From: Anaerolineales bacterium
GTDB lineage: Bacteria; Chloroflexota; Anaerolineae; Anaerolineales; UBA6663
Direction: 5' to 3'
Length of the DNA: 58,613 bases
NCBI GenBank assembly: GCA_020845955.1
Contig: JADLEU010000365.1
Coordinates: 1-58,613, forward strand
This document shows, piece by piece, positions 1 through 58,613 of this stretch. Both the position numbers and the translations under genes were made by a program. The stretch's first letter is position 1, and each line of letters opens with the position of its first letter. The notes below the pieces were generated by a model, which saw only the letters and a list, made by a program, of their open reading frames with translations, did not search any database and had not been told where the DNA came from.

Positions 1-332
1 AGGCCTGCCGCACCTCCGACATCTTCGCGCGCGAGGCCGCCCACACCGCCCGGCTGAAGATCAAGCCCGGCACCGACCTCACGCCGGGGCACATCAGCAT
101 CTCGGCCACCTCGGCCGAGACCGGCGATAACGTGGCCGAGCTGGACGCCACGGTGGACGGCGTGCCCATCGAGATCGCCTTCAACGTCAAGTACCTGGTG
201 GACGTGCTCAACGTCATCTCCACCCCCAACGTGGCGCTGGAGACCTCGGCCGCCACCAGCCCCGGCGTCATTCGCCCGGTGGGCCGCGACGATTATCTGT
301 ACGTGGCGATGCCCATGCACCTTGGACGTTGA
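1..332 (+). CDS. dnaN: DNA polymerase III beta subunit (sliding clamp), C-terminal part
   Basis: The frame is open from the window edge (first full codon at 3) to TGA at 330-332, and covers about the last 109 residues of the sliding clamp. The segment FNVKYLVDVL and the closing VIRP...YLYVAMPMHLGR are typical of the third clamp domain and its C-terminal tail. The clamp encircles DNA and tethers polymerase III and many repair enzymes. The last few codons lie at the prophage junction: the original end is probably the very similar PMHLGK-stop at 49390-49410. The gene therefore remains complete after integration, ending in Arg instead of Lys. Confidence 0.85.
   Translation, partial: ACRTSDIFAREAAHTARLKIKPGTDLTPGHISISATSAETGDNVAELDATVDGVPIEIAFNVKYLVDVLNVISTPNVALETSAATSPGVIRPVGRDDYLYVAMPMHLGR
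311..326. other. attL, dnaN-prophage junction
   Basis: The codons Pro-Met-His-Leu-Gly here share ATGCAC and a following TTGG with 49390-49404. That is the pattern expected when a serine integrase recombines within a short core and the phage arm restores the reading frame. The phage-derived side begins somewhere within or just after ATGCAC. The call rests on this short match, on the integrase at the other end, and on the switch from dnaN to phage genes. Confidence 0.65.
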
Positions 333-341
333 AGTAAATTC

Positions 342-370
342 TTGCTAACGACGCAATCTTGCGCTACACT
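342..370 (+). promoter_or_regulatory. Sigma70-type promoter at the left end of the prophage
   Basis: TTGCTA at 342-347 and TACACT at 365-370 are separated by 17 bp. The expected start of transcription is at or next to the ATG at 377, so the message would be leaderless. The GCGCTA context of the -10 box resembles the GTGCTA context at 573, 5886 and 45241. Confidence 0.5.
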
Positions 371-376
371 GCGGCC

Positions 377-598
377 ATGCCCGTCGCCGCAGACCCACCG
401 CCGGACGACTTAAGTCCGCTCAATGCGCTCCCCGCCCAGCAGGGAGCCGAGGCGCTGGCACTATATCGCCAGCTCAGGGACTTGCAGCGGCTGGGTGTGC
501 GCATGGTGGTTGTGAGCCTGGGGGACACTCTGCGGCTACGGCCCGTTGGACATGCCATTGAGTTGACGGACCGTGCTATAGTAGCCACAACTCAATAG
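377..598 (+). CDS. Small phage protein of unknown function, leaderless
   Basis: A 73-residue protein with a Pro-rich N-terminus, then a helix-rich stretch (EALALYRQLRDLQRLG) and a short strand-turn-strand (MVVVSLGDTLRLRP). I recognise no family. An upstream ATG-less extension to 359 exists, but the ATG at 377 lies exactly where transcription from the 342-370 promoter should begin. It is the first prophage gene inside attL, and the -10 element of the next unit lies in its last codons. It could be a lysogenic or early protein rather than a structural one. Confidence 0.5.
   Translation: MPVAADPPPDDLSPLNALPAQQGAEALALYRQLRDLQRLGVRMVVVSLGDTLRLRPVGHAIELTDRAIVATTQ
574..582 (+). promoter_or_regulatory. 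Extended -10 promoter element
   Basis: TG-C-TATAGT fits an extended -10. A TTGACG lies only 8 bp upstream, too close to act as its -35 box. Transcription would start near 589, giving a leader of about 90 nt that ends at the hairpin at 635-680. The same layout (GTGCTA-type -10, short leader, strong hairpin) recurs at 5866-5998 and 45223-45320. Confidence 0.4.
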
Positions 599-634
599 TC
601 TCAACCGGACGTTCCGCAATTGAGCGGATCCAAT

Positions 635-680
635 GCCCGGCCTGCCTCCACTTCGAGAGGCAGACCGGGCGTTTTTGTTT
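635..680 (+). terminator. Rho-independent terminator or attenuator before the holin-like gene
   Basis: GCCCGG plus CTGCCTC pairs with GAGGCAG plus CCGGGC around a short loop, followed by GTTTTTGTTT at 670-680. It sits between the -10 element at 574-582 and the start codon at 700, so it could be a true terminator of a short RNA or a read-through control point for the late operon. Confidence 0.75.
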
Positions 681-699
681 CCATCCACAGGAGACCGAC

Positions 700-978
700 A
701 TGGAAGACCCAATCGTCAACGGCGTTCCGCTGGTATTCGTGACCATGGCCGCGGTGGAGTGGACCAAGCGACTGGGGGTGCAGGGCAAGATCGCCAACGT
801 GGTGTCGCTGGTGCTGGGCATTGCGCTGGGGATCGGCTACCAACTCAGCCAGGCGGTGCCGACTGACTTCGGCGGGTGGTTTGGCGCGGTGCTCTACGGC
901 CTGGCGTTGGGTCTGACGGCCAGCGGATTGTACGACGCCGGCACTGGCGTGGTGGCCAGGGCTTTGGGGCGGCGCTGA
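700..978 (+). CDS. Holin-like small membrane protein
   Basis: A 92-residue protein with hydrophobic segments at about 8-18, 32-50 and 60-80 and a positively charged C-terminus (VARALGRR). Size and topology fit phage holins, which permeabilise the membrane so that lytic enzymes reach the wall. AGGAG ends 7 bases before the ATG. It is followed after 9 bp by a second membrane-anchored protein, and the pair sits before the terminase genes instead of next to the lytic enzymes at 25-27 kb. Function is inferred from size, topology and context; no diagnostic holin motif is visible. Confidence 0.5.
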   Translation: MEDPIVNGVPLVFVTMAAVEWTKRLGVQGKIANVVSLVLGIALGIGYQLSQAVPTDFGGWFGAVLYGLALGLTASGLYDAGTGVVARALGRR

Positions 979-987
979 GGCCTGGGC

Positions 988-1422
988 GTGCAAATCGACT
1001 GGGCCAAGCTCGGCGAAATCCTGCCAGCCGCCGTCCTGGCGATTATTTTCGCCATCTTCGCCATCATTCTTCTGCTGCTGATGGCGCACTATCTCAAGCA
1101 ATTGCAGGATGCGCAAACATCACGCGAAGCGGCGCGCGAGATTGCCCGCCAGGCTGACCTGGATCGCCATGCCCGCCAGGACCGTGAGCGCGAAGAGCTT
1201 TTGTTGCAGGTACTGGACGAGCGCGACAAACGCTCGGTTACGGCCTTCGCCGACTTGGCGGCTACTTGGCAAAAAGGCGTGGTGGATGACCATGCGCGGT
1301 TGGTCGAGGTTGGCAGTTTGCATACCCGCGAGCTAGAGCGCCTGTCGGCCCTGGTGATGATGACCAACACGATACTCAAAGAGCACGACGTCTGGGAGCG
1401 GGCCTGGTTTGAGGCGCTCTAG
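988..1422 (+). CDS. Membrane-anchored coiled-coil protein, possibly spanin-like
   Basis: A 144-residue protein starting with GTG. Residues 12-32 form one transmembrane helix rich in Leu/Ile/Ala. The rest is highly charged and helical (residues 38-110, many Arg/Glu/Asp), predicting a coiled coil outside or inside the membrane. One N-terminal helix plus a long coiled coil resembles inner-membrane spanins, and the gene follows the holin-like gene. However, a host of this kind may lack an outer membrane, so a holin regulator or anchor is just as possible. Confidence 0.45.
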   Translation: MQIDWAKLGEILPAAVLAIIFAIFAIILLLLMAHYLKQLQDAQTSREAAREIARQADLDRHARQDREREELLLQVLDERDKRSVTAFADLAATWQKGVVDDHARLVEVGSLHTRELERLSALVMMTNTILKEHDVWERAWFEAL

Positions 1423-1520
1423 CAGCGTCGCTCGGGCGATACCGGGCCGTTGGTGCAGAAGTCTGGAGCGGGGTAGGGCAGTTCATACCAGGCGTTCATA
1501 TCCCAAAGGGCGTTCCTGAC

Positions 1521-2102
1521 GTGGCCAAGGCGAAATTCAACAAAGCGCAGCGCGAAGCTCACCTGGTGACCGTGGCCGATATGTACCTGGCCGGCCGCCG
1601 GCAGGTCGACATTGCGGCAGCGCTGGGAGTTGACCAATCGATGGTCAGCCGCTATCTGGCCACCCTCCAGGAGCGCTGGCAGGTGGCGGCCAACGAGCGG
1701 CTGGAGGCGCGCAAGGCCCGCGAACTGGCGCGCCTGGACCGGTTGGAGCGCGAGTATTGGGTCGGCTGGACCCGGTCCACGCAGAACGCCGAAACCACAG
1801 TCAATAGGTCCAAGAGCACGACAGTCAAGGCCTTCACCACCGAAGCGGGCCTGATCGACGTGCCGGCCCAGGAGAGCGAGATGACCCGCACCAGCCGCGG
1901 CCAGGCCGGCGACCCGCGCTTCCTGGATGGCGTCATGCGCTGCATCGAGATGCGGCTGCGGGTTATCGGCGGGTTTGCGCCGGCCAAGGTCGACATTAGT
2001 GACCTGCGGGAGAAGTCGGACAGTGAGCTTGTCAATGAGTTCGCCGAGCTTGTGGACGCCGCGCGAGCGCGTGCGGGTTCAGGCGATAGCGGCGGAGCTT
2101 AG
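1521..2102 (+). CDS. Terminase small subunit
   Basis: A 193-residue protein starting at GTG. Residues 20-55 form a helix-turn-helix of the phage small-terminase type (DMYLAGRRQVDIAAALGVDQ then SMVSRYLATL), followed by a charged helical segment that would oligomerise. The small subunit recognises the packaging site and delivers phage DNA to the large subunit. Its last 68 bases overlap the large-subunit gene in another frame, which suggests translational coupling. The 98 bp upstream (1423-1520) hold no gene I can support. Confidence 0.8.
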   Translation: MAKAKFNKAQREAHLVTVADMYLAGRRQVDIAAALGVDQSMVSRYLATLQERWQVAANERLEARKARELARLDRLEREYWVGWTRSTQNAETTVNRSKSTTVKAFTTEAGLIDVPAQESEMTRTSRGQAGDPRFLDGVMRCIEMRLRVIGGFAPAKVDISDLREKSDSELVNEFAELVDAARARAGSGDSGGA

Positions 2103-3438
2103 GCGCCGGCAGGCGGCCCAAGCTTCGGCCGGTCATGCTACGGCCGAAGCTTGGGCGCGGTCCAATGCGACCATCGTCCATCCGCGGCGGGGGCGAATTC
2201 CGTTCGAACCCTACCCTTACCAGTCTGAATTCCTGGCCGGCTACCACGAGCCGCGCCGCATTGTGCTCAAAGCCCGCCAGGTCGGCTTTAGCCAGATTTT
2301 TGCCTTGGAGGCGCTGTATGCCGCGATCACCGAGCGCGAGAGCACAATTTTGTTGGTGAGCCGATCGCAGGACTTGGCGATCAACCTATTGCGCTATTGC
2401 TATCTGACCTACAACAATCTGCGTCAGGCGCCGGAGTTGACCAAAGCCAACGAAGGCGAGATCGGCCTATCCAATGGCAGCCGGATCAAGTCGATCCCGG
2501 CCAACCGCTTTACGGGGCGCGGCTTTGCGGTCAACTGCGTGTACCTGGATGAGTTCGCCTATGCCCAGTATGCGGATGATATTTACCAAAGTGTCAGCCC
2601 GACAATTGCCCAAGGCGGCTACCTGGTGATCGGCTCCACACCCAACGGCATCGGCAACCGCTTCCACGAGTTGTACCTCGCCGGCGAAGGCTTCAAGCGG
2701 CTACGCGTGCCTTGGCACGAATGCCCCGCCTACTACACGCCGCAGGAGCGCGCGGCTGGTATTCTGCCGGAGCAAGCTGTGTGGTATCAGCGCGAGCGCC
2801 CCAAATATACCTATCAGCAGTGGGCCAGTGAGTTCGAGTGCGACTTCGCCGGCTCAGGTGATGCCGTCTTTCAGGCCGGCGACATTGATGCCGCCGAGGA
2901 CGGCGCCGACGGCACCTGGCCCGGCCGGCAAGGACGAGAGTATCTAACCTGCGTGGATATCGGCCGCCGGCAAGACCCAACCGTCATCAATACGTTTGAC
3001 CTGACGGCCATCCCTTACCAGCGTGTCAAGCACGAGCGCTTCGAGCGGCTGCCTTACCCGCTCATCCAGGAGCGCATTGCCGAGCGCAAAGCGGCCTATC
3101 CTGGCGAGTTGTGGATCGAAAGCAATGGACCGGGCGACACTGTGATCGAGAACTTGACTGTTACGGCGAAACCGTTTGTCACCACGGCACGCAGTAAGGT
3201 GCAGGCGATCCAGGCCTTGGTGCTGCTGTTGGAGCGCCGGCACTTGAAGGCCAAATGGACGCCGCAAGAGCGCAAAGAGCTGACGTTGTACCGCTGGAAT
3301 GACAAGGGGTTGGTCCAGGATTGCGTCATGTCGCTGGCAGTGGGCGCGGTGCGCCTGGTCGAGCTTGGCGGTCTGGCGAACTGGACGAGCGTTGAAGGCC
3401 TGGGCCGGGTTGAGCAGTTCACGTCGCGCTGGGCCTGA
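2035..3438 (+). CDS. terL: Terminase large subunit (packaging ATPase/nuclease)
   Basis: A 467-residue protein. The N-terminal ATPase has a variant Walker A at 77-87 (VLKARQVGFSQ), common in phage terminases, and Walker B with catalytic Glu at 168-175 (CVYLDEFA). The motif STPNG follows at 201-205. The nuclease domain begins at about 305 with the metal-binding Asp of VDIGRRQD (Asp308). The enzyme translocates DNA into the procapsid and cuts it. I chose the ATG at 2035 because the preceding in-frame codons (from 1927) lie inside the small-subunit gene and look non-coding; GTG at 2071 is an alternative. Confidence 0.93.
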   Translation: MSSPSLWTPRERVRVQAIAAELRRRQAAQASAGHATAEAWARSNATIVHPRRGRIPFEPYPYQSEFLAGYHEPRRIVLKARQVGFSQIFALEALYAAITERESTILLVSRSQDLAINLLRYCYLTYNNLRQAPELTKANEGEIGLSNGSRIKSIPANRFTGRGFAVNCVYLDEFAYAQYADDIYQSVSPTIAQGGYLVIGSTPNGIGNRFHELYLAGEGFKRLRVPWHECPAYYTPQERAAGILPEQAVWYQRERPKYTYQQWASEFECDFAGSGDAVFQAGDIDAAEDGADGTWPGRQGREYLTCVDIGRRQDPTVINTFDLTAIPYQRVKHERFERLPYPLIQERIAERKAAYPGELWIESNGPGDTVIENLTVTAKPFVTTARSKVQAIQALVLLLERRHLKAKWTPQERKELTLYRWNDKGLVQDCVMSLAVGAVRLVELGGLANWTSVEGLGRVEQFTSRWA

Positions 3439-3455
3439 AAGCGAGAGTGCTACCG

Positions 3456-4910
3456 ATGAGCATCTTATCCGCGCCTGTTTCGACGAATGGCAGCGGCCGG
3501 CCGGGGGAGCACCCGGCCGGCCGCTGGGAAGAGATCGGCACCACCGGCCTGGCAGCGATGGGCGGTTTCATTCAGGCCGCCTACACTACTGAGCTGACCT
3601 GGCCATCGTGTTACCCAGTCTACAACCGGCTGCGGCGCGCGGACCCGGAAGTCACTATCGTCCGCCAGATCCTCAGCGCCATGGCCAGCCGCGTGCGCCT
3701 GGAGTTTCGCCGGCCGCAGACCGATATCGCTGAGACTGACGATGACAGGCGCGCCCTGGCCTTCGCCAACTCGACCCTGGCCGACCTGGATGGCGGGGCG
3801 GAGAACTTCCTGGACACCTTGGTTGCTCAGGTGCCCTTCATGGGCTGGGGCTACTGGGAAGCAGTACCAGGGCTGCGCCGGCAGAACTGGCGCCCGCCCG
3901 GTGACGATGCCTGGCGCAGCGAGTTTGACGATGGCCTGGTCGCCTACAGGCGCCTGGCCTGGCGGGACCATTCGTCATTCATGCAGTGGGATCTCGACGA
4001 CTACACCGGGCGGCTGCGCGGTCTCGTGCAGAATGACCCGCCCAACCCTCAGCGGACCATCCCCGTCGGCCGGGCGGTGCACATCACCTTTGGTGATGCG
4101 GACAATCCTGAAGGCCTGACACCGCTGGAAGCGCTCTGGCGGCTGGAACGTATCAAGTACGGGCTGGAAGTGGTGCATGGCATCGGCTATGAGCACGCCG
4201 CCGGGTATCTCTCTGTCACCAGTGAGAAAGAGCAGTTGACTGAGATCGACCACGCCAACATCAAGCGCGCCGCCCGCTACATCCTGACCGCCCAGGAGGG
4301 CAACTACGCGGCCTGGCCCAAGGGGCTGACCGGCGAGTTGATCGATGTGCCCTTCGCTGCCGCGCCCGCGATCCTGGAAGCGATCCGCTACTACGGCCTG
4401 CTCAAGTTGACGCTCTACAACATGCAGTGGGTGGGGATGTCGGTGATTTCCGGCACCGGCAGCTTCGCCGCGCTGAAGGACAGTTCTGCCATGTGGTTAG
4501 TGGCTTTCAACGCCATGCTGGCCGGCTTTGCGCGCCAGATCGACCAGCAGTATGGCAAGCGCTTGTTCGCGATGAACCCGGACGCCTTCCCCGGCATGAC
4601 GCTGCGGCCGCAGCTGCACGTGACCGAGGTCGACAAGGATATCGACCTGCAGGAGCTGGGCGCGTTCTGGAACAACATCAAAGACTCGATGCCGATTGGC
4701 GACGACGACTACCTGGCCGTGCGCCACAAGACCGGCTTTCTGCCGGAGGCGCTGCCGGTAGTGGCCGAGGGGTCGGGCGATGCGGCTGATAACGACGAAG
4801 CCCCGGCCGACGATGATGGCGACGACGCCGAGATGGGCTGGCGTGGCAAGTTGTTTGACGCAGCGCTGGAGAAGTTCAACAAGACAATTGGCAACACAGG
4901 AGCAGCTTAG
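3456..4910 (+). CDS. Portal protein (Mu gp29 / DUF935-like)
   Basis: A 484-residue protein between terminase and head-morphogenesis genes, the usual place of the portal. The N-terminal half has the portal-like features of a short Pro-rich start, YPVYNRLRRADPEV and a long helical core. The middle holds EALWRLERIKYGLEVVHG and an acidic C-terminus with a DDDGDDAE run. The portal forms the dodecameric ring through which DNA enters and leaves the capsid. The ATG at 3456 is preferred over GTG at 3447, since GAGAG lies a suitable distance before it. The family assignment comes from neighbours and overall pattern. Confidence 0.8.
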   Translation: MSILSAPVSTNGSGRPGEHPAGRWEEIGTTGLAAMGGFIQAAYTTELTWPSCYPVYNRLRRADPEVTIVRQILSAMASRVRLEFRRPQTDIAETDDDRRALAFANSTLADLDGGAENFLDTLVAQVPFMGWGYWEAVPGLRRQNWRPPGDDAWRSEFDDGLVAYRRLAWRDHSSFMQWDLDDYTGRLRGLVQNDPPNPQRTIPVGRAVHITFGDADNPEGLTPLEALWRLERIKYGLEVVHGIGYEHAAGYLSVTSEKEQLTEIDHANIKRAARYILTAQEGNYAAWPKGLTGELIDVPFAAAPAILEAIRYYGLLKLTLYNMQWVGMSVISGTGSFAALKDSSAMWLVAFNAMLAGFARQIDQQYGKRLFAMNPDAFPGMTLRPQLHVTEVDKDIDLQELGAFWNNIKDSMPIGDDDYLAVRHKTGFLPEALPVVAEGSGDAADNDEAPADDDGDDAEMGWRGKLFDAALEKFNKTIGNTGAA

Positions 4911-4935
4911 CGACCGCAAAGGGCAAGGATACGCG

Positions 4936-5646
4936 ATGGGTCATATTCAATCGGACGCGATAATGCCCGACCTGCCCGCGGCCGCTATTGCGCTGCGCCT
5001 GATGGCCTTCGCCCTCGGCGTCTACCCTAGCACTGTTGGGGTGGCCGAATTGCAAGGCGACTACGCCGCTGTGCGCGCCGATTACCGCGAGCGCATCGCC
5101 GGCGCGGTGCTGCGCTACCTGGTCCAGGACGGGGCGCGCGCGACCGCGTTCAAGACCGACGCCGGGCAGGCGGTGCTGGAGGCGTTCCCGGTGGCGTTCG
5201 GCACTGGGTATCTGGCCGGCTCTGGGTCAGGTGAAATCGACCCGGCGGACGACCGCTGGCTGACAGCGCGCATCAACGCCGAGATCGACCACGTGGCGGC
5301 GCTGTTCTTGGGCCTGCGCGAAATCAAGGCGGAGCAACTCCCGCCGGCCGACCTGGTGGCGGAGAGCGAGCGCCGGGCGGACGGCTACGCGCGGACGCTG
5401 GATGCGGTCCATCAGGAAGGCTTCGCGCGCGGACAGAAGAACCGGATGGCGACCTGGCGGCTGGGCCCGACCGAGCAGCACTGCGGCACGTGCGCGGCGC
5501 TGAACGGCCAGCGCCACCGGGTCAGTTGGTACCTGGCGCGCAACTACATCCCCGGCAAGCCGGGTAGCTCAACCGATTGTGGCGGATGGAAATGTGGATG
5601 CAGGTGGGAAACAGATGACGGCGAAGTGTTTGCGGTTCCAGGATAG
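4936..5646 (+). CDS. MuF-like minor head / morphogenesis protein
   Basis: A 236-residue protein. The C-terminal 60 residues carry the Cys/Gly pattern of MuF-type proteins: TEQHCGTCAALNGQRH, then a Trp, PGKPGSSTDCGGWKCGC and RW. The N-terminal part is helical. Such proteins sit inside the procapsid next to the portal and help its assembly. The ATG at 4936 has AAGGGCAAGGA just upstream; the frame also extends upstream through the portal gene, but that stretch (4780-4935) looks like a shadow of the portal. Cys pairs suggest a metal-bound or disulfide-stabilised fold. Confidence 0.8.
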   Translation: MGHIQSDAIMPDLPAAAIALRLMAFALGVYPSTVGVAELQGDYAAVRADYRERIAGAVLRYLVQDGARATAFKTDAGQAVLEAFPVAFGTGYLAGSGSGEIDPADDRWLTARINAEIDHVAALFLGLREIKAEQLPPADLVAESERRADGYARTLDAVHQEGFARGQKNRMATWRLGPTEQHCGTCAALNGQRHRVSWYLARNYIPGKPGSSTDCGGWKCGCRWETDDGEVFAVPG

Positions 5647-5653
5647 GGCGATC

Positions 5654-5869
5654 ATGGCTGACGTGATCGCACCGGACCAATTTGGTCCGGTGCCACTCGC
5701 CGAACTGTCGAGTCTGCGTCCGCGCTTGGACAATGGCGACGCGGCGCGTTACCTGGCCGTCCAGGAGCGCGTGTTCTTCGAGCTCCTGGGCGGCATCGAG
5801 CGCCATTTCGGGCGGGAAGAGGCGACGCGTATCGTCGGGGCGCTGGCCAAGAAGTATCCGCCATCTTGA
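5654..5869 (+). CDS. Small phage protein of unknown function
   Basis: A 71-residue protein of helical character, with a central VQERVFFELLGGIERHFG stretch. The start at 5654 is placed because the frame upstream overlaps the MuF-like gene end. The first of the dispersed palindromes (5669-5693) lies in its codons 6-13 and encodes APDQFGPV. The -35 box of the next promoter overlaps its stop codon. Confidence 0.55.
   Translation: MADVIAPDQFGPVPLAELSSLRPRLDNGDAARYLAVQERVFFELLGGIERHFGREEATRIVGALAKKYPPS
5669..5693. repeat. Type A palindrome, copy 1
   Basis: Perfect 12-bp arms, GCACCGGACCAA and its reverse complement, around a single T. It contains the core CGGACCAA/TTGGTCCG shared with 26665, 28816 and 36428, and lies inside a gene. 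Confidence 0.85.
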
Positions 5870-5893
5870 CACAAACCCGCAACCCGTGCTAAT
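5866..5893 (+). promoter_or_regulatory. Sigma70-type promoter upstream of the protease/scaffold gene
   Basis: TTGACA at 5866-5871 and GCTAAT at 5888-5893 are spaced by 16 bp. The -35 box is perfect, the -10 box matches at four positions. A leader of about 100 nt with two hairpins follows before the ATG at 6001. Confidence 0.6.
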
Positions 5894-5909
5894 GTGACGG
5901 TCAGCGGCC

Positions 5910-5998
5910 CCGCACGGTCCACCCGTGCGGCTCCCACTACCAGCACTACAACTCCCCTGCGGCCCCATCTGGCCCCGCCGGCTTATCCGGTTGGGGCC
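5910..5998 (+). promoter_or_regulatory. Structured leader with two hairpins before the capsid-protease gene
   Basis: Hairpin 1 pairs CCGCACGG (5910-5917) with CCGTGCGG (5923-5930). Hairpin 2 pairs GGCCCC plus CCGG (5971-5981) with CCGG plus GGGGCC (5987-5998) and ends two bases before the ATG at 6001, so it buries the only plausible ribosome-binding purines (GGGG). It has just TT after the stem, so it is a weak terminator; control of translation of the downstream capsid genes is at least as likely. Confidence 0.5.
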
Positions 5999-6000
5999 TT

Positions 6001-7368
6001 ATGTTTCCCGACATGCCTTCTCGCGAGTTTCTTTTCACCGAACTGAACGCCGCTGTCCTGCGGCCCGGCGCTGCCTTCGATGGCCTAGCCGTCGGGACCT
6101 TCCGCGACATGCGCGGCCAGGTGGTGATGATCAAGTCGGAAGAGTTGGAGACCTACGTCGCCAATACCCTGGCGGCGATCAACGTCACGCGCTCCGAGTC
6201 GGGCGAGTTGGTCGGGCTGCCGATTGACGCGCGTGACCACGATAAGGGTGACGGCGCGGGGTGGATCGTCGGCGCCGAGGTGGCCGGCACCGTGGTCCGG
6301 CTGTTCCCGCGCTGGACCAAGATCGGTCGCGAGCTGATCGGCGAGTCGATCCGGCGTTTCTTCAGCGCCACGGTCGACACCGCCAACAAGGTCATCCTGG
6401 GCGGGACGCTGACCAACTGGCCGGCGACGCGCGATCCCCAGGGCAAGATCCTGCTGCGACCTATTGAGCTGCAGGCCGGGCTGTTCGAGCTGAGCGAAGA
6501 CAGCCTGGACGAGCAGGCTATGCAGGTGCGGCAGGCCTTCCACGCCGCCCACCAGCCGCAGATGGATCCGCCTTACGTCTTGGAGGTCTACGCCGATTAC
6601 GTGATCTGCCGGTACGGCGATGCGCTGTACCGCGTGGCATACAAGCTGGCGGATGAGGGCGTGACCTTTGCCCCGGCCAGCGAATGGGTCGAGGTCGAAC
6701 CGGCTTACGTGGAGGCCGCGCGGCCGCCGGGTACTGGCGATGCAGAAGGAGTTCTCGAGATGGAGATCACCGAAGACAAGCTGAAGGAAATGATCGCCGG
6801 CGCCGTAACTGCGGCGCTTGCCAAGGGGTCCCCGCCCCCGCCGTCCGCGCCCCCGCCTACGGTTGACCTGTCCAGCTTTTTCAACCTGGACGGGCTGAGC
6901 GAGGAGGCCACGGCGGCGCGCAAGGCGCAGATCGAAGCGCACCTGTCGCTGGTACGCCAGCAGGCGCAACTTGAGTACCAGGCGCAACTCGCCCAGGTGC
7001 AGCGCGAAAGCGTCATCGCCGAGCTCTCCACGCGCGTGACCGGCGGCACGGCCGAGGCGCCGCGCGGCATCCCTGGCACGACGGCGGCCGAGCTGCAAGC
7101 GCACCTGCTCAAGCTGGAACCGGCTGATGCTAAGTGGTTCGGCGACCTGCTGGCCCGGATCGTCAAGGACGGCCTGGTCGAATTCGCTGAGCTGGGTCAC
7201 GGGCGCCGGCTGCAAGGGCTGACCCCCGTGCCTGAGCACGCGCGCGAGTCGCTCCAGGCTGCGCTGGACGCCGGCAACACCGCGGCGCAGTTCTTCGAGC
7301 TGGCCGGACTCGGCGACGCGGCCCAGTATGACCTGTCGGCGTTCAAGCCGGCTGCGAAGAAGGAGTAA
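6001..7368 (+). CDS. Capsid maturation protease fused to scaffold, Mu I-like
   Basis: A 455-residue protein. Residues 70-145 match the Mu I protease pattern: LPIDARDHDKGDGAGWI (His80 likely catalytic), a Ser at about 122, and GGTLTNWPATRD at 134-145, equivalent to the conserved LTNNP motif. The second half is a scaffold: an acidic helical segment (ITEDKLKEMIAGAVTAAL), a Pro-rich linker, and a Gln/Ala-rich coiled coil (about 300-345). Mu also couples protease and scaffold in one gene. ATG at 6016 is an alternative start. The gene sits between the MuF-like and capsid genes, as in Mu-type heads. Confidence 0.8.
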   Translation: MFPDMPSREFLFTELNAAVLRPGAAFDGLAVGTFRDMRGQVVMIKSEELETYVANTLAAINVTRSESGELVGLPIDARDHDKGDGAGWIVGAEVAGTVVRLFPRWTKIGRELIGESIRRFFSATVDTANKVILGGTLTNWPATRDPQGKILLRPIELQAGLFELSEDSLDEQAMQVRQAFHAAHQPQMDPPYVLEVYADYVICRYGDALYRVAYKLADEGVTFAPASEWVEVEPAYVEAARPPGTGDAEGVLEMEITEDKLKEMIAGAVTAALAKGSPPPPSAPPPTVDLSSFFNLDGLSEEATAARKAQIEAHLSLVRQQAQLEYQAQLAQVQRESVIAELSTRVTGGTAEAPRGIPGTTAAELQAHLLKLEPADAKWFGDLLARIVKDGLVEFAELGHGRRLQGLTPVPEHARESLQAALDAGNTAAQFFELAGLGDAAQYDLSAFKPAAKKE

Positions 7369-7371
7369 CCC

Positions 7372-7827
7372 ATGGCCGACCTGACCGCCAACGCCTACCT
7401 GCGCTTCCTGGGCGAGATCTACCAGGAGTTGTGGAACCTGGACAGCTCCGTCGCCAATCATCCCTACCGCGGCTCGCCAATGATCATCGACCAGTCGGCC
7501 GACACGGTCAACCTGACGGCCTACGTTGACGCCGTCGTCGTGGCCGCCACCGACGTTTTCATCGGCATCGCCGCCGAAGAATTGAACGTGGCTTCCGGCG
7601 CGGTCGAAGCCAACAGCCGCATCCAGGTGATCGTCGGGCCGACCATCGTCGGTTTCCAGAGCGCGGTGTTCACCAACGCCGATCTGGGCGCGACGGTCTA
7701 CATGTCGGACTCGGGCGTGCTCTCCACCACGGCGGCGGACAATCCGCAAATCGGGAAGCTCCACCGCGTCGAAGACGGCTACGCCTATGTCGAGCTGGTG
7801 ACGCCGCAGGTCTGCGCCGGCGCGTAG
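7372..7827 (+). CDS. Head decoration protein (putative)
   Basis: A 151-residue, mostly beta protein rich in Val/Ala/Thr, starting 3 bases after the protease/scaffold gene with GGAG upstream of the ATG. Position (between scaffold and major capsid), size and the pattern of short strands fit the capsid-stabilising proteins found at this spot in many siphoviruses. The C-terminal part (ADLGATVYMSDSG and KLHRVEDGYAYVEL) resembles small beta-tulip virion proteins. No single motif proves the role. Confidence 0.6.
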   Translation: MADLTANAYLRFLGEIYQELWNLDSSVANHPYRGSPMIIDQSADTVNLTAYVDAVVVAATDVFIGIAAEELNVASGAVEANSRIQVIVGPTIVGFQSAVFTNADLGATVYMSDSGVLSTTAADNPQIGKLHRVEDGYAYVELVTPQVCAGA

Positions 7828-7849
7828 GCCGGGGAAGGTTGAGACGAAC

Positions 7850-8749
7850 ATGACTGTAGCCGGAAATCTCCCCAAGCACCTGGAAGTCGCGGCCCGCACC
7901 GGTGTGCTCGGCGCCCGCGCGCGCGACGACATGCCTTACCGGATGGTCGCCACCGAAGTCGACCTGACGGCCACGACGACCACCTTCGTGGACCTGGGCG
8001 GCATGCCCATCCCGACCCGCAACGCGCGGCAGGTCGAGACCATGATCGAAAAGGGCAAGACCGTCGAGCCGGAGGACTGGTACCTCACGCTCAATATCTC
8101 CAAGAACGCAATCAACGACGACCAGACCGGCTCGCTGCTCCGCCAGTTCCGCGGCGTGCTGCCCGCCTTCCAGCGCCACATCAACAGCCACGCCTTCACC
8201 GTGCTCAACGCCGGCGACGCGGCGACGTACGGGCTCGGGCTGACCGGCAGCAACCTGTTCGCCAATAACCAGATCTACACCGGCGCGAAGTACCAGACGG
8301 CCCAGGACAATCTCAACTCCCTGGCGCTTTCTCTGGATAACTTCAACTCGGTCTGGGTGGCGGCGCGCCAGTTCCGCGACGACCAGGGGAACTTCTACAA
8401 CAACCCCTTCAACCTGCTGGTGACGTCGATCGCGCTCAACCAGGTCGGTTTCAATATTGCCGGCAACCCCAATGCCTACGACACGGCCAACCAGGAGCTC
8501 AACCCCTATCGCGGGACGCAGCACCTGGCCGTGCCCGAGTTCGACTCGACCGCCTGGGTGCTCATCGCCGACTCGGACGCGGCCGGCGCCAAGCCGCTCT
8601 ACGTGGCCATCCGCCAGCGGCCGCAGCTCAACGGCGCGCCGTGGTTTGACCCGCAGGCCGGCGACGGCGGGATGTGGTACTTCCCCTACCATGCGCGTTA
8701 TGTCATCGGGTACGGGGACAACCTGCTGGCCACGATGGGAAATTCTTGA
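7850..8749 (+). CDS. Major capsid protein, Mu T-like
   Basis: A 299-residue protein with AGGTTGAGA upstream of the ATG. KGKTVEPEDWYLTLNISKNA then INDDQTG is the signature stretch of Mu T-type capsid proteins, followed by the expected helical domain, a GSNLFANNQIY turn, and a C-terminal DPQAGDGGMWYFPYHARYVIG segment. It should form the HK97-fold shell after cleavage of the scaffold. The order MuF, I, decoration, T supports the assignment. A hairpin terminator follows at 8791-8816. Confidence 0.82.
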   Translation: MTVAGNLPKHLEVAARTGVLGARARDDMPYRMVATEVDLTATTTTFVDLGGMPIPTRNARQVETMIEKGKTVEPEDWYLTLNISKNAINDDQTGSLLRQFRGVLPAFQRHINSHAFTVLNAGDAATYGLGLTGSNLFANNQIYTGAKYQTAQDNLNSLALSLDNFNSVWVAARQFRDDQGNFYNNPFNLLVTSIALNQVGFNIAGNPNAYDTANQELNPYRGTQHLAVPEFDSTAWVLIADSDAAGAKPLYVAIRQRPQLNGAPWFDPQAGDGGMWYFPYHARYVIGYGDNLLATMGNS

Positions 8750-8790
8750 GTTAGCTCACTGCGACCTTTCCGCGTCCGTTTTTGACCTGA

Positions 8791-8816
8791 GGGTCGGGCG
8801 CCGACCCGGCCCTTTT
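8791..8816 (+). terminator. Rho-independent terminator after the major capsid gene
   Basis: GGGTCGG (8791-8797) pairs with CCGACCC (8801-8807) around a 3-nt loop; CCTTTT follows at 8811-8816. It ends 14 bases before the next start codon. Partial read-through would lower expression of the minor virion genes relative to capsid. Confidence 0.65.
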
Positions 8817-8830
8817 GCACAGGAATGACC

Positions 8831-9574
8831 ATGCGCAAATTCCTACGCGAGCCTATTAGCAACCTGGGCGCCTTCCTGGCGACTGTGGCGTTGATCCTGA
8901 CCATGCTGTTCACCGGCACCGGGGCGGGGGAGTTGGCCCCGCTGGCCATCGGCGGAGCCGGTGTGACCAACCTGGACTCGCTCGCCCTCTCGGGTACGCT
9001 GGCGGTAACCGGCGCCTCGACCTTAAGTGGCGCCGTCACCCTGCCCACCGGGGACGTCTCGGCGGGCGAGATCGCCGACGTCGTGCGTGCCGTCAACCTG
9101 CCGCTGTTTTCGTGGATCGACTGTACGACCAATGCTGGCGCTGCCATTGGCTTCGATACCACGGCCGACGCTCTGGTCGACTTCGAGGTCTCCGACACCG
9201 ATGGCTTAGGCTTCCAAATCCAGTGGGACGACACGAGCGGCAGCCTGGACACCAGCTACATATGCAACACCGTCAACGTCCCGGCCGACTACGTCAGCGG
9301 CGGCGCGGTTGTCATGGTCCTGGGCAAGGACGCCCAGACGACCAACGCCGAATTCATCAACTGCCAGGGGTCAATCGACGGCGCCGCGCTGGGGACCGTG
9401 GGCACAACGGCTATCTTGACGTCCACGATCGGCAGCTACACCTGCACGCCCACGCTGACAAGCCTGGCCGCCGGCGACAGCCTGGGTTTGACGCTGCAGG
9501 TGACCGCCACGACGGCCCTGGACGACATCGTGAGTCTGTATTCCGTCGAGTTCACCTATACCGCCACCCAATGA
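8831..9574 (+). CDS. Putative virion surface protein with N-terminal hydrophobic segment
   Basis: A 247-residue protein. Residues 12-32 are hydrophobic (LGAFLATVALILTMLF). The rest is Thr/Ser/Ala/Asp-rich and probably all beta, with three Cys pairs spaced along it. A stretch LSGTLAVTGASTLSGAVTL resembles the beta-prism repeats of tail-fibre and head-fibre proteins. AGGA lies 6 bases before ATG 8831, which favours it over the ATG at 8825. I do not recognise a family. A head fibre or a membrane-anchored surface protein are both possible. Confidence 0.55.
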   Translation: MRKFLREPISNLGAFLATVALILTMLFTGTGAGELAPLAIGGAGVTNLDSLALSGTLAVTGASTLSGAVTLPTGDVSAGEIADVVRAVNLPLFSWIDCTTNAGAAIGFDTTADALVDFEVSDTDGLGFQIQWDDTSGSLDTSYICNTVNVPADYVSGGAVVMVLGKDAQTTNAEFINCQGSIDGAALGTVGTTAILTSTIGSYTCTPTLTSLAAGDSLGLTLQVTATTALDDIVSLYSVEFTYTATQ

Positions 9575-9575
9575 C

Positions 9576-10148
9576 ATGACGGCGCCTACCCTATCAGTGT
9601 TGGGGTTTGCATTCGCTGCCTTTAGCCTGAAACGGTCGGCGGCGGCGGTGGCGGGTGTGCAACCGCTGACGTCGCCGCCGGTTTTCTTGGATAGCTTCGA
9701 TCCGCACGTGCTCGATGAGCGCCGCTTCCTATTCTTCAAGCTGCACGGATTGGAGGGCCAGCCCTACTGGTACGGCGACGGCGCGGTCACGGCCTGCTCG
9801 GCTGAGCAGTTGCGGACGGCGCGGCTCGACGGCGCCATGGCCTTCGCCGCCAACTGTTGGGGCGGGGTAGGGTCGCCGATGGTGCAGGCGCTGCTGGCCG
9901 CCGGCGCGGCCGCGGTCGTCACCGGAGAAGGGCTGAACTGGGCCGGCACCCGGCGCGTGGACGGCATCGACGTGATGGCACTGGCCTGGCGCAAGTTCCT
10001 GGAATTGGGGTTCTCGGCCGAGGTGGCGCTGCGGGTCGGGAAAAGCGTCGCGCGCTTGCGCCGGCCAAGGCTGGCGGCTGACATCGCGTCGTTTGCGCTC
10101 ATTGGCAAAAAGCGCGCCCGGCTACGGACTATTGAAAGGACAGCATGA
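9576..10148 (+). CDS. Caspase-like (clan CD) His/Cys-dyad protein in the virion module
   Basis: A 190-residue protein. FLFFKLHG (His57-Gly58) and MAFAANCWGG (Cys94), 37 residues apart, follow the clan CD peptidase pattern of a hydrophobic strand ending in His-Gly and a second ending in Cys-x-Gly. A third strand (AAVVTGEGLNW) comes after, as in gingipain, CHAT and caspase folds. The size fits one such domain. The gene overlaps the next by 4 bp within the virion operon. Cutting a virion or host protein is a possible role; loss of activity and a purely structural role cannot be excluded. The family call comes from the motif pattern alone. Confidence 0.55.
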   Translation: MTAPTLSVLGFAFAAFSLKRSAAAVAGVQPLTSPPVFLDSFDPHVLDERRFLFFKLHGLEGQPYWYGDGAVTACSAEQLRTARLDGAMAFAANCWGGVGSPMVQALLAAGAAAVVTGEGLNWAGTRRVDGIDVMALAWRKFLELGFSAEVALRVGKSVARLRRPRLAADIASFALIGKKRARLRTIERTA

Positions 10149-10504
10149 TGGAAGCCACTGTGAAAGCGGGCTGCCCCTGGAAGATCGTGCGTGCCCTCGA
10201 TGGCAACGAGTACGTCAAAGGGGAGTGGCGGCGCGTGCCGGCCGGGCGCGAGGCCGAGGCGGGGAAGCATCCCTACCTGGACGTGCGCGAGGCGGCGCCA
10301 ATAGAAGCGTCCGCAGGACCGGACCCGCGTACGCGTGGTCCGGGCGAGCTTGAGCCGGCTGCCGAGCAACCGGAAGGCTTCCCAGTGACGACGCTCATTG
10401 ACGGCGAGCGCGTGCCCGTGCCCGGCGACGCCCTGGCCCAGGCGATAGAAGATGCCCGGCTGCCAACCAAGAAAGTGGCCGCGAAGAAGGGCGTCGCCAA
10501 ATGA
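10145..10504 (+). CDS. Small phage protein of unknown function carrying a type B palindrome
   Basis: A 119-residue protein (118 if it starts at ATG 10148, which is better spaced from AAGGA). The N-terminus has one Cys and charged strands, the middle is low-complexity, and the C-terminus is a Lys/Ala tail (KKVAAKKGVAK). The palindrome at 10320-10342 encodes the disordered linker GPDPRTRGPG, as if the repeat had been inserted at a tolerant spot. Stop and start codons overlap both neighbours. Confidence 0.55.
   Translation: MMEATVKAGCPWKIVRALDGNEYVKGEWRRVPAGREAEAGKHPYLDVREAAPIEASAGPDPRTRGPGELEPAAEQPEGFPVTTLIDGERVPVPGDALAQAIEDARLPTKKVAAKKGVAK
10320..10342 (+). repeat. Type B palindrome, copy 1
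   Basis: Arms CGGACC and GGTCCG flank the self-complementary core CGCGTACGCG with one extra T before the right arm. The same 23 bases occur at 45143 and 47149, and a degenerate copy at 31361, all in the same orientation. Confidence 0.85.
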
Positions 10505-10884
10505 AGCTGGTCGGCCCGCTCAATACCGGCCTGACCACGGGTGGCGCCGGGGTCTCGACCGCCAACGCCAGTACCACGGTGCCTGTCTGCGGCTACGTGA
10601 TGGGTATCTACGTCAAGTACAACGGGGCGCCGCCGGTCACCGCCGACGTGATCGTCAAGACGGTGGGCACCAGCCCGCGGCCGCCATCGCTGACGCTCTT
10701 GAGCCTGGCCGATACCCAAGTGGACGGCTGGCGCTGGCCGCGCGTGCCGACTCACAAGGCTTCAGATGGCACGGCCATCGCCGACCAGTACGACTGGCCG
10801 GCCATTGACGACCTGGTCAACGTGGCGCTATCACAGGCCGACGACGGTGACAGCGCCGATGTCTGGCTGCTGGTGGACGGATAA
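10501..10884 (+). CDS. Virion-associated protein of unknown function
   Basis: A 127-residue, beta-rich protein overlapping the previous gene by 4 bp. It has Gly/Thr/Ser-rich strands at the N-terminus (TTGGAGVSTANASTTVPV), then YVMGIYVKYN, and an acidic C-terminus. The composition is that of small virion proteins encoded between capsid and tail. No family recognised. Confidence 0.55.
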   Translation: MKLVGPLNTGLTTGGAGVSTANASTTVPVCGYVMGIYVKYNGAPPVTADVIVKTVGTSPRPPSLTLLSLADTQVDGWRWPRVPTHKASDGTAIADQYDWPAIDDLVNVALSQADDGDSADVWLLVDG

Positions 10885-10895
10885 AGAGGCCGAGC

Positions 10896-11132
10896 ATGGT
10901 GCCGGACAATCTTCAGGATCTCAACGCGCGTTTCACGCTTTGCCGCCTGTGCATCAGTGTTCTCAGCGAGGTCGACCAGACTGACCCACGCTGGGCGGAT
11001 GCGCTGGCCGAGTACAACCGGCAACTCCTGTCGATTTCTAACCGGATCGCTGCGATCACGGGTAAGCCGCCGGATATCACCATTGGGCTCAAACCAGCGC
11101 GACTTTTCCCCGAAGCCGGAGGCCTGCAATGA
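10896..11132 (+). CDS. Small helical phage protein of unknown function
   Basis: A 78-residue helical protein with two Cys at 16 and 19 (LCRLCIS) and a following helix with DPRWADALAEYNRQL. It overlaps the next gene by 4 bp (ATGA). GAGG lies upstream of the ATG. No family recognised. Confidence 0.55.
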   Translation: MVPDNLQDLNARFTLCRLCISVLSEVDQTDPRWADALAEYNRQLLSISNRIAAITGKPPDITIGLKPARLFPEAGGLQ

Positions 11133-11485
11133 CTTACGACCCCTATTCGCTCTGCCAGCGCGTCGGCGTCCCCGCCGGCGAATTTGAAGCCGACCCGGCG
11201 GTGGTGTTCCCGACCACGCTGGCCCGCATTCAGGAAGTCCTGGCCGGCGCGCCGCCGCACGAAATCGTGACGCCCGGCTGGATCGGCCGGGCGGAGCGCG
11301 AGCCGGTGGCCGACACGTTCCTGCGCCAGGCTGAAGCCCTGCCGGCGGACGCCTGGGGGCTGGAGACTGATGACCGCCCCCACGCGCTCGACCTAGCCGA
11401 GAGTTGGTTCAAACGAGCACTGGTGCTCCGCGCCAGCCGCGGCATCCGCCTGCACCTCAGCCGCAACGACGAGTACCGGCGCTAG
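11129..11485 (+). CDS. Phage protein of unknown function
   Basis: A 118-residue protein translated by stop-start overlap with the previous gene. Apart from helical segments (ARIQEVLAGA, HALDLAESWFKRALVLRASR) it has no clear motif. Its last 93 bases are overlapped on the other strand by the HNH-like reading frame at 11393-11593. Confidence 0.5.
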   Translation: MTYDPYSLCQRVGVPAGEFEADPAVVFPTTLARIQEVLAGAPPHEIVTPGWIGRAEREPVADTFLRQAEALPADAWGLETDDRPHALDLAESWFKRALVLRASRGIRLHLSRNDEYRR

Positions 11486-11593
11486 GGCTGATGCGGACAG
11501 CGACCGCCCTTTGTGGCGGTGAAAGTATTGGAGTGTGGCTGGCAGCTCACGTTCGCACTTCGGACAGAGTTTGAGTGTCAGTCGTTCTGACAT
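11393..11593 (-). pseudogene. Antisense HNH-endonuclease-like fragment with intact promoter and ribosome-binding site
   Basis: Read leftward from ATG 11593, the first 29 residues (LKLCPKCERELPATLQYFHR is the core) match the N-terminal zinc-binding segment of phage HNH endonucleases. The rest of the 66 residues runs into the complement of the upstream gene and has no HNH catalytic motif. GGAGGT lies 7 bases before the ATG and a good promoter is at 11624-11652. I read it as a homing-endonuclease remnant that lost its catalytic part; a small functional zinc protein is possible. Confidence 0.5.
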
Positions 11594-11623
11594 CGAGCTT
11601 ACCTCCGGGGGGTTGCTCCCTGA

Positions 11624-11652
11624 AGTATAGCGTAATAAGGAGATAACTTCAA
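11624..11652 (-). promoter_or_regulatory. Leftward sigma70-type promoter for the HNH-like fragment
   Basis: On the minus strand TTGAAG (11652-11647) and TATACT (11629-11624) are spaced by exactly 17 bp. Transcription would start near 11617, 24 bases before the start codon at 11593. It points against the late operon. Confidence 0.6.
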
Positions 11653-12077
11653 TGGCAGAAGGGGACGCGACAGTTTGGAACAACTTCAAAGAACAACTGC
11701 TGCTCAAGCAGATCGCTTGCGACAGCGACACCTTCAAGGTCGCGCTCTATTCAGTCTCGCAAACCCCGCCGGACGGCGCCGCGCCGGCCTACACGGCGAC
11801 TAACGAAATCTCCGCCGCCAACTACACGGCCGGCGGCCAGTCCATCGGAACGCCGGTCGTCGCTCAAGACGACACCAACAACCGCGCCAGTTGGGACGAC
11901 GACGGCTCGGATGTGAGCTGGCCGTCACTCGGCGCGGCGACCATCGTCGAGGCCTGCCTGTACGACGACACGACAGCGACCAAATGGCGCTGTATCTCGT
12001 GGGAGATTGCCACCAATAGCAACGGCGGCAACTATACGCTGGCGTTTCACGCTAACGGAATGCTGTTGCTGAGCTAG
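11652..12077 (+). CDS. Virion protein of unknown function, conserved phage type
   Basis: A 141-residue beta-rich protein with AAGGAG upstream. The opening ATVWNNFKEQLLLKQI, the middle NYTAGGQSIGTPVV and WPSLGAATIVEACLYDD, and the ending GGNYTLAFHANGMLLL form a pattern I have seen in many tailed-phage structural proteins encoded between head and tail genes. I cannot name the exact role. The ATG overlaps the -35 box of the divergent antisense promoter. Confidence 0.65.
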   Translation: MAEGDATVWNNFKEQLLLKQIACDSDTFKVALYSVSQTPPDGAAPAYTATNEISAANYTAGGQSIGTPVVAQDDTNNRASWDDDGSDVSWPSLGAATIVEACLYDDTTATKWRCISWEIATNSNGGNYTLAFHANGMLLLS

Positions 12078-12084
12078 GAGTAGC

Positions 12085-12432
12085 ATGGCTTGGCAGGCAT
12101 TGTACGAAACGGCAACGGGGAGGTTGGTCTCGGTGGGGTCGGTGGTCGCCGAGCCGCTGCCGGCTGGCCTGGCTGCGCTGGCCCTGGCCGGACCGCCAAA
12201 CGTGGACGGCGAGATGTGGGACGCAGGTACCCGCGCGTTTGTAGCCCGCCCAGCCAAGGTGCTCATCGACCGGCTAGACGACCTGATCACCGACAGCCGC
12301 TACAGCGCCGACTTGATCGCGCTCTGGAACGCGCTGAATGCCACCAACCGCAACCGGCTGCGCACCGGCTTGATCCGCCTGCTGGGCAGCCAACGCTGGC
12401 GCACGGCCGGCGAGGCCGTTGACCTGAGGTAA
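12085..12432 (+). CDS. Small virion-associated protein of unknown function
   Basis: A 115-residue protein. The N-terminal half (WQALYETATGRLVSVGSVV) resembles the short beta domains of tail-fibre-assembly proteins; the C-terminal half is helical (LWNALNATNRNRLRTGLIRL). GGAG lies 6 bases before the ATG. No function can be given. Confidence 0.55.
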   Translation: MAWQALYETATGRLVSVGSVVAEPLPAGLAALALAGPPNVDGEMWDAGTRAFVARPAKVLIDRLDDLITDSRYSADLIALWNALNATNRNRLRTGLIRLLGSQRWRTAGEAVDLR

Positions 12433-12441
12433 CGCAGACCG

Positions 12442-13272
12442 ATGCCGGACGTGGCGATGCAGCAGGGCAGCAACCGGATCACGACCGTGGGCGAGGCCAC
12501 TGGCGACTCGTCGGGCGTGACGCTGACGGCCAACGCCACCCAGAACGTCAAAGGGTCGTATGCCGAGATTGTGGCTTCCACGCCTTTCGATAGCTGCGCG
12601 CTGTACGTCATCCTGGCCCGGCCCAGCGCCAACCTGGATTACCTAATCGACATCGCCATCGGCGCGGGGGGCAGCGAGAAGATCATCGTCGAGAACCTGC
12701 TCATCAGCGGCAAGATCGACGACACGACGATGGACCTGCTGATCCCGTTCAACCTGCCGGCTGGCACCCGGCTTTCCGCCCGTTGCCAGTGCGGGCCGAG
12801 CGCGGGCAGCGGCACCATCGATATCGCCGTCAGCCTGTTCGGCCGCGCCATACTGCAGAGCCACGGGCTGTCGTGCTGCACGACCTATGGGGCGGCCACG
12901 GGTAGCAGCGGCGCGACGGGCATCGATCCGGGCGGCACCGCCAACACCAAGGGGAGCTATGCGGAGATTGAGGACGCGACCGCCAAGCCGATCCGCCAAC
13001 TGATCGTGCAGGTGGGCGACCGGGCCAACAACATCATGACGACGGCGACGTGGCTGCTGGACATTGCAATTGGCGCTGCCGGGTCGGAGGTGGTCCTAAT
13101 CCCCGATTTACTTCTGGTGGCGAGCACCGGCAACGACACCATCCTGCCGGGCGTGCTCGGCCCCTTCCCGGTTTGGGTCCCGGCGGGCAGCCGGCTGGCG
13201 GCCCGGGCGCAGTGCTCGATCAACGACGCGACCGACCGCTTGATCGACGTGGGCATTATCGGAGTCTACTGA
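12442..13272 (+). CDS. Virion protein with an internal domain duplication
   Basis: A 276-residue, all-beta protein made of two related halves. Half one has KGSYAEI, LIDIAIGAGGSE and LPAGTRLSARCQ; half two repeats KGSYAEI, LLDIAIGAAGSE and VPAGSRLAARAQ about 135 residues later. The shared strands and turns suggest a jelly-roll or lectin-like fold used twice on the particle surface. The stop codon overlaps the start of the next tiny frame. No family recognised by name. Confidence 0.6.
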   Translation: MPDVAMQQGSNRITTVGEATGDSSGVTLTANATQNVKGSYAEIVASTPFDSCALYVILARPSANLDYLIDIAIGAGGSEKIIVENLLISGKIDDTTMDLLIPFNLPAGTRLSARCQCGPSAGSGTIDIAVSLFGRAILQSHGLSCCTTYGAATGSSGATGIDPGGTANTKGSYAEIEDATAKPIRQLIVQVGDRANNIMTTATWLLDIAIGAAGSEVVLIPDLLLVASTGNDTILPGVLGPFPVWVPAGSRLAARAQCSINDATDRLIDVGIIGVY

Positions 13273-13349
13273 TGGCTTCGCTTTTGAGTATTTCGCAACT
13301 AGTAGGCCGGGAGCTGCTCCGCGGGCACATGCCCCTGGGGCAGGTGTAG
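13272..13349 (+). CDS. Possible 25-residue peptide
   Basis: The ATG overlaps the stop of the previous gene (TGATG) and the frame ends 3 bases before the next ATG, so it exactly fills the gap. The peptide reads MASLLSISQLV, then GRELLRGHMPLGQV, an amphipathic helix. Only the packing supports it. Confidence 0.3.
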   Translation: MASLLSISQLVGRELLRGHMPLGQV

Positions 13350-13352
13350 CCA

Positions 13353-13688
13353 ATGGCTGTTACTGAGCACGCCAATGGCAACACCACCACCGACGGGACT
13401 GAGCAGACGCTCAGCTCCATCACGTCGGCCGGCAACTATCAGCTGCGGGTGAGCGTGAACAACGTGGTCAATGACGACGAGGTGGAGGTCCGGGCGAAGG
13501 TTTACCCGCGGGCGGACGCTTCGGCCGTTGAGACGTTGTACTTGATCCCGGTTAAGCACGACGTGGGCGAGCTGTCGGTGATCGAACTGCCGTGGATCGC
13601 CATCCCAGCCAGCAGCCAGCTAGATTTCACGCTCAAGCGGGTGGCTGGCACGGATCGTGCCTACCAGTGGTGTGTGTTGACGCAGTGA
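13353..13688 (+). CDS. Virion-associated beta protein of unknown function
   Basis: A 111-residue, all-beta protein (TEQTLSSITSAGNYQLRVSV, then LDFTLKRVAGTDRAYQWCVL). The pattern of alternating strands with a KHDVGELSVIELPWIAIPA centre resembles small phage virion beta-sandwiches. Its end is 4 bp before the repeat protein. Confidence 0.55.
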   Translation: MAVTEHANGNTTTDGTEQTLSSITSAGNYQLRVSVNNVVNDDEVEVRAKVYPRADASAVETLYLIPVKHDVGELSVIELPWIAIPASSQLDFTLKRVAGTDRAYQWCVLTQ

Positions 13689-13692
13689 CGCC

Positions 13693-14490
13693 ATGGGCCT
13701 AAACCTACTGCGGTGGACGCCGGCCATTGTGCCGGCGGCGGGGGGCGTCAGCATCAACCTTTCGGTTGCTGCGCTCACGGCCAGCGGACAGGCCCTCGAT
13801 GTGCAGCCGGGCGCCGTCTCCAAATCACTGGCCGCTGCCGCACTGACCGCTGGCGGACAAGCCCTGGCTGTGCAGGCTGTCACGACGTTGACGCTGGCGG
13901 CGGCCGCGCTGGCGGCGCAGGGCCAGGCGCTCACAGTCACGCCGGGCGCGGTGAGTAAGGCGCTGGCGACGGGCGCCCTGACCGCCGCGGGCCAATCCCT
14001 GGGCGTTCAGCCAGGCGCTGTTTCCAAGGCGCTGGCCGCCGCGGCTATCGCCGCCGCCGGACAGCCCATCACCCTCGCAACCGGGACCATTGTTGCGCTG
14101 TTGGCCGCGGCGCTCACCGCCAGCGGGCAAGCCGTTGACGTGCAGCCAGGGGGAGTTAGCAGGGCACTTTCGACGGCACTCATCTCCGCTGCCGGGCAGC
14201 AACTCGACGTAGCGCCGGGCGCGGTGAGCCCGTCTCTCCAGTTTGCCCTGCTGTCGGCGACGGGCCAGGACCTGGACGTTCAGCCGGGAGCGGTAAGTAT
14301 CGCCATCTTGGCGGCTGCCTTGGCCATTTCGGGGCAAGCCATTGTCGTCAGCATTACCGGGATCGACGTCGTCGGCCAGGCCTACGCCCGCGAAGCGGTT
14401 TATCCGACCCGAACCCGCAACGTGGTGTACGCGACCCACTTGCGCGAGGTGACTTACGGCATCCGGCTGCGCGAGGTTCCGCTTGATTGA
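13693..14490 (+). CDS. Virion protein built of nine 23-residue repeats
   Basis: A 265-residue protein. From about residue 18 to 225 it consists of nine tandem repeats of about 23 residues with consensus AALTASGQALDVQPGAVSKA; Gly-Gln is kept in all nine units and Pro-Gly-Ala-Val in most. The tail (VYPTRTRNVVYATHLREVTY and on) is a second, shorter strand repeat. Each unit would give two beta strands and tight turns, so a solenoid or prism is likely. Similar Gly-Gln repeats occur in phage surface proteins. Repeat number could vary by recombination. A role in adsorption or decoration is an inference. Confidence 0.65.
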   Translation: MGLNLLRWTPAIVPAAGGVSINLSVAALTASGQALDVQPGAVSKSLAAAALTAGGQALAVQAVTTLTLAAAALAAQGQALTVTPGAVSKALATGALTAAGQSLGVQPGAVSKALAAAAIAAAGQPITLATGTIVALLAAALTASGQAVDVQPGGVSRALSTALISAAGQQLDVAPGAVSPSLQFALLSATGQDLDVQPGAVSIAILAAALAISGQAIVVSITGIDVVGQAYAREAVYPTRTRNVVYATHLREVTYGIRLREVPLD

Positions 14491-14780
14491 ACAGTTACAT
14501 TGTCGGGCAGACGTTTCGGCTGTACGGCGATTTCTACTCCCTGGCCGGCGTGGCCACCGACCCGACCACGGTCACGCTGACGGTTGAAGATGCCGCCGGC
14601 GTGGAGATGGCCTACACGCTGGCCGGCGGGGGAGTGACCAAGGAGAGCGACGGCGTGTACTATCGGGAAATGACCGCTGCCGCGCCGCTCGGTGTTTGGA
14701 ATTACCAGTGGCTGAGCACGGGCACTGTCAAGGCGCTGGATGAGGCATCGTTTCGCGTGATTGCGAGCAGGCTCACATGA
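14487..14780 (+). CDS. Small beta-sandwich virion protein
   Basis: A 97-residue protein starting with TTG that overlaps the previous stop codon (TTGA). The fold is probably an Ig-like sandwich (ATDPTTVTLTVEDAAGVEM, then VYYREMTAAAPLGVWNYQWL), as in BppU-type N-terminal domains and other phage accessory domains. It overlaps the connector gene by 4 bp. Confidence 0.55.
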   Translation: MNSYIVGQTFRLYGDFYSLAGVATDPTTVTLTVEDAAGVEMAYTLAGGGVTKESDGVYYREMTAAAPLGVWNYQWLSTGTVKALDEASFRVIASRLT

Positions 14781-15286
14781 CCAGTCCCAACAGCTATGGC
14801 TCGACCGCCGGGGTGGCCAATCTCGTGCCGCGCTGGGCGGGCACTGCCGGCGACTTCACACCGGCCACCCGGCCAACCATCGTATACGTCGAGTCCTTGA
14901 TCGACTCGGTCAGCGCCATGCTCAACGCCATGCTGGCCGAGGCCGGGTTCACCGTGCCGGTGACGGCCCAGACAGCAGTCCTGGTGCTGGACCTGTTCGT
15001 CAACGAGGAAGTCGCTGCGATCTGCGACGGCATCAACGGCTCGGGGCGCTTTGGGCCGACGACCAAGAACGGGGGCGGCAAGGGTCGTTTCGCGCTGCTC
15101 CTGGACGACGTGAAAAACTTCGTTACGGGCCAGGCCGTGGGCTTCGAGCGGCTGGGGGCGGTGCGGGCCTATTCGATTACCAGCGGAATTGGATATCGCA
15201 GCACGGATGAGCGCGGGAATGCGGTCGCGCCCATCTTCCAGCGCGACGCGTTTGCCAATGTGTTCCAGGACTGGGATCATGCCTGA
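14777..15286 (+). CDS. Head-tail connector, adaptor type (gp6-like)
   Basis: A 169-residue, mainly helical protein. It opens the connector block (adaptor, gp10-like, tail terminator, tube), and its helices VESLIDSVSAMLNAMLAEA and AVLVLDLFVNEEVAAICDG fit the DUF1320/gp6-type adaptors that bind the portal. Family assignment is by position and secondary structure, not by a specific motif. Confidence 0.6.
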   Translation: MTSPNSYGSTAGVANLVPRWAGTAGDFTPATRPTIVYVESLIDSVSAMLNAMLAEAGFTVPVTAQTAVLVLDLFVNEEVAAICDGINGSGRFGPTTKNGGGKGRFALLLDDVKNFVTGQAVGFERLGAVRAYSITSGIGYRSTDERGNAVAPIFQRDAFANVFQDWDHA

Positions 15287-15782
15287 CGCCGCCTTCGAGA
15301 TTCGCGCCACGCCGACCTTCCGTGATTTGCAGGGGCGCTTTGCCCGCGCCCACGCCGGGCTCCTGGCAGACCGGCTGCCGCTCGTGCGCGAGTTGGGGCG
15401 GCGCTTTGTGATGCTGGCTCAAGAGGAAGCGCCTGGGGGGCCTGGCCGCACCGTGGCCCGGCAGATCGGCTTTCGCACCTTCAACGATGGCGACGCCGTC
15501 GGCTTTCGGACGGCGCTCGGGCCAATCGCCAAGTACCACGTCTACGGCACCGGGATCTACGGGCCGCGCGGGGTTGTCATCCGGCCTCGCCGGGCCCGGG
15601 CGCTGCACTTCACCGTGGGCGGGCGGGAAGTCTTTGCGCGCTTCGTGCGCGGCGTGCGGCCCAGTCCGATGCTGGGCGTCGCCTATCGCAGGTGGCTCCC
15701 AGGCGCGCGCGAAAGCCTGCGGCGGATTGCGCTGCGCTACGTCCGGACGTTCAAGGGCGAGAGCCAAGGCGGCGCCCTATGA
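15279..15782 (+). CDS. HK97 gp10-like head closure / tail component
   Basis: A 167-residue basic protein, start ATG 15279 overlapping the previous gene by 8 bp (an in-frame upstream extension to 15189 overlaps the connector and is not coding-like). It has an N-terminal helix ending in LVRELGRRFVMLAQEEAP, then strands with a typical YHVYGTGIYGPRG segment and RPRRARALHF. That pattern (helix, aligned Gly-rich YG motif, Arg-rich strand) is characteristic of gp10-like proteins joining the head to the tail. Confidence 0.68.
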   Translation: MPDAAFEIRATPTFRDLQGRFARAHAGLLADRLPLVRELGRRFVMLAQEEAPGGPGRTVARQIGFRTFNDGDAVGFRTALGPIAKYHVYGTGIYGPRGVVIRPRRARALHFTVGGREVFARFVRGVRPSPMLGVAYRRWLPGARESLRRIALRYVRTFKGESQGGAL

Positions 15783-16240
15783 ACGGGACCGCTGTGCAGG
15801 CCGCAGTCCAGACCATCATCCAAAACATGAGCGAATTCGAGAACGCCGACGTGACAATCAACGATTGGCGACTGCTCGACCAATCCACCGTGAGCGCTCC
15901 CTACGTCATCATCACCAACCCGGTTGACATTGACAGCAGCAAGGACTCCAGCGACACCCAGGACACCTACATTCTGCCGCTCATTCTGGTCGAGCCGTTC
16001 ACCGAATGGAAGACGACGCTCGACAATTTACGCAACCGGATGGAAGCCATCTTCACAGCCTTCAACGCGATCGGCACGGCGCGCTCGGCTGGCGGGATTG
16101 AAGGCACCAACATCAGTCGCGTGCGCACCGACGGGCCGACGACCGAATACTACGGCCCCGGCGTCGATCCGCAGAATATTGATGAGGCCATGCCCATCTT
16201 CCTGATGCAGGTGATTGCGTTGTTTGTCGAGGAGTTCTGA
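15779..16240 (+). CDS. Tail terminator-like protein
   Basis: A 153-residue alpha/beta protein whose ATG overlaps the gp10-like stop. An N-terminal helix (AVQAAVQTIIQNMSEFENAD), long strands with PYVIITNP, and an amphipathic helix (TTLDNLRNRMEAIFTAFNAI) match tail-terminator proteins, which cap the tail tube on the head side. The order after a gp10-like gene and before the tube genes supports it. Confidence 0.62.
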   Translation: MNGTAVQAAVQTIIQNMSEFENADVTINDWRLLDQSTVSAPYVIITNPVDIDSSKDSSDTQDTYILPLILVEPFTEWKTTLDNLRNRMEAIFTAFNAIGTARSAGGIEGTNISRVRTDGPTTEYYGPGVDPQNIDEAMPIFLMQVIALFVEEF

Positions 16241-16241
16241 G

Positions 16242-16451
16242 ATGTCGAGAAAGAAGAGCATACCTGCGGCGCCTGGCACACTGACTACCTTCCGCGTCCT
16301 GGTCACCTGCCGCTCAGACGAAACCGGGCAGGCTTACGCGCCGGGTGACACGCTCACCGGCGACGATTTCCCGCAGGAGGTGTTGGCCAATTGGCTGGAG
16401 ATCGGCGTGATTGAGCGGACTGCGCCGGAGGAAGGAGAGACGGATGGCTAA
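16242..16451 (+). CDS. Small phage protein of unknown function
   Basis: A 69-residue protein with an SH3-like strand pattern (TFRVLVTCRSDETGQAYAPG then DTLTGDDFPQEVLANWLEIG) seen in small proteins encoded near tail-tube genes. It overlaps the next gene by 8 bp. The start at 16242 is one base after the previous stop. Confidence 0.55.
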   Translation: MSRKKSIPAAPGTLTTFRVLVTCRSDETGQAYAPGDTLTGDDFPQEVLANWLEIGVIERTAPEEGETDG

Positions 16452-17175
16452 GAACCATCTTTTGCGCTGGGCGCGGCTATACGCCAACGGCTTCGACCTG
16501 TCGGGGGACGCGCGCACGTTCGCCAGCGTTGAGAACATGCTGGGCGAGATCGACCTCACCGGCTGGAGCGAAGCGGTCCACAACTTCATCGACGACGGCT
16601 ACCGCCAGGTGGGACTGCGCGGCTTCCAGGCCCTGCTCAACGACGCGGCCGGCCGGGCTTTCGCGATCCTAAAGACCAACCCGACCGGGGTCGAGATCTC
16701 CCTGCTGCTGGGCGGCGGAGCCGAACCGGTCGCCGGTGACCCGGCCTACCTGCTGGGCGCGGCACAGTTCCAGGACCGGGCGGGCCTGGACGGCGGGGCA
16801 TTCGTGATCAACGCCGACTTCCTGCCGCAGGCGGGAGTGGCGACGGACCACAACCCCTGGGGCGTGGTGCTTCACCCGGCCACGTCGCTCTCAGCCACCA
16901 CCAACGGCTCGACCATCGACCAGGCGGCCGGCTCGACCAACGGCGCGCACGCCAACCTGCACATGACCGCCTCCAGCGGCGGTACCTGGGCCTTTACGGT
17001 GGAGCATTCCACCAACGGCTCGGCCTGGTCCACGCTGATGGCGTTCACGATCAATGGTTCGGCGATAGCGTCTGAACGCGCGACTGTGACCGGCACCGTC
17101 AACCGCTACGTCCGGGCCGTGGCGACGCGCACGAGCGGCACGGTTACGCCGGTGTTTACGTTCGCCCGCAACTAG
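16444..17175 (+). CDS. Tail tube protein, long paralogue
   Basis: A 243-residue protein. Residues 1-125 form a tube-like domain (LYANGFDLSGDARTF, LTGWSEAVHNFIDDG, GAEPVAGDPAYLLGAAQF) that is clearly related to the next gene. From about 140 on it carries an extra beta domain of Ig/carbohydrate-binding character (GTWAFTVEHSTNGSAWSTLM). Lambda-like tubes often have decorated versions with an extra C-terminal domain. GGAAGGAGA lies before ATG 16444. Confidence 0.62.
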   Translation: MAKNHLLRWARLYANGFDLSGDARTFASVENMLGEIDLTGWSEAVHNFIDDGYRQVGLRGFQALLNDAAGRAFAILKTNPTGVEISLLLGGGAEPVAGDPAYLLGAAQFQDRAGLDGGAFVINADFLPQAGVATDHNPWGVVLHPATSLSATTNGSTIDQAAGSTNGAHANLHMTASSGGTWAFTVEHSTNGSAWSTLMAFTINGSAIASERATVTGTVNRYVRAVATRTSGTVTPVFTFARN

Positions 17176-17198
17176 CGGGGCAGAGAAAGGATTGACAC

Positions 17199-17630
17199 AT
17201 GGCGGGCAAGAACAAAACTGAGCGTGGCTTTCGTTTCACCTGGGACGGCCAGGACCTGTCTGGGGATCTCATCCCCGGCTCGGTCAACGGCGGCGGCATC
17301 ACCCTGGACGAAGTCGAGATGACCGGCGTTTCGGAAGCGGTCAAGAACTTCCTGGGTGGGCACGGGAATTCGCCGGTGTCGGCCCAGTTCCACTTGAACG
17401 ACACCTCCAACCGGGCCTTCAACGTTCTAAAGGACGACGGCGGGGTAGCGGCCACGCTGCTCATGGAGTTTGGCTCATCCGGCGCGGCCCCCATTCAGGG
17501 AGATCCGACCTGGTCGGGGACGTATGTCTTCCTGGGCTTCAGCGTGGCGCCCAACGCCGGCCGGATGGTGATGACGGCCAACTGGCGGCCGAGCGGGGCG
17601 ACCGCTCCAGCGTGGGGCACGAAAGCCTGA
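17199..17630 (+). CDS. Tail tube protein, short paralogue
   Basis: A 143-residue protein with AAAGGA upstream. It shares FDLSGD-type (QDLSGDLIPG), MTGVSEAVKNFLGGHGN and APIQGDPTWSGTYVFLGFSV segments with the 16444-17175 protein but lacks the extra C-terminal domain. It is therefore either the main tube subunit with the longer one as a minor form, or the reverse. Directly followed by the tail chaperone gene, as expected for the major tail protein. Confidence 0.65.
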   Translation: MAGKNKTERGFRFTWDGQDLSGDLIPGSVNGGGITLDEVEMTGVSEAVKNFLGGHGNSPVSAQFHLNDTSNRAFNVLKDDGGVAATLLMEFGSSGAAPIQGDPTWSGTYVFLGFSVAPNAGRMVMTANWRPSGATAPAWGTKA

Positions 17631-18040
17631 TGCCGCGTCACGACGCGCCGCACCGGATCGACTACCCGGACCAGTCCGCCTACCCCGGCGCCTACATCGT
17701 CCTGCCGCCCGAGTGGCTGGGCCGGCACCTGGTCCGGCGCGACGCGGCCCGCAAAGCCGCGTTACAGTACGGCTCGGAGCAGATCACCGTGGCCGCGATT
17801 GCTCTGGCGATCATCGACGAGTGGGGCGGGATACCGGGCATCGAAGGCCCGGACCCCGTATCGTGGGACTTCGCCGCCGTGCCCATCCCGCTCTTGTGCT
17901 GGTTGCAAGTGGCCGTGTATCAGGATTTCGTGACGGCCTTCGTCGTCCCAAAAGCGTCCTCGCTGCCGTCTACGAATGGGCCAGCGGCGGCGGGGACGAT
18001 GACGCCCCCCACGGCTGGCAGCTCGCGCCCGACCACCTGA
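17630..18040 (+). CDS. Tail assembly chaperone (gpG-like)
   Basis: A 136-residue protein whose ATG overlaps the previous stop (ATGA/TGATG). It begins with strands (IDYPDQSAYPGAYIVLPPEW) and a helical core. In lambda-like tails the G protein binds the tape measure, and a small fraction of ribosomes shift -1 to make the longer GT protein. Here the slippery heptamer CCCAAAA at 17947-17953 lies in the right register, and the -1 frame continues to 18285. The shifted part carries the second domain. Confidence 0.78.
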   Translation: MPRHDAPHRIDYPDQSAYPGAYIVLPPEWLGRHLVRRDAARKAALQYGSEQITVAAIALAIIDEWGGIPGIEGPDPVSWDFAAVPIPLLCWLQVAVYQDFVTAFVVPKASSLPSTNGPAAAGTMTPPTAGSSRPTT

Positions 18041-18285
18041 CCCCGGCCGGCGGGCAGGCAATCTTCAAGCTCTGGCGCGCGCACGAGCGCGGCACGCTCC
18101 CGCGCGCCGGCGGATGGGAAGAGCAGCCCTTGGCTGTCATGGTGCAAATCGAGATGATGGACCTGGTCACGAACACCGTCCGCTACATGGCGCGCAAGGA
18201 TGCCGACTGGAACAACCTGACGCGGCTGCAGCGCGATCTGGTGAGCTGGCTGGAAGGCGATTCGGAAGGCGAAGCAAATGGCTGA
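17630..18285 (+). CDS. Tail assembly chaperone GT fusion made by -1 frameshift
   Basis: About 218 residues: the first 108 shared with the G-like protein up to Pro-Lys at the slip site, then 110 from the -1 frame (SVLAAVYEWASGG, PHGWQLAPDHLTPAGGQAIF, MDLVTNTVRYMARKDADW). The T-like part is helical and ends 8 bp inside the tape-measure gene. The -1 frame has no good start codon of its own near the slip site, its coding character begins exactly there, and the gene order is tube, G, GT, tape measure. These facts together make a programmed frameshift very likely. Confidence 0.82.
17947..17953 (+). other. Programmed -1 ribosomal frameshift site CCCAAAA
   Basis: Zero-frame codons read GTC-CCA-AAA-GCG, so the heptamer is C-CCA-AAA in the canonical X-XXY-YYZ register; after slipping, CCC-AAA-AGC continues into the T-like frame. 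Identical to the candidate site at 38115-38121. Confidence 0.82.
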
Positions 18286-20536
18286 CCAAATCCCGGTGGA
18301 GCTGATTGTCGAGGCGATTGCCAAGGGCTTTGACAAAATCGAAAGCAATGTCCGCGGCACGGGCAATGCTGCCGAACAGATGGGACGCCAGGCCAAGCAG
18401 ACCAATACGGCTGTCGGCGACCTTGACGGCGGGATGACTAAGCTGGAAAAGACCGTCGCCGGCACCCGGACCACGATTGGCCGCCTGGACGACGATTTGC
18501 ACGCCTTCGGCCGCAACCTGGGCAGCACGGCGGATTTGCTGAGCGGCCTGGGGGTCAATCTCCCTATCAACCCAATGCAGCTTTTTGGGCAGGCTGTGAA
18601 GGGCGCGGCGGATTTCACCAAGGCTGCCATTGGCGAAACGGTGGCGTACGCCAAGGAAGTGCGCGACCTAGGGCGCACGATTGGCGCCAGCGCCGAAGAG
18701 AGTTCCAAGCTCATCCAGGCCGCCGATGACGTGCTGGTTTCTTACAACTCGTTGACATCGGCGCTGGAAGCCGCCGTGCGCAAGGGGGTCAAACCCACCA
18801 TCGAAGGCTTGGGTGAGCTGGCCGACGAGTACAACGACATCCAGGACCCCATCACTCGAACTAAGTTCTTGATGGACAACTTTGGCCGCTCGGGCGCTGA
18901 CCTGGCCCCGCTGATGGAGTTGGGTGCGGAAGGTGTTCGGGAGTTGGGTGACGCGGCTAAAGCTGCTGGATTGGTAATGACCGAAGAGGCAATTGAAGCT
19001 GCGCGCGAATATGAAAAAGCATTGGACAAGGTTGAAGAGCGCGTGCTGATGGTCAAGCTTGCCATTGGCAATGCTCTTGTTCCAGCCCTGGTTGATGCCT
19101 CCAATGAAGTCGATCGGCATGCGGCAGCCTGGGATCTGCTCTGGAATACACAGGGACGATTCGTCATTATCAATGGCCAGTTAGTCGCCGTGCAAGCTCG
19201 GGAATTGAGCGGTCTTGCAGATATCAATGTCGAACTGGATACCTACCAGCAATTCCTGGAAGATACTGGCGTTGCCACGGTGGGCGTTACTCAGAAGACC
19301 GAAGACTGGGGCGACGTTTTCACGCAACTCAAGGAAAAGGCTGAGAAGGCTTCGAAGGAGATCACTCGCGCGATGAAAGATCTGGCCATCGTCGTCGGCG
19401 GCGCGGTCGACGTCGAAATGGACAACTTCGCGGAAAGCCAGGATGAACTGGAAGAGAAGATTGCCGCCACCCGCGCCGAGCTTGAAAAATACCAGGCCAT
19501 GCACGGCCAGGTGCGCATGGTCACCACCGATACAGCTGAGGCCAACCGCAACCTTATTATTGCTCAGGCTGGGGCCGAGACGGCGGCGCGCAATCTGGCC
19601 GAAGCTCAAGCCGACCTGGCAAAGAACATCGACCCCGACAAGCAATTGCAATTGCAGGCAGCGGTGGCACGGGCCGAGGGCGCCCTGATTACGGCATCGG
19701 GTAAGGTGGATGAATGGAACGGGAAGCTGGCGGAGAGCGGCAATACCTTCGTCACCGACTATTCCACCAAGATCGGAGAATTTGAAGGCGACCTGGGAGA
19801 GTTGGAAAGTGCTTACGGCGCAAATGCCGATGCGCACGAGGCGGCTGTCAAGCGGATGCTGTTCAACATGGCGATGCAGCGCGCCTACGAAGACGGCGAA
19901 TATTCGACGGCCGAAAAGACTTTCCTCAGCGAATTAGCTTCCGCCTGGCAGATCAAGGGCGCCGATACCGAACTGGCGATATTCGGCATTGACAACGCGC
20001 TCAAGGCATTAGCAGACGGCGGGAGCAAGGATGCCTTCATAGCAATCGGCGATCTGCTGACGCAACTGGGCATCCTGCCGCCCTCGGGGACGAGCTGGGA
20101 CTGGTTCTTCAACATCCAAACTTCGGGCGCCTTTCCCACGGCTGGCCCCAATCCCAACTCGCCCATTCCCGATGATACCGCACCGTCCGATCCCAATGCT
20201 CCGGCGTCGCCCTCGCGCTCGGCGCCCGGAAGTCCAGCGCCCGGGCCAGTCAATCCCGGAGATCCAACGCCCCTGGCCCGTGGCGCAGACTTCATCGTGC
20301 CGCCGGGTTATCCCAACGACTCCTTTCACATGCGCGTGCAGTCGGGCGAGCACGTGACCGTCGTCCCGGCCGGCCAGGCCGGCAACCGTGGCGGGCCAAT
20401 GGTCAGCCTGACCATCGGCGCAATCACCATCGTCACCGCCGCCACCGATGCGCGCGGCATCTCACAGGACCTGGCGCGCGAGCTGCGCGACGAGCTGGCC
20501 GCCCAGGGGCTGCTGGCGGCGCTGAGCAACGGATAA
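18278..20536 (+). CDS. Tape measure protein
   Basis: A 752-residue protein following the chaperone genes. Long alpha-helical stretches fill most of it. There are hydrophobic segments around 90-115 and a long coiled coil at about 370-500 with Ala/Glu/Lys/Gln heptads, then a Pro/Ser-rich linker (about 640-675) and a C-terminal domain. The protein sets tail length and is ejected with DNA. By the lambda rule of about 0.15 nm per residue, the tail would be about 110 nm long. The start at 18278 overlaps the GT stop. Confidence 0.85.
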   Translation: MADQIPVELIVEAIAKGFDKIESNVRGTGNAAEQMGRQAKQTNTAVGDLDGGMTKLEKTVAGTRTTIGRLDDDLHAFGRNLGSTADLLSGLGVNLPINPMQLFGQAVKGAADFTKAAIGETVAYAKEVRDLGRTIGASAEESSKLIQAADDVLVSYNSLTSALEAAVRKGVKPTIEGLGELADEYNDIQDPITRTKFLMDNFGRSGADLAPLMELGAEGVRELGDAAKAAGLVMTEEAIEAAREYEKALDKVEERVLMVKLAIGNALVPALVDASNEVDRHAAAWDLLWNTQGRFVIINGQLVAVQARELSGLADINVELDTYQQFLEDTGVATVGVTQKTEDWGDVFTQLKEKAEKASKEITRAMKDLAIVVGGAVDVEMDNFAESQDELEEKIAATRAELEKYQAMHGQVRMVTTDTAEANRNLIIAQAGAETAARNLAEAQADLAKNIDPDKQLQLQAAVARAEGALITASGKVDEWNGKLAESGNTFVTDYSTKIGEFEGDLGELESAYGANADAHEAAVKRMLFNMAMQRAYEDGEYSTAEKTFLSELASAWQIKGADTELAIFGIDNALKALADGGSKDAFIAIGDLLTQLGILPPSGTSWDWFFNIQTSGAFPTAGPNPNSPIPDDTAPSDPNAPASPSRSAPGSPAPGPVNPGDPTPLARGADFIVPPGYPNDSFHMRVQSGEHVTVVPAGQAGNRGGPMVSLTIGAITIVTAATDARGISQDLARELRDELAAQGLLAALSNG

Positions 20537-20540
20537 GCCC

Positions 20541-22964
20541 ATGGCCGGCCTGACTACCAAGCTCATCTGCGGCCCGCGCACGCTCAATCTCAACTCTGGC
20601 CGCTACGCAGTGGCCGACTTCGCCCCCCCGGGGGTCGCGGTCGTGCCGCTGATGGGCGGGCAGTCTTCCGGCAGCCGGCGCGGGCGCTCCAAGCGCGGGG
20701 CCACGCCGGTCAACCGCGCCTGGCAGTTTGGTTTGCACATTCGCAATTGCTCCAGCCCGGCCGAAGTGACGCGCGCCGTGGCCGACCTGGAATACATGCT
20801 CAGCCTGGCCGGCGACGACGACGAGCCGCTGCGGCTGTTCTTCAAGCCCGACACGAACGTCGCGGCCGACCCCCTGTGGGGGCAGAGCGGCTACTACTAC
20901 GAAATCGCGCACGCCGAAGCGCCCGAACTCCTGCCGGACGGCTTTTATGGGCTGCTGCGCGGCGAATACTACCCCAACGTGCGCGTGCGCTGCGAGCTGA
21001 AGCCGGAGCCGCTGGGCCGGCCGCAGGTGCTGGCCAGCGCCCTGGGCGGGATTCTGGAGGACCGCCTGGGCACGGGTGATGGCCAGAGCCGCGGGCTGCA
21101 GATTCCCATCGCCATGACCAACCTGATAACTAATCCGGTCTTCGGGCACGCCACGCCGCTCAACGGCTGGATGGTCGGCGGGGCCATCACCGCCACGGCC
21201 AATTACGACGCGCGCTTTGTGCTGCCGGGGGCGCGCGCGTCGGCTAAACTCGTGTGCGACAGCGGGGCCGGGACGACGTTTACCCAGAGCATCACCTTCG
21301 GGGACACCAACCCCAAGTCGTTCTACGCCGTGGTCAAGCTGGAAGACGGTTCGGCGGTGAGCAGCTCGCAGGTGTCCTTGCGCTACGCCGGCAGCTCGCT
21401 CAGCACGACGGTGCGCTCCCTGGGCGATGGGTTCTACATGCTCACTGGCACGGCCACGGGCGTGGCGTCGGCGCAAAACACGGGCGTCATCGTGTCGGCC
21501 GACAATACCGTCTACCTGTGCGGGTATGCCGCCACCTCCAGCGGTACCCCATCGATTCCGTGGGGCGATCTCCTGGGCTGCTCGTGGTCGGGGACGCCGC
21601 ATGCCAGCTCGAGCACGCGCGTGGCTGGGCGGGTGCGCATCCCGATCGATACGACTGTTCTGAACCGCCAGCAAGGCGCGATCCGCATGGTGTGGATGCC
21701 GGATCAGAACAGCGCCGGGGTTGCCGACTACTATCTGTTCGTCGCTGGCGGCCTGGTGGGCGCCTTCGAGGGCGCGACGCAGGCCTGGCTATTCTACGAC
21801 GGTACGACCTCCCTAAAGAGCGCCGCCACGGCTTACACCGACCTGGTGCCGGTCGTACTGTACTTCACCTGGGGCAACGCGGGGCGCGCTATATACATCA
21901 ACGGTGTCCTGGTGGCCAGCACGGCGTCATTCACGCCTCCGGCCCAGGCCACGTTTTGCTATATCGGCTCAGACAGCGCGGGCGCTAACCAGGCGCGCGG
22001 GACATTCCTGGGCTTTGACATCTACCCCACGCCAATGACGGCCGCGGAAGTGTTGGCCGACTATACCAACGTGGCGCCGGTCGCCACGGCCAAACAGCGG
22101 GTGAGCGCCATCCCGTGGCTGTGGACCAAAGACGGCGATAACGTCGTGGACAACACCGATGCCGGCAGCAACGAAAACTGGTGCGCGGTGGGCGGCATCC
22201 CCGGCAGCGCACCGGCTGAGACGCTCATCCGCGGCATCTGCTCGGGCACCGGCGGGCAAGACACCATTTACCTCAGCCTGCTGGCATTGGAGCACTTCTT
22301 TGACCCGTCCGCGCTGATTGTCAGCCCGGCTGGCGTGGTGAGCGTTACTGGGTCTGACACCGAGCTGGATACGATCACGCTCAGCGCGGAAGTGTTCGCG
22401 GCGCTGGCCGGGCGCGAAATCATCCCGATGGTGGGTGGCAACGAAGACGGGGCCAACACCATCTACCTGCGGACCAAGATCAACCCCGGCGGCGGTTATT
22501 ATTACTCAGACTACGCGCCGTCTTACTGGCGCACTATTTCGGCCAATCGCAGCCTGGATAGTGCTCCCCCGCTGACGCTCATTCCCAACACGCCTGATTT
22601 CGACCGGCTCGGCCTGACCTACGGCGCGGTGACGATTGGCGTGGATGCCGTGCGCGTGCCCAGCGCCACGGCCAATTTTAACCTGGACAGCATCCAGCTA
22701 TTTGTCGCGCCACGCCTGACGCTCATCAATATTCTGGGCGACAGCTACACCGACCCAACCTTTGTCATCAATGGGCTGCGCGTGCATGAGATCCAGGCCG
22801 GCGCGCTGCAATTTCGCTACGAGGCGCGCGGGGAAGCGCTCGAATTCGAGCCGAACAAGATCAACCTGCTCTTCTCGTTGATTGGGCTGGAGGGCGTGTT
22901 CTCCAGCACCGGCGCGACCATCACCTACACGATGCACGTCCACCCGCGCTACGCCCTGCTGTGA
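20541..22964 (+). CDS. Distal tail protein with lectin-like domain (receptor-binding candidate)
   Basis: An 807-residue beta-rich protein directly after the tape measure, where distal tail (Dit) proteins lie. Residues 1-170 are the Dit-like part. About 200-330 is a carbohydrate-binding-like sandwich, and about 375-510 resembles a LamG/concanavalin domain (VLYFTWGNAGRAIYINGVLV, TFLGFDIYPTPMTAAEVLAD). The C-terminal third is another beta domain. The lectin-like parts suggest binding of cell-surface sugars. Stop and start codons overlap the next gene by 4 bp. Confidence 0.68.
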   Translation: MAGLTTKLICGPRTLNLNSGRYAVADFAPPGVAVVPLMGGQSSGSRRGRSKRGATPVNRAWQFGLHIRNCSSPAEVTRAVADLEYMLSLAGDDDEPLRLFFKPDTNVAADPLWGQSGYYYEIAHAEAPELLPDGFYGLLRGEYYPNVRVRCELKPEPLGRPQVLASALGGILEDRLGTGDGQSRGLQIPIAMTNLITNPVFGHATPLNGWMVGGAITATANYDARFVLPGARASAKLVCDSGAGTTFTQSITFGDTNPKSFYAVVKLEDGSAVSSSQVSLRYAGSSLSTTVRSLGDGFYMLTGTATGVASAQNTGVIVSADNTVYLCGYAATSSGTPSIPWGDLLGCSWSGTPHASSSTRVAGRVRIPIDTTVLNRQQGAIRMVWMPDQNSAGVADYYLFVAGGLVGAFEGATQAWLFYDGTTSLKSAATAYTDLVPVVLYFTWGNAGRAIYINGVLVASTASFTPPAQATFCYIGSDSAGANQARGTFLGFDIYPTPMTAAEVLADYTNVAPVATAKQRVSAIPWLWTKDGDNVVDNTDAGSNENWCAVGGIPGSAPAETLIRGICSGTGGQDTIYLSLLALEHFFDPSALIVSPAGVVSVTGSDTELDTITLSAEVFAALAGREIIPMVGGNEDGANTIYLRTKINPGGGYYYSDYAPSYWRTISANRSLDSAPPLTLIPNTPDFDRLGLTYGAVTIGVDAVRVPSATANFNLDSIQLFVAPRLTLINILGDSYTDPTFVINGLRVHEIQAGALQFRYEARGEALEFEPNKINLLFSLIGLEGVFSSTGATITYTMHVHPRYALL

Positions 22965-24991
22965 ACACATCCCCCAATGCCTTGACCCTGCACGTCTACG
23001 CGGCCTTTTCCACCACCAGCGTGCTTGACATCGACCACGACTTGGATCGAGTGGAAGGCTTGACGTTTGACACCTTCTATCCCGGGGGATTGTTCGGCAG
23101 TTGCAGTTTCTTTGTCCGGTGCCAGCCGGGCCGTATGTGGCTGTTCCGCAAAGGGCAGCGGCTGGTAGTGCGTAATCGGGGCGTGATTTGTTGGGAGGGC
23201 GAGATCACGGCCATTGGCTACGGTGCTGATCGGCGCACAGTGACCGCCACCGGCTACTGGGGGGCGCTGCTGGGCGTGCGCGGACTGGTCAAGGCCTGGG
23301 CGGATACGCGGCTGACCGAAGCGGTGTGGGAGTTGCGGGCTACCGACAGCGCGGTGGACAAATTCACCTTGGACCGGCAGGGGCGGCTGCGCTTTTCGGC
23401 GCGCGATGTGGAGATTGCTTCCGGCGACGGCCTGACTCTGCGCTACACCGCGCCCACCGGCCAGACGGTCAAGCGGGTGACATTCGATTACGACTTCTCG
23501 GAAGATGCCGCCATGTCGGCGGCGCTGGTCTATCACTTCAACGGGGTGAGCACCTACACTGACCTGGCCGAGGCCTACGACGGGCTGGCCTCGGCCGGCG
23601 TCAATGCCACGCTCAACACCACGCACTATCTGTACGTCGGGTTCCATGCCGGGCAGACCGACCATTTCCAGGGCGGGGACAGTATTTTTCTTAAGTTCAA
23701 TTTGGGGGACAGCGTCAATAATAACGCCGCTACGCTGGACGTGGAGTATCACGACGGCGGCGGGTGGGTGAATGTCTCCAGTCTGCTGGACGGCACAGCC
23801 TCGGCCGGGGCGCCCTTCGCGGTGGATGGCAACATTTCCTTCACCCGGCCGGGGAACCTGAACGCGGCCGAGATCAATGGCCAGGTCAAGGTCTGGTTTC
23901 GGATCACCACCAGCGCCAACCTGGACGCGGTGACGTTCAACGAAATTTACATCGGCCAAACGCAGTCTTGGACCGGGGTGCTCTACAACGTGGGCGCGGC
24001 CAGCGCCGAGACCACCCTGAGCGCTACCGGTACGGGTTCGGTTGATGACACCCTGGCCGCGCCCAGCCAGAGCGTCGACCTGATTTTCTCGGCGACGGGA
24101 GGTGTCCTCAACCCCTTCGCCAACGGCTCGGTCTATTGGGAGATCACCAACCTGGTGGTCTATACCGAGACGGGCACGATCAACGCTCAGGAAGTGGTCA
24201 AGGATTGGCGCGCGGCGATCAACAGCCTGAATGCCACCGAGGTATACATCGGGGCCAATACCCTGGCGCTGGTGCCATGGCTGACCGAAGAGCAAGGGGG
24301 CTATGAGACAGCCGCGTCCAACCTGGCGCGCCTGGCAGCGTTGGGCGATGCCGGAGGCAATGCGCAAGCCGCCTACCTGTTGGACAGCGATTTTGGCTCG
24401 GGCGGCGGGAATGGCAAGCCGGTCCTGGCACTGCAACAGCAACCGGCCCTGACTGACTACGAATACACCGTGATGTTTGATGTGTTGACCATGAGCGGCG
24501 TCAGTCTCGAAGAAAGGCCGGTCCTGAATTGGATCATCGTCAGGTATACCGACGCCCAGGGGCGCGAACGCCTGGTGACGCCGGATGACGATAGCTCGCT
24601 GACGGACACCGCCAGTGTCGCCGCCTATGGCCGGCGCGAGCATGTGCTGCAAGCGCGTTTCAACGCTGAGTCCACCGCCATCAGCTTCGGCGCTGCCTTC
24701 TTGGCCGAGCACAAGGACCCGCGTCTATTTGTCAGCGGCGAAATCCCGGTGACCGGCCTGATCACGGGAAAGTTTGGGGAGATGGTTCCTGTTTGCCGGG
24801 TGCGTGCCGGCAAGCGCATCCGGGTGACGAATTTTCTCAACGATGTCTTGGGAGTTTCCGGCGCCGGCTTGACCTTCATCATCAGCCACACCCGCTACGA
24901 CGCCGCGGCGCAGACGGTCTATATCAGTTGCGGGGTGCCGGATAACCTGGCCATCTTGCTGGCGCGGCTGCTGCGCGCGGAGCAGGCATGA
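22961..24991 (+). CDS. Tail tip / baseplate protein (Tal-like or minor tail protein)
   Basis: A 676-residue protein starting with GTG in a 4-bp overlap. The N-terminal 130 residues look like the hub-type strands that follow Dit in many siphoviruses (VYAAFSTTSVLDIDHDLDRV, GVICWEGEITAIGYG). The middle has an inserted beta sandwich (TLDVEYHDGGGWVNVSSLLD, QVKVWFRITTSANLDAVTFN) found in adhesion modules. No peptidase or hydrolase motif is visible. It probably forms the tail tip together with the 20541-22964 product. Confidence 0.62.
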   Translation: MNTSPNALTLHVYAAFSTTSVLDIDHDLDRVEGLTFDTFYPGGLFGSCSFFVRCQPGRMWLFRKGQRLVVRNRGVICWEGEITAIGYGADRRTVTATGYWGALLGVRGLVKAWADTRLTEAVWELRATDSAVDKFTLDRQGRLRFSARDVEIASGDGLTLRYTAPTGQTVKRVTFDYDFSEDAAMSAALVYHFNGVSTYTDLAEAYDGLASAGVNATLNTTHYLYVGFHAGQTDHFQGGDSIFLKFNLGDSVNNNAATLDVEYHDGGGWVNVSSLLDGTASAGAPFAVDGNISFTRPGNLNAAEINGQVKVWFRITTSANLDAVTFNEIYIGQTQSWTGVLYNVGAASAETTLSATGTGSVDDTLAAPSQSVDLIFSATGGVLNPFANGSVYWEITNLVVYTETGTINAQEVVKDWRAAINSLNATEVYIGANTLALVPWLTEEQGGYETAASNLARLAALGDAGGNAQAAYLLDSDFGSGGGNGKPVLALQQQPALTDYEYTVMFDVLTMSGVSLEERPVLNWIIVRYTDAQGRERLVTPDDDSSLTDTASVAAYGRREHVLQARFNAESTAISFGAAFLAEHKDPRLFVSGEIPVTGLITGKFGEMVPVCRVRAGKRIRVTNFLNDVLGVSGAGLTFIISHTRYDAAAQTVYISCGVPDNLAILLARLLRAEQA

Positions 24992-25830
24992 CCACACAAC
25001 GCCCCCCGACCGGCAAGGGATATTTCGTCTGGATCATTTCGCGCTGCGCCGGCGGCGACCCCGCGCGCCTGGCGGCGATGGCGCGCGGCGCGGGACTGGC
25101 CTGGGTGGCGCTGAAGATCGCCGACGGGACCGTTGTGTACAACGGTGACCCGGCCGCCCATGTGGCGGCGCTGCAGTCCGCCGGCGTGGCCGTCTGGGGC
25201 TGGAGCTACGTGTATGGCCGGGCGCCGGTGGTGGAGGCCGGCCGCGCGGTGGAGCGCGTGCGACGCTACGGGCTGGCGGGGTATTTGATCAACGCCGAGG
25301 CCGAATACAAGGCGCCGGGGATGGGGGCCAGGGCGCGTGAGTTCGTCCAGGCGCTGCGCGAGGTGGAGCCCGGCCTGGCGGTGGGGCTGTGTTCGTACCG
25401 CTACCCGAGCCTGCACCCGACTTTCCCATGGGCTGAATTCCTGGCCGGGTGCAACTTCCACGCGCCGCAGCTGTATTGGCTGGAAGACAGCCGCCCGGCG
25501 GCGCCGGCGCTGCAGCTGGCACGGTCGCTCGACGAACTGCGCGCGCGGCGCGATCTGCCCGTGGTGCCGATCGGGGTGGCCAGCCCGAACGACGCGGGCA
25601 GCTGGTACCCCGCGGTGGCCCAGTTGGACAACTTTGACGAGGCCGCGCACGCGCTGGGGCTGCCGGGCGTGGGCTGGTGGAGCTGGCAGCATGCCGAGCG
25701 CCAGCGGGACTTCTGGGCGGCGATCGCGGCGCACCGGTGGGACGCGCCGGCGCCGCCGGCCGATCCGGACTCGGCGGAAAAGGCGCGCGTTCTGGCGCAT
25801 GCCGAGGCGATTCTGACAGAGCTGAGGTAG
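24988..25830 (+). CDS. Phage TIM-barrel glycosidase-like lytic enzyme
   Basis: A 280-residue protein with alternating strands and helices as in GH25-like and related phage TIM barrels: YFVWIISRCAGGDPARLAAM, WVALKIADG, GVAVWGWSYVYG, GYLINAEAEYK (Glu104/Glu106), GLCSYRYPSLH, VGWWSWQHAER. The acidic pair at the end of a strand is at the place of the catalytic residues. Likely role: cutting wall glycan on entry or exit. It overlaps the tail-tip gene by 4 bp, so it may also be a virion-bound enzyme. I cannot assign a named GH family. Confidence 0.65.
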   Translation: MTTQRPPTGKGYFVWIISRCAGGDPARLAAMARGAGLAWVALKIADGTVVYNGDPAAHVAALQSAGVAVWGWSYVYGRAPVVEAGRAVERVRRYGLAGYLINAEAEYKAPGMGARAREFVQALREVEPGLAVGLCSYRYPSLHPTFPWAEFLAGCNFHAPQLYWLEDSRPAAPALQLARSLDELRARRDLPVVPIGVASPNDAGSWYPAVAQLDNFDEAAHALGLPGVGWWSWQHAERQRDFWAAIAAHRWDAPAPPADPDSAEKARVLAHAEAILTELR

Positions 25831-25832
25831 CC

Positions 25833-27023
25833 GTGCACCTACAGAATCCCGTACCCGGCTGGACCGCGGCACTCCTGGCGCTGCCCGACGGGGCGTGCGT
25901 CAAGGCCTTCCACGGCTCGACGCTGCGCGAGGCCAAACAGAGCTGGGCGGCCGCCGGGCGCGACCCGGCCAAGCTCATCACGGTCTTTCGCTTCAACGAC
26001 CACGAGGCGGCGCCGGCGGGCACGTGGGAGCAGGCCGTCGCCCACCAGAGGGGGCAGTTCGCCCGCTGGGTCGACGGCACCTATCTCGACCAGTTCGCGC
26101 CGTTCGTCGACCTGGTCCAGGGCGCCAACGAGCACACGGCCAACTCGACCTGGGCCGATCCGGCCGACAAGGCCCGGGCGCTGCAGAGCGAACGGGCGGC
26201 CGCCTACGTCTGGAGCACGGATTATCGCGGGCGGCTGGGCATCCCGGCGGGCTGCCGGCTGACGCTGCTGTCGGGGCCGGTCTCCAACGACGTGCCGCGC
26301 GAGATCTGCGAGCTCAGCATCCAGGAAGATTGCCCGATCGACTACCACGCCTATACGCGCTGGTACCATGGCGCGCGCTCGCCCGTCGACTGGACCGACG
26401 ACTCGGGCCGCTGGCACCGGCACGAGCTGGCCTACGGGCTGCGGCCGGCCTGGTTCTTCGGCGAGTGCGGGCCGTACATCAATGCGAGCGACGGCTGGCG
26501 CCATCCCGACGTGCTGGGCGGGGACGTCAACAAGCTGGTGGGGGCTATGCGGGCCTGGTACGCCGACGTCGCCCACACGCCGGCGTACCGCGAGGGGCGG
26601 ATCGTCGGCCAGGGCGCCTGGTTCACAAGCGGCAACGCCGGCTGGCCGTGGTACGAGTTGGAAGCGGACCAATTGGTCCGGCTGGCCGAGCTGGCCGCGG
26701 CGGTCTGGCACCCAGGAGAGGACGCAGACATGGATCGAGTCAGAATCGAACAGCACGCGCGGGCGATCGTGGCCGAGGTGACCGGCCAATGGTGGCAGGC
26801 GTGGCCGGAGGGGGAGTACGGCCAGGAGCGCCGGCTGGCCAACCCGCGCAAGGTGCTCAACATCTACCGGCCGGATGGCACACTGCTGCGGACGATGAAC
26901 GTGCAGTGGGAAATGGACGTAACCGGGCGCTGGGCGAACCTGCTGCGGGTGGTGGACCAGGCCGGCACGGCCAATGACTGGTTCGTGCGTGCTGAGGACG
27001 TGACGCCGCTGGAGCCAGTCTAG
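25833..27023 (+). CDS. Second glycosidase-like lytic enzyme with C-terminal extra domain
   Basis: A 396-residue protein starting at GTG 25833; an in-frame extension upstream lies in the previous gene. Residues 1-290 form a probable TIM barrel with the clan GH-A arrangement: acid/base Glu in GANE (Asn99-Glu100) after strand 4 and a nucleophile candidate in FFGECG (Glu211) after strand 7. Residues 310-396 are a separate beta domain (LNIYRPDGTLLRTMNVQWEM) that may bind the envelope. Together with the 24988-25830 enzyme it would be the lysis or adsorption depolymerase. A type A palindrome lies in its codons at 26665. Confidence 0.62.
   Translation: MHLQNPVPGWTAALLALPDGACVKAFHGSTLREAKQSWAAAGRDPAKLITVFRFNDHEAAPAGTWEQAVAHQRGQFARWVDGTYLDQFAPFVDLVQGANEHTANSTWADPADKARALQSERAAAYVWSTDYRGRLGIPAGCRLTLLSGPVSNDVPREICELSIQEDCPIDYHAYTRWYHGARSPVDWTDDSGRWHRHELAYGLRPAWFFGECGPYINASDGWRHPDVLGGDVNKLVGAMRAWYADVAHTPAYREGRIVGQGAWFTSGNAGWPWYELEADQLVRLAELAAAVWHPGEDADMDRVRIEQHARAIVAEVTGQWWQAWPEGEYGQERRLANPRKVLNIYRPDGTLLRTMNVQWEMDVTGRWANLLRVVDQAGTANDWFVRAEDVTPLEPV
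26665..26680. repeat. Type A palindrome, copy 2
   Basis: CGGACCAATTGGTCCG, a perfect 16-bp palindrome, inside the second glycosidase gene, where it reads Ala-Asp-Gln-Leu-Val-Arg. Identical to 36428-36443. Confidence 0.85.
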
Positions 27024-27030
27024 CGGCTGA

Positions 27031-28098
27031 TCAGACCGGTTCGGTGATTGGGTGGTCGGGTTGGGTTAGGTTGGCTGCGGGGGTTAGGTTGGGCACGGCG
27101 CAGCCCACCGCTGGCTCGGACTCCCCGGTGGGGAGGTGGGCATCCAGCCGCCCTGCCGACAGCTCATCGGCCAGGCGGGCGAAGTTCCACTCGGGCCGCC
27201 AGCCAGTCTGGCGCCCGGGCTTGCCCGGCACGATCACGTCGCCCAGCACGCCAGCGGCCTTGAGCACGCCGGCCAGCCGGCGGTAGGCCGGATCGGTCAC
27301 CACGCCGCGCGCCATCAGCTCCGCCCGCGTAAATCCGTATTGGGAGCCCCACCAACCGAACAACCGAACCGCCTGGCGCCAGCCGTGCACGCGGCTGGGC
27401 TGGGTGGGCTGGTGCTCGACGATCGCCGCCGGCGCGTCTAATAGTCCCGGAAGCGTATAGACCTGGTAGCCCTCGCCCGGCGCCCACTCGGCCCAGTGGC
27501 CGGGCGGCAGCAGCCGGAAGGCCTCGCGGGCGATGGCGGCCTGCTCGCGCAGGCGGGCGATGCGGACCGCCGTCAGCCGGTCGACGGCCAGTACGGTGAT
27601 GGCCGTCAGCCCGGCGACGACCAGGGTCACGATCAGCACGGCGCGCAGCGTCTCCCAGAACTCGCCCACGCTGGCGGCCCGGGCCTGTTCGCCGGCAGCC
27701 TGCGTGGCGGCGTAGGCGGCCTGGGTGCGCAGCGCGGCCGCGGTGGGGGTGGCCCAGGCCTGCGTCTGCGCGGCGGCCTGGGTGCGCTGGGCGGCTATGT
27801 CCGTGGACATGGCGGCGCCGGCGCCGGCGGTGAGCTGCAGGGCGGCGCGGGTCTGCTCGACGGCGAGGGCGCCCAGGGTGAGCTGTGCGGCGGCCGTTGA
27901 GGTGGCGCGAGCGGCGAGCTCGCTGGCGGTGGCCTGGGCGCCGGCAGTGGCGTAGGCCGCGGCCGTGGCGGTGGCGCGGTCAATGACGCGCTGGGCCTCG
28001 GCGGGCAGGACGTCGCCGCCGGCGGCGGGGACGGTGACGACGACGGGCGCGCAGGCGGCAGTCAGCAGGATGCAGACGCAGAACAGGATGCGGCCCAT
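27031..28098 (-). CDS. Membrane lipoprotein with Ala/Thr-rich coiled coil
   Basis: A 355-residue protein. A lipoprotein signal precedes Cys16 (ILFCVCILLTAAC), then a 120-residue Ala/Thr/Gln helix (AQTQAWATPTAAALRTQAAY), a transmembrane helix (LIVTLVVAGLTAITVLAV) and a cytoplasmic or surface domain of about 160 residues. The last region holds a helical, winged-helix-like pattern (FTRAELMARGVVTDPAYRRL). The start at ATG 28098 fits the signal peptide. It is the last gene of the leftward module, 7 bp from the end of the late operon. Possibly a lysogenic-conversion or exclusion protein; no family recognised. Confidence 0.6.
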   Translation of the reverse strand: MGRILFCVCILLTAACAPVVVTVPAAGGDVLPAEAQRVIDRATATAAAYATAGAQATASELAARATSTAAAQLTLGALAVEQTRAALQLTAGAGAAMSTDIAAQRTQAAAQTQAWATPTAAALRTQAAYAATQAAGEQARAASVGEFWETLRAVLIVTLVVAGLTAITVLAVDRLTAVRIARLREQAAIAREAFRLLPPGHWAEWAPGEGYQVYTLPGLLDAPAAIVEHQPTQPSRVHGWRQAVRLFGWWGSQYGFTRAELMARGVVTDPAYRRLAGVLKAAGVLGDVIVPGKPGRQTGWRPEWNFARLADELSAGRLDAHLPTGESEPAVGCAVPNLTPAANLTQPDHPITEPV

Positions 28099-28120
28099 TC
28101 GGAGATTATGAACCTGGCTG

Positions 28121-28429
28121 TCAAGGCGCGGGAGAGTTCTCACCTGTTTCTAAGCCAGACGCCGGCGTCTGCCCGTACACTTCGCCGGCCAGCGCCAGCC
28201 GGATCACCTCGGCCGCGACCGCATCGCCCAGGAAGCAACACACCGGCTTGATCGAGTTGAGCACCAGCGGCACATTGACGATCTTGCCGCCCGCGCGTCT
28301 CATGATGTCATCGGACGCCATCGCGGCGTTGAACAGGCCCAGCATGGCCAGCGCGGCGCCGCGTGGCCACTCCGCCTTGAGCGGGCGCAGATGGCGGTCG
28401 CACCACATGACGGGCCATTGAAGATTCAT
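28121..28429 (-). CDS. Small phage protein of unknown function
   Basis: A 102-residue protein whose ATG overlaps the stop of the upstream gene (ATGA at 28429-28426). The N-terminus is WPVMWCDRHLRPLKAEWPRG, the middle a helix of small residues. Cys residues at 11, 64 and 65 could bind a metal. No family recognised. Confidence 0.5.
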   Translation of the reverse strand: MNLQWPVMWCDRHLRPLKAEWPRGAALAMLGLFNAAMASDDIMRRAGGKIVNVPLVLNSIKPVCCFLGDAVAAEVIRLALAGEVYGQTPASGLETGENSPAP

Positions 28430-28794
28430 TCCAGCCATCCCCCATTCCCAAACACCGGGTCACAGAACTGACACCAACCCTTTGTGGCCTCGTGCGCGGC
28501 CAAGTAGGCGTAGGCCCGCTCACGCCACTTTGGGCCGCCGCGCGTCGAGCCGGACCACTGCATGTGGCTGTAGATGCTATGACAGCGCCAACACACGGCA
28601 TAGTATTCGGCTTGGTCGGTGAACAGCAGACGCATGTTCTCGCAGCGTATGAACTGGTTGGGGTTCTTGCCGACATAGCATTCGACAGCCATGAACGGTT
28701 GACCGTCTTTCGCCGGTCGATCTGTATCCCACCACCAGTACGTCTCACCGTCGTTGGGGAACTGGGGGTTGTTCTCGATCAGTTGAAATCTCAT
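28426..28794 (-). CDS. Small zinc-binding phage protein (HNH-like Cys pairs)
   Basis: A 122-residue protein, start ATG 28794. Two CxxC pairs (CWRCHSIYSH and CQFCDP) about 37 residues apart with a His between them suggest a zinc-ribbon or an HNH-like treble clef. Before them lie aromatic strands (GETYWWWDTDRPAKDGQPFM). It overlaps both neighbours by 4 bp. The histidine and Asp positions are not enough to claim nuclease activity. Confidence 0.52.
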   Translation of the reverse strand: MRFQLIENNPQFPNDGETYWWWDTDRPAKDGQPFMAVECYVGKNPNQFIRCENMRLLFTDQAEYYAVCWRCHSIYSHMQWSGSTRGGPKWRERAYAYLAAHEATKGWCQFCDPVFGNGGWLE

Positions 28795-29291
28795 CGTTTC
28801 ATCCGCTTCCTTCCCCGGACCAACTTGGTCCGCTTCTGCTTTCGCCGCCACGCCCGTGCGCGGTCCCGGCAGGCGTCCGAGCAATAGCGCTCGCCGTGCG
28901 CTGGCACAAAGTGAACGCCACACCTCCGGCGGGCGCAGCGCCGCGAGCGCGCCCGGACCACGGCACCGCTCTTGACACCGTGGGCCCAGACGGTGACCGG
29001 CACGACGCCGTTGGCGGTCGGCGGCTTGCGGGCGGTACAGACGCCAGCCACGTGCACCTGGCCGCAGTCCGGGCAGACCGGTGCATCAGCTAGGGCTGGC
29101 AGCCCCAGCGCCAGGCGGACTGAGATCTTTTTGGGCTCGCGCCCCTTGGCGATGGCGCACAGCGTGCCGGCCGGCACGCCCGGATAATGGCGTTTGGCGA
29201 TCTTGCGCCATGACAGGCCCTGGCGGTCGTGCTTGGCCAGCAGGTCGCGCCTGATGGCGTCCAATTGCTGGACAGGGCCAGTTTGAGTCAC
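28791..29291 (-). CDS. HTH plus zinc-finger DNA-binding protein
   Basis: A 166-residue basic protein starting at GTG 29291. Residues 10-45 form a helix-turn-helix-like segment (HDRQGLSWRKIAKRHYPGVP), followed by a CPDCGQVHVAGVC zinc knuckle and a C-terminal Arg-rich zinc domain (FVPAHGERYCSDACRDRARA). Such proteins are common in phage early regions as regulators. A type A palindrome is inside the gene at 28816. The upstream extension in the same frame (to 29642) is shadow sequence. Confidence 0.55.
   Translation of the reverse strand: MTQTGPVQQLDAIRRDLLAKHDRQGLSWRKIAKRHYPGVPAGTLCAIAKGREPKKISVRLALGLPALADAPVCPDCGQVHVAGVCTARKPPTANGVVPVTVWAHGVKSGAVVRARSRRCARRRCGVHFVPAHGERYCSDACRDRARAWRRKQKRTKLVRGRKRMKR
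28816..28832. repeat. Type A palindrome, copy 3
   Basis: CGGACCAA-C-TTGGTCCG, 8-bp perfect arms with one central base, inside the HTH/zinc-finger gene, where it reads Arg-Thr-Lys-Leu-Val-Arg. Confidence 0.85.
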
Positions 29292-29764
29292 GTCACGCTC
29301 GCGCCTTCCCCGCTGACGGGTGCGCCGCCGGCTGGAGTCGGCTTCTTGAGCCAGACGACGCGGATGAGGCCCCAGCGCTGGCCGTGCCGGTCGCGGCACT
29401 GGCCGGCCCACTGGTAGCCGGTGGCTTCGATGCCACGGCGGATGGCGATCGGGACCTTGAGCAGCCCGAGGCGCAGGCCTTGGCTGGTCAGCCGCAGTTT
29501 GTCGTCGAGGCGGACGGCGAAGGTGTGGGCGTCGAGCCGGCGGCACTCGCCGGCGGGCGGGTCGACGACCTCGCCGCCGATGTCGTCGACGACGGGCGCG
29601 GGCTTGGGCGTAAGCTCCTGGAGCTTGCGCCGGGCGCGCCACTCGCGGTCGTACTGGCGCTTATGCTCCGCGCACAGGCTGGTCTGGTAGACGGCCGGCT
29701 CGTCGCACTTGATGCAGAGGCGCGGCTGGAAGCTGTGGCTGCGCCTAGTCGAAGTCGCGGTCAT
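29288..29764 (-). CDS. Small zinc-finger phage protein of unknown function
   Basis: A 158-residue protein. CIKCDEPAVYQTSLCAEHKR gives a CxxC...CxxH zinc finger at about 18-36, followed by a charged helix. The C-terminal half is an alpha/beta segment (DAHTFAVRLDDKLRLTSQGL, RWGLIRVVWLKKP). The start at 29764 avoids a long overlap with the upstream gene. No function can be assigned. Confidence 0.5.
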   Translation of the reverse strand: MTATSTRRSHSFQPRLCIKCDEPAVYQTSLCAEHKRQYDREWRARRKLQELTPKPAPVVDDIGGEVVDPPAGECRRLDAHTFAVRLDDKLRLTSQGLRLGLLKVPIAIRRGIEATGYQWAGQCRDRHGQRWGLIRVVWLKKPTPAGGAPVSGEGASVT

Positions 29765-30125
29765 CGTCGTCATCGAAGTTGTCTTCGTCGTCATAGTCGA
29801 CAAGGGGGCCGGCGTCCCTGTAATGATCGGGCGTTTCGGGGCCCGGCGGCAGCGCAGGCGCGAGGTAGACCGTCACGGGCCGGGCGCGCATGGCCAGGGC
29901 GGCGCGGCGCGCGGTCTGCTCGTCGACCGGCGTGATCGAGTAGATGGCCTTGTCGCCGTAAAAGCGCGTGAAGGCGGGCGCGCCGTCGACGGCGGGTACG
30001 TCGACGCGGATGAAGCCGGCGCCGGCGATGGTCTGCTCACTCACTTCGCCGGCCAGGCGCTCGTGGCCGAAGATCTCGACGATGGCCCAGGAGCGGAACG
30101 GTTCGGTTTGCGGTTGGTCGGTCAT
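29745..30125 (-). CDS. Conserved phage/plasmid protein of unknown function
   Basis: A 126-residue protein with the pattern WAIVEIFGHERLAGEVSEQT, then GAGFIRVDVPA, KAIYSITPVDEQTARRAA, and an acidic C-terminus (DDEDNFDDDDDRDFD). I have seen this pattern in many phage and plasmid early regions, with no known role. The acidic tail could mimic DNA. Its start is 62 bp from the divergent cargo gene. Confidence 0.6.
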   Translation of the reverse strand: MTDQPQTEPFRSWAIVEIFGHERLAGEVSEQTIAGAGFIRVDVPAVDGAPAFTRFYGDKAIYSITPVDEQTARRAALAMRARPVTVYLAPALPPGPETPDHYRDAGPLVDYDDEDNFDDDDDRDFD

Positions 30126-30135
30126 GCTCTAAAAT
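30108..30135 (+). promoter_or_regulatory. Promoter of the rightward cargo gene
   Basis: TTGCGG at 30108-30113 and TAAAAT at 30130-30135 are spaced by 16 bp. AGGAGG at 30177-30182 is 5 bases before ATG 30188. It overlaps the start of the leftward gene at 30125. Confidence 0.5.
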
Positions 30136-30187
30136 CCCTTTCATCGCTAATTCGGCTTCTACGAGCACTTCGTTCTAGGAGGGGCAC

Positions 30188-30814
30188 ATGGGCTGGCCGC
30201 CATTCGATAGGTGGGTGACTGAGTTCGCGCAGATGTTCCAGCAGATTGCAGTTGGCCTGGCTGCCATTGGCACCGGCGTGACTGCATTTTTTGCTTTGCG
30301 AACCTGGCGAGCCGAGCTTGAAGGTAAAACGCAGTATGATGTTGCTCGGCGCCTTTATGGTCTGGCCCGACGGTATTCGTTCGAGTTCACCAGGATGCAG
30401 AAGGCTCTCGTCCAACCGTCTGAATGGGCTGACCGTGTTCACCAAGATGACGAGGATCCCCTTACCACGGCAAACCGAAATGATCACCATGCTCGCGGCA
30501 TGAGAGCTCAGCAGTTGGTGCCCATATTGCAGGAACTGCGCGAGGCGGCTTGGGAAGCTGATCTCGTCTTGATGCTCGACGATGCCACAATCCTCAAGCC
30601 ATTTGAGGACGCTTGGACAACCTACTATAGCAATCTTGGGAGGTATTACGACGACATGATTTTTGCTGCACATGCGGGAGCACTTAGGCAAAGCGTGGAT
30701 GAACGCAAACGACGCCACTCGATTGTCGTCGGGACCGATGACGATGAGGTCACGGTCCTTATCCGTGATGGCCTCACCCGTCTCAAGCAACAACTCCGGC
30801 CGTTTATTCACTAA
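30188..30814 (+). CDS. Cargo (moron) membrane-anchored protein of unknown function
   Basis: A 208-residue protein with an N-terminal hydrophobic helix (residues 18-38, IAVGLAAIGTGVTAFFALRT) and a long soluble helical domain. It is the only rightward gene inside the leftward module, has its own promoter and a perfect Shine-Dalgarno, and looks clearly less GC-rich than its neighbours. These are the marks of a moron: a recently acquired gene expressed in the lysogen. A role in superinfection exclusion or defence is plausible from the topology but unproven. Confidence 0.6.
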   Translation: MGWPPFDRWVTEFAQMFQQIAVGLAAIGTGVTAFFALRTWRAELEGKTQYDVARRLYGLARRYSFEFTRMQKALVQPSEWADRVHQDDEDPLTTANRNDHHARGMRAQQLVPILQELREAAWEADLVLMLDDATILKPFEDAWTTYYSNLGRYYDDMIFAAHAGALRQSVDERKRRHSIVVGTDDDEVTVLIRDGLTRLKQQLRPFIH

Positions 30815-30826
30815 TTCTTCCGAGTC

Positions 30827-32575
30827 TCAGACTACAAACAGGGTCGGGCTGGCGCGGACCTGGTCGCCCTGGACTTCGGCCAGCCCGTTGCGGCGCAGGA
30901 CGCCCAGGTAAGTGCGAAACGTGCCGCCGCTCGCGGCGAAGCCGGCGGCCTCGCCCAGTTCGCCGGCGGCGATCCACTCCGGGTATCGCTCCACCAGCAC
31001 GTCGAGCATCCTGGCTTCGCCCGCGCGCAGACGGGCGCGCCACATGGCCAGCATTTCGGCGGTGGTGGCGGGCGCCGGGGGCACGGCGGCGCCCAGGTAG
31101 GCCAGGCCGGCCTCGGTGACGGAGACTTCCCCGCCCTGCTCGACGATGAGGCCGGCGCGCTTGAGCACGCCGAAGTACGTGCGGAAGGTGCCGCCGCGCG
31201 GGGCGAAGCCGGAGAGCGTTCCGAGCTGGGAGACCGTGTAGCGCGCTGGGTGGCGCTGGGCGAGAGCCTGCAGCATCTTGCGTTCACCGGCGCGCAACGC
31301 GATGTCGCTCTCGGCTGGCGGCGCCTCCGGCGGCCGCGGCGCGGGCCGTGCGGCCGGGGCCGGATCCGCGTACGCGTGGTGCGGTCTTCGACCTGGCAGC
31401 GCCGCACTTTGACGTTGGACCACGGCGCGCAGGGCCTCCCCGACTTCCCCGGCGCCGGTGCGCAGCGCCTGGCTTGCGCCCAGCAGCCCATCGCCCAGCT
31501 TGCCCAGCCCCTCTGCAATCACGGCCATCTGTCCGACGGCCGACTCGAGTCGATTCACTTCGCCGTCCTTGAATACCGGGATCTCGACGCGCTCGACAAT
31601 ACGCTCGGGCAGCGGCGCCTGCACGGGCCGGGTGCGCAGCTGCTGCTCCAGTTCGCGGACGCGGCGCTGAGCGGCGGCGAGCTCGTCGGTCTCGCGCTGC
31701 ACGACGCGCGGCAGGTCGCCCAAGGACGCGACGATCTGCTGGATGGCGCCCGAGGCCGGCGGGACCTCGAGCAGGTGGCGCTGGCCGGGGCGCGGGTGGG
31801 TGGTGACGACCGGGCCGGTCCGGAAACGGTGCACGCCGCGGCCTAGCGCCGGCCCGAAGCAGTAGAACTCGCCGGGCTCGAGGTCGCGCAGCGCCAGGCG
31901 GCCGGCCTTGTCCAGGCCGAGCATGTCGCCTGCGCGGGCCTGGTCGACGTCGAGGGTGATGCCGCCGATGAAGACGTTCTTGGCGTCGCCGATGGCGTCT
32001 TTGGCCAGCTTGGAGATGCGCTGGGTGGCCAGGGCGCCGCAGACGGCGCGCTTGCGGCCGGCCGACATCAGGAAGTTGACGGCGCGGCGCGACTGGGCCA
32101 CAGGCGAGTCGGCGCGGCCGGCGGCGGTCTCGGGAGCGAAGTTGTGGGCCTCGTCGATGGGGACGTAGATGGGGTGATAGCCGCTCTTGGGTGTGTTCAT
32201 CAGCCCGTCGATGAAGGGGGCCAGGAAGGCGCGGCGCGCGTCCCAGTCGCCCAGGTCGTAGAGGTCGATGATGGCCGAGACGCGCAGCTCGGAGAGCTTG
32301 GCGGCGAGCTTGCGGGCGGTGCGGGCCTCGGCGGCGACCTCGCCGCCCGAGCCCACCAGCAGCATGTCGAATTTCTCGCGCAGCGTGTTGAACTCGCCCT
32401 CGGGGTCGATGACGATCACCTGGACCTGGCGGGCGATCTGCTCGATCAGCCGGCGCAAGAGCCAGCTCTTGCCGCCTCCGGAGCTGGCGGTGATCACCTG
32501 GCGCGAGTCGATCAGCGTGGGCACGTCGATGTGAAGCGGGCCGGCCTGGCCCTGGCCGAGCGTTACGGCGGTCAT
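30827..32575 (-). CDS. HerA-type ATPase with two C-terminal winged-helix repeats
   Basis: A 582-residue protein. HerA/FtsK-type ATPase core: Walker A at 30-37 (ASSGGGKS), IVIDPEGEF at 54-62, Walker B with acidic pair at 137-142 (YVPIDE), and a sensor-like CGALATQRISK segment. After a coiled coil (about 320-400) come two copies of a winged-helix module (AGERKMLQALAQRHPARYTV...GGTFRTYFGVLKRAGL and AGEARMLDVLVERYPEWIAA...GGTFRTYLGVLRRNGL). It overlaps the ThiF gene by one base. It is likely a hexameric DNA translocase working with the PRTRC cassette. A degenerate type B palindrome is at 31361. Confidence 0.8.
   Translation of the reverse strand: MTAVTLGQGQAGPLHIDVPTLIDSRQVITASSGGGKSWLLRRLIEQIARQVQVIVIDPEGEFNTLREKFDMLLVGSGGEVAAEARTARKLAAKLSELRVSAIIDLYDLGDWDARRAFLAPFIDGLMNTPKSGYHPIYVPIDEAHNFAPETAAGRADSPVAQSRRAVNFLMSAGRKRAVCGALATQRISKLAKDAIGDAKNVFIGGITLDVDQARAGDMLGLDKAGRLALRDLEPGEFYCFGPALGRGVHRFRTGPVVTTHPRPGQRHLLEVPPASGAIQQIVASLGDLPRVVQRETDELAAAQRRVRELEQQLRTRPVQAPLPERIVERVEIPVFKDGEVNRLESAVGQMAVIAEGLGKLGDGLLGASQALRTGAGEVGEALRAVVQRQSAALPGRRPHHAYADPAPAARPAPRPPEAPPAESDIALRAGERKMLQALAQRHPARYTVSQLGTLSGFAPRGGTFRTYFGVLKRAGLIVEQGGEVSVTEAGLAYLGAAVPPAPATTAEMLAMWRARLRAGEARMLDVLVERYPEWIAAGELGEAAGFAASGGTFRTYLGVLRRNGLAEVQGDQVRASPTLFVV
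31361..31384 (+). repeat. Type B palindrome, degenerate copy
   Basis: CGGATC then CGCGTACGCG, T and GGTGCGG. The core is intact and both arms have one mismatch. Read leftward it encodes His-His-Ala-Tyr-Ala-Asp-Pro in a linker of the HerA-type protein. Confidence 0.7.
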
Positions 32576-33471
32576 CAGGCTTTCCCCTTTGCCACCAACT
32601 CGCGCTCGTCGAGCCCGGTCGCCTCGGCTAGCGTCGGCAGGTCCAGCTGGCGCACCCGCGTGCCGCCGTAGGCCAGGTCGAAGTCGAGCGCGAACCAGCG
32701 CACCGTGCCCAGGAGGAAATCGTGCAGGAGCGCGAGGGCCCAGGCGGCCGCCATGCGGTTGACCATCAGGCCCTGAGTGCCGGCCTCGGTGAGTTCCGCG
32801 CAACTGGGCATGCGGCCGTTCGCACCGTGGCCGTTCTTCCCCGGCTTAGGCTTTGCGGGCTTGACCGCGACTACCAGGTCCGGGTTGATGAGACTCGGGG
32901 ACGGCAGGTCGCGCAGCATGCCCAGGCCCACGGCGCCGCGCAGATCCTTGGCAGCGACGCGGTTGCCCAGTGACACCTGGCCGGCGTGCTCCGAGTTGCC
33001 GGCGTCGAGCCACCACAGCCGGCCGTGCGCCTTCCCCATGGCGCTGGCGATCACGGCCCGGGCCTCGCGGTTGTCGACGGCGCCGACGACCACATTCAGA
33101 GCCGCGTGGTGGTTGGACAGCAGACTCTCATCGTCGGCCACGCGGCGCACGCCAGCGCCGATGGCCAGCCGGAAGGCGGCGTTGAGCCGGGCGGCGAGAA
33201 CGGCGGCCTTCGGCTGGCCAACGTCTCCAACAGAGAACAACTGCCGGCCGACGTTGCGCCGCTCGACGCGGTCGGGGTCGACGAACGTCATCTCGACCGG
33301 GGTGCCGCGCGCGTCCAGCGCCTGGGTGACGGCCACCAGGCCGGAGGCGATGTGGCTGCCCGTTCCACCGCAACCGATCAAGGTCAGGTGCACGCGCTCG
33401 AAGCGGGAGAGCTGCAGGCGCAGGAGCGGCGCGGCAGCCAGACTAAGCGTTGACTTCTGCTTCGGCTTCAT
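32575..33471 (-). CDS. PRTRC-type ThiF family protein (E1-like)
   Basis: A 298-residue Rossmann protein. LIGCGGTGS (31-39) is the adenylate-binding Gly-rich loop of ThiF/E1 enzymes, FVDPDRVERRNVGRQLF (63-79) holds the ribose-binding Asp and the Arg finger, and KAAVLAARLN follows. Cys224 in MPSCAEL is the candidate catalytic Cys. This pattern, including the C-terminal LMVNRMAAAWALALLHDFLL helix, is that of the ThiF protein of PRTRC cassettes. E1-like enzymes adenylate the C-terminus of a ubiquitin-like protein. It lies next to JAMM, E2-like and Ubl genes. Start ATG 33471 overlaps the upstream gene by 29 bp. Confidence 0.85.
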   Translation of the reverse strand: MKPKQKSTLSLAAAPLLRLQLSRFERVHLTLIGCGGTGSHIASGLVAVTQALDARGTPVEMTFVDPDRVERRNVGRQLFSVGDVGQPKAAVLAARLNAAFRLAIGAGVRRVADDESLLSNHHAALNVVVGAVDNREARAVIASAMGKAHGRLWWLDAGNSEHAGQVSLGNRVAAKDLRGAVGLGMLRDLPSPSLINPDLVVAVKPAKPKPGKNGHGANGRMPSCAELTEAGTQGLMVNRMAAAWALALLHDFLLGTVRWFALDFDLAYGGTRVRQLDLPTLAEATGLDERELVAKGKA

Positions 33472-34162
33472 CGCATCGCTCACACAGGTCGTACTCCGTC
33501 CACCAGGCTGCCCCATCGCCCACGCGCCGCCCGCACTGGCGGCAGCGGCCGAATGTGTCCACAAAGCACCCCAGCCCGTCGAAGATCGCCGTCGCTCGCA
33601 CGGGCATCGTGTGCCCATACACGCCCACCCGCGCGGCGATCTGCGGCTGGCGTGTGTCGAGTCTGCCAATAACGACATAGAAGCGCAGGCCCTGCTCATC
33701 GGCGTCGTCGGTAGCGCTAAAAAACGCCGGCATCGAGTTGTGCGAATGCAGGTCGACGCTGGCGCCGGCCAGGTCCAGGAAGGTGACCGCGCCGGGGCTG
33801 GCCAACTGCGCCGGGCGGGCGCAGGCCCAGCCGCCGTAGCTGTTGCGCGCCAGTGGGTCGGCCACGAGCTGGTACATGGCCTCGCTGGGCATGGCCTTGC
33901 GGGCGCTGGCCAGGATCGAGTCGAGCCAGGCCTGCGGGACGCGGGGCACGGCCAGGCGCGCGTAGGGCTCGACCATGGCCAGGCCGGAGAGCGGCCGCAG
34001 GCTGGGGGCGACCGGCACGAGCGCCTCGATGCGGCCGTCGGCGGCGCGCACGTATAGGCCGCCGGCGCCGACCACGTACTGCACGAAGCCCCGGATCGGC
34101 GGCAGCTCGGGGCCGGTCGCCAGCACGCAACTGGCCAGCTCGAAGTCGTCAGGAGCCATCAT
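33443..34162 (-). CDS. PRTRC protein A-like JAMM metalloprotease with zinc ribbon
   Basis: A 239-residue protein. HSH-NSMPAFF-SATD (139-152) is a complete JAMM motif, His-x-His-x7-Ser-x2-Asp, and follows the strand LAGASVDLHS; the rest of the domain (LVADPLARNSYGGWACARPA) fits PRTRC protein A. The C-terminus has a four-Cys zinc ribbon (CRQCG...CERCDEA), which I would not expect in the minimal family. JAMM proteases remove or trim ubiquitin-like proteins. ATG 34162 overlaps the stop of the E2-like gene (ATGA), so the two are coupled. Confidence 0.85.
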   Translation of the reverse strand: MMAPDDFELASCVLATGPELPPIRGFVQYVVGAGGLYVRAADGRIEALVPVAPSLRPLSGLAMVEPYARLAVPRVPQAWLDSILASARKAMPSEAMYQLVADPLARNSYGGWACARPAQLASPGAVTFLDLAGASVDLHSHNSMPAFFSATDDADEQGLRFYVVIGRLDTRQPQIAARVGVYGHTMPVRATAIFDGLGCFVDTFGRCRQCGRRVGDGAAWWTEYDLCERCDEAEAEVNA

Positions 34163-35031
34163 GCCGCTAACTCCACTTCGTCTTCCACACCACCCCAGAC
34201 GGCCGGGTCGTCGTCTTCGTCATCCCAATCGTTCCATTCGGGGTCGGGCTCGACGTCGTCATCGTCGTCGTCCCAATCCAGGTACGCCTGGCCCTGGCCC
34301 TGGCCCCGGGCGAAGTCGCCCAGGGTCAGGCCGGCGCGCTTGAGTTGATCAGCCGGGAATTCTGTCTGCCCGCGCAGGCTGGCCAGGAAGTCGAAAAGCG
34401 GACCGGGCGCGGCGATACGGCGCTCGCTCTGGTGGTCGTTGAAGCGCGACTCCCAGAAGATGGCGGCCGCCTGGTGGATGGTGGCCGGGGAGGCCTTTGG
34501 GAACGGCTCATTGCCGGCACAGATCGCCCCGTTGTCGGAGATGTTGGGCAGCGGGGCATGGTAGAGCGGTGCGCGCTCGGTCCGCTCCAGGCAGGCGAAG
34601 ACGTAATAGCTGCCGCCCCGGCCGGCCAGGACCAGGTTAGGCAGCGGGATCTCCAGCGGCCGCTCGTGCCGGCCGGCGCGCCAGTAAATCGTGCGGACGC
34701 CGGCCGGCAGCCACAGCCCGACGCGCTCCGGCTCGTCGCGTTTTCCGGCCGCCTGCCAGAACAGGACGTCGGGCGGCAGGAGCCCCGTGCTCACGCCTGA
34801 CAGGCCGCCGAAGCAGTTGGCGACGTCGCGGGCGGACACCGGGTAGGTGACCACCGGCTTGCCTCGGGCGTCGTAGCGGGTCAGCCACAGGGACTCGGCC
34901 GTGGCGGTGAGCGTCACGCGCGCCACGCGGTCGAAGGCTTCCTTGGGGAGCTTGACAGGCTGTGGCTTCGCCCCGGGCTTGACCTTTGCCGCTTTGCGAG
35001 TGGCCTTGCGCGCGGGTTTACGACCGGCCAT
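34159..35031 (-). CDS. PRTRC protein B-like, E2-like protein
   Basis: A 290-residue protein. After a basic Lys/Ala/Pro N-terminus, strands and helices lead to YHAPLPNISDNGAICAGNEP (157-176), with Cys171 at the site of the E2 catalytic Cys, then HQAAAIFWESRFNDHQSERR. This matches protein B of PRTRC cassettes, which comparative genomics treats as E2-like. The C-terminus is highly acidic (runs of Asp). The product could accept the ubiquitin-like protein from the ThiF protein. Start ATG 35031 was chosen since upstream in-frame codons lie in the previous gene. Confidence 0.8.
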   Translation of the reverse strand: MAGRKPARKATRKAAKVKPGAKPQPVKLPKEAFDRVARVTLTATAESLWLTRYDARGKPVVTYPVSARDVANCFGGLSGVSTGLLPPDVLFWQAAGKRDEPERVGLWLPAGVRTIYWRAGRHERPLEIPLPNLVLAGRGGSYYVFACLERTERAPLYHAPLPNISDNGAICAGNEPFPKASPATIHQAAAIFWESRFNDHQSERRIAAPGPLFDFLASLRGQTEFPADQLKRAGLTLGDFARGQGQGQAYLDWDDDDDDVEPDPEWNDWDDEDDDPAVWGGVEDEVELAA

Positions 35032-35884
35032 TGCGCTTCTCCTTTGCAGCGAACACGCTTGCCAGCGTCGCGCGCCTGCCCGCCGGCCGGGTGATGGTCT
35101 GCAGCACGAGCGGGTCGCCGCGCAGCGCGGCGTCGAGCGTGCGCAATCGCTCGCGCGGCTTCTCATCCACGTACACGGCCAGGCTATAGATGTGATCCCA
35201 CATCGGCCCGGCGCGCTTGTACTGCTGTTCCAGCGCCCGGATCTCGGAAAGCCGCCAGTCCGGATTGGGGCTCGCGTCAGCGGTCTCGAAGTCGGTATCC
35301 AGGTAGTAGGTGCGCGTCGCGCCCTGCACGTACAGGCACAGGTCGGGGAGCCCGTTCCAGGGCTTGACCCACTCGCGCCCGCGCGGCCGGCGGATGGTGT
35401 ACGGCTGGCTCTGCTCGTGCAGGAGCGGCGCGGCCGCGTGCACGCCCGGCCACCAAGTCATCACCCACCGGTCCAGGTTGCCGGCCGCCTCGTGCAGGGA
35501 CAGGCCGTCGTTTGGACTCTCCATACCGAAGCCGCCGGCGACCGTGGCCACGGCCAGGTCGAGTGCGGGCGACGAGTTCTCCCAGTGCCAGCCGTTGACG
35601 GCGACAGGGATGCCGCGCGACCAGGCCCAGGACAGCGACTCGAGCTCGTCGACCTCGACCATGATGCTCCACAGGTTGAGCGGGAAGCGGCGCATCACGT
35701 TGCTCAGCAGCGCCCGGTAGCAGCCGCGCGGGTCGGCCAGTTTCAGCCGCTTCGCTCTTGCCGGATCAAGGGCCTGCATGAGCTTCAGCATGCCCTGTGC
35801 CGCGGCCAGATCCTGCACCCGGTCGAAGAGCCAGGTCCGGCGGTAGGCGGTGGCCGGCAGCGCCGGCGCGGCCGGTAATGCCAT
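35018..35884 (-). CDS. PRTRC-cassette protein of unknown function (protein F slot)
   Basis: A 288-residue protein between the Ubl and E2-like genes. It is Trp-rich with segments FPLNLWSIMVEVDELESLSW, AWSRGIPVAVNGWHWENSSP and LPDLCLYVQGATRTYYLDTD. Position and general pattern resemble the poorly characterised PRTRC protein F, but I cannot prove it. Starts overlap upstream stop (ATG 35884 or 35890). It may be a structural part of the complex. Confidence 0.55.
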   Translation of the reverse strand: MALPAAPALPATAYRRTWLFDRVQDLAAAQGMLKLMQALDPARAKRLKLADPRGCYRALLSNVMRRFPLNLWSIMVEVDELESLSWAWSRGIPVAVNGWHWENSSPALDLAVATVAGGFGMESPNDGLSLHEAAGNLDRWVMTWWPGVHAAAPLLHEQSQPYTIRRPRGREWVKPWNGLPDLCLYVQGATRTYYLDTDFETADASPNPDWRLSEIRALEQQYKRAGPMWDHIYSLAVYVDEKPRERLRTLDAALRGDPLVLQTITRPAGRRATLASVFAAKEKRNGRS

Positions 35885-35886
35885 GT

Positions 35887-36339
35887 TCACAGCAGCGGGC
35901 TCACGTCCAGCTTGGCGGCCGCCTGCGTCCAGTCCGGGCGAACCGCGGCCAGGTCGCGCCCCAACTCCTCGGCGGCCTGCGCCTGGGAGAGCAGCCGCTG
36001 CCCGGCGCGCTCGAAGTCGCGGCCGGGGCCGGGCGGACTGCCCAGGGCGACGTCGATGAACCAGGCCGGGGCGATGGGCGTCTCGCGTACCCGCAGCAGC
36101 CGCTTGAAAACGACGGCCGCGGCCGCGTCGCCGGCCCCCCCACGGGGGCCGTGGCCTTTCGTCCCAGCCTTCTTGCTGTAGACCCAGATCTTCTTGTCCT
36201 TCTCCGTCTTGGTCTCAATCTTGGGATCGGCCAGCTCGGGGAAGAAGCGCCGCATCTGTTCGGTCACCTGGGCTTGAGTCATGCCCTCGGGCACAGGGAT
36301 GCGCTTCTGGCCATACTCCGCAAACACAGTCTCAGCCAT
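35887..36339 (-). CDS. PRTRC protein C-like ubiquitin-like protein with C-terminal extension
   Basis: A 150-residue protein. Residues 1-62 (VFAEYGQKRIPVPEGMTQAQ, MRRFFPELADPKIETKTEKD, IWVYSKKAGTKG) match PRTRC protein C, which as I recall is only about 70 residues and ends soon after GTKG. Here GTKG (59-62) is followed by 88 more residues: a Gly-rich link and a helical domain (AGQRLLSQAQAAEELGRDLA). This suggests a precursor or fusion that the JAMM protease might cut after GTKG. Start ATG 36339 has GGAGGGCAGCG upstream. The fold is inferred. Confidence 0.75.
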   Translation of the reverse strand: MAETVFAEYGQKRIPVPEGMTQAQVTEQMRRFFPELADPKIETKTEKDKKIWVYSKKAGTKGHGPRGGAGDAAAAVVFKRLLRVRETPIAPAWFIDVALGSPPGPGRDFERAGQRLLSQAQAAEELGRDLAAVRPDWTQAAAKLDVSPLL

Positions 36340-36754
36340 CGCTGCCCTCCAACTCCAACGCCAGTTGTGCTTCGTCGGCGCCGCCTCCGGGCGAGTCGCC
36401 CTCGATCTCGGGCAGGTCGGGCGCGGCCGGACCAATTGGTCCGCTTTCTCCATGCTCAGCGTCCGCTTCCGGATCTGCCGGCATTTCCGCTTTTGCCGCT
36501 TTTGCCCGCTTGCCAGACTTGGCGGTCTTTCGGCCCTTGCCGACTTGACCGGCGCCCATGGCCTTCGGCGCGGGCTTGCTCGCCGCGGTCAGCAGCTCGC
36601 CGTAGGCCTGGCGCTCCAGGGCCTGCCAGTCGGCGAATACGCCTGACCGCAGGGACACGAGTTCCCCCTCCGGGCCGGCGCCGACGGTGATCGGGCGCTT
36701 GCCGTTCTTGAACGGGTAGATGGTGGTGATGATCACGATGGGTTTGTCGCTCAC
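36332..36754 (-). CDS. PRTRC-cassette small protein (protein E slot)
   Basis: A 140-residue protein with an N-terminal beta part (IVIITTIYPFKNGKRPITVG, then ELVSLRSGVFADWQALERQA) and a disordered, Lys/Ala-rich and then acidic tail. It lies just upstream of the Ubl gene, with an 8-bp overlap. The position is that of the variable PRTRC protein E, but I see no certain match. A type A palindrome lies in the disordered tail at 36428. Confidence 0.5.
   Translation of the reverse strand: MSDKPIVIITTIYPFKNGKRPITVGAGPEGELVSLRSGVFADWQALERQAYGELLTAASKPAPKAMGAGQVGKGRKTAKSGKRAKAAKAEMPADPEADAEHGESGPIGPAAPDLPEIEGDSPGGGADEAQLALELEGSDG
36428..36443. repeat. Type A palindrome, copy 4
   Basis: CGGACCAATTGGTCCG, identical to 26665-26680, placed in a disordered part of the gene, where it reads Ser-Gly-Pro-Ile-Gly-Pro on the minus strand. 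Confidence 0.85.
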
Positions 36755-36954
36755 GCTTCGCGGCCCTCCGCCAGCAGATCCACATAGCAGTCGGCCGGGA
36801 TGCGGTGCTCCTGGCCGTCCACGGTCACGGTTTCGTTGAGCGGGTCGATGTCTGTCAGGCGCTCCAGGGCTTCGGCGCGCGTCTGGATGTTGAACGTCCG
36901 CTTGATCCAGGCGGCCAGCTTGGGATCGTCGAGCACGACTCTGGGTCCGTTCAT
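36751..36954 (-). CDS. Small phage protein of unknown function
   Basis: A 67-residue alpha/beta protein (DDPKLAAWIKRTFNIQTRAE, then DGQEHRIPADCYVDLLAEGR). It overlaps both neighbours by 4 bp within the PRTRC operon. No family recognised. Confidence 0.55.
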   Translation of the reverse strand: MNGPRVVLDDPKLAAWIKRTFNIQTRAEALERLTDIDPLNETVTVDGQEHRIPADCYVDLLAEGREA

Positions 36955-37766
36955 AGCGCCGCTCCGCAGTTGTCGCACCACGGCTCGCCAGGCTTGACGG
37001 GCTGCTTGCAGCTGGGGCAGCGTGGCGGACCAGCCGGCTCTTTGGTGCCCGGCTTGCCCGCCGGCGGGGTTCCTGCGCGGGAATAGGCTGCCTTGAGCAG
37101 GTTGCCGGCGACGATCAGCGCCTGGTCGAGCTGGCCCACCAGCCGCCGGGCCGCGTCGTCGTCGGCCAGCCAGGGATGGTTGGCCAGGAAGCTGCGCGCG
37201 CTGGTCAGGATGGCCTGGAGCGTGGTGGCATCGTCGGCGCCGACGGCAGGCGCGGGAGCCGGCGCGGGCTTGCCGTTCGTCGCCGGCCGCGTGTGACGCG
37301 GCTTGTCGTCCTTTTTGGCCGGCCTCGGCTTGCCGGTGACGGCGGCCACGACCTCGGCCACCTTCTCGGCCGAGGCGTTGGCGATGGTAGCCTGCTTCAT
37401 CTGCAGCTTTTCGGCGACGCGCTGCAGCACGATCGGGTCGTTGGCCACGGGCGCTAGGACGCGGGCCACCGATTCGCTGGACGGCTCGACGCCGACGGCG
37501 GCCTTGACCTTCTCAGCCGTTTCGGCCGCGGCGATCAGGCGGCGCCCGTGGCGGTCGGTGAAGTCCCAGACCCTCTCGCAGTAGGCTTCGAAGGTCTTGA
37601 AGCCGCGCAGCCGGTAGCCGCGACCGTCGCGGATGCGGATGAGGGCCAGGCCGACGCGCTGGAAGGCCTTGATGTCGGTGCGGATTTGCTGCTCCAGCGC
37701 GGCCATCTCGGCTTCGGCGAGCGGGGCGATTACCGTGGTCTCATTCGTCTTCGTCAGGGTCGTCAT
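36951..37766 (-). CDS. KfrA/ParB-like helical DNA-binding protein with zinc ribbon
   Basis: A 271-residue protein. Residues 20-90 carry GLALIRIRDGRGYRLRGFKT, then FEAYCERVWDFTDRHGRRLI, a helical module that also opens the methyltransferase at 42560-43507. A Pro/Ala/Lys-rich linker, a helix (residues 175-235) and a C-terminal zinc ribbon (CPSCKQPVKPGEPWCDNCG) follow. In PRTRC loci a ParB-like protein is expected; this protein may take that place, but no ParB motif is visible. It overlaps the end of the -1 frame that comes from the upstream gene. Confidence 0.6.
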   Translation of the reverse strand: MTTLTKTNETTVIAPLAEAEMAALEQQIRTDIKAFQRVGLALIRIRDGRGYRLRGFKTFEAYCERVWDFTDRHGRRLIAAAETAEKVKAAVGVEPSSESVARVLAPVANDPIVLQRVAEKLQMKQATIANASAEKVAEVVAAVTGKPRPAKKDDKPRHTRPATNGKPAPAPAPAVGADDATTLQAILTSARSFLANHPWLADDDAARRLVGQLDQALIVAGNLLKAAYSRAGTPPAGKPGTKEPAGPPRCPSCKQPVKPGEPWCDNCGAAL

Positions 37767-38393
37767 CGTCTCTCCAGTCGTTGTCAATCTGCGGCCGGCC
37801 ATTTCGACTCGTTTTGCGCTGCGCTTTCACCGCCTGGCGCAGGGCCTGGTCCATAGCCGCGGCGATGGCTGAGTCAACCGGTTCGTGCCTCCGGCCGTGT
37901 AACTCGTCATCACACCAGCGGCAGTGGGCCAGGCCGACGCGCGGGATCTCGGCGTCATACCTTATGCCGCAACGTCCGCAGAAGGCGCTGGCGTCGTATC
38001 CACCAGGCTGTTGTGCTTCTTGGCCAGGTGCAGGTTCAGGTACTTCTGCGCGATCTCCTGGCTGCAGTGCGGGCAGCGCACCCGCTGCAGGCCGGTGCGC
38101 TTGGCCGTCTTCGCTTTTGGGCCGCGGCCGTTGGGCTTGCGGCTTACACCGCCCCCCCTGGCACCGCCCGCCAGGGCAGGTGTGCGGGGCTTTGCAGGGG
38201 GCCGCAGTTGCGACGCGGGCTTGGGCTTGGCGTACTTGCGCCCGCTGCCGTTCTCCGCCGTCAGGTGCGGCCGCAGCCGCTCGACGAGAGCGGCGGCGAA
38301 GGTGTACGGGTCGTCGAGCGCCTGGCGCGCGTCGGCCTCGCTCAGTGTGAGCGTGTACTCGGTGATCGTGCGGGTGTTGGGGGTGACGTCCAT
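37741..38393 (-). CDS. Candidate -1 frameshift product of the zinc-finger gene
   Basis: After Pro92-Lys93 of the zinc-finger protein a -1 shift leads to 124 more residues, ending at TGA 37743-37741 inside the next gene. The new part is a Pro/Ala/Gly/Gln-rich linker followed by a four-Cys zinc knuckle (AFCGRCGIRYDAEIPRVGLA, HCRWCDDELH) and a basic, then acidic tail. The 195 bp between the zero-frame stop (37962) and the next gene would otherwise be empty, unlike the rest of this tightly overlapping module. The frame has no ATG, GTG or TTG upstream of codon GCT-ATG-GAC at about 37830. A chance open frame or a rare start codon remain alternatives. Confidence 0.55.
37962..38393 (-). CDS. C2H2-type zinc-finger phage protein (zero-frame product)
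   Basis: A 143-residue protein. The N-terminal 45 residues are an alpha/beta segment (ITEYTLTLSEADARQALDDP), a basic linker follows, and a zinc finger CPHCSQEIAQKYLNLHLAKKH (CxxC...HxxxxH) lies near the end. AAGGA is 7 bases before ATG 38393, which is better than ATG 38414. A CCCAAAA heptamer in the linker (38121-38115) may divert ribosomes into a second frame that encodes a different zinc domain. Confidence 0.7.
   Translation of the reverse strand: MDVTPNTRTITEYTLTLSEADARQALDDPYTFAAALVERLRPHLTAENGSGRKYAKPKPASQLRPPAKPRTPALAGGARGGGVSRKPNGRGPKAKTAKRTGLQRVRCPHCSQEIAQKYLNLHLAKKHNSLVDTTPAPSADVAA
38115..38121 (-). other. Candidate -1 frameshift site CCCAAAA
   Basis: On the minus strand the zero-frame codons are GGC-CCA-AAA-GCG, so C-CCA-AAA is in X-XXY-YYZ register; after the shift CCC-AAA-AGC opens the second frame. 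It is the same heptamer as at 17947-17953. I did not evaluate a downstream stem-loop rigorously, but the following 60 bases are GC-rich. Confidence 0.55.
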
Positions 38394-38406
38394 GGTGTGT
38401 TCCTTG

Positions 38407-38787
38407 TCAGTCATACAGGACCGTGCGCAGCTCGTCGGGCAGGCCCAAAAAATCTTCGGTGGCGGCGATCGCCTGGCGGCTGTCGCGGCAGACGCGCACG
38501 CAGTGCCCCAGGCCTTCGAGGGCCGCGACCCACTCGCGCTGTTCGGGCGAGAGCGTGTTGCGGCCGTGCTTGAACTCGATCCACAAGCCGGCGTAGCCGC
38601 CGCGCGGGACGGGCAGGTGGGTGTCGGGCACGCCGGCGCGCAGGCCCTCGGCCGACAGGCGCCGGGCGGTGGTAAGGGCGCGCCAGCCGCCATTGGGGAT
38701 GGCGTAGAACAGGCGCAGCTCCGGGATCCGGCCCGCGGCCGCAGCCACCCACTGGAAGAAGGCCGATTGCTCGGCGTGCTCGCTCAT
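38407..38787 (-). CDS. VRR-NUC domain nuclease
   Basis: A 126-residue single-domain nuclease. SEHAEQSAFFQWVAA at the N-terminus, LFYAIPNGG, AGVPDTHLPVPRGGYAGLWI, EFKHGRNTLSPEQREWVAAL and CVRVCRDSRQAI match the PD-(D/E)xK fold of VRR-NUC enzymes; Asp of VPD and Glu/Lys of IEFK are the catalytic residues. These structure-selective nucleases are frequent in phage replication modules. It might also supply end processing for the RecT protein, since no RecE-type exonuclease is present. Confidence 0.85.
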   Translation of the reverse strand: MSEHAEQSAFFQWVAAAAGRIPELRLFYAIPNGGWRALTTARRLSAEGLRAGVPDTHLPVPRGGYAGLWIEFKHGRNTLSPEQREWVAALEGLGHCVRVCRDSRQAIAATEDFLGLPDELRTVLYD

Positions 38788-38978
38788 GGCTGCAGCGCCT
38801 GAGCCCGGCTGCAGCGCTCGCAGCGGTAAATGCTTTCGTGCGTCGTGGCCGTCTCGGCGGCCAGCACGTGGCGGGTCACGGCCGCGCAGCGCGGGCAGCG
38901 CGCCAGGCGCACGTGCGGGAGCCCGGCGGCAGCGCGGCCGATCAGGCGGATGAAGACGACGGCCGGGTTGGTGATCAT
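38784..38978 (-). CDS. Small zinc-ribbon protein
   Basis: A 64-residue protein with two CxxC pairs (CPRCAAVTRHVL and YRCERCSRA), forming a zinc ribbon as in small RNA- or DNA-binding proteins. It overlaps the nuclease and helicase genes by 4 bp each. Confidence 0.6.
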   Translation of the reverse strand: MITNPAVVFIRLIGRAAAGLPHVRLARCPRCAAVTRHVLAAETATTHESIYRCERCSRAQALQP

Positions 38979-40294
38979 GATGGTCTCAGCCTGGAAAGCG
39001 GCTCAAAGCTCATGTGCTCGGCGATGAAGGCGAACTGTGCCCGGGCGTTGCGCTCCCCTTCGCGCGCTTTGCGGTTGATCAGCTCCGCGATGCAGTCAGC
39101 CTTGGTGTTGTAATAACTTTCGCGGTAGAGCGCCGTCACCGTGTCGGCGTTCTCTTCGATCTCGCCGCTGTCGCGCAAGTCTTTCAAGTCCGGGCGCTTG
39201 TCCCCCTGGACCTCGACGCCGCGGTTGAGCTGCGCGGCGGCCAGCACCGGCACGTCCAGCGCCTTGGCCAGGCACTTGAACCCCCAGGCGATCGCGCCGG
39301 CGCGCTTGTTCTCGTTCTCCGCCCGGTCGGCGAACAGGCGCAGGTGGTCGGCGACGACCAGCGCGAGCGGTCCCGCCTGACGGGCCAGGCGCTCGCACGC
39401 GGCGCGGACCTCGTCGGTCGTCTGCGGCGTGCTGTCGTCGATCCAGAGCGTCTGGCGGCTGGCCAGCTCGCCAATCTCGCTCAGCAAGCGCCCGCGCGCC
39501 TCATCGTCCAAGCGGCGCTGGCGCCAGGCCAGCACCGACACACGCGCGCGCCGGGCCGCCATGCGCAGCAGGATCTGGCGCGCGTTCATCTCCTTCGAGA
39601 AAAATGCCACCGGCCCCGTGTACCGGCTGACGAAATCGGAAAGCTGGCAGAGCAGTGCCGTCTTGCCCATCGCCGGACGCGCCATGACGAACGTCGCCGT
39701 GCCGCGTTCCAGGCCGCCGCCCAGCGTCTCGTCCCAGGCGGACAGTCCTGTCGAGACCATGCGCTCGCCCAGCCGCTCGGGCTCGACGATGTATGGCCAG
39801 ATGTCTTCGGCTATTTCCCCAGATGGCGCCAGGTGGTCCGGCGCGCTCGCCGCGGCCAATTCCGGCCCGCGGGCCAGCACGGCGTCTAGAGCGGACTCGC
39901 CATCCCCATAGGCCGCCCTGGCCACCGCGGCCGCATATTCCAGCGCGCGCCGGCGTTGATGCTCGCGCGCCACGATGCGGGCATAACTCTCGGCATAGGC
40001 GCTATTAGGCGTCTCGGTCATCAGCCGCACCAGGTAGGCGGCGCCGCCGATCTCCTCGAGTTTCCCCCGCCCCTCGAGCGCGCTGGTAACGGTCACGAAA
40101 TCGACGGCCTGGCTGCTCGCCTGCAGTCCGGCGACGGTCTCCCACACCCAGCGGTGCTGCTGCAGATAAAACATCTCCGGACTGACCCATCTCAATTCGC
40201 CGGCCAGGGCCGGATCGATCAGCGCCGCGCCGACCAAAGCGCGCTCAGCCTGCGCGTCATACGGCGCGCCGCGGATTTCAGGATAGGCGCTCAT
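38975..40294 (-). CDS. dnaB: DnaB-type replicative helicase
   Basis: A 439-residue protein of the usual DnaB length. N-terminal helical domain at 10-120 (EIRGAPYDAQAERALVGAAL, LEEIGGAAYLVRLMTETP). RecA-like domain: Walker A at 205-212 (ARPAMGKT), the H1-like FFSKEMNARQILLRM, Walker B-like LALVVADHLRLF, and RDSGEIEENADTVTALYRES. The Walker B acidic residue is followed by His instead of the common Tyr. It unwinds the phage template and is loaded by the initiator encoded next to it (4-bp overlap). Confidence 0.92.
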   Translation of the reverse strand: MSAYPEIRGAPYDAQAERALVGAALIDPALAGELRWVSPEMFYLQQHRWVWETVAGLQASSQAVDFVTVTSALEGRGKLEEIGGAAYLVRLMTETPNSAYAESYARIVAREHQRRRALEYAAAVARAAYGDGESALDAVLARGPELAAASAPDHLAPSGEIAEDIWPYIVEPERLGERMVSTGLSAWDETLGGGLERGTATFVMARPAMGKTALLCQLSDFVSRYTGPVAFFSKEMNARQILLRMAARRARVSVLAWRQRRLDDEARGRLLSEIGELASRQTLWIDDSTPQTTDEVRAACERLARQAGPLALVVADHLRLFADRAENENKRAGAIAWGFKCLAKALDVPVLAAAQLNRGVEVQGDKRPDLKDLRDSGEIEENADTVTALYRESYYNTKADCIAELINRKAREGERNARAQFAFIAEHMSFEPLSRLRPS

Positions 40295-41118
40295 GCGTAG
40301 TCCTTGAACTGGGGCGACGCCTGCTCGGTCCGCCGGAGTCCCACCAGGTCCGTGAAGACGGCCACGACCGAGATCGGCGCCTGGATGGTCAATCCATTGC
40401 GGCGCATGCGCGCGACCGTGGCCAGCATCAACGCGGCCGGCTCGGCAAGCCCGTCACACAGGGCTGCCATTTGCCGGAGCGGGCGCCACCACAGCGCGCC
40501 GATCTGCCGGCCTGTTTTCGGGCCATTGGACGCCGGCAGCGCAATGCCAGATGCCTGCTCAAATGCGGCACACAGCAGTTTGGGTAGGTCCGTTTCGTCC
40601 GAACCCGGCTGCGTCACGGAATTCGGCTGGCCGGCCGCCGCTGGCACACGCATGGCGACAGCCGGCGGGCGCGCGGGCGGCTGTTTTTCGCCCGCGTGTT
40701 TTCTCCTCTTATCTCCTCTCCTCTCCTCTAGGGGTGAGTAGGTCGTGACCAACTCATGACCAGGTCCTGACCCGATCTTGAGCGGCGGCGGGAGGGCGCT
40801 GGGCGCTTCCCGGTCCGTTTTTCCCTGGTATTTGTGGAAGTTCGGTAGGTGGAAATACCCGCGTCCGTCAGCGGTGTATCTCACGATCATGCCTCGTTCG
40901 GCGAGCTGCTTCATCACCGCTTCCAGCATCTCGGGGGTCACGTCGCGCCGCAGGGGGAACAGCTTCGATCGCAGCCAGGTGGCATCATCTAATCCGCGTC
41001 CCTCGGAGTCGAGGCAGAGGGGCAGCAACACCCAGGACAACCGATGGAAGTCATCTGGCAGGCCGTTCACGTCAAGGCTATCTACGATCTTGCTGTGCAA
41101 TTTTCGCCACTGCGGCAT
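40291..41118 (-). CDS. Phage replication initiator / helicase loader-like protein
   Basis: A 275-residue protein starting at ATG 41118. Residues 1-105 form a winged-helix module (MPQWRKLHSKIVDSLDVNGL, FHRLSWVLLPLCLDSEGRGL, TPEMLEAVMKQLAERGMIVR, GRGYFHLPNFHKYQGKTDRE), as in phage replisome organisers. A charged linker and a C-terminal helical domain follow. It overlaps dnaB by 4 bp, which supports an initiator/loader role; the phage origin may lie within or near this gene. Confidence 0.75.
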   Translation of the reverse strand: MPQWRKLHSKIVDSLDVNGLPDDFHRLSWVLLPLCLDSEGRGLDDATWLRSKLFPLRRDVTPEMLEAVMKQLAERGMIVRYTADGRGYFHLPNFHKYQGKTDREAPSALPPPLKIGSGPGHELVTTYSPLEERRGDKRRKHAGEKQPPARPPAVAMRVPAAAGQPNSVTQPGSDETDLPKLLCAAFEQASGIALPASNGPKTGRQIGALWWRPLRQMAALCDGLAEPAALMLATVARMRRNGLTIQAPISVVAVFTDLVGLRRTEQASPQFKDYA

Positions 41119-41123
41119 TGTGG

Positions 41124-41429
41124 CTATTCGGGCTCGACCAGCATTGCCGGCCGGGCCCACCGGCCGACGAGCGCATGGCGGCGGCCTTCGCGGCGCGGTG
41201 TGGGGATGACGCCGGGGACCACCGGCTCGGGCCAGTGCTTGAGCACGATCGTCCATTCGGCGTCGGAGGGCGCCTGGTCGTAGCGCGCGATGGTGAGCTG
41301 CACCGTGCCGTCGGCGGCCTGGAGCACGTCCAGCACCAGGCCGCGCGGCAGGCTGCGGCGGATGGGCAGGCCGGTGTGGGCGCGCGCGTCGGCCAGCATG
41401 GCGCGCAGGGTGTGCTTGAGCGTGGTCAC
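41124..41429 (-). CDS. Conserved phage protein of unknown function
   Basis: A 101-residue protein with LKHTLRAMLADARAHTGLPI, RRSLPRGLVLDVLQ, DAEWTIVLKHWPEPVVPG. I have the impression that this is a widespread early-region protein in phages and prophages of Chloroflexota-type hosts. No function is known to me. It overlaps recT by 4 bp. Confidence 0.6.
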   Translation of the reverse strand: MTTLKHTLRAMLADARAHTGLPIRRSLPRGLVLDVLQAADGTVQLTIARYDQAPSDAEWTIVLKHWPEPVVPGVIPTPRREGRRHALVGRWARPAMLVEPE

Positions 41430-42340
41430 TCGGCACCGCCCTCGGCGCTGCCGATGCGGTGTCGCCCCTTGCTCCTGCTGGCCTGGGCGTCACGGACGGC
41501 GATCTCGGCGTCCGCGTCGGCGTTGGACGCGTAGGGCGGCTCGGGCTCGGCTGGCGCGCTGGGTGGGGCCGGCGGCGCGTCTTCGTCTGGGCCGTAGAGC
41601 GCGGCCTTGTCGGCGGCGTGGCTGGCGCCGTTCCCATTCGCCGGCCGCTGGTCATCCGTCGGCTCGTCGGCGGCCAGGGCCTGGCGCATCTCGATCGACA
41701 TGATGCCCCAGGTGCGCAGCAGGTCGGACAGCACGGTCTTGAGCTCCATGGCCGGCGTCGCCGTCTGCCAGGCGCCATCCTTGCGGTCATAGCCCTGCGA
41801 GTAGTGCCGGGCGTGGGCGTGGATCTTGTCCAGCGGCCAGTAGACGAACTTCTCGAAGCCGCTGGCCAGCTTCAGGTAGGCCAGCACGCCGACTACCGTC
41901 TCGCTCTGGGGCGGGCTGAAGCGCAACTGCCCGGTGAAGCGGTTGACGATCTCCACTTCGCCTTCCAGCACGTGGGCGACTTCGAGCTTCAGGTATTGCC
42001 CGGTGCGCAGCGCGAGTTGGATGATGCCCTTGTAGCCGGGCTGGAAGCGCGCCTGGCCCTTGTAGGGCACGAGATAGGCGAAGCCCAGGTTCTCGTTGAT
42101 GGGCAGGTCCAGCGCGGCCGCCTGCAGCGCCGCGGCGATGACAGTATTGGGATCGCACTCGGCCAGTTTGGGCTTGGCGTAGACCAGCGTGCTGAGCGAG
42201 GCGATGAACATGGCGGCCTTGTGCTTGTCGCCCATGACCTGCTCAAAGCGGTCGCGCACGCTGGCGGCCTGCAAGAGGGCCCGGACGCTGCCGGAGGCCG
42301 GGGTCGGCAGGCGGCCGGTCGTCACGGATTGGTCAGCCAT
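41426..42340 (-). CDS. recT: RecT-family single-strand annealing protein
   Basis: A 304-residue protein. Central motifs of RecT: FIASLSTLVYAKPKLAECDP, VIAAALQAAALDLPINENLG, FAYLVPYKGQARFQPGYKGI, IQLALRTGQYLKLEVAHVLE. These form the DNA-binding core of annealing proteins that pair complementary strands in phage recombination. The C-terminus is acidic and Pro-rich and may bind an SSB partner. ATG 42340 overlaps the frame-shifted end of the upstream gene by 8 bp. Confidence 0.92.
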   Translation of the reverse strand: MADQSVTTGRLPTPASGSVRALLQAASVRDRFEQVMGDKHKAAMFIASLSTLVYAKPKLAECDPNTVIAAALQAAALDLPINENLGFAYLVPYKGQARFQPGYKGIIQLALRTGQYLKLEVAHVLEGEVEIVNRFTGQLRFSPPQSETVVGVLAYLKLASGFEKFVYWPLDKIHAHARHYSQGYDRKDGAWQTATPAMELKTVLSDLLRTWGIMSIEMRQALAADEPTDDQRPANGNGASHAADKAALYGPDEDAPPAPPSAPAEPEPPYASNADADAEIAVRDAQASRSKGRHRIGSAEGGAE

Positions 42341-42579
42341 AGTAGTATCCTTTCAGTTCGTCTTCGTCGATCTTCACCACGCGAACAGCCAATTCCTTCT
42401 TCCACGTACACCTGCCGCCGGATGCGCACGAGTCTGCGGTCGCCCAATTTCTGGCCCCGCTCTTCGTCGGCGCTGAGCACCTCCACCTGCCAGCCCCGCC
42501 GGCCGTAGTAGCCGTCCAGAAACGCCTCGACGTCCTTCCCGCGCTGGAACTGGGCCGTCTCAACTAAACGTCGTGCCAT
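42333..42579 (-). pseudogene. Frameshifted small protein (possible nuclease-like), upstream of recT
   Basis: Frame one begins at ATG 42579 with MARRLVETAQFQRGKDVEAF, LDGYYGRRGWQVEVLSADEE and RGQKLGDRRLVRIRRQVYVE. Then the coding character jumps by +1 to a frame ending KELAVRVVKIDEDELKGYYY-Gly-stop at 42333; zero-frame ribosomes would end at 42322 after an unlike tail. One extra base (near 42396) explains it. Either a sequencing or mutational frameshift, or a rare +1 site. The pattern Lys-Asp-x-Glu and GDR recalls small phage DNA enzymes, but I make no claim about the family. Confidence 0.5.
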
Positions 42580-43507
42580 TGCCGAGTGTCCCGAAATACA
42601 TCTGATCCGGCAGTTCCAGTTTCCAGGTGAACCAGGCCACGGGGAACTGCGCCCCGCCACCCTCCCAGCCCTTCTTGGGCATTTTGAAGTTGACGCGCCG
42701 GTCCAGGAACAGCACTTCCAGGCCGTGCCGCTTGAACAGCGTTTGCGCCCTGCTGGCGCCCAGCGTTTCGACCGGCAGCAGCAGCGCGAACGGGCGGCCC
42801 AGCCGGTAGCAGCGCTCCAGCCACTCGTACTTGATGCTGTAGGGGGGATTGGTGACCAGGCAGTGCCAGGGCTCGGGCGGGGCGTACTCGAAGAAGTTCT
42901 GGCCGGTGAGGAGGTCGGTGCCGAGGCAGCGCCGGTCGGCGTCGTAGAAGGCCTCCACCAGCAACCCTTCCCCGCAGGCCGGCTCCCAGATGGTCCATTC
43001 CATCGGCAGGAAGGGCAGCAGCGGGTCGATGGCGTAAGGCGGGGTCTGGCAGGCATCGTAACCTTGCGGCACGTAGGCATCGCCCGCGCGGTTGGATTTG
43101 TTGTCGCGCTTGTAGTTGAAATCGCGCACGACCTGCTCAACGATCGCGGCGGTGGGCTGGCCGTTCGCGCGCCGGGTCGCCTCGTCCCAGGCCGCCTGCT
43201 GCTGCTCGGCGGCGAGCTGGGCCATGGGGCGGACCTGCCTTTCGGCGTCGGGCAGAATGGGAACCGTGGTTCCCAAATTGCCCACGGTTTCAGCAGCCCC
43301 AATCAGTTGGTTGGCGCGCCGCCGCGTCATGCCCCAGCGCTCTTGGGTGTATTCTTCGAAGGTCTTATGGCTGGCACGGTACAGCCGGCCGTCGCGGATG
43401 CGCAGCAGGGCGTTTCCCACTTCGACGAACGTCGATAGGCCAAGCTGGATGATGGTTTCCAGCCGCGCCAGTTCTTTGCTTTCGTTCCTTGCCAGTTCGT
43501 CAGCCAT
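42560..43507 (-). CDS. DNA adenine methyltransferase fused to a KfrA-like N-terminal module
   Basis: A 315-residue protein. Residues 15-75 (LGLSTFVEVGNALLRIRDGR, THKTFEEYTQERW-type helices) resemble the N-terminal module of the 36951-37766 protein. The C-terminal methyltransferase domain has motif I WEPACGEGLLVEAF and motif IV TNPPYSIKYEWLERC, the NPPY of N6-adenine or N4-cytosine enzymes. There is no restriction partner nearby, so it is a solitary enzyme that may protect phage DNA or control gene expression. Start ATG 43507; it overlaps the next gene by 20 bp. Confidence 0.8.
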   Translation of the reverse strand: MADELARNESKELARLETIIQLGLSTFVEVGNALLRIRDGRLYRASHKTFEEYTQERWGMTRRRANQLIGAAETVGNLGTTVPILPDAERQVRPMAQLAAEQQQAAWDEATRRANGQPTAAIVEQVVRDFNYKRDNKSNRAGDAYVPQGYDACQTPPYAIDPLLPFLPMEWTIWEPACGEGLLVEAFYDADRRCLGTDLLTGQNFFEYAPPEPWHCLVTNPPYSIKYEWLERCYRLGRPFALLLPVETLGASRAQTLFKRHGLEVLFLDRRVNFKMPKKGWEGGGAQFPVAWFTWKLELPDQMYFGTLGNGTTFS

Positions 43508-43521
43508 GTTTGTCAGTGGCC

Positions 43522-43623
43522 TCACTTGCACCCCTCGCGGCTGCCGGCGAGTACCACGCGGCCGTCTTTCCCCTGGGCCCACGTCTCCTCGCCGGCAGCC
43601 GCCAGCGGCGCACCTACGACCAC
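43522..43623 (-). CDS. Possible 33-residue peptide
   Basis: A GTG start at 43623 overlaps the end of the upstream membrane-protein gene, and the frame runs to 43522: VVVGAPLAAAGEETWAQGKD, then GRVVLAGSREGCK. It fills a 106-bp gap in an otherwise packed region, which is the only support. Confidence 0.3.
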   Translation of the reverse strand: MVVGAPLAAAGEETWAQGKDGRVVLAGSREGCK

Positions 43624-43766
43624 AAGTACCCGTCCCCATCGCGCTCGGGCGCCGGCCGGTGCTTGAGCACGGCCCGGTGTGACCAGCGCGCGGCGCCGGC
43701 GGCCACGGAGAACACGACGCACACGCCCACCAGGACACACAGCGCCGGCACCACGAAGACGCTCAT
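43614..43766 (-). CDS. Small single-pass membrane protein
   Basis: A 50-residue protein with one transmembrane helix (FVVPALCVLVGVCVVFSVAA) and a basic C-terminus. Its ATG (43766) overlaps the upstream stop codon. One of several tiny membrane proteins encoded in a row here. Confidence 0.6.
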   Translation of the reverse strand: MSVFVVPALCVLVGVCVVFSVAAGAARWSHRAVLKHRPAPERDGDGYLWS

Positions 43767-44032
43767 GGGCGGCGTCTCCCGTAGCTGACCAGCGCGCCAA
43801 GCGCCAGTCCGAACACGGCGCCGGCGGCGCAGAACCAGCGCGCATCCCGGGTGAACAGTCCCAAGGCCAGCGGCGTCCAAAACAGCAGCGCCGACGCCAG
43901 GCCGCCCAATAATCCCCAGCCGACCATGTTGCCCTTGGCGATGTTCTCCGCCTGCACAGCTCGGTCATGCTCAGTCAGCGCTTGGCCGCGCGCGTCGAAG
44001 TAGTTGCGCAGCGGATCGTGGTTCATCTTCAT
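43763..44032 (-). CDS. Small two-pass membrane protein
   Basis: An 89-residue protein with two hydrophobic helices (WGLLGGLASALLFWTPLALG and FCAAGAVFGLALGALVSYG) and a short charged N-terminal region. ATGA overlaps on both sides. Function unknown. Confidence 0.6.
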   Translation of the reverse strand: MKMNHDPLRNYFDARGQALTEHDRAVQAENIAKGNMVGWGLLGGLASALLFWTPLALGLFTRDARWFCAAGAVFGLALGALVSYGRRRP

Positions 44033-44145
44033 CGCGGGCCTTCCGTCTTGACGCCCAGCCGGCGCAGCACGAACAGGATCAGGGCAAAGGCAGTGAAGGG
44101 CGAGAACAGGATCGCGGCCAGGGCGAAGGTGTCAAAGAGCGTCAT
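44029..44145 (-). CDS. Tiny single-pass membrane protein, 38 residues
   Basis: ATG 44145 to TGA 44031-44029: MTLFDTFALAAILFSPFTAF, then ALILFVLRRLGVKTEGPR. One long transmembrane helix followed by a basic tail (positive-inside). Both ends overlap neighbours by 4 bp (ATGA), strongly suggesting a real gene despite its size. Confidence 0.65.
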   Translation of the reverse strand: MTLFDTFALAAILFSPFTAFALILFVLRRLGVKTEGPR

Positions 44146-44459
44146 TGAATATTGTCCTTTTGGAACAGGTGCGGCGCGTGCTTCTCAATGGCCCGGTGCG
44201 CGGCTTCCGGGTTGAGGCGGATCGTGGCGTCCAGCAGATCGCCCAGGGCGAGCTCCGCCAGCGTGGCGATGCTGGCCAACTGGGCGCGGTGGTCGAGGCG
44301 CAGGTTCTCGGCCCACTTCGACGGCGCCGGCGGCTCGCTGGCCTGGCGCTCCAATTCGGCGATGCGCTCGGTCAGGCGCCGGTCGCGCATCAGCAGCCAC
44401 ATGGCGGACGCGCCGCCGGCAAAGCCGGCCAGGATTTGCAAAGCGTTGACTATTTCCAT
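44142..44459 (-). CDS. Small membrane-anchored helical protein
   Basis: A 105-residue protein with an N-terminal transmembrane helix (ALQILAGFAGGASAMWLLM) and a coiled coil/helical domain (RLTERIAELERQASEPPAPS, ATLAELALGDLLDATIRL). Overlaps both neighbours. Confidence 0.6.
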   Translation of the reverse strand: MEIVNALQILAGFAGGASAMWLLMRDRRLTERIAELERQASEPPAPSKWAENLRLDHRAQLASIATLAELALGDLLDATIRLNPEAAHRAIEKHAPHLFQKDNIQ

Positions 44460-44575
44460 CCCAGTACCAACAGGACAATCAGGCTGAGCATGACGATGGC
44501 ACCGGCGATGAATTCAGGATGAGCGCGGATCATTTCTGAGAGAGCGATGAGAGAGCGCCCCGGTCCTGATTTCAT
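44450..44575 (-). CDS. Tiny membrane protein, 41 residues
   Basis: Frame from ATG 44575 (or 44533) with a C-terminal transmembrane helix (FIAGAIVMLSLIVLLVLGWK). The long overlap with the upstream gene (62 bp) if started at 44575 makes the inner start plausible. Confidence 0.5.
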   Translation of the reverse strand: MKSGPGRSLIALSEMIRAHPEFIAGAIVMLSLIVLLVLGWK

Positions 44576-44828
44576 GGCGTACCGTGCCCTTATGAGCGAC
44601 CCCCGTCCGACTGCCCGCTCCCCGCCGCCGGATGATCTGCCGCAGTACGGCGACCTCCAGGTTGGCGCAGCCCAGCGCGGCGCGGGTGCGGCGCAGATCG
44701 TCTTCGAGATCGGCCACGCGCGCGGCCAGGTGGCCAACGGCCGACTGCGCGGCGGCCAGGGCCTGGGCGTTGGCCGTCATGCGGCTGCTTTCGTCCAAGG
44801 CGTCGCGCGGGGTGTAGGTGTCACCCAT
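44514..44828 (-). CDS. Coiled-coil phage protein of unknown function
   Basis: A 104-residue protein with a long helix (MTANAQALAAAQSAVGHLAA, then RVADLEDDLRRTRAALGCAN) suitable for a coiled coil, and a basic C-terminal tail. Start ATG 44828 is 18 bp after the upstream gene. Confidence 0.5.
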   Translation of the reverse strand: MGDTYTPRDALDESSRMTANAQALAAAQSAVGHLAARVADLEDDLRRTRAALGCANLEVAVLRQIIRRRGAGSRTGVAHKGTVRHEIRTGALSHRSLRNDPRSS

Positions 44829-44845
44829 CAAGTTGCGTTCGGCGT

Positions 44846-45214
44846 TCACCGGGCACCGCCTGTCCGCGCCTGGTAGGCGGCGCACAATTGGCTCAGATCC
44901 CAGCACAGGGCGATGGCCATGTGGCGCTGCGCCCGGGTCCACGCGTGGTACTCGCGGCGCCAATAGTCGATCACCGCGTCCCGGTGGCCGTAGGTGTGTT
45001 CCAGGCGCTGAAACTGTTCGCGCTCGTGAAGCAGCTCACAGGCCAGGAAACGCCGGACTTCGGGCAGGGGCACGTAGCGGTTAGTGTGGCCGGTGAGGTC
45101 GGCGAGGCCACTCAGGCAGGCGACGTTGAGCGTGCGGGCGACCGGACCCGCGTACGCGTGGTCCGCCGGCGGGGGTTCGGTTGTAGGAGATTGCGGTGAG
45201 AGTGTGTCAGCCAT
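44846..45214 (-). CDS. Phage protein of unknown function carrying a type B palindrome
   Basis: A 122-residue protein, mostly helical (REQFQRLEHTYGHRDAVIDY, AWTRAQRHMAIALCWDLSQL). The palindrome at 45143-45165 encodes DHAYAGPV in the disordered N-terminus. No family recognised. A 107-bp gap with a promoter-hairpin unit on the other strand lies upstream. Confidence 0.5.
   Translation of the reverse strand: MADTLSPQSPTTEPPPADHAYAGPVARTLNVACLSGLADLTGHTNRYVPLPEVRRFLACELLHEREQFQRLEHTYGHRDAVIDYWRREYHAWTRAQRHMAIALCWDLSQLCAAYQARTGGAR
45143..45165 (+). repeat. Type B palindrome, copy 2
   Basis: Arms CGGACC/GGTCCG around CGCGTACGCG plus T, all 23 bases as at 10320 and 47149. Confidence 0.85.
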
Positions 45215-45222
45215 GTTGTCTA

Positions 45223-45251
45223 TTCCCTTTCGGTCTGCCCTGTGCTATGCT
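45223..45251 (+). promoter_or_regulatory. Rightward promoter of a candidate small RNA
   Basis: TTCCCT (45223-45228) and TATGCT (45246-45251) are spaced by 17 bp, with the extended TG-C before the -10 box. The -35 box is weak. It fires against the neighbouring leftward genes. Confidence 0.45.
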
Positions 45252-45257
45252 TGGGAA

Positions 45258-45320
45258 CAAGCCATCGGGTCATTCCCGACCGGCCTGCCCCCGGCCCTGT
45301 TCCTGCAGGGCCTTTTCTTT
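45258..45320 (+). ncRNA. Candidate small RNA of about 63 nt in the 45.2-kb gap
   Basis: From the expected start near 45258 the transcript would contain a small CGGG/CCCG hairpin and end at a classical terminator: GGCCCTG (45293-45299), loop TTCCTG, CAGGGCC (45306-45312), then TTTTCTTT. No rightward reading frame with a ribosome-binding site follows. It lies between two leftward genes. An antitermination or anti-early-gene role is possible. Confidence 0.45.
45293..45320 (+). terminator. Rho-independent terminator, rightward
   Basis: GGCCCTG pairs with CAGGGCC around a 6-nt loop, followed by TTTTCTTT. The T-tract is only on the right, so it works on rightward transcripts. Confidence 0.7.
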
Positions 45321-45321
45321 G

Positions 45322-45543
45322 TCAGTCGCCGGCTGCTACGACCTCCAGCGCCGGCACTCTCCCGTTTTGCCTCACTACCCGCGTTGTTGCTGGCGGCTGC
45401 CAGTCCTTCGTCGCTTCCAGCGCCCGGCGCATGTACAGCGCTGCCTGTTCCGGTGTGAATTTCTGTTCCAATAATGCGAGCCCAAATAGAAAGACTAAGC
45501 GATTGGCGAGCGGAACAGGGCAGGGGGCGGGGTTGGTGTCCAT
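45322..45543 (-). CDS. Small phage protein of unknown function
   Basis: A 73-residue protein, start ATG 45543 overlapping the upstream stop by one base. LFGLALLEQKFTPEQAALYM then RRALEATKDWQPP is a helical pattern found in small phage early proteins. No function. Confidence 0.5.
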   Translation of the reverse strand: MDTNPAPCPVPLANRLVFLFGLALLEQKFTPEQAALYMRRALEATKDWQPPATTRVVRQNGRVPALEVVAAGD

Positions 45544-45770
45544 TACAGCCAGCCTTCCGCCTTGAGCCGCCGGTACAGGTTAAGCACCCGCCGCGCTTTG
45601 TGTGACTTGGGGCGCGGGCCGTGTTTGCCAGCAGCGCGGCGCCGCGCGCATTCGCTTGGCTGCGGAGCAGGGCGGCGCGGTCGGCCCAGGTGTGTGCCCA
45701 GCAGCCGTTGGTGGCCGTCGGCGTAGCGGCGGGTCTTGCGGGTGTCGGCGAGTTCGCGTTTGGTCGTCAT
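45543..45770 (-). CDS. Small basic protein of unknown function
   Basis: A 75-residue, Arg/Lys-rich protein (about one third basic residues), consistent with nucleic-acid binding. Start ATG 45770 is preferred over the upstream in-frame ATG 45821, which lies in a non-coding-like stretch. The gap 45771-45845 holds nothing I can support. Confidence 0.45.
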   Translation of the reverse strand: MTTKRELADTRKTRRYADGHQRLLGTHLGRPRRPAPQPSECARRRAAGKHGPRPKSHKARRVLNLYRRLKAEGWL

Positions 45771-45845
45771 GGTGAAGGTGAGCCGCGCCGGCCGGGGAAG
45801 CCCTCCCCCCTGGGTACTCACCCCGGCCGGCGCTGGCCCAGGTGA

Positions 45846-46043
45846 CTAGGCGCTGGCCTGCTCCGGCTGCGCTTCGCCGTGCTGGATGGCCTCGAGGCGG
45901 GACTTGGCGAAGTAGTCGCGGAGGGCGCGCTCCAGGACTGCCCGCTTGGTGCGCTCCTCGCGTTTGGCAGTTTCGTCAAGCTCTTCCGCAATTCGCGCGT
46001 CAATCTGCGCGTACAGATTGGCGATCAGGTTTTCTTGGGTCAT
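45846..46043 (-). CDS. Ribbon-helix-helix-like or helical regulator, first gene of the leftward operon
   Basis: A 65-residue protein with AGGAGA 7 bases before ATG 46043. It is helical throughout (NLIANLYAQIDARIAEELDE, TKRAVLERALRDYFAKSRLE) with the Arg-rich second helix of Arc/CopG-like proteins, though the N-terminal strand is hard to see. It is the first gene after the operator-promoter at 46081-46108, where a regulator of the switch is expected. Confidence 0.55.
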   Translation of the reverse strand: MTQENLIANLYAQIDARIAEELDETAKREERTKRAVLERALRDYFAKSRLEAIQHGEAQPEQASA

Positions 46044-46080
46044 CGATGTCTCCTGAGTGCTACCAGTGACTACAAATGGT

Positions 46081-46108
46081 ATTATATATCGGATCCGATA
46101 GAAGTCAA
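46081..46108 (-). promoter_or_regulatory. Main leftward promoter with operator palindrome
   Basis: On the minus strand TTGACT (46108-46103), 16 bp, TATAAT (46086-46081). The spacer holds the perfect 14-bp palindrome TATCGGATCCGATA (46087-46100), so a bound repressor would block the promoter directly. It should drive the early module from 46043 leftward. Confidence 0.75.
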
Positions 46109-46193
46109 TATCCAGTTCATAAAATGCCGCAAGTGACCATAATATATCTTTATATGGACGGCTAAAATGGAACAAAGGACTGGTAGACTCGGT

Positions 46194-46211
46194 CTAGAAC
46201 CAGTGTTCTAG
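46194..46211. promoter_or_regulatory. Second operator-like inverted repeat
   Basis: CTAGAAC (46194-46200), CAGT, GTTCTAG (46205-46211), perfect 7-bp arms, 18 bp before the ATG of the HTH protein at 46229. Unlike the palindrome at 46087, so a second protein or autoregulation may be involved. Confidence 0.55.
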
Positions 46212-46228
46212 CGAATTAGGGGTCTGCC

Positions 46229-46474
46229 ATGATCATTGAAATGGGCGACAAGGGTCGTTTGTTTGCTGACTTTGTGCGGATGAAATTGCGTGAGCGCAAA
46301 GGGAGAATCGACGGTTACAGCGACACGGACTATGCCGCTGAGTTGAAGGTCGATTACAACACCGTCAAACGATGGTTGAAACAGAAAAGGATCAGCCGGA
46401 TCGATCTTGAGAACTACTTGGCTGTCGAAGATGTATTTGGGCAGGAGTTGCGTGATTATCTGCGGCAAGAATAG
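46229..46474 (+). CDS. Small HTH-type repressor-like protein of the lysogeny switch
   Basis: An 81-residue protein. FADFVRMKLRERKGRIDGYS then DTDYAAELKVDYNTVKRWLK is a helix-turn-helix in which YAAELKVDYNTVKRWL is the recognition unit; the C-terminal helix is LENYLAVEDVFGQELRDYL. It is divergent from the early operon across a 185-bp region with two operators, as CI/Cro-type regulators are. The dimerisation domain is short, so it is more like Cro or a minimal repressor. Confidence 0.65.
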   Translation: MIIEMGDKGRLFADFVRMKLRERKGRIDGYSDTDYAAELKVDYNTVKRWLKQKRISRIDLENYLAVEDVFGQELRDYLRQE

Positions 46475-46505
46475 GGCAGGGGGGCTTTCGATTCAGGAGG
46501 GGACC

Positions 46506-47138
46506 ATGCGAGGCTTGAGCATCGTTGGCTTAGTGGTCTTGGCGCTGGTGGCTTGCACACCATCACAAGGCAGTATTGAGACGGCCATTGCTCAGACCCA
46601 AATACCGATTGGGCAAACCCAGGCGGCGGCCACGCAAACCGAGGCGGCACGCCCAACAGCCACGCCGGCCTTGTCGGCCGAATTTGTCCGCAGGGTGAAT
46701 GACTTCCTCGAAGCCGGCTCCGTGGTTGCTGTGCAAACCGACCAGGGCGTGACTATTTTAGAGTTGCGAGTGTCGGTTGCTGATGCCGGCGGTGCGGCCG
46801 ATCTATTGCGCGCTACCTGGCCGACTGGTTACCCAAATGACGTCCAGGACGACGTGGCGGATGCTATGCAGGGATGGGAACTGGCCTTGGACATGTGGTC
46901 GCTCAAGATTGGCGAAGCCGATCCGCCAGTTGAACCGAATGTGAACGGGTATCTAGGCTTCATGACCTACGCCGCTGATGAATTGGTGATTGAGACTTAC
47001 CCAAGTGGCTGCATCGTGGATGAGTATTGCGGCAAGCAATACCTGCCGCTGGAGGAGAACACTCGAGTTTTGATGAGGCTGGGCAGTGCGTATTTTGATG
47101 CCGCCAGGGTGGGGCTATTGGCGATGATAGGTGAATAG
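46506..47138 (+). CDS. Lipoprotein, lysogenic-conversion candidate
   Basis: A 210-residue protein with AGGAGG before ATG 46506. Lipoprotein signal RGLSIVGLVVLALVAC (Cys17), a Thr/Gln/Ala spacer (ETAIAQTQIPIGQTQAAATQ), and a soluble domain (SAEFVRRVNDFLEAGSVVAV, DMWSLKIGEADPP). It follows the repressor in the rightward direction and should be expressed in the lysogen. It may change the cell surface, for example by blocking superinfecting phage. The function is inferred from context only. Confidence 0.62.
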   Translation: MRGLSIVGLVVLALVACTPSQGSIETAIAQTQIPIGQTQAAATQTEAARPTATPALSAEFVRRVNDFLEAGSVVAVQTDQGVTILELRVSVADAGGAADLLRATWPTGYPNDVQDDVADAMQGWELALDMWSLKIGEADPPVEPNVNGYLGFMTYAADELVIETYPSGCIVDEYCGKQYLPLEENTRVLMRLGSAYFDAARVGLLAMIGE

Positions 47139-47148
47139 CTGCTCTGAC

Positions 47149-47171
47149 CGGACCCGCGTACGCGTGGTCCG
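47149..47171 (+). repeat. Type B palindrome, copy 3 (intergenic)
   Basis: Same 23 bases as at 10320 and 45143, here in the 148-bp space between the lipoprotein and the next small gene. It is the only type B copy outside a gene. No T-tract follows, so it is not a terminator. Confidence 0.85.
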
Positions 47172-47286
47172 CCTGGGGGCTGGGGGAAAGGGGGTTTATG
47201 GGGGAACCTAAAGGGTGCTTTGCTAAGTGTGGGATTGAAACAGGACGTGCTTCCGAGCAGTTGGCTAGAACGAAAGGGGAATTGAA

Positions 47287-47448
47287 ATGCCTCGCAAGTC
47301 GCCGTGGCACTCGATCAAGTCGAACGTGCATCACAACAACAGCGCCTGCAATACCGGGAACAACATCGAGAAGGAGAATCTGCGCCAGGGGGATGGTGGC
47401 AAGCCGCTCTGCGATGAGTGCAAGGAGCTAAACCGCCAAGGGAAGTAG
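47287..47448 (+). CDS. Small conserved zinc-binding protein, 53 residues
   Basis: ATG 47287 to TAG 47448: SPWHSIKSNVHHNNSACNTG, NNIEKENLRQGDGGKPLCDE, CKELNRQGK. The pattern HHNN...CNTGNNIE...GGKPLCDEC is one I recall from small bacterial proteins of unknown function. Cys/His residues may bind zinc. GGGGAATTGAA precedes the ATG. The stop codon touches the convergent gene at 47449. Confidence 0.7.
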   Translation: MPRKSPWHSIKSNVHHNNSACNTGNNIEKENLRQGDGGKPLCDECKELNRQGK

Positions 47449-47790
47449 TCACGGCACCAGGCAAGGGTCTGGCTCCAGTTTTTGCCAAAACGTAATCTCC
47501 CAGTACGGACCGGTAGGCTCACCGTCGTCGATGGTCCATACGCGCTGGATGGCCCGGACTGGGAGAGCGTTTTGGAGAGCAAGCGCCAGCGCCCGGAAAC
47601 CTTCTGAGCGGTCGCCACTAAAGCGGACGGTTGGTTGCAGGTAGCAATGGCCTGCGCCGCCTTCGCATGACTCGAAGGTCTCGATGCCGGCAGCGCACAG
47701 CAGGATCACGGCCCGCTCGATGCCAGCATCCAGCGGCGGATCAAATTCGCGCGGCGGGGGATTGTCGGTCGCAAGCATTGCCCGTCTCAT
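47449..47790 (-). CDS. Conserved phage/plasmid protein of unknown function
   Basis: A 113-residue protein: FDPPLDAGIERAVILLCAAG, IETFESCEGGAGHCYLQPTV, RFSGDRSEGFRALALALQNA and an end with GEPTGPYWEITFWQKL. The ESCEGGAGH motif with its Cys and His is a mark of a small family seen on mobile elements, role unknown. Start ATG 47790 or 47778. Confidence 0.65.
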   Translation of the reverse strand: MRRAMLATDNPPPREFDPPLDAGIERAVILLCAAGIETFESCEGGAGHCYLQPTVRFSGDRSEGFRALALALQNALPVRAIQRVWTIDDGEPTGPYWEITFWQKLEPDPCLVP

Positions 47791-47823
47791 CTGATGTTGA
47801 TCTTACCCTAGGCTGTCAACCTC

Positions 47824-49365
47824 ATGCCCAACTCCTCCAATGGCCACAAAGCCACAGACTTGTCCCGCGCCGCGATCTACCGCCGCGTCTCATCCGAGGT
47901 GCAGGGGAAGCGTGTTAGTCCGGAAGAGCAACTGGCGGACTGCGAAGCCTACGCCCAGGGTCGCGGCTACACGGTCGTGGCGGTGTACTCCGATATAGAG
48001 CGCTACCGCTCCGCCGGGCGGCTGGTGGAGCCCTCCGGCACGCGCACTGACCGCCCAGATTTCCAGCGCTTGCTGGCGGACGCGCGGGATGGAAAGCTCG
48101 ACGTCGTCATCGCCTGGAAGGAAGACCGGCTCTACCGCGGTGTCAAGCCCGCGGTGCTGGTGGGTGACTTGCTGGAAGAGACCCCCGTCACGGTCGAGCT
48201 GGTCAAAGAGACCTTCGACCGCAAGATGTTGTTCATCAAGAGCGCTATCGGGAAACTGGAGATCGAGAGCATTCGCGAGCGGACCGAGATGGGCATGAAG
48301 GCCCGGATGCGCAAAGGGCTCATTCACGGCGGGCCGGTTCCGGCCGGCTACGTCGGGGTGAAGGGGGATGATGGGCAAACCTGCGGCTACGTGCTCGACC
48401 CGGCCTGGCGCGGTTTCTTCGACGACCTGGCCCGCCTGTACATCACCCGTCTGCCGCTGGCGGAGATCGGCCGGCGGCTGTCGCCCGACCCGCGCACTGG
48501 CCGGCCGTGGCTGGATTCGACGCTGAGCTACATCCTGCGCAACCCATTCTATCGCGGCCAGATTGCCTACGGATGGCAGAACGGGAAGCCTGAGTTTATC
48601 GTCCCCGGCCGGCACGCGCCCGCCTGGGACGCGGAAACGTGCGCGGCCGTCGAGCGCGAACTGGCCCGCCGCGGCGGCCGGCACAATGGCCCGCGCAGCC
48701 GCGCCCTGCTGTCGGGAATACTGCGCTGCGGCCTGTGCGGCCAAACCATGGCGTGCGGAACAACGCACGTCCCGGCGCGCAATGGCCAGCGCCGCTACGC
48801 CTACCGCTACTACGGCTGTGCTCGCCCGGTGATGGTCCGCGACGGCCGCTGGCATGGGCGCCGCACCCACGCGGCGAATTACATCAACGAGACGAAATGC
48901 CTGCGGCTCATCCAGGGTCTCCTGGCTGGCCTCGATGCGTCGCAGATCGACGGCTGGCTGACGCAGCTGGCCATGGCGCTTGGCGGGCCGACGCCGGATG
49001 ATGGGACGCGGCGCGCGCGCCTGGAAGCCGAAGCCGAGACGCTTCGCGCGAGACTGGCCGACCTGGCCGTGGGTCTCGATGGCGTGCGGAACGCCTCGCC
49101 CGCGGCAACCGAGACGATCCTGTCTGCGATCACCACTACCGGCAAGCAACTTGACCAGGTGCGGGCAGAGCTGGATGAGTTGGGGCGCCGGCAGTCGGCC
49201 GCGCCGGATTTAGCGCAAGCCCGCGACGCCATCATGCGCCTGGTCGGGGAACTGGAGGTATGGGATGAGCCGGCCACGCTGCAGCCGCTGCTGCAGACCG
49301 CGTTTCCCGCGCTGTACGTGGCTGGCGGCCAGTTTGTTTCTCCCGTCCCTGTGTGGGAGAATTGA
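47824..49365 (+). CDS. int: Large serine integrase
   Basis: A 513-residue protein. Catalytic domain: YRRVSSEVQG with Ser23 as nucleophile, a CxxYAQGRGYTVVAVYSDI-type strand, and DGKLDVVIAWKEDRLYRG. The recombinase domain (MRKGLIHGGPVPAGYVGVKG, LAEIGRRLSPDPRTGRPWLD, YILRNPFYRGQIAYG) follows, then a zinc ribbon (CGLCGQTMAC...YYGCARP) and a coiled coil (RLEAEAETLRARLADLA). It recombines attP and attB without other factors for integration; a directionality factor is needed for excision. It lies at the end of the prophage, next to attR. Confidence 0.93.
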   Translation: MPNSSNGHKATDLSRAAIYRRVSSEVQGKRVSPEEQLADCEAYAQGRGYTVVAVYSDIERYRSAGRLVEPSGTRTDRPDFQRLLADARDGKLDVVIAWKEDRLYRGVKPAVLVGDLLEETPVTVELVKETFDRKMLFIKSAIGKLEIESIRERTEMGMKARMRKGLIHGGPVPAGYVGVKGDDGQTCGYVLDPAWRGFFDDLARLYITRLPLAEIGRRLSPDPRTGRPWLDSTLSYILRNPFYRGQIAYGWQNGKPEFIVPGRHAPAWDAETCAAVERELARRGGRHNGPRSRALLSGILRCGLCGQTMACGTTHVPARNGQRRYAYRYYGCARPVMVRDGRWHGRRTHAANYINETKCLRLIQGLLAGLDASQIDGWLTQLAMALGGPTPDDGTRRARLEAEAETLRARLADLAVGLDGVRNASPAATETILSAITTTGKQLDQVRAELDELGRRQSAAPDLAQARDAIMRLVGELEVWDEPATLQPLLQTAFPALYVAGGQFVSPVPVWEN

Positions 49366-49387
49366 TTGCTTGTGTGTGCCGGATGCA

Positions 49388-49404
49388 CGCCGATGCACTT
49401 GGGG
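49388..49404. other. attR, with the displaced end of dnaN
   Basis: The codons read Thr-Pro-Met-His-Leu-Gly-Lys-stop to 49410. Compared with the left end (Met-Pro-Met-His-Leu-Gly-Arg-stop) they share ATGCAC and TTGG. The GATGCAC motif is repeated twice here (49382 and 49392). The native dnaN end is probably this one. Confidence 0.65.
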
Positions 49405-49429
49405 AAGTAGCCGGGTCGTCGTAATCGAA

Positions 49430-49993
49430 GCAGCCAGGAGATCGCCCCGGCCGCGCCGGCTCCGTTCTGGGGCGGCGGCGCGCGGGCTGCGCAGCCGCGC
49501 CACCGGCCGGTGAGTGTGCTCGGGCAAGGCCAGCAGCGCTGGGTAGTCGCGCCGCTGGCGTGGGTGCGTCTTCAGCGCCCACAGGAAAAGCACATCGCGG
49601 TTGATCTGGTGGGCCGGGCATTCGCGGTTGCCGTTCCACAGGACGATGCCCCGGGCCCAGCGCTGCGCGGTGCGTCAGTTGCCACATCACCACCGGCAGG
49701 GGAAAGTCGAGCCAGATCAGCGCCTGGGCCCGCGGCTAGATCAGGTCGCGCAGGCTGCTGTAGTTGCAGTCGGTCACCTAGGCCGGGCCGGCCAGGGATT
49801 CGGCCGCGCGAGCCGTTTCAGGCTCGCGCGGCGACGGGATCCAATTCGGGCCCCAGAAGAGCGCGTCGAGCTCGATGTGCGGCAGGCCCAGACGCCGCGT
49901 CACGGCCTGCGCCAGGGTGGTCTTGCCCGCGCCCGTGACGCCCAAGACCGCAACACGCCGCCAGCTTCTCGCGGGTGAAGTTGTCCTTGACAT
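49430..49993 (-). pseudogene. Decayed P-loop kinase of the adenylate-kinase/topology-modulation type
   Basis: Read leftward, VAVLGVTGAGKTTLAQAVTR (Walker A), LGLPHIELDALFWGPNWIPS, then in other frames LIWLDFPLPVVMWQLTHRAAL, LFLWALKTHPRQRRDYPALL and EHTHRPVARLRSPRAA. These are consecutive pieces of one family, but stops (after 49778 and near 49738) and at least one frameshift break them. No functional product is expected. This fills the 660-bp stretch between attR and surE. Confidence 0.7.
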
Positions 49994-50071
49994 GCGATTG
50001 AGTCTCGGGCCAGCGGACGAGAACGGCCGGCTCGCTGGTCAATGACTCAATGACGTGCCGTCCCGCCGGCG

Positions 50072-50821
50072 TTACAGGTCGGCCGCGATCCAGGCCTCCA
50101 GTTCGGGCATCAGCCGATAGGCGGTCAGGTCGAGCTGCAGGGGCGTCACCGAAACATAGTCGTGCTCCAGGGCCCAGAAGTCGGTGCCCTCGTCGGCGCG
50201 GCCGGTGGGCATCTCGCCGCCGATCCAGTAGTAGGGTTTACCGCGTGGGTCGCGGCGCTCCACGAGCTGATCGCGATACACGCGCAGTCCCTGGCGCGTC
50301 ACGCGCAGTCCCTTGATGGTCTGCGGCGCGTTGACGTTCAACAGGCTGTCGGGCGGCAGGCCGCGCTCGGCGATCATCGTCACCAGCCGGGCGGCGATGC
50401 TGGCGGCGGCCTCGTAGCGCGGCGGATCGCCGGCCTCGGTGGAGACCGCCATGCCCGGTACGCCGGCGATGACGGCCTCGATCGCGGCGGTGACGGTGCC
50501 CGAGTAAGTGACGTCCTGGCCTAGGTTGTAGTGCGGGTTGATGCCCGAGACCACCAGGTCGATCTTGTCGGGGATGAAGCCGAGCAGCGCCAGGGCCACG
50601 CAGTCGGAAGGCGCCCCCGAGCACAGCCAGGCTGGCGAGCCGTCCAACAACTGCCCGACGTCGAGGCGCAGCGGCTTGTGCATGGTCTTGCGGTGGCCGG
50701 CGGCCGAGTAGTTGCGCGAAGGCGCCACCACCGTCAGCCGCCCCAGCGGCTCCAGCGCTTGCTTGAGGGCCAACAGGCCCGGCGCGGTGACGCCGTCGTC
50801 GTTGGTCAGCAAGATGTGCAT
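50072..50821 (-). CDS. surE: 5'/3'-nucleotidase SurE
   Basis: A 249-residue protein of the usual length. The N-terminus [15 protein letters not shown] has the metal-binding Asp8-Asp9, followed by [14 protein letters not shown] (substrate loop), [32 protein letters not shown] and GTVTAAIEA. These are the canonical SurE motifs. It removes phosphate from nucleoside monophosphates. Start ATG 50821 is 15 bp inside the upstream remnant. Confidence 0.93.
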
Positions 50822-51168
50822 GGCCTCTCCCGTTGCTGTGGTTCTGGCCGCTGCCAGCGGCCGCACAGCCGCAGGGCCCGCAGGGCCTCCAGAGTGCTGT
50901 GCACGTCTTGGCCGGCCCCGTCTTCGCTGGGCCGGCGCCCGTCAACGGATTGGGCCGCGTCCAGGCTGCTGTCGTTCAGCGTCCAGCGCGTCGCCCAGCC
51001 GCCGCCGGGGCGCTGTCCTCTCAGGAGTTCGTCCATCTCGACTGGGCTGCGCCAGGCGGCCTCCGGCACGTAGCGCAGCCGGGCCTGCTCCACCGGGCTG
51101 CCGTGCGCGCGCACGAAGTTGAGAGCTTGGTCAAGATCCGTGGCTGCCTCCTGCCGCGCGCCTGCCAA
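50806..51168 (-). pseudogene. Remnant of a squalene-cyclase/prenyltransferase-like protein
   Basis: The 120-residue frame has [20 protein letters not shown] and [20 protein letters not shown], typical of the first part of terpene-cyclase-like repeat proteins, followed after a short unrelated stretch by [15 protein letters not shown], which resembles the last helix. The central 180-200 residues that an intact protein would have are missing. It starts at TTG 51168, beside the IS end, without a good ribosome-binding site. Likely a decayed gene with an internal deletion. Confidence 0.55.
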
Positions 51169-51174
51169 CCCTTA

Positions 51175-51883
51175 GAGAGCGTCCTCAAACTACGCATGAG
51201 CCGCCAAGCGTTTGGTCAACTGCCGGATACTGGCGAAGTAGATGAAGGCCTCGCTGGAGGCGGTGCGGCGTTCGTAGTCCTTGCTCAGGCGGCGGTTGCG
51301 GGTGAGCCAGGCGATGGACCGCTCAACCACCCAGCGGCGCGGCAGGACCACAAAGCCCTTGGCGCCTTCCGGGCGGCGCACGATCTCCAGGAGCCAGCCA
51401 CAGTGCTGCTTGACCCAGGCGACGATGTCTTCGTAGCCGCCATCGGCCCAGATCAGCTTCAGCCGGCAGTGACGGTTGTAGCGACTGCCCTTGATCCGCT
51501 CGAACAAGGTGGGCAGCGTTTGCTTCCCGCCCGTGCTGCCAGGGATCCCGGCCGAATGCACCACCGCCTTCACCAGCGCGGCATTGAGTGCTTGCCAGGC
51601 GCCATCGCGGCGCCAGCGCCGGAATTGGGTGTAGACCGTCTTCCACGGCGGCAGGTCACGCCACACACAGCCATTCCGCACGATGTAGAAGATCGCGTTC
51701 AACATCACCCGCAGCGGCCATTCACGCGGCCGGCCGGTCGTCGTCTGCGGCAGCAGTAGCACAAGCGCATCCCATTCGGTATCATTCAAGTCGGTCGAGC
51801 AGGTTTTCCGGTTTATCTGATCCATAAACCCGAGCCTACTCGGCCACTCTTATTCGGTCAAGGTGCCCTTTGAGGACACTCTC
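51175..51883 (-). mobile_element. IS5-family element (IS427-like) with an internal deletion
   Basis: The inverted repeats are GAGAGCGTCCTCAAA at the left end and, read from the other side, GAGAGTGTCCTCAAA at the right end (one mismatch). The 3-bp duplication TTA flanks both sides (51172-51174 and 51884-51886). The element is 709 bp, about 150 bp shorter than usual for the group, because the transposase lacks a central block. Confidence 0.88.
51190..51825 (-). CDS. IS5-family transposase, internally deleted
   Basis: A 211-residue protein. TDLNDTEWDALVLLLPQ, RPREWPLRVMLNAIFYIVRN, VWRDLPPWKTVYTQFRRWRR and, at the end, IWADGGYEDIVAWVKQH, EGAKGFVVLPRRWVVERSIA match IS5/IS427 transposases. Between the NAALVKA helix and VVHSAGIPGSTGGKQTL about 50-60 residues are missing, among them the first catalytic Asp (the DSQS motif). 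The reading frame is intact but the enzyme should be inactive. Confidence 0.88.
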   Translation of the reverse strand: MDQINRKTCSTDLNDTEWDALVLLLPQTTTGRPREWPLRVMLNAIFYIVRNGCVWRDLPPWKTVYTQFRRWRRDGAWQALNAALVKAVVHSAGIPGSTGGKQTLPTLFERIKGSRYNRHCRLKLIWADGGYEDIVAWVKQHCGWLLEIVRRPEGAKGFVVLPRRWVVERSIAWLTRNRRLSKDYERRTASSEAFIYFASIRQLTKRLAAHA

Positions 51884-52654
51884 TTAGGCCGTCGTGGTCG
51901 CCAACCGCCGGTATTCGGCCGAGGCCGCGTACTGCCGCAGCTCGGCGATCCGCCGGGCCATAAGCGGGTGGGTAGCCAGCGCCTCGGCCCACTGGCTGCC
52001 GGCCTCGGCGTCGCGCGCCTCCACCTGGGCCAGCGCGCTGATGGCCTTGTTGGCGTTGGCTGTTGCCAGCAGGCCGGCCCGGTCGGCCGAGTGCTCGCAG
52101 GCGCGGTTCCACCACATAAAGGCCAGGTGCAGCACCGCAAAGGCGGCGGCGGGGCTGGGGATACCGGCCAGCCCGCCGACCAACGAGTTGAGCCAGGTAT
52201 GGCCCAGGCGCACGTGGCCCAGTTCGTGGCTGAGCACGAAGGCCACCTCGTCGGCGTCGAGCGCCTGGAGCAGCGCCGAATTGAGCACGACCACCTTGGG
52301 CGAGGACAGGCCGAAGGTGTAGGCGTTGAGGCTGGCGTTGGGCGCCACGTAGATCTGCACCGGCTCGGGTCCAAGCCGCGCGGCGCTGGCCTGTGCTAGC
52401 GCCCATAGGCTGGGCGCCGTCTCGGGCGTCACCGCCGTGGCGCGCGCCATCAGCGCGCCGTGATGGGCGCGTGTGGTGGAGTAGGCCATGACGACCATCA
52501 GTCCCACGAACAGCACGCTGCCGCACACCGTGGCCGTGGCCGTGGCCGCGATGACGACCAGCACCAGGCCCAGGGTGAGCCCCAGGATCAGGTGCTCGCC
52601 AGGATAACGGTAGCTGCTGGGCGAAAATGGTCGGCTTGCGGGCGGGATCGGCAT
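51884..52654 (-). CDS. M48-family zinc metallopeptidase, membrane-anchored
   Basis: A 256-residue protein with hydrophobic helices at about 20-60 and 160-180. HELGH at 143-147 and the downstream Glu187 of EHSADRAG are the zinc ligands and catalytic site of M48 (HtpX/Ste24-type) enzymes. These peptidases degrade damaged membrane proteins. The stop codon TAA is the target sequence duplicated by the IS: TTA 51884-51886 read leftward. So the gene survived the insertion by exact luck. The 245-bp upstream (52655-52899) contain no gene. Confidence 0.88.
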   Translation of the reverse strand: MPIPPASRPFSPSSYRYPGEHLILGLTLGLVLVVIAATATATVCGSVLFVGLMVVMAYSTTRAHHGALMARATAVTPETAPSLWALAQASAARLGPEPVQIYVAPNASLNAYTFGLSSPKVVVLNSALLQALDADEVAFVLSHELGHVRLGHTWLNSLVGGLAGIPSPAAAFAVLHLAFMWWNRACEHSADRAGLLATANANKAISALAQVEARDAEAGSQWAEALATHPLMARRIAELRQYAASAEYRRLATTTA

Positions 52655-52775
52655 GCGACCTCACGCGGCGCGGGCGGCCAGAGGCCGGGCCCAAACGCCA
52701 GGCGAAATTGTAGCGCAGGTGGCGCGGCCGCGGCCGCCGCGTCGCGCGCGTCGCAGCGATGCCGCACGCGCCCGC

Positions 52776-52839
52776 GCAAGGCGCGCCTACGGACGCGCTG
52801 GCCCCTGCCCACGCCCACGCGACCTGGGGCGCGCCTTGC
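52776..52839. repeat. Long inverted repeat in the intergenic region
   Basis: GCAAGGCGCGCC (52776-52787) pairs with GGCGCGCCTTGC (52828-52839), 12 bp perfect, with a 40-nt GC-rich loop. It could be a bidirectional transcript end or just a structured spacer. No T-tract is next to it. Confidence 0.55.
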
Positions 52840-52899
52840 CCCCCGCCGGGCAGCCAGCTCTGGCGCGAAACGCGTCCACGCTGTGCCGGGGGCGTTGTG

Positions 52900-54288
52900 C
52901 TACTGGGGTTCCGGCTCGGTCAACGGCAGGCCGACCCAAAACGTCGTGCCGGCGCCGGGCTCGCTGCGCACCCGGATCTCGCCGCCGCAGCGCTTGATGA
53001 TACCGTAGCTGACGGAGAGGCCCAAGCCAGTGCCCTGGCCGACGGGCTTGGTTGTGAAGAAGGGGTCGAAGACGTGCCCCAGGTCCTCGGGTGGGATGCC
53101 GGTGCCGGTGTCGGTGACGGCAAAGTAGGCCGTGCCGCCGCCGGTCCAGGTGCGCAGCGTGAGGGTGCCGCCCTGGGGCATTGCCTGGCGCGCGTTCTGG
53201 ATCAGGTTCATCAGCACCTGCAGCAGTTGGTCCTGGTCGGCCATCACCCAGCCCGGCTCGGCGGCGTAGGCGCGCACCACCTGCACGTTTTCCTTAATGA
53301 GCTGGTACTCCACCAGGCGCAGGGCGGCCTCGAGCACCTCGCGCAGGTCCATCCGGCGCGGCTCGGCGGCCGCCTGGCGCGCAAAGCCCAGCAGGTCGCT
53401 GACGATGCCGCGTACGCGGATGGCCTCGCGCTCCATCGTGCCGGCGTAGCGTTTGAGCTTCTCGTCCTCGGTGCGCTGGCCGATGAGCTGCGCAAAGCCC
53501 AGGATGATGCCGATAGGGTTGTTGATCTCGTGCGCCAGCCCAGCCGCGAGCTGGCCAATGGAGGCCAGCTTGGCCGATTCGACCAGTTGGGCCTGGGTCT
53601 CGACCAGTTGAGCGTGGGCGCGCTCGAGGGCCGCGAGCTGCGCCTGCACCTCGGTGTACATGCGCGCGTTCTCGATGGCCACCGCCAGCGAGCCGGCCAC
53701 CGTCTCCACGAAGGCGCGGTCGGGGTCGGTGAAGGGGCCCGCCCACTTGTTGAGCAATTGGACGGCGCCAATGGTCTGCTCGCGCGAGTGAATGGGCACA
53801 CACAATATCGATGGGCCGGCGCTGCCCTCGACGCCAGCGCTGTCGCGCACGCCGCCCACCACCAGGCCCTGGCCGGTCTTGATCACCTGGCCGAGCGGGC
53901 CCTCGCCGGCCTTGAGCTTGCGCTGCGGCAGCGCGGCCAGGTAGTTGTCGGGGTTGGCCATGAAGAGGGTCGTGTCGCCGTCGTCGTCGCGCAGCGCCAA
54001 TAGGGCAGTCTCCACGCGCAGCAGCGAGCGCAGCCCGCTCAGCGCGGTGTTGGCCACCTGGCGCAGGTCGAGCGAGGCGGTGATGGTGTTGATCAGGTGG
54101 TTGAGGGAGGCCAGTTGCTGGGTCTGGCCCTGCACGCGGCCGTAGAGCTCGGTGTTGGTACTGCGCAGCATGCGCACCGCGCGGTCCTTCTCGAGTTGCG
54201 TGGCGCGCAGCGCCTCGCGCAGCCGCTCCACCTCGGACCGCAGCACGGCCGGGTCGCTGGGCAGGTGGTCGAGCCCGGCGTCAGCCAT
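52900..54288 (-). CDS. GAF-domain sensor histidine kinase
   Basis: A 462-residue soluble kinase. Residues 15-60 are a coiled coil, 70-210 a GAF domain (LDLRQVANTALSGLRSLL, PSILCVPIHSREQTIGAVQL), then a coiled coil and the phospho-acceptor His253 in GLAHEINNPIG. N box NLIQNARQAM, G1 DTGTGIPPED, F FDPFFTTK and G2 GTGLGLSVS follow, so the ATPase is complete. No transmembrane segment, so it should sense an intracellular signal. The response regulator at 54300-54680 is the likely partner (11 bp upstream). Confidence 0.92.
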   Translation of the reverse strand: MADAGLDHLPSDPAVLRSEVERLREALRATQLEKDRAVRMLRSTNTELYGRVQGQTQQLASLNHLINTITASLDLRQVANTALSGLRSLLRVETALLALRDDDGDTTLFMANPDNYLAALPQRKLKAGEGPLGQVIKTGQGLVVGGVRDSAGVEGSAGPSILCVPIHSREQTIGAVQLLNKWAGPFTDPDRAFVETVAGSLAVAIENARMYTEVQAQLAALERAHAQLVETQAQLVESAKLASIGQLAAGLAHEINNPIGIILGFAQLIGQRTEDEKLKRYAGTMEREAIRVRGIVSDLLGFARQAAAEPRRMDLREVLEAALRLVEYQLIKENVQVVRAYAAEPGWVMADQDQLLQVLMNLIQNARQAMPQGGTLTLRTWTGGGTAYFAVTDTGTGIPPEDLGHVFDPFFTTKPVGQGTGLGLSVSYGIIKRCGGEIRVRSEPGAGTTFWVGLPLTEPEPQ

Positions 54289-54299
54289 ATCCCCGAGGC

Positions 54300-54680
54300 T
54301 TACTCGGCGCTGGCGGCCGGAGCGTTGCGCAGGCAGCGCTCGACCAGCGGCAGCAGCGCATCCAGGCTGAAAGGCTTAACCAGGAAGTCGACGGCGCCCA
54401 GCCGCATGGCGTCGACGACCACCGGCACGTCGGCGTAGGCCGTCATGATGATGACGGGCGTCTGCTGGCCGCCCATGCGGAAGCTCTCCAGGAAGTCCAG
54501 GCCTGTATCGCCCGGCAGGCGGTAGTCGAGCAACAGCAAGTCATAGGTCCTGGCCTGCGACAGCTTCAGCGCCTCCGCGACCGACTCGGCGGAGTCTACC
54601 GTGTGCCCCGCGCCGCCCAGGACTTCCGAAAGCAGGGACTGGAAACCGGCTTCGTCTTCAACCACCAGCACGCGACTCAC
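54300..54680 (-). CDS. Single-domain response regulator
   Basis: A 126-residue receiver: acidic pocket VVEDEA, phospho-acceptor Asp52 in LLLLDYRLPG, Thr80 in IIMTAYAD, Lys102 in FLVKPF. No output domain. It would be phosphorylated by the kinase encoded 11 bp downstream and act by protein contact. It lies 17 bp after the two-domain regulator in the same operon. Confidence 0.92.
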   Translation of the reverse strand: MSRVLVVEDEAGFQSLLSEVLGGAGHTVDSAESVAEALKLSQARTYDLLLLDYRLPGDTGLDFLESFRMGGQQTPVIIMTAYADVPVVVDAMRLGAVDFLVKPFSLDALLPLVERCLRNAPAASAE

Positions 54681-54697
54681 GCGGCCACCTCCCAGTC

Positions 54698-55444
54698 TTA
54701 CTCGCGCGCCTCGCGCAGGATGTAGCCCACACCCCGCACGGTCTGGACCACGTCGGCGTCGGCCAGGGCGGAGCTCAGCTTGCGGCGCAAGTTGCTGATG
54801 TGCGGCCGGATGATCTCCGGCGCTTCGCGGGCCTCGACGCGGTAGCCCCGGATGGATTGGACCATCTCCTGGGCGGTGACCACGCGCCCGGCATGGCGGA
54901 ACAGGTAATGCAAGATCTCGAACTCGGAGGGCGTGGTCTCGATCGGCTGACCGCCGACCTCGATCACGAATCGTTCGGGATGCAGCACGACCATGCCGGC
55001 CCGGTAGGGGCCGTTATGGGCCGGCGCCGCCGCGGCCGCCGGCTGCGCGGCGGGGCGCTGGCGCTCCAGGCGGGTTTGCACGCGCAGCAGCGCTTCGGCC
55101 AGCACCGGACCGCTGACCGGCTTGGTGAGGTAGTCGGTTGCGCCGTTCCGCAACGCCTCGATGGCCGTCTCGACCGTGGGGTGCGAGGTGAGCAGGATCA
55201 CCTCGCAGATGATGGACCGGGCGCGGATCCAGCGCAGCAGGTCGAGGCCGGAGCGGCCCGGCAGTTGGATGCCGGCCAGGACGAGGTCGGCCGAGGTGCG
55301 GGTCAGGTGCTCGCAGGCCTGTCCAAAACTCGACACCGCCTGGCTGGCATAGCCGCTGCGGCGCAGCATGTGGCCCAACAACCCCAGCGCGGCGGCGTCA
55401 TCGTCCACAATTAAGATGTGCGGCTGAGTAGATGACCCAATCAT
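54698..55444 (-). CDS. OmpR/PhoB-type response regulator without the phospho-acceptor Asp
   Basis: A 248-residue protein: receiver domain 8-125 and winged-helix DNA-binding domain about 150-245 (QPIETTPSEFEILHYLFRHA, SIRGYRVEAREAPEIIRPHI, VVQTVRGVGYILREARE). The acidic pocket (LIVDDD) and the switch residues (LLTSHPTV, YLTKP) are kept, but the acceptor position reads VLAGIQLPG, with Gly58 where Asp is expected. It is therefore likely an atypical regulator that does not use phosphorylation. Start ATG 55444 fits the promoter at 55485-55513. Confidence 0.9.
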   Translation of the reverse strand: MIGSSTQPHILIVDDDAAALGLLGHMLRRSGYASQAVSSFGQACEHLTRTSADLVLAGIQLPGRSGLDLLRWIRARSIICEVILLTSHPTVETAIEALRNGATDYLTKPVSGPVLAEALLRVQTRLERQRPAAQPAAAAAPAHNGPYRAGMVVLHPERFVIEVGGQPIETTPSEFEILHYLFRHAGRVVTAQEMVQSIRGYRVEAREAPEIIRPHISNLRRKLSSALADADVVQTVRGVGYILREARE

Positions 55445-55484
55445 AGCGTCTCGAGCAGTGGCGCCGGGTTGGCCTGCGCCTGTA

Positions 55485-55513
55485 ACTATAAGCGGGATAG
55501 CGCCAGACGGCAA
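55485..55513 (-). promoter_or_regulatory. Promoter of the two-component operon
   Basis: On the minus strand TTGCCG (55513-55508), 17 bp, TATAGT (55490-55485). It precedes ATG 55444 by about 35 bp and should drive the three genes 55444-52900. Confidence 0.6.
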
Positions 55514-55548
55514 GCAGGGCCGGGTTAGAGCCCTGGTTAGAGCCAAGG

Positions 55549-56460
55549 TTAGCCGCGGCGGCCCTCCGCCGCGGCCATTTCGGCCAGGACCAGCGCGCCG
55601 AGCACGCCCGCCTGGCCCCCCAGGCCAGGCGGAACGATATACGTGTCGATCTCGTCCTGCAGCGCCGGCGACTGGACGTAGCCGTTGAGCAGGCGCGGCA
55701 CCTCGGCGCGCACGCGCGGGATGAGGCGCGGCTGGCTCATTACGCCCCCGCCCAGCACCAGGCGCTGCGGCGAAAAGGCACAGATCAGGTTGGCCAGGCC
55801 GTGCGCGAGGTAGAGCGCCTCCAGCGCCCAGGCCGGGTGCTCGGGAGGCAGGTCGGCGCCGGGGCGGCCCCAGCGGCGTTCCAGGGCTGGGCCGCTGGCC
55901 AGACCCTCCCAGCAGTCGCCGTGGTAGGGACAGGCGCCCGGGAAGGGATCGTCCTGCCAGTCGTGCGGCAGGCGCATGTGGCCCATCTCGGGATGGATCA
56001 GGCCGTGCAGCGGCCGCCCGCCCACCAGCGCGCCCCCGCCGATGCCGGTGCCGATGGTCAGATAGATGAAGGTGTCGAGCCCCCGCGCCGCGCCCCAGCG
56101 GCCCTCGCCCAGCGCCGCGCTGTTCACGTCAGTGTCGAAGCCTACCGGCACGCCCAGCGCCCGGCGGACCGGCCCGACGATGTCGGCCTGGGTCCAGCCC
56201 GGCTTGGGCGTAGTGGTAATGCAGCCAAAGGTCGGCGAGGCCGGGTTGGGGTCCACCGGTCCAAAACTGCCGATGCCCACCGCCGCCAGGGGGCCGAACC
56301 GCGCCTGCTGCGCCTCGAAGAAGGCGATGGCCTGGGCCAGGGTCTCGGCGGGCGTGGTGGTGGCGAAGCGGGTTTCGGCCAGCAGCGCGGCCGGCCCGCT
56401 GCCCACGGCGCATACGAACTTCGTGCCTCCGGCTTCAATCCCGCCATACAGGTGTGGCAT
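55549..56460 (-). CDS. ROK-family fructokinase-like sugar kinase
   Basis: A 303-residue protein. ATP loop [15 protein letters not shown] at the N-terminus, catalytic Asp in [14 protein letters not shown], the second phosphate motif [15 protein letters not shown], and the zinc motif [11 protein letters not shown]...[16 protein letters not shown] that marks ROK sugar kinases and fructokinases. It phosphorylates a hexose, probably fructose. It is followed by the LysM protein gene on the same strand but 18 bp apart. Confidence 0.92.
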
Positions 56461-56478
56461 ACCGGTCTCCGGGCTTCG

Positions 56479-57282
56479 TCATGGGCTGGCCAGCGTGGGC
56501 GTCAGCGTCGCCGCCAGGTTCGGCGTCTCCGAGGCGGCTGGCGCGGGCATGCTGGCGATGGGGATGAGCAGCACGCGGCCCTCGGCCAGGATCGAGCAGT
56601 CGGGAATGCCGTTGGCGACCATGATGTCGTCCATCGTCACCCCGAAGGCAAAGGCGATGCCCAGGCAGGTATCGCCGGCCTCGACGATGTAGGTGGGATA
56701 GGGCGCGGGCGTTGGCCCGAGGTCGGTGCCGGCCGGCGGCGCCGTCAGGCGCGGCCCGACCGTGGGCGTGGGATGCGGGATCAGGATGGTGTGGCCGATG
56801 GCCACGGTGCACTCGGGGCCAAGGCTGTTGAGCATGATGATGCTCTCGACCGTCACCTCGTAGATGATGGCCAGCAGCAGGCACGAGTCGCCCTCCTTGA
56901 TCACATACTCGATGGGCGGCGGGGTGGTGGCGGTCGGCTCGGGCGTCTGGCTGGGCGTGGCGGTGGCGGTGGGCGTGGGCAGGGGCGTAAAGGTGGGCGT
57001 GATCGTCGGGGTGGGGAAGATGTTCATGATCGCGCTCGGCACCGGCACGCGCCCGGTGGCCATCAGCGTGAGCAGCACCCCGAACGCCATGAAGACCGCT
57101 AACAGCGCCAGCACAAAGGGGTTGGGATAAAGACGGCGCCGCGGGCGCAGCAGGCCGGCGGCGCGCTCCAGGTCGGTGCCGCACACCAGGCAGCGCCGGG
57201 CGGTGTTGGCCACGCGCGACCCGCACAGCGGGCACAGGCGGGGCGGCGTCGACGGGACGACAGGCGATGGGCGTCGTTGCAT
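56479..57282 (-). CDS. Zinc-ribbon membrane protein with two LysM domains
   Basis: A 267-residue protein: N-terminal zinc ribbon (CPLCGSRVANTARRCLVCG), a transmembrane helix at about 52-75 (PFVLALLAVFMAFGVLLTLM), a Thr/Pro-rich spacer, and two LysM modules (EYVIKEGDSCLLLAIIYEVT... and TYIVEAGDTCLGIAFAFGVT...). The LysM parts bind peptidoglycan-like glycans. The Thr/Pro spacer and the zinc ribbon before the membrane helix are features I associate with Chloroflexota. Function unknown, likely surface-related. Confidence 0.82.
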   Translation of the reverse strand: MQRRPSPVVPSTPPRLCPLCGSRVANTARRCLVCGTDLERAAGLLRPRRRLYPNPFVLALLAVFMAFGVLLTLMATGRVPVPSAIMNIFPTPTITPTFTPLPTPTATATPSQTPEPTATTPPPIEYVIKEGDSCLLLAIIYEVTVESIIMLNSLGPECTVAIGHTILIPHPTPTVGPRLTAPPAGTDLGPTPAPYPTYIVEAGDTCLGIAFAFGVTMDDIMVANGIPDCSILAEGRVLLIPIASMPAPAASETPNLAATLTPTLASP

Positions 57283-57427
57283 AAAGACCGAGCCTGGCAG
57301 GAGGACTATTATACCCGCCGGGTCCGTGCCTTTATTTGTTCTTTATTGGACCCACGCGATTCTTTGCGGGGCTTTTATGCGCGCCTGCTAGGGTAGGGGA
57401 GGCAGGACCGAGGGGTGAGAGGTGCGC

Positions 57428-58093
57428 ATGGCCATTGATTCGCACAATCGCCTGGCCGCGGCCGCGGCCGGCGCGGTCACGGAGCGCGCCCGGGTCGGCT
57501 GGACGCCTGGCCGCCGGCTCGTGGTGCTGGTGCCAGAAGGCCCGTTCGACGAAGCGGCCTTGGCCCGGCAGGTGTGGGCGCTGGCGGGGGCCGGCCCGCG
57601 GCGGGTGCTGTACCTCGGCCTGAGCCGCGGCGCGGCCGATGAAGCCCTGGCTCGCCGCCGGTTGGCCAGCCTGGCGGCGCTGACGCGCGATGATGGACTG
57701 AGCGTGAGCACGCGCCTGGCCACCGAGCCAAACTGGCTGCGGGCGGCGCGGGCGATCCGCCAGCCGGGCGACGAGCTGGTGTGCGCCGCCGGGCAGACGG
57801 CGCCGCGCTGGGGGCTGTTTGGCCGCCGGCCGCTGAGCGTGGTGCTGGCGGCTGGCCTGGGCTTGCCAGTGCACGAGATCACGGGATTGGCCGTGGAGCC
57901 CGCGCCGGGCCGTTCGCGCGCGCGGGCCTGGCTGAGCTTCTGGCTGGGCGCGGCGGCCATCGTGGCCTTCTTCTTCTGGCTCGACGTGCGCCTGGGCCAG
58001 CTCCCCGACAACCCCGCGCGCATGGCGCTGGTGGCCCTGGTGGTCGTGGCCGAGTTTGCGCTGTTGGGGTGGTGGGCGCGGCCGGCGGGCTAG
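57428..58093 (+). CDS. Membrane protein of unknown function
   Basis: A 221-residue protein from ATG 57428 (GTG 57422 possible; GGGGTGAGAGG lies upstream). The N-terminal soluble domain (RLVVLVPEGPFDEAALARQV, RVLYLGLSRGAADEALARRR) has alternating strands and helices, followed by two transmembrane helices near the end (AWLSFWLGAAAIVAFFFWLD and MALVALVVVAEFALLGWWA). I do not recognise a family. The upstream 145 bp to the divergent LysM gene are non-coding. Confidence 0.65.
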   Translation: MAIDSHNRLAAAAAGAVTERARVGWTPGRRLVVLVPEGPFDEAALARQVWALAGAGPRRVLYLGLSRGAADEALARRRLASLAALTRDDGLSVSTRLATEPNWLRAARAIRQPGDELVCAAGQTAPRWGLFGRRPLSVVLAAGLGLPVHEITGLAVEPAPGRSRARAWLSFWLGAAAIVAFFFWLDVRLGQLPDNPARMALVALVVVAEFALLGWWARPAG

Positions 58094-58139
58094 GCGCGGC
58101 CGACCACATCGCCACTCCGCGGCGTGCCTTGCGGCAGCA

Positions 58140-58400
58140 TCTGAGCTGTCATGAGGGTCGAACCAGCGCGCCCCCCAGCCCCACAACGGTGCGCGTTTCA
58201 GTCACCACCCGCCCGCTGCTGCCGCCCAGATAGGTGCTGAACAGCGAGGCGCTGCCGGCCGCGTTGAACTTGGTGACGACGCCGTTGTTGCCGTCCTGGT
58301 GGGCCATCTGCATGGCCTCAGCGGTGGTGGTGAAGTTGCTGGAGGCGCGTCACGCCGGCCGCGCGGGCCTGGCCGGAGCCGTCCAGCGCCAGGCATTCTT
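58140..58400 (-). pseudogene. Remnant of an SBBP beta-propeller repeat protein
   Basis: Read leftward: LALDGSGQARAAGVTR, then, in another frame after one base, ASSNFTTTAEAMQMAHQDGN and VTKFNAAGSASLFSTYLGGS. The pattern (GxGxAxVAG.T.S.NFPTT, then VTKLNAAGS.L.YSTYLGG) is the SBBP repeat found in large secreted proteins. The frameshift and the absence of start and flanking repeats show a decayed fragment. The zero-frame stop follows at about 58144. Confidence 0.65.
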
Positions 58401-58501
58401 CAGTCATGCATCCTTACCACGCATCTTTCGCTTAAATCCTGAGCGGCTTTGGCGAACGAGACACAAGTTGTGAATACAAGTTGCGCGGTAACTGCCCAGG
58501 C

Positions 58502-58613
58502 CTATAGCTGGGGCCTATAGGGCTGGCCCGCGAAAAGGGTGGTGAGACCGTCGAGAATGGAGTAGCCTTGCTTGCGCAACGTCGCGATGTAACCGCGAAT
58601 GCGGCCGAAGTAG
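58502..58613 (-). CDS. C-terminal fragment of a transposase (IS66-like), cut by the window edge
   Basis: The last 37 codons before TAG 58504-58502 read YFGRIRGYIATLRKQGYSIL, then DGLTTLFAGQPYRPQL. Such an ending, with LRGYIATLRKQG, is typical of IS66-like transposases. The rest lies outside the window, so intactness cannot be judged. Confidence 0.55.
   Translation of the reverse strand, partial: YFGRIRGYIATLRKQGYSILDGLTTLFAGQPYRPQL

Follow-up and report, generated by a model that had tools for sequence, protein, structure and literature searches.

Prophage context and gene organization

The window, i.e. the whole stretch of 58,613 nucleotides that was analysed from a contig of an Anaerolineales bacterium, carries a complete tailed-phage prophage, with terminase, head, tape measure and integrase genes and host flanks on both sides. 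Genes encoding the terminase large subunit (2035..3438; phrog_2, E 2.7e-35), the major head protein (7850..8749; phrog_371, E 3.8e-13) and the tail tape measure protein (18278..20536; phrog_2854 and others) are located on the plus strand, as is that of a large serine recombinase, the integrase, at the right end of the prophage (47824..49365; phrog_95, E 3e-68). The early module, on the minus strand, includes a DnaB-like replicative helicase (38975..40294; phrog_19, E 3.7e-80), which is the upstream neighbour of the operon described below, and a RecT-like annealing protein (41426..42340; phrog_148, E 1.4e-57). The prophage is regarded as complete because positions 1-332 correspond to the 3'-terminal part of host dnaN, recognised by sequence, because another contig of the same genome (C163) overlaps the start of the window by 127 bases and holds the remainder of dnaN, and because host genes begin again at about 50 kb. 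A comparison of the right border with contig C163 revealed no common stretch longer than 12 bases that could represent an attL/attR core. The complete tailed prophage proposed in the initial annotation is thus borne out, both in its gene content and in its flanks.

The interval 30827-37766 holds nine genes on the minus strand, all read in one direction, with overlaps of 1 to 29 bases or gaps of 2 to 14 bases between neighbours. The first, g271 (36951..37766), encodes a protein with a DUF3102-like N-terminus and a zinc-ribbon (weak matches in the latter case), and homologues occupy the same position in four other loci (L011-L014). A small ORF of uncertain start (36751..36936) follows, overlapping by 4 bases the gene in the E slot (36332..36754), the 140-residue product of which has relatives only in L011-L014, in L002 and in one genome locus. 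Next are the genes for a ubiquitin-like protein (Ubl) precursor (C; 35887..36339), a helical protein of 288 residues in the F slot (35018..35884), an E2-like conjugating protein (PRTRC-B/Prok-E2_D; 34159..35031), a JAMM peptidase (PRTRC-A/Prok-JAB; 33443..34159), an E1-like ThiF protein with a GxGGTG motif (32575..33471) and, last in the run, a HerA/DUF87 ATPase with two C-terminal repeats (30827..32575), to which the putative winged helices of the initial annotation would correspond. Pfam gathering scores were exceeded by the E2-like protein (Prok-E2_D, PF14460; 73.9 vs 25 bits), the JAMM protein (Prok-JAB, PF14464; 30.8 vs 25 bits), ThiF (PF00899; 62.1 vs 28.1) and HerA (DUF87/HerA, PF01935; 45.2 vs 23.2 bits). 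The initial annotation recognized five adjacent genes. Their common direction and the one-base overlap between ThiF and HerA are correct, but the F-slot gene is inserted between the Ubl and E2-like genes, and three further genes (E-like, small ORF and g271) lie upstream within the same interval.

Conservation of the catalytic residues

The residues that were originally pointed out, Cys171 of the E2-like protein, Cys224 and the GxGGxG motif of ThiF, and the HxHx7SxxD motif of the JAMM protein (here HSHx7SATD, with Glu93 in addition), are all present in the translations. The initial reading depended on the catalytic residues surviving realignment, and over 115-167 related loci they are essentially invariant. 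Cys224 of ThiF is retained in 162/162 aligned loci, while Asn163 and Cys171 of the E2-like protein are retained in 155 and 153 of 156 loci, respectively, the three without Cys171 having a cysteine nearby. In the JAMM protein, His138, His140, Ser148 and Asp151 are each kept in 115/115 loci and Glu93 in 112 of the 115. The window JAMM protein combines the Glu and HxHx7SxxD features of the JAMM/MPN+ family and is a predicted peptidase. About 90 further residues at its N-terminus may correspond to the domain, with strictly conserved Arg and Trp, that precedes the JAB part in operon type 6d. The E2-like protein carries the asparagine, eight residues upstream of the cysteine, that characterizes E2-like family D (PF14460). 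In eukaryotic E2 enzymes the asparagine and the catalytic cysteine are also eight residues apart, matching Asn163 and Cys171. The histidine of the HPN motif is replaced, and an E2-like protein without this histidine was described for this type of operon by Iyer et al. 2006 (PMC1779556). Sequence searches of the PDB gave no relative with the E2 profile and weak matches only with the JAMM profile, one of them to Citrobacter BubCD (E 0.045).

The putative Ubl precursor and its C-terminal extension

The Ubl was first thought to end in GTKG, but this motif is internal (residues 59-62 of 150) and 88 residues follow in the same open frame. Structure prediction of the Ubl alone, one of the checks proposed in the initial annotation, gave an AlphaFold2 model in which a beta-grasp domain (residues 1-58; pLDDT about 90) is followed by GTKG, which is flexible, and then by an extension that is helical and set apart from it. 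Residues 1-61 were aligned by VIA-align onto SUMO, FAT10, ubiquitin and MoaD at middling Z scores of 5-6, with protein G and L also matched, and Foldseek with the Ubl model returned no match below E 0.1. The model and the alignments support a beta-grasp fold for the predicted N-terminal domain. The presence of MoaD among these matches, together with the similarity of ThiF to MoeB, would also fit a sulfur-carrier or metabolite chemistry of the ThiS/MoaD type rather than protein conjugation. Such a role is considered highly improbable, as the operon includes a dedicated E2-like protein with conserved Asn and Cys as well as a JAMM protease, and lacks a rhodanese or metabolic enzyme; Iyer et al. 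2006 (PMC1779556) argue likewise for this operon type.

Gly62 is conserved in all 134 aligned sequences (134/134), and would become C-terminal only upon a putative cleavage of the precursor. The length of the Ubl falls into two main classes: among 79 loci the protein stops at the conserved glycine in 23 and continues beyond it for over 60 residues in 46, with few intermediates. When 129 loci were scored, 62 had an extended Ubl with JAMM, 33 an unextended Ubl with JAMM and 34 an unextended Ubl without JAMM, while none had an extended Ubl without JAMM. For these counts the JAMM-less viral loci were re-searched for leftover JAMM motifs, and the space separating B from ThiF was inspected in loci from viruses and from genomes. 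One JAMM-less Ubl (L062) terminates in Ala, not Gly. That extended Ubls are found only alongside JAMM suggests that the JAMM protein trims the Ubl precursor. The ThiF tree shows about 13 changes in the extension and only about four in JAMM, for which reason the link is not an independent statistical test; a test of independence on the tree gave no significance, the JAMM changes being too few.

Relationship to PRTRC systems

Comparisons were made to the PRTRC system (NCBIfam TIGR03734-03742; e.g. Cupriavidus necator pBB2), to which four of the genes had been assigned in the initial annotation. The two share the order C-F-B-A-ThiF, homologous A and B proteins and identical catalytic residues. 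The window ThiF exceeds the NCBI cutoff for PRTRC_ThiF (TIGR03736; 148.2 vs 144.75 bits), while the JAMM protein clearly matches PRTRC_A (TIGR03735; E 3.7e-19, 69 bits) and the E2-like protein PRTRC_B (TIGR03737; E 9.6e-19, 67.6 bits) below their cutoffs of 101.8 and 131.45, respectively. The Ubl gave no match to TIGR03738 (PRTRC C), and a single profile retrieves the window Ubl together with proteins annotated as PRTRC C. The window E and F proteins had no match to NCBIfam PRTRC_E and PRTRC_F, and profile comparison with the PRTRC families gave F a probability of 0.1% and E one of 23%, the latter over 20 columns. Neither ParB nor D was found in the window using profiles from the Cupriavidus PRTRC ParB and, as a proxy for D, a ParM-like protein of L002; in PRTRC, ParB stands where the window operon has g271. 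The long Ubl extension and the prophage location are further differences. Strict PRTRC membership is therefore ruled out, with ParB, D, E and F missing or unrelated, and what remains of the original assignment is a PRTRC-like cassette with Ub-like, E2, JAMM and E1 components.

The F slot separates the two systems. It is occupied either by the window type (66 loci) or by the PRTRC_F type (33 loci), never by both in one locus, and the two families are unrelated by profile comparison and have no sequence kinship. The AlphaFold2 model of the window F protein has a mean pLDDT of 82.6, and a Foldseek search of the PDB with this model returned no match. One change of F family divides the ThiF tree in two (support 100), and the window system thus forms a branch that is sister to PRTRC and has an F protein of another family. 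The labels virus and non-virus change nine times on the same tree, and both branches have therefore moved among viruses, plasmids and chromosomes.

Distribution among phages, plasmids and genomes

The operon set was known earlier from plasmids and other mobile elements. New here is its occurrence in about 80 predicted viral contigs of IMG/VR, and the isolated Burkholderia phage BgVeeders33 has it too. With one ThiF pattern, 179 viral contigs were found to encode a relative. Of these, 80 were examined, and nearly all have C, B and ThiF and most also A, in the same order; the initial annotation had suggested a survey of phage genomes for this. The order E-C-F-B-A-ThiF is conserved across viral and plasmid loci. 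Genes for TerL, portal, capsid, integrase, ParB and DnaB are found as neighbours of the cassette, and a PF03237 terminase is present in 17/40 cassette-bearing viral records. A ThiF match occurs in 162 plasmid records, and cassettes of this kind are also found in genomes of several phyla. The nearest named relative of the window cassette is from an uncultured Chloroflexi bacterium, with a ThiF identity of 48%, which makes a Chloroflexota host likely.

The isolated tailed phage BgVeeders33 (OK665841) carries a complete cassette, unnamed in its record, with an extended Ubl as in the window, but its E and F proteins are of the PRTRC_E/PRTRC_F type and no HerA was found. The cassette on the Pseudanabaena galeata plasmid pPg_03 (L008) shares the F family and gene order with the window, its ThiF being 37% identical to that of the window. 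Besides being plasmid-borne, it differs in that the Ubl stops two residues past GTKG and is followed by a separate 83-residue gene. None of the proteins A, B, C, E and F was assigned a family by PHROGs v4, and no phage PRTRC system is presented in the titles and abstract openings of the literature mentioning both PRTRC and phage.

HerA as a neighbour of the cassette

The overlap between ThiF and HerA, and the finding of HerA in four of the five members of the ThiF clade closest to the window, may be taken as signs of a single machine made up of HerA and the cassette, with the Ubl controlling a DNA translocase. The initial annotation proposed a functional coupling to HerA. At least 122 viral contigs encode members of the phage family to which the window HerA belongs, and a reciprocal survey was made. 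Only 3/80 examined phage HerA loci had the cassette within the retrieved stretch, while 77/80 were without it. Conversely, a HerA match was found in 9/48 cassette-bearing viral records, 39/48 having none; five of the nine matches reach the C-terminal repeats, and one of these five covers the C-terminal part only. HerA is hence common in phages without the cassette and most cassettes are without HerA, which rules it out as a conserved cassette member and makes a joint machine very unlikely. The overlap is a local arrangement and not a defining coupling.

Probable function of the Ubl system

The gene set of type 6d of Iyer, Burroughs and Aravind 2006 (PMC1779556), i.e. Ub-like, helical, E2-like without the HPN histidine, JAB and E1 proteins in one operon, is found in the window, and the distribution of type 6d includes cyanobacteria, as here. 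As described, however, type 6d has no phage carriers and a small standalone Ubl, whereas an extension of 60-114 residues is found in many of the present members. A conjugation system was predicted for this operon type, with roles such as addiction or protection against invading replicons (PMC1779556). No biochemistry for any member was found in the portions of the PRTRC literature that were covered.

In the prophage the cassette adjoins DnaB and RecT, and in other elements ParB or DnaB. For this reason the system would be expected to function in element replication, partition or early takeover and not in virion assembly, a role in replication or maintenance being speculative. This setting also bears on two other explanations. 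Prophages often carry defence genes, and the system may, like Bil, serve lysogen defence, in that the prophage would tag the structural proteins of foreign phages and so protect its host. Anti-phage activity is known for the ubiquitin-like systems of both Bil and CBASS (PMC13373217, PMC11354881), and Bil resembles the window system in the working logic of Ubl, E1, E2 and JAMM and in a Ubl precursor trimmed by its own JAMM enzyme. Nevertheless, the E1 and E2 architectures of Bil are different and Bil is not known from phage early modules. No PADLOC model fits A, B, C, E or F, and ThiF matches the generic E1-fold only, so that Bil or any other PADLOC defence system is ruled out by the lack of a system-specific match. 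As the cassette is located within an early replication module and not where cargo genes would be, and as plasmids also have it beside ParB, a defensive role is judged unlikely. Counter-defence or host takeover, in which the phage would tag host proteins early in infection, agrees with the early-module position and with the intact cassette of BgVeeders33. Yet the same operon is found on large plasmids and on chromosomes of many phyla, which makes a phage-only purpose unlikely, and this explanation is given no greater weight than defence.

A protein-modification system serving the element, as first proposed, remains the best reading. The operon is probably a phage early-module, PRTRC-related system that matures a Ubl and conjugates it onto targets, likely in element replication or maintenance. 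The primary Ubl product would carry a C-terminal helical domain that is later discarded, and the extension pattern points to cleavage after Gly62 by the JAMM protease. Judging from the conserved residues, ThiF would then adenylate Gly62 and form a thioester at Cys224. The E2-like protein would next receive the Ubl at Cys171, with Asn163 as the likely counterpart of the catalytic asparagine of E2 enzymes, and the Ubl would finally be joined onto target lysines. JAMM may also reverse the conjugation. Points against this reading are the missing HPN histidine of the E2-like protein, the Ala terminus of the Ubl of L062 and the small number of JAMM changes, and neighbouring genes are an indirect guide to the role. 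The F-slot protein may be a system-specific helical factor, and could, more speculatively, select the targets, while HerA would be a phage DNA-handling ATPase that by chance is on the same transcript in this lineage. Whether this extends to many tailed phages, as an early-genome Ubl pathway that is not a bacterial defence, relies on a precursor matured by its own JAMM and acts on element replication or partition, is a more tentative proposition, with the chances somewhat against it.

This operon type was predicted in 2006. Its compact phage version, with essentially invariant catalytic residues, and the isolated phage BgVeeders33, which carries one, make the biochemical role directly testable, a sharp prediction being that JAMM cuts the precursor after GxKG. 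If true, a full ubiquitin-like cascade would be among the tools that bacterial viruses use for themselves.

Cassettes lacking the JAMM gene, and loci with long Ubl frames

The JAMM protease gene is absent from the PRTRC-type cassettes of some of the comparison loci (L050, L058, L060, L065, L069, L074, L077, L078, L080-L083, L086, L088, L204, L207 and L215, together with the Bacteroidota loci among L243-L270), and cassettes of this kind are common in Bacteroidota. In these JAMM-less cassettes, the conserved glycine is the exact last residue of the ubiquitin-like protein (Ubl). At L248 and L250, which derive from Eubacterium and another bacterium, the profile's Ubl match lies within open frames of far greater length, where more than 550 residues follow the motif.

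Neighbouring and related genes

The gene at the operon head (36951-37766) and a second gene of the window (42560-43507) encode paralogues with a DUF3102-like N-terminus common to both, and the C-terminal part of the latter looks like a methyltransferase. On the viral contig L002, a ParM-like actin homologue (8980-9951) directly follows ThiF. More distant ThiF-like proteins are found in Vibrio and Bacillus phages (OZ195729.1, OZ196140.1, OZ196545.1 and OM634661.1). Adjoining HerA in the window is a small phage protein (phrog_29525; 29745-30125), similar to a protein that the far phage L074 encodes close to its cassette (4975-5544); four further viral loci also have a similar protein close to theirs. 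The HerA/DUF87 ATPase with two C-terminal repeats (30827-32575 in the window; L091-L170) represents a widespread phage gene family, encompassing at least 122 IMG/VR contigs.

Follow-up and report, generated by a model that had tools for sequence, protein, structure and literature searches.

In the fusions of ubiquitin with ribosomal proteins, the N-terminal ubiquitin is freed by a cut after its last glycine, which yields two useful products. Precursors of eukaryotic ubiquitin-like proteins (Ubls) carry C-terminal tails, and in the BilABCD system a JAMM deubiquitinase trims BilA and thereby exposes its reactive glycine, according to the portion of PMC11354881 considered here. Among the systems that Iyer et al. 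described in 2006, type 6d is the closest to the locus reported below: In the passages on this type (PMC1779556), its Ubl is small, stands alone, and has a conserved glycine at the C-terminus, and the JAB protein is predicted in general terms to process and remove Ubls. From the gene content and the species list we read type 6d as the system that NCBI names PRTRC.

The window analyzed here, the whole stretch of 58,613 nucleotides from an Anaerolineales bacterium, looks like a tailed phage or prophage over 3414-27020 (plus strand) and 29291-57342 (mostly minus strand), with the following marker genes:

7802-8746, major head protein (phrog_371)
16411-17172, major tail protein (phrog_9522)
18245-20533, tape measure protein (phrog_2854)
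47812-49362, integrase (phrog_95)

The window also encodes a DnaB helicase and RecT; an end repeat was looked for in it and not found. Its Ubl gene is part of a cassette of the PRTRC type (Iyer 2006 '6d') whose E1, E2, and JAMM are intact, and a phage-borne cassette of this composition is notable in itself. On the minus strand the E-like gene lies upstream of the Ubl gene, which is followed downstream by the F-like, E2-like, JAMM, and E1 genes:

36332-36754, minus strand, E-like protein at the PRTRC E position (assigned purely by position)
35887-36339, minus strand, Ubl precursor gene P0002, 150 aa (translation; leave-out HMM, E=7e-9)
35018-35890, minus strand, F-like protein at the PRTRC F position (assigned purely by position)
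34159-35031, minus strand, E2-like protein of the Prok-E2_D type, PRTRC B-like, with Cys172 (PF14460, 73.9 bits, cut-off 25)
33443-34162, minus strand, JAMM metalloprotease, PRTRC A-like, HSHNSMPAFFSATD (PF14464, 30.8 bits, cut-off 25)
32575-33447, minus strand, E1/ThiF-like activating enzyme, start codon uncertain (TIGR03736, 148.4 bits, cut-off 144.75)

The E1 thus falls within the PRTRC ThiF family. The E2-like protein, which reaches the PF14460 cut-off, stays below that of TIGR03737 (67.6 against 131.45 bits), and the JAMM protein, which lies above the PF14464 cut-off, scores 69 bits with the PRTRC A model TIGR03735 (cut-off 101.8, E=3.7e-19). In the Pfam and NCBIfam scans the F-like protein matched no family and the E-like protein none above cut-off; nor was a PRTRC-type ParB gene present among the nine proteins scanned. 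A phmmer search of the PDB with the window JAMM gave no credible relative, and PADLOC, applied to the five core cassette proteins, matched the E1 alone and this to generic E1-E2 models only.

The sequence-only reading had described a Ubl gene with GTKG at residues 59-62 and 88 residues beyond it, and the minus-strand translation of 150 aa bears this out; a plus-strand frame over 35887-36339 was rejected as a gene. We regard P0002 as a real gene for the following reasons: Its start ATG at 36339 is preceded by GGAGGG a few bases 5', it overlaps the preceding ORF P0007 and is abutted by the F-like gene, and a Ubl HMM trained on 80 relatives, without the window and without its nearest relative L003, matches P0002 at E=7e-9 among 1,257 ORFs. 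The match stops exactly on GTKG (G62), which divides the gene as follows:

36154-36339, minus strand, beta-grasp Ubl domain, residues 1-62 (AlphaFold model; HMM end at G62)
36154-36165, minus strand, GTKG, residues 59-62, with the predicted cut after Gly62 (sequence; the gene end in 12 of 12 JAMM-less relatives)
35890-36153, minus strand, 88-aa C-terminal extension with a Gly-rich link and a predicted helix (sequence)

The extension begins with the Gly-rich residues HGPRGGAGDAAAA, in agreement with the link that had been proposed; the helical domain proposed behind it is at most weakly suggested by a single low-confidence helix at 107-133 in the AlphaFold model of P0002 (mean pLDDT 51.9, pTM 0.35, 8 sequences). 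This model has the order strand-strand-helix-strand-strand over residues 5-56, beta-grasp-like within 1-56, at a pLDDT of about 66-78, which drops mostly below 50 from residue 59 onward. Strands and helix follow a similar order in the model of an Anabaena-type relative (L081, mean 64.5), where helices occupy 79-131 and GTKG falls within a stretch of low confidence (58-77). In both models, the glycine junction lies in a low-confidence region that is probably flexible. A Foldseek search with the Ubl model of P0002 returned nothing at E<=0.001, the best hit being a PB1 domain at 0.064.

P0002 itself has no Pfam or NCBIfam match at E<=1, which places it below the curated cut-offs of TIGR03738 (PRTRC protein C) and PF14454 (Prok_Ub); in the same protein C family test L003 gave 0.0029 and L062 44.0 bits against a cut-off of 45.95. 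It is homologous to the protein C family via intermediates, namely the 80 relatives of the leave-out HMM (E=7e-9), whose gathering seeds include TIGR03738 matches such as L017 and L009. The TIGR03738 model spans 66 positions, the last of which aligns with the terminal glycine in Burkholderia.

For comparison, cassettes were gathered by their E2 (PF14460), together with plasmid and viral matches, part of the matches being fetched. E2 matches occurred in 32 of 400 genomes from the phylum of the window (Ca. Chlorohelix of the Chloroflexota is among its members), in 19 of 158 genomes of one class within it, in 10 of 386 Cyanobacteria genomes, and in 21 of 195 and 39 of 291 genomes of cyanobacterial orders, samples that overlap. 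Viral scans with the E1 of L017 and L007 gave no match, and a match in L002 (E=7e-4) was dropped as chance, there being no cassette among its listed ORFs. The counted set consists of 80 operons, free of duplicates, that encode E2, an intact E1, and a Ubl; Cyanobacteria and Chloroflexota are heavily represented in it, and 8 of the 80 rows come from other named phyla. For L185, whose Ubl was missed by the HMM, the annotated ORF at the protein C position was used, which ends in G. Left out were duplicates with the same E2 (L050, L095, L141, L166, L170, L175, L181, L183), operons with a distant or decayed E2 (L072-L076, L102, L126-L132), those in which no Ubl was found (L004, L008, L013, L053, L056, L058, L059, L071, L101, L103, L123, L148, L152, L154, L155, L157, L158, L159, L171), those with an E1 that is not intact (L006, L012, L051, L077, L079, L100, L108, L111, L119, L156, L180), and L120 with a JAB coverage below 70% (tail 81, JAMM motif present). 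Short loci from the genome search were omitted as well (L019-L048, L084-L093, L115-L118, L133-L140): Most of them are copies of longer fetched stretches, and a few matches are not represented by such stretches.

Among the operons excluded for their E1, a tail without an intact JAMM is found in L006 (83 residues), L180 (77; contig end), L100 (2), and L111 (2), a tail with JAMM in L012, L108, and L119, and neither in L051 (contig end) and L156; L077 (tail 82) runs off the end of its contig, and the JAB of L079 (tail 82) is truncated. L100 and L079 were rejected as counter-examples: In two separate deletions of like kind (L079 6693-7694, L100 6832-7791), the start of JAB was fused to later E1 sequence with loss of the JAMM motif and the E1 GxGGxG, and the systems look dead.

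Several loci are of interest in their own right. The JAMM gene of Brasilonema L012 is split by an apparent group II intron with reverse transcriptase (4461-7292), and the cassette of Oscillatoria PCC 7112 (L105, 7379-10576) adjoins genes annotated as a DncV-like nucleotidyltransferase and a SAVED-domain protein. Two cassettes, one with and one without JAMM, are present in each of the cyanobacterial genomes G1136 (L160/L168) and G1158 (L163/L174, both on contig C59). A cyanobacterial group (L103, L152, L154, L157, L158, and others) has neither Ubl nor JAMM near E2 in the stretch examined; E2 and E1 are kept, with E1 2.3-3.4 kb downstream of E2, and in L103 and L158 an F-like gene is present as well. 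No Ubl was found in the stretch examined of the Deinococcus loci L008 and L013, and tblastn located protein C elsewhere on these plasmids. The distant E2_D subfamily of the window's phylum (L072-L076, L126-L132) has longer JAB ORFs, often of 290-360 aa, and the Ubl HMM found no Ubl there.

Within the 80 counted operons, the E2 residue Cys172 is invariant, as are the E1 cysteine (in SCAEL), N63, R66, K78, and D123 (numbered from the domain start); the E1 GxGGxG glycines are likewise present in 80/80, GxGGxG being a selection criterion. The JAMM residue E94 is a glutamate in 68/68 aligned JAMM proteins and was not among the selection criteria; H, H, S, and D are invariant in the 68 JAMM-bearing operons, too, but were a selection criterion. 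From established knowledge of these families, we take the conserved E1, E2, and JAMM residues to be the catalytic ones.

The extension is no peculiarity of this genome, a notion that we rejected because relatives have it too. L003, an IMG/VR contig with 37-38% identity over the Ubl protein, has GRKG and 95 further residues, and fusions of 136-155 aa are encoded on plasmids of Gloeothece, Chroococcidiopsis, Anabaena, Brasilonema, and Leptolyngbya. The extension is the common state in cassettes from cyanobacteria and Chloroflexota, whereas most of the few cassettes examined from Pseudomonadota and Bacteroidota encode a short form: The Ubl ends in GIKG in Tunicatimonas, KTKG in Methylomonas, GAKG in P. 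nitroreducens, GDRG in P. fluorescens pQBR55, and GAKGSHA in Burkholderia. Longer forms, both with JAMM, are those of Polaromonas (72 aa after the glycine) and Manganitrophus (37 aa). The expectation that protein C stops after GTKG thus holds for most Pseudomonadota and Bacteroidota forms examined and fails for the family as a whole, with tails of at least 37 aa in 57 of 80 operons; nor is the extension unusual in cyanobacteria and Chloroflexota. The sequence-only reading had proposed this very comparison and had named a scarcity of extension-less homologues as an outcome that would speak against it. Such forms are indeed the exception in our survey, which has no bearing on cleavage.

The Ubl of Planktothrix (L015) and that of Pseudanabaena (L016) have the glycine as their last residue, and the helical domain is encoded by the ORF that follows. 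Because in Planktothrix the split Ubl coincides with the lack of a JAMM between E2 and E1, we tested whether the tail depends on JAMM. In the counted set, all 12 operons without JAMM have no residue after the terminal Ubl glycine, whereas residues beyond it are present in 66 of the 68 operons with JAMM: The tail comprises at least 37 aa in 57 operons and 2-4 aa in 9, and is absent in 2 (L014, L016). One long tail, the 370 aa of L068, runs in frame into the next gene, and this reading frame is probably frameshifted. Fisher's test for JAMM against tail gives 1.5e-12, a value that ignores relatedness. On a quick IQ-TREE tree of E1+E2 with long branches, JAMM status changes 7 times; starred branches yield 6 independent pairs, of which an average of 5.6 show tail and JAMM changing in concert and none shows opposite changes. 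The corresponding sign test has a median p of 0.031 (range 0.031-0.125), with about 6 independent contrasts in total, and loses significance with fewer pairs. Restricted to long fusions (at least 37 aa), the test gives 3.2 of 6 with a median p of 0.25 and is not significant, since the tails of some JAMM-bearing sisters comprise no more than 2-4 aa.

These short tails occur, among the counted operons, with JAMM only. NGSKG is followed by VK (L105, L162), VR (L167), AR (L165), or AIKL (L164) in JAMM-bearing sisters, while the Ubl ends in NGSKG in the JAMM-less L015, L160, and L163; correspondingly, AGTKG is followed by ARA in JAMM-bearing L063 versus an AGTKG end in JAMM-less L121. Such sister pairs, distinguished by JAMM and by 2-4 residues of tail, constitute natural controls, and they weigh against a reading in which the only task of JAMM is deconjugation. 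The losses of JAMM and tail would then be linked indirectly, for instance as joint marks of a system that has decayed or serves another use, or the Ubl would be matured by a different protease. We consider this reading highly improbable: Even tails of 2-4 aa are confined to JAMM-bearing operons in the counted set, sister cassettes differ in just these residues, and plain decay is no explanation since an intact E1 was required for counting. It would, however, accommodate the JAMM kept in L014 and L016, whose Ubl needs no processing and where JAMM therefore has another use, probably deconjugation. It would also fit the other Prok-JAB proteins that are encoded elsewhere in 7/7 JAMM-less genomes tested (one of them, G1132, with a broken E1); as these include the JAMM of the second cassette in G1136 and G1158, action in trans is possible.

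The fate of the helical domain was followed with HMMs of fused tails. An HMM of 19 cyanobacterial tails matches separate ORFs in L015, L160, and L163 (about 1e-18) and in L083 (9e-9), and an HMM of seven Chloroflexota tails those in L122, L055, L057, and L121 (about 1e-11) and in L063 (5e-9). The helical ORF comes after the Ubl in the JAMM-less L015, L160, L163, L122, L055, L057, L121, and L083, in the last of these some 360 bases further on. The helical domain is hence a separate gene in three JAMM-less groups, and therefore both products are probably used. Of the separate helical ORFs whose ends were examined, 21/21 end in GF or GW, and in 30 of 55 fused tails the last two residues are G and one of F, W, Y, I, or V. 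In the four JAMM-less Pseudomonadota and Bacteroidota operons these HMM searches detected no separate helical ORF. The tails of the window and L003 do not match the HMMs of the main helical family, nor did an HMM of these two tails find that family; the extension of the window's lineage is therefore equivalent by position and length only.

The split at the glycine bears on the alternative, raised by the sequence-only reading, that the Ubl stays permanently joined within a two-domain protein and is neither cleaved nor conjugated. It is consistent with P0002 having no database family, with the low confidence of the tail in the model, and with L065/L066, which lack the last glycine (GTKA) and keep the fusion. 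We nevertheless regard a fixed fusion as improbable because the gene is divided precisely behind the glycine in relatives that lack JAMM; moreover, GxKG is conserved although it lies inside the chain, and the E1 and E2 cysteines are conserved in 80/80 operons. Specifically, the junction residue is a glycine in 54 of 57 long fusions, while the next position is variable; in place of a KG junction, L065/L066 read GTKA and L054 reads AGSLG.

We therefore return to JAMM processing after GTKG, which the sequence-only reading had put forward and which is favored by the tailless Ubls of 12/12 JAMM-less versus 2/68 JAMM-bearing operons and by the covariation on the tree. Based on sequence, gene order, conserved active-site residues, and covariation, we consider it likely that cleavage by JAMM behind Gly62 both matures the Ubl and sets the C-terminal part free. 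The tailless JAMM-bearing L014 and L016, the aberrant junctions of L065/L066 and L054, the other Prok-JAB proteins of the JAMM-less genomes, and the unmatched tail of the window weigh against it. The cassette's own JAMM would hydrolyze the peptide bond between GTKG and the following H; the Ubl, now with a free C-terminal glycine, would be adenylated by the E1, carried by the E2, and presumably conjugated to targets, and the free 88-aa C-terminal protein would arise in an amount equal to the Ubl and might have a role of its own. In relatives that lost JAMM, the precursor gene would have become a Ubl gene ending exactly at the glycine, followed in three groups by the putative helical partner as a separate gene. 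In a variant compatible with the JAMM cut, the extension would serve solely as a disposable propeptide, holding the Ubl in an inactive state up to its removal. Eukaryotic Ubl precursors have such tails, as the cited portion of PMC11354881 states, and tails of 2-4 aa exist in the surveyed operons; we still judge the variant unlikely, given that JAMM-less relatives retain the helical part as a separate gene and that 21/21 split ORFs examined end in GF or GW.

The JAMM reading turns the general JAB prediction of 2006 into a specific, testable one that names the exact bond and the enzyme, and it draws attention to an overlooked helical family, often with a C-terminal GF or GW, as a regular partner in cyanobacteria and Chloroflexota. 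As a tentative overall picture, it is possible that a full Ubl cassette resides in a tailed phage whose host is related to the Chloroflexota, with one JAMM cut providing the modifier and a second working protein in equal amounts, and with loss of JAMM in relatives being repaired by gene fission at the glycine. This suggests that the strategy of fusing ubiquitin to a partner arose in bacterial mobile elements, too.

The extended Ubl, its fission, and the covariation with JAMM are absent from the passages on type 6d in PMC1779556, and no description of the extended form was found among titles and abstract openings of the open-licence literature, which argues weakly for its novelty. With PRTRC/6d, as characterized in those passages (PMC1779556), the cassette shares a Ubl, a JAB with an N-terminal domain, E1-like and E2-like proteins, and a helical protein in one operon; the 6d Ubl is standalone there, whereas that of the window has an extension. 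With BilABCD it has E1, E2, Ubl, and JAMM in common, but BilA has two Ubl domains in the cited portion of PMC11354881, whereas P0002 has, according to its model, a single one within residues 1-56 and a separate C-terminal domain. A further difference from BilABCD as outlined there is that the domain joined to the Ubl here is a gene of its own in relatives. The eukaryotic ubiquitin-ribosomal fusions, in the terms of the same portion (PMC11354881), resemble P0002 in the predicted cut after the glycine and in the two products; we claim no common ancestry of the C-terminal part, and, in contrast to the eukaryotic fusions, the protease is here encoded in the same operon.
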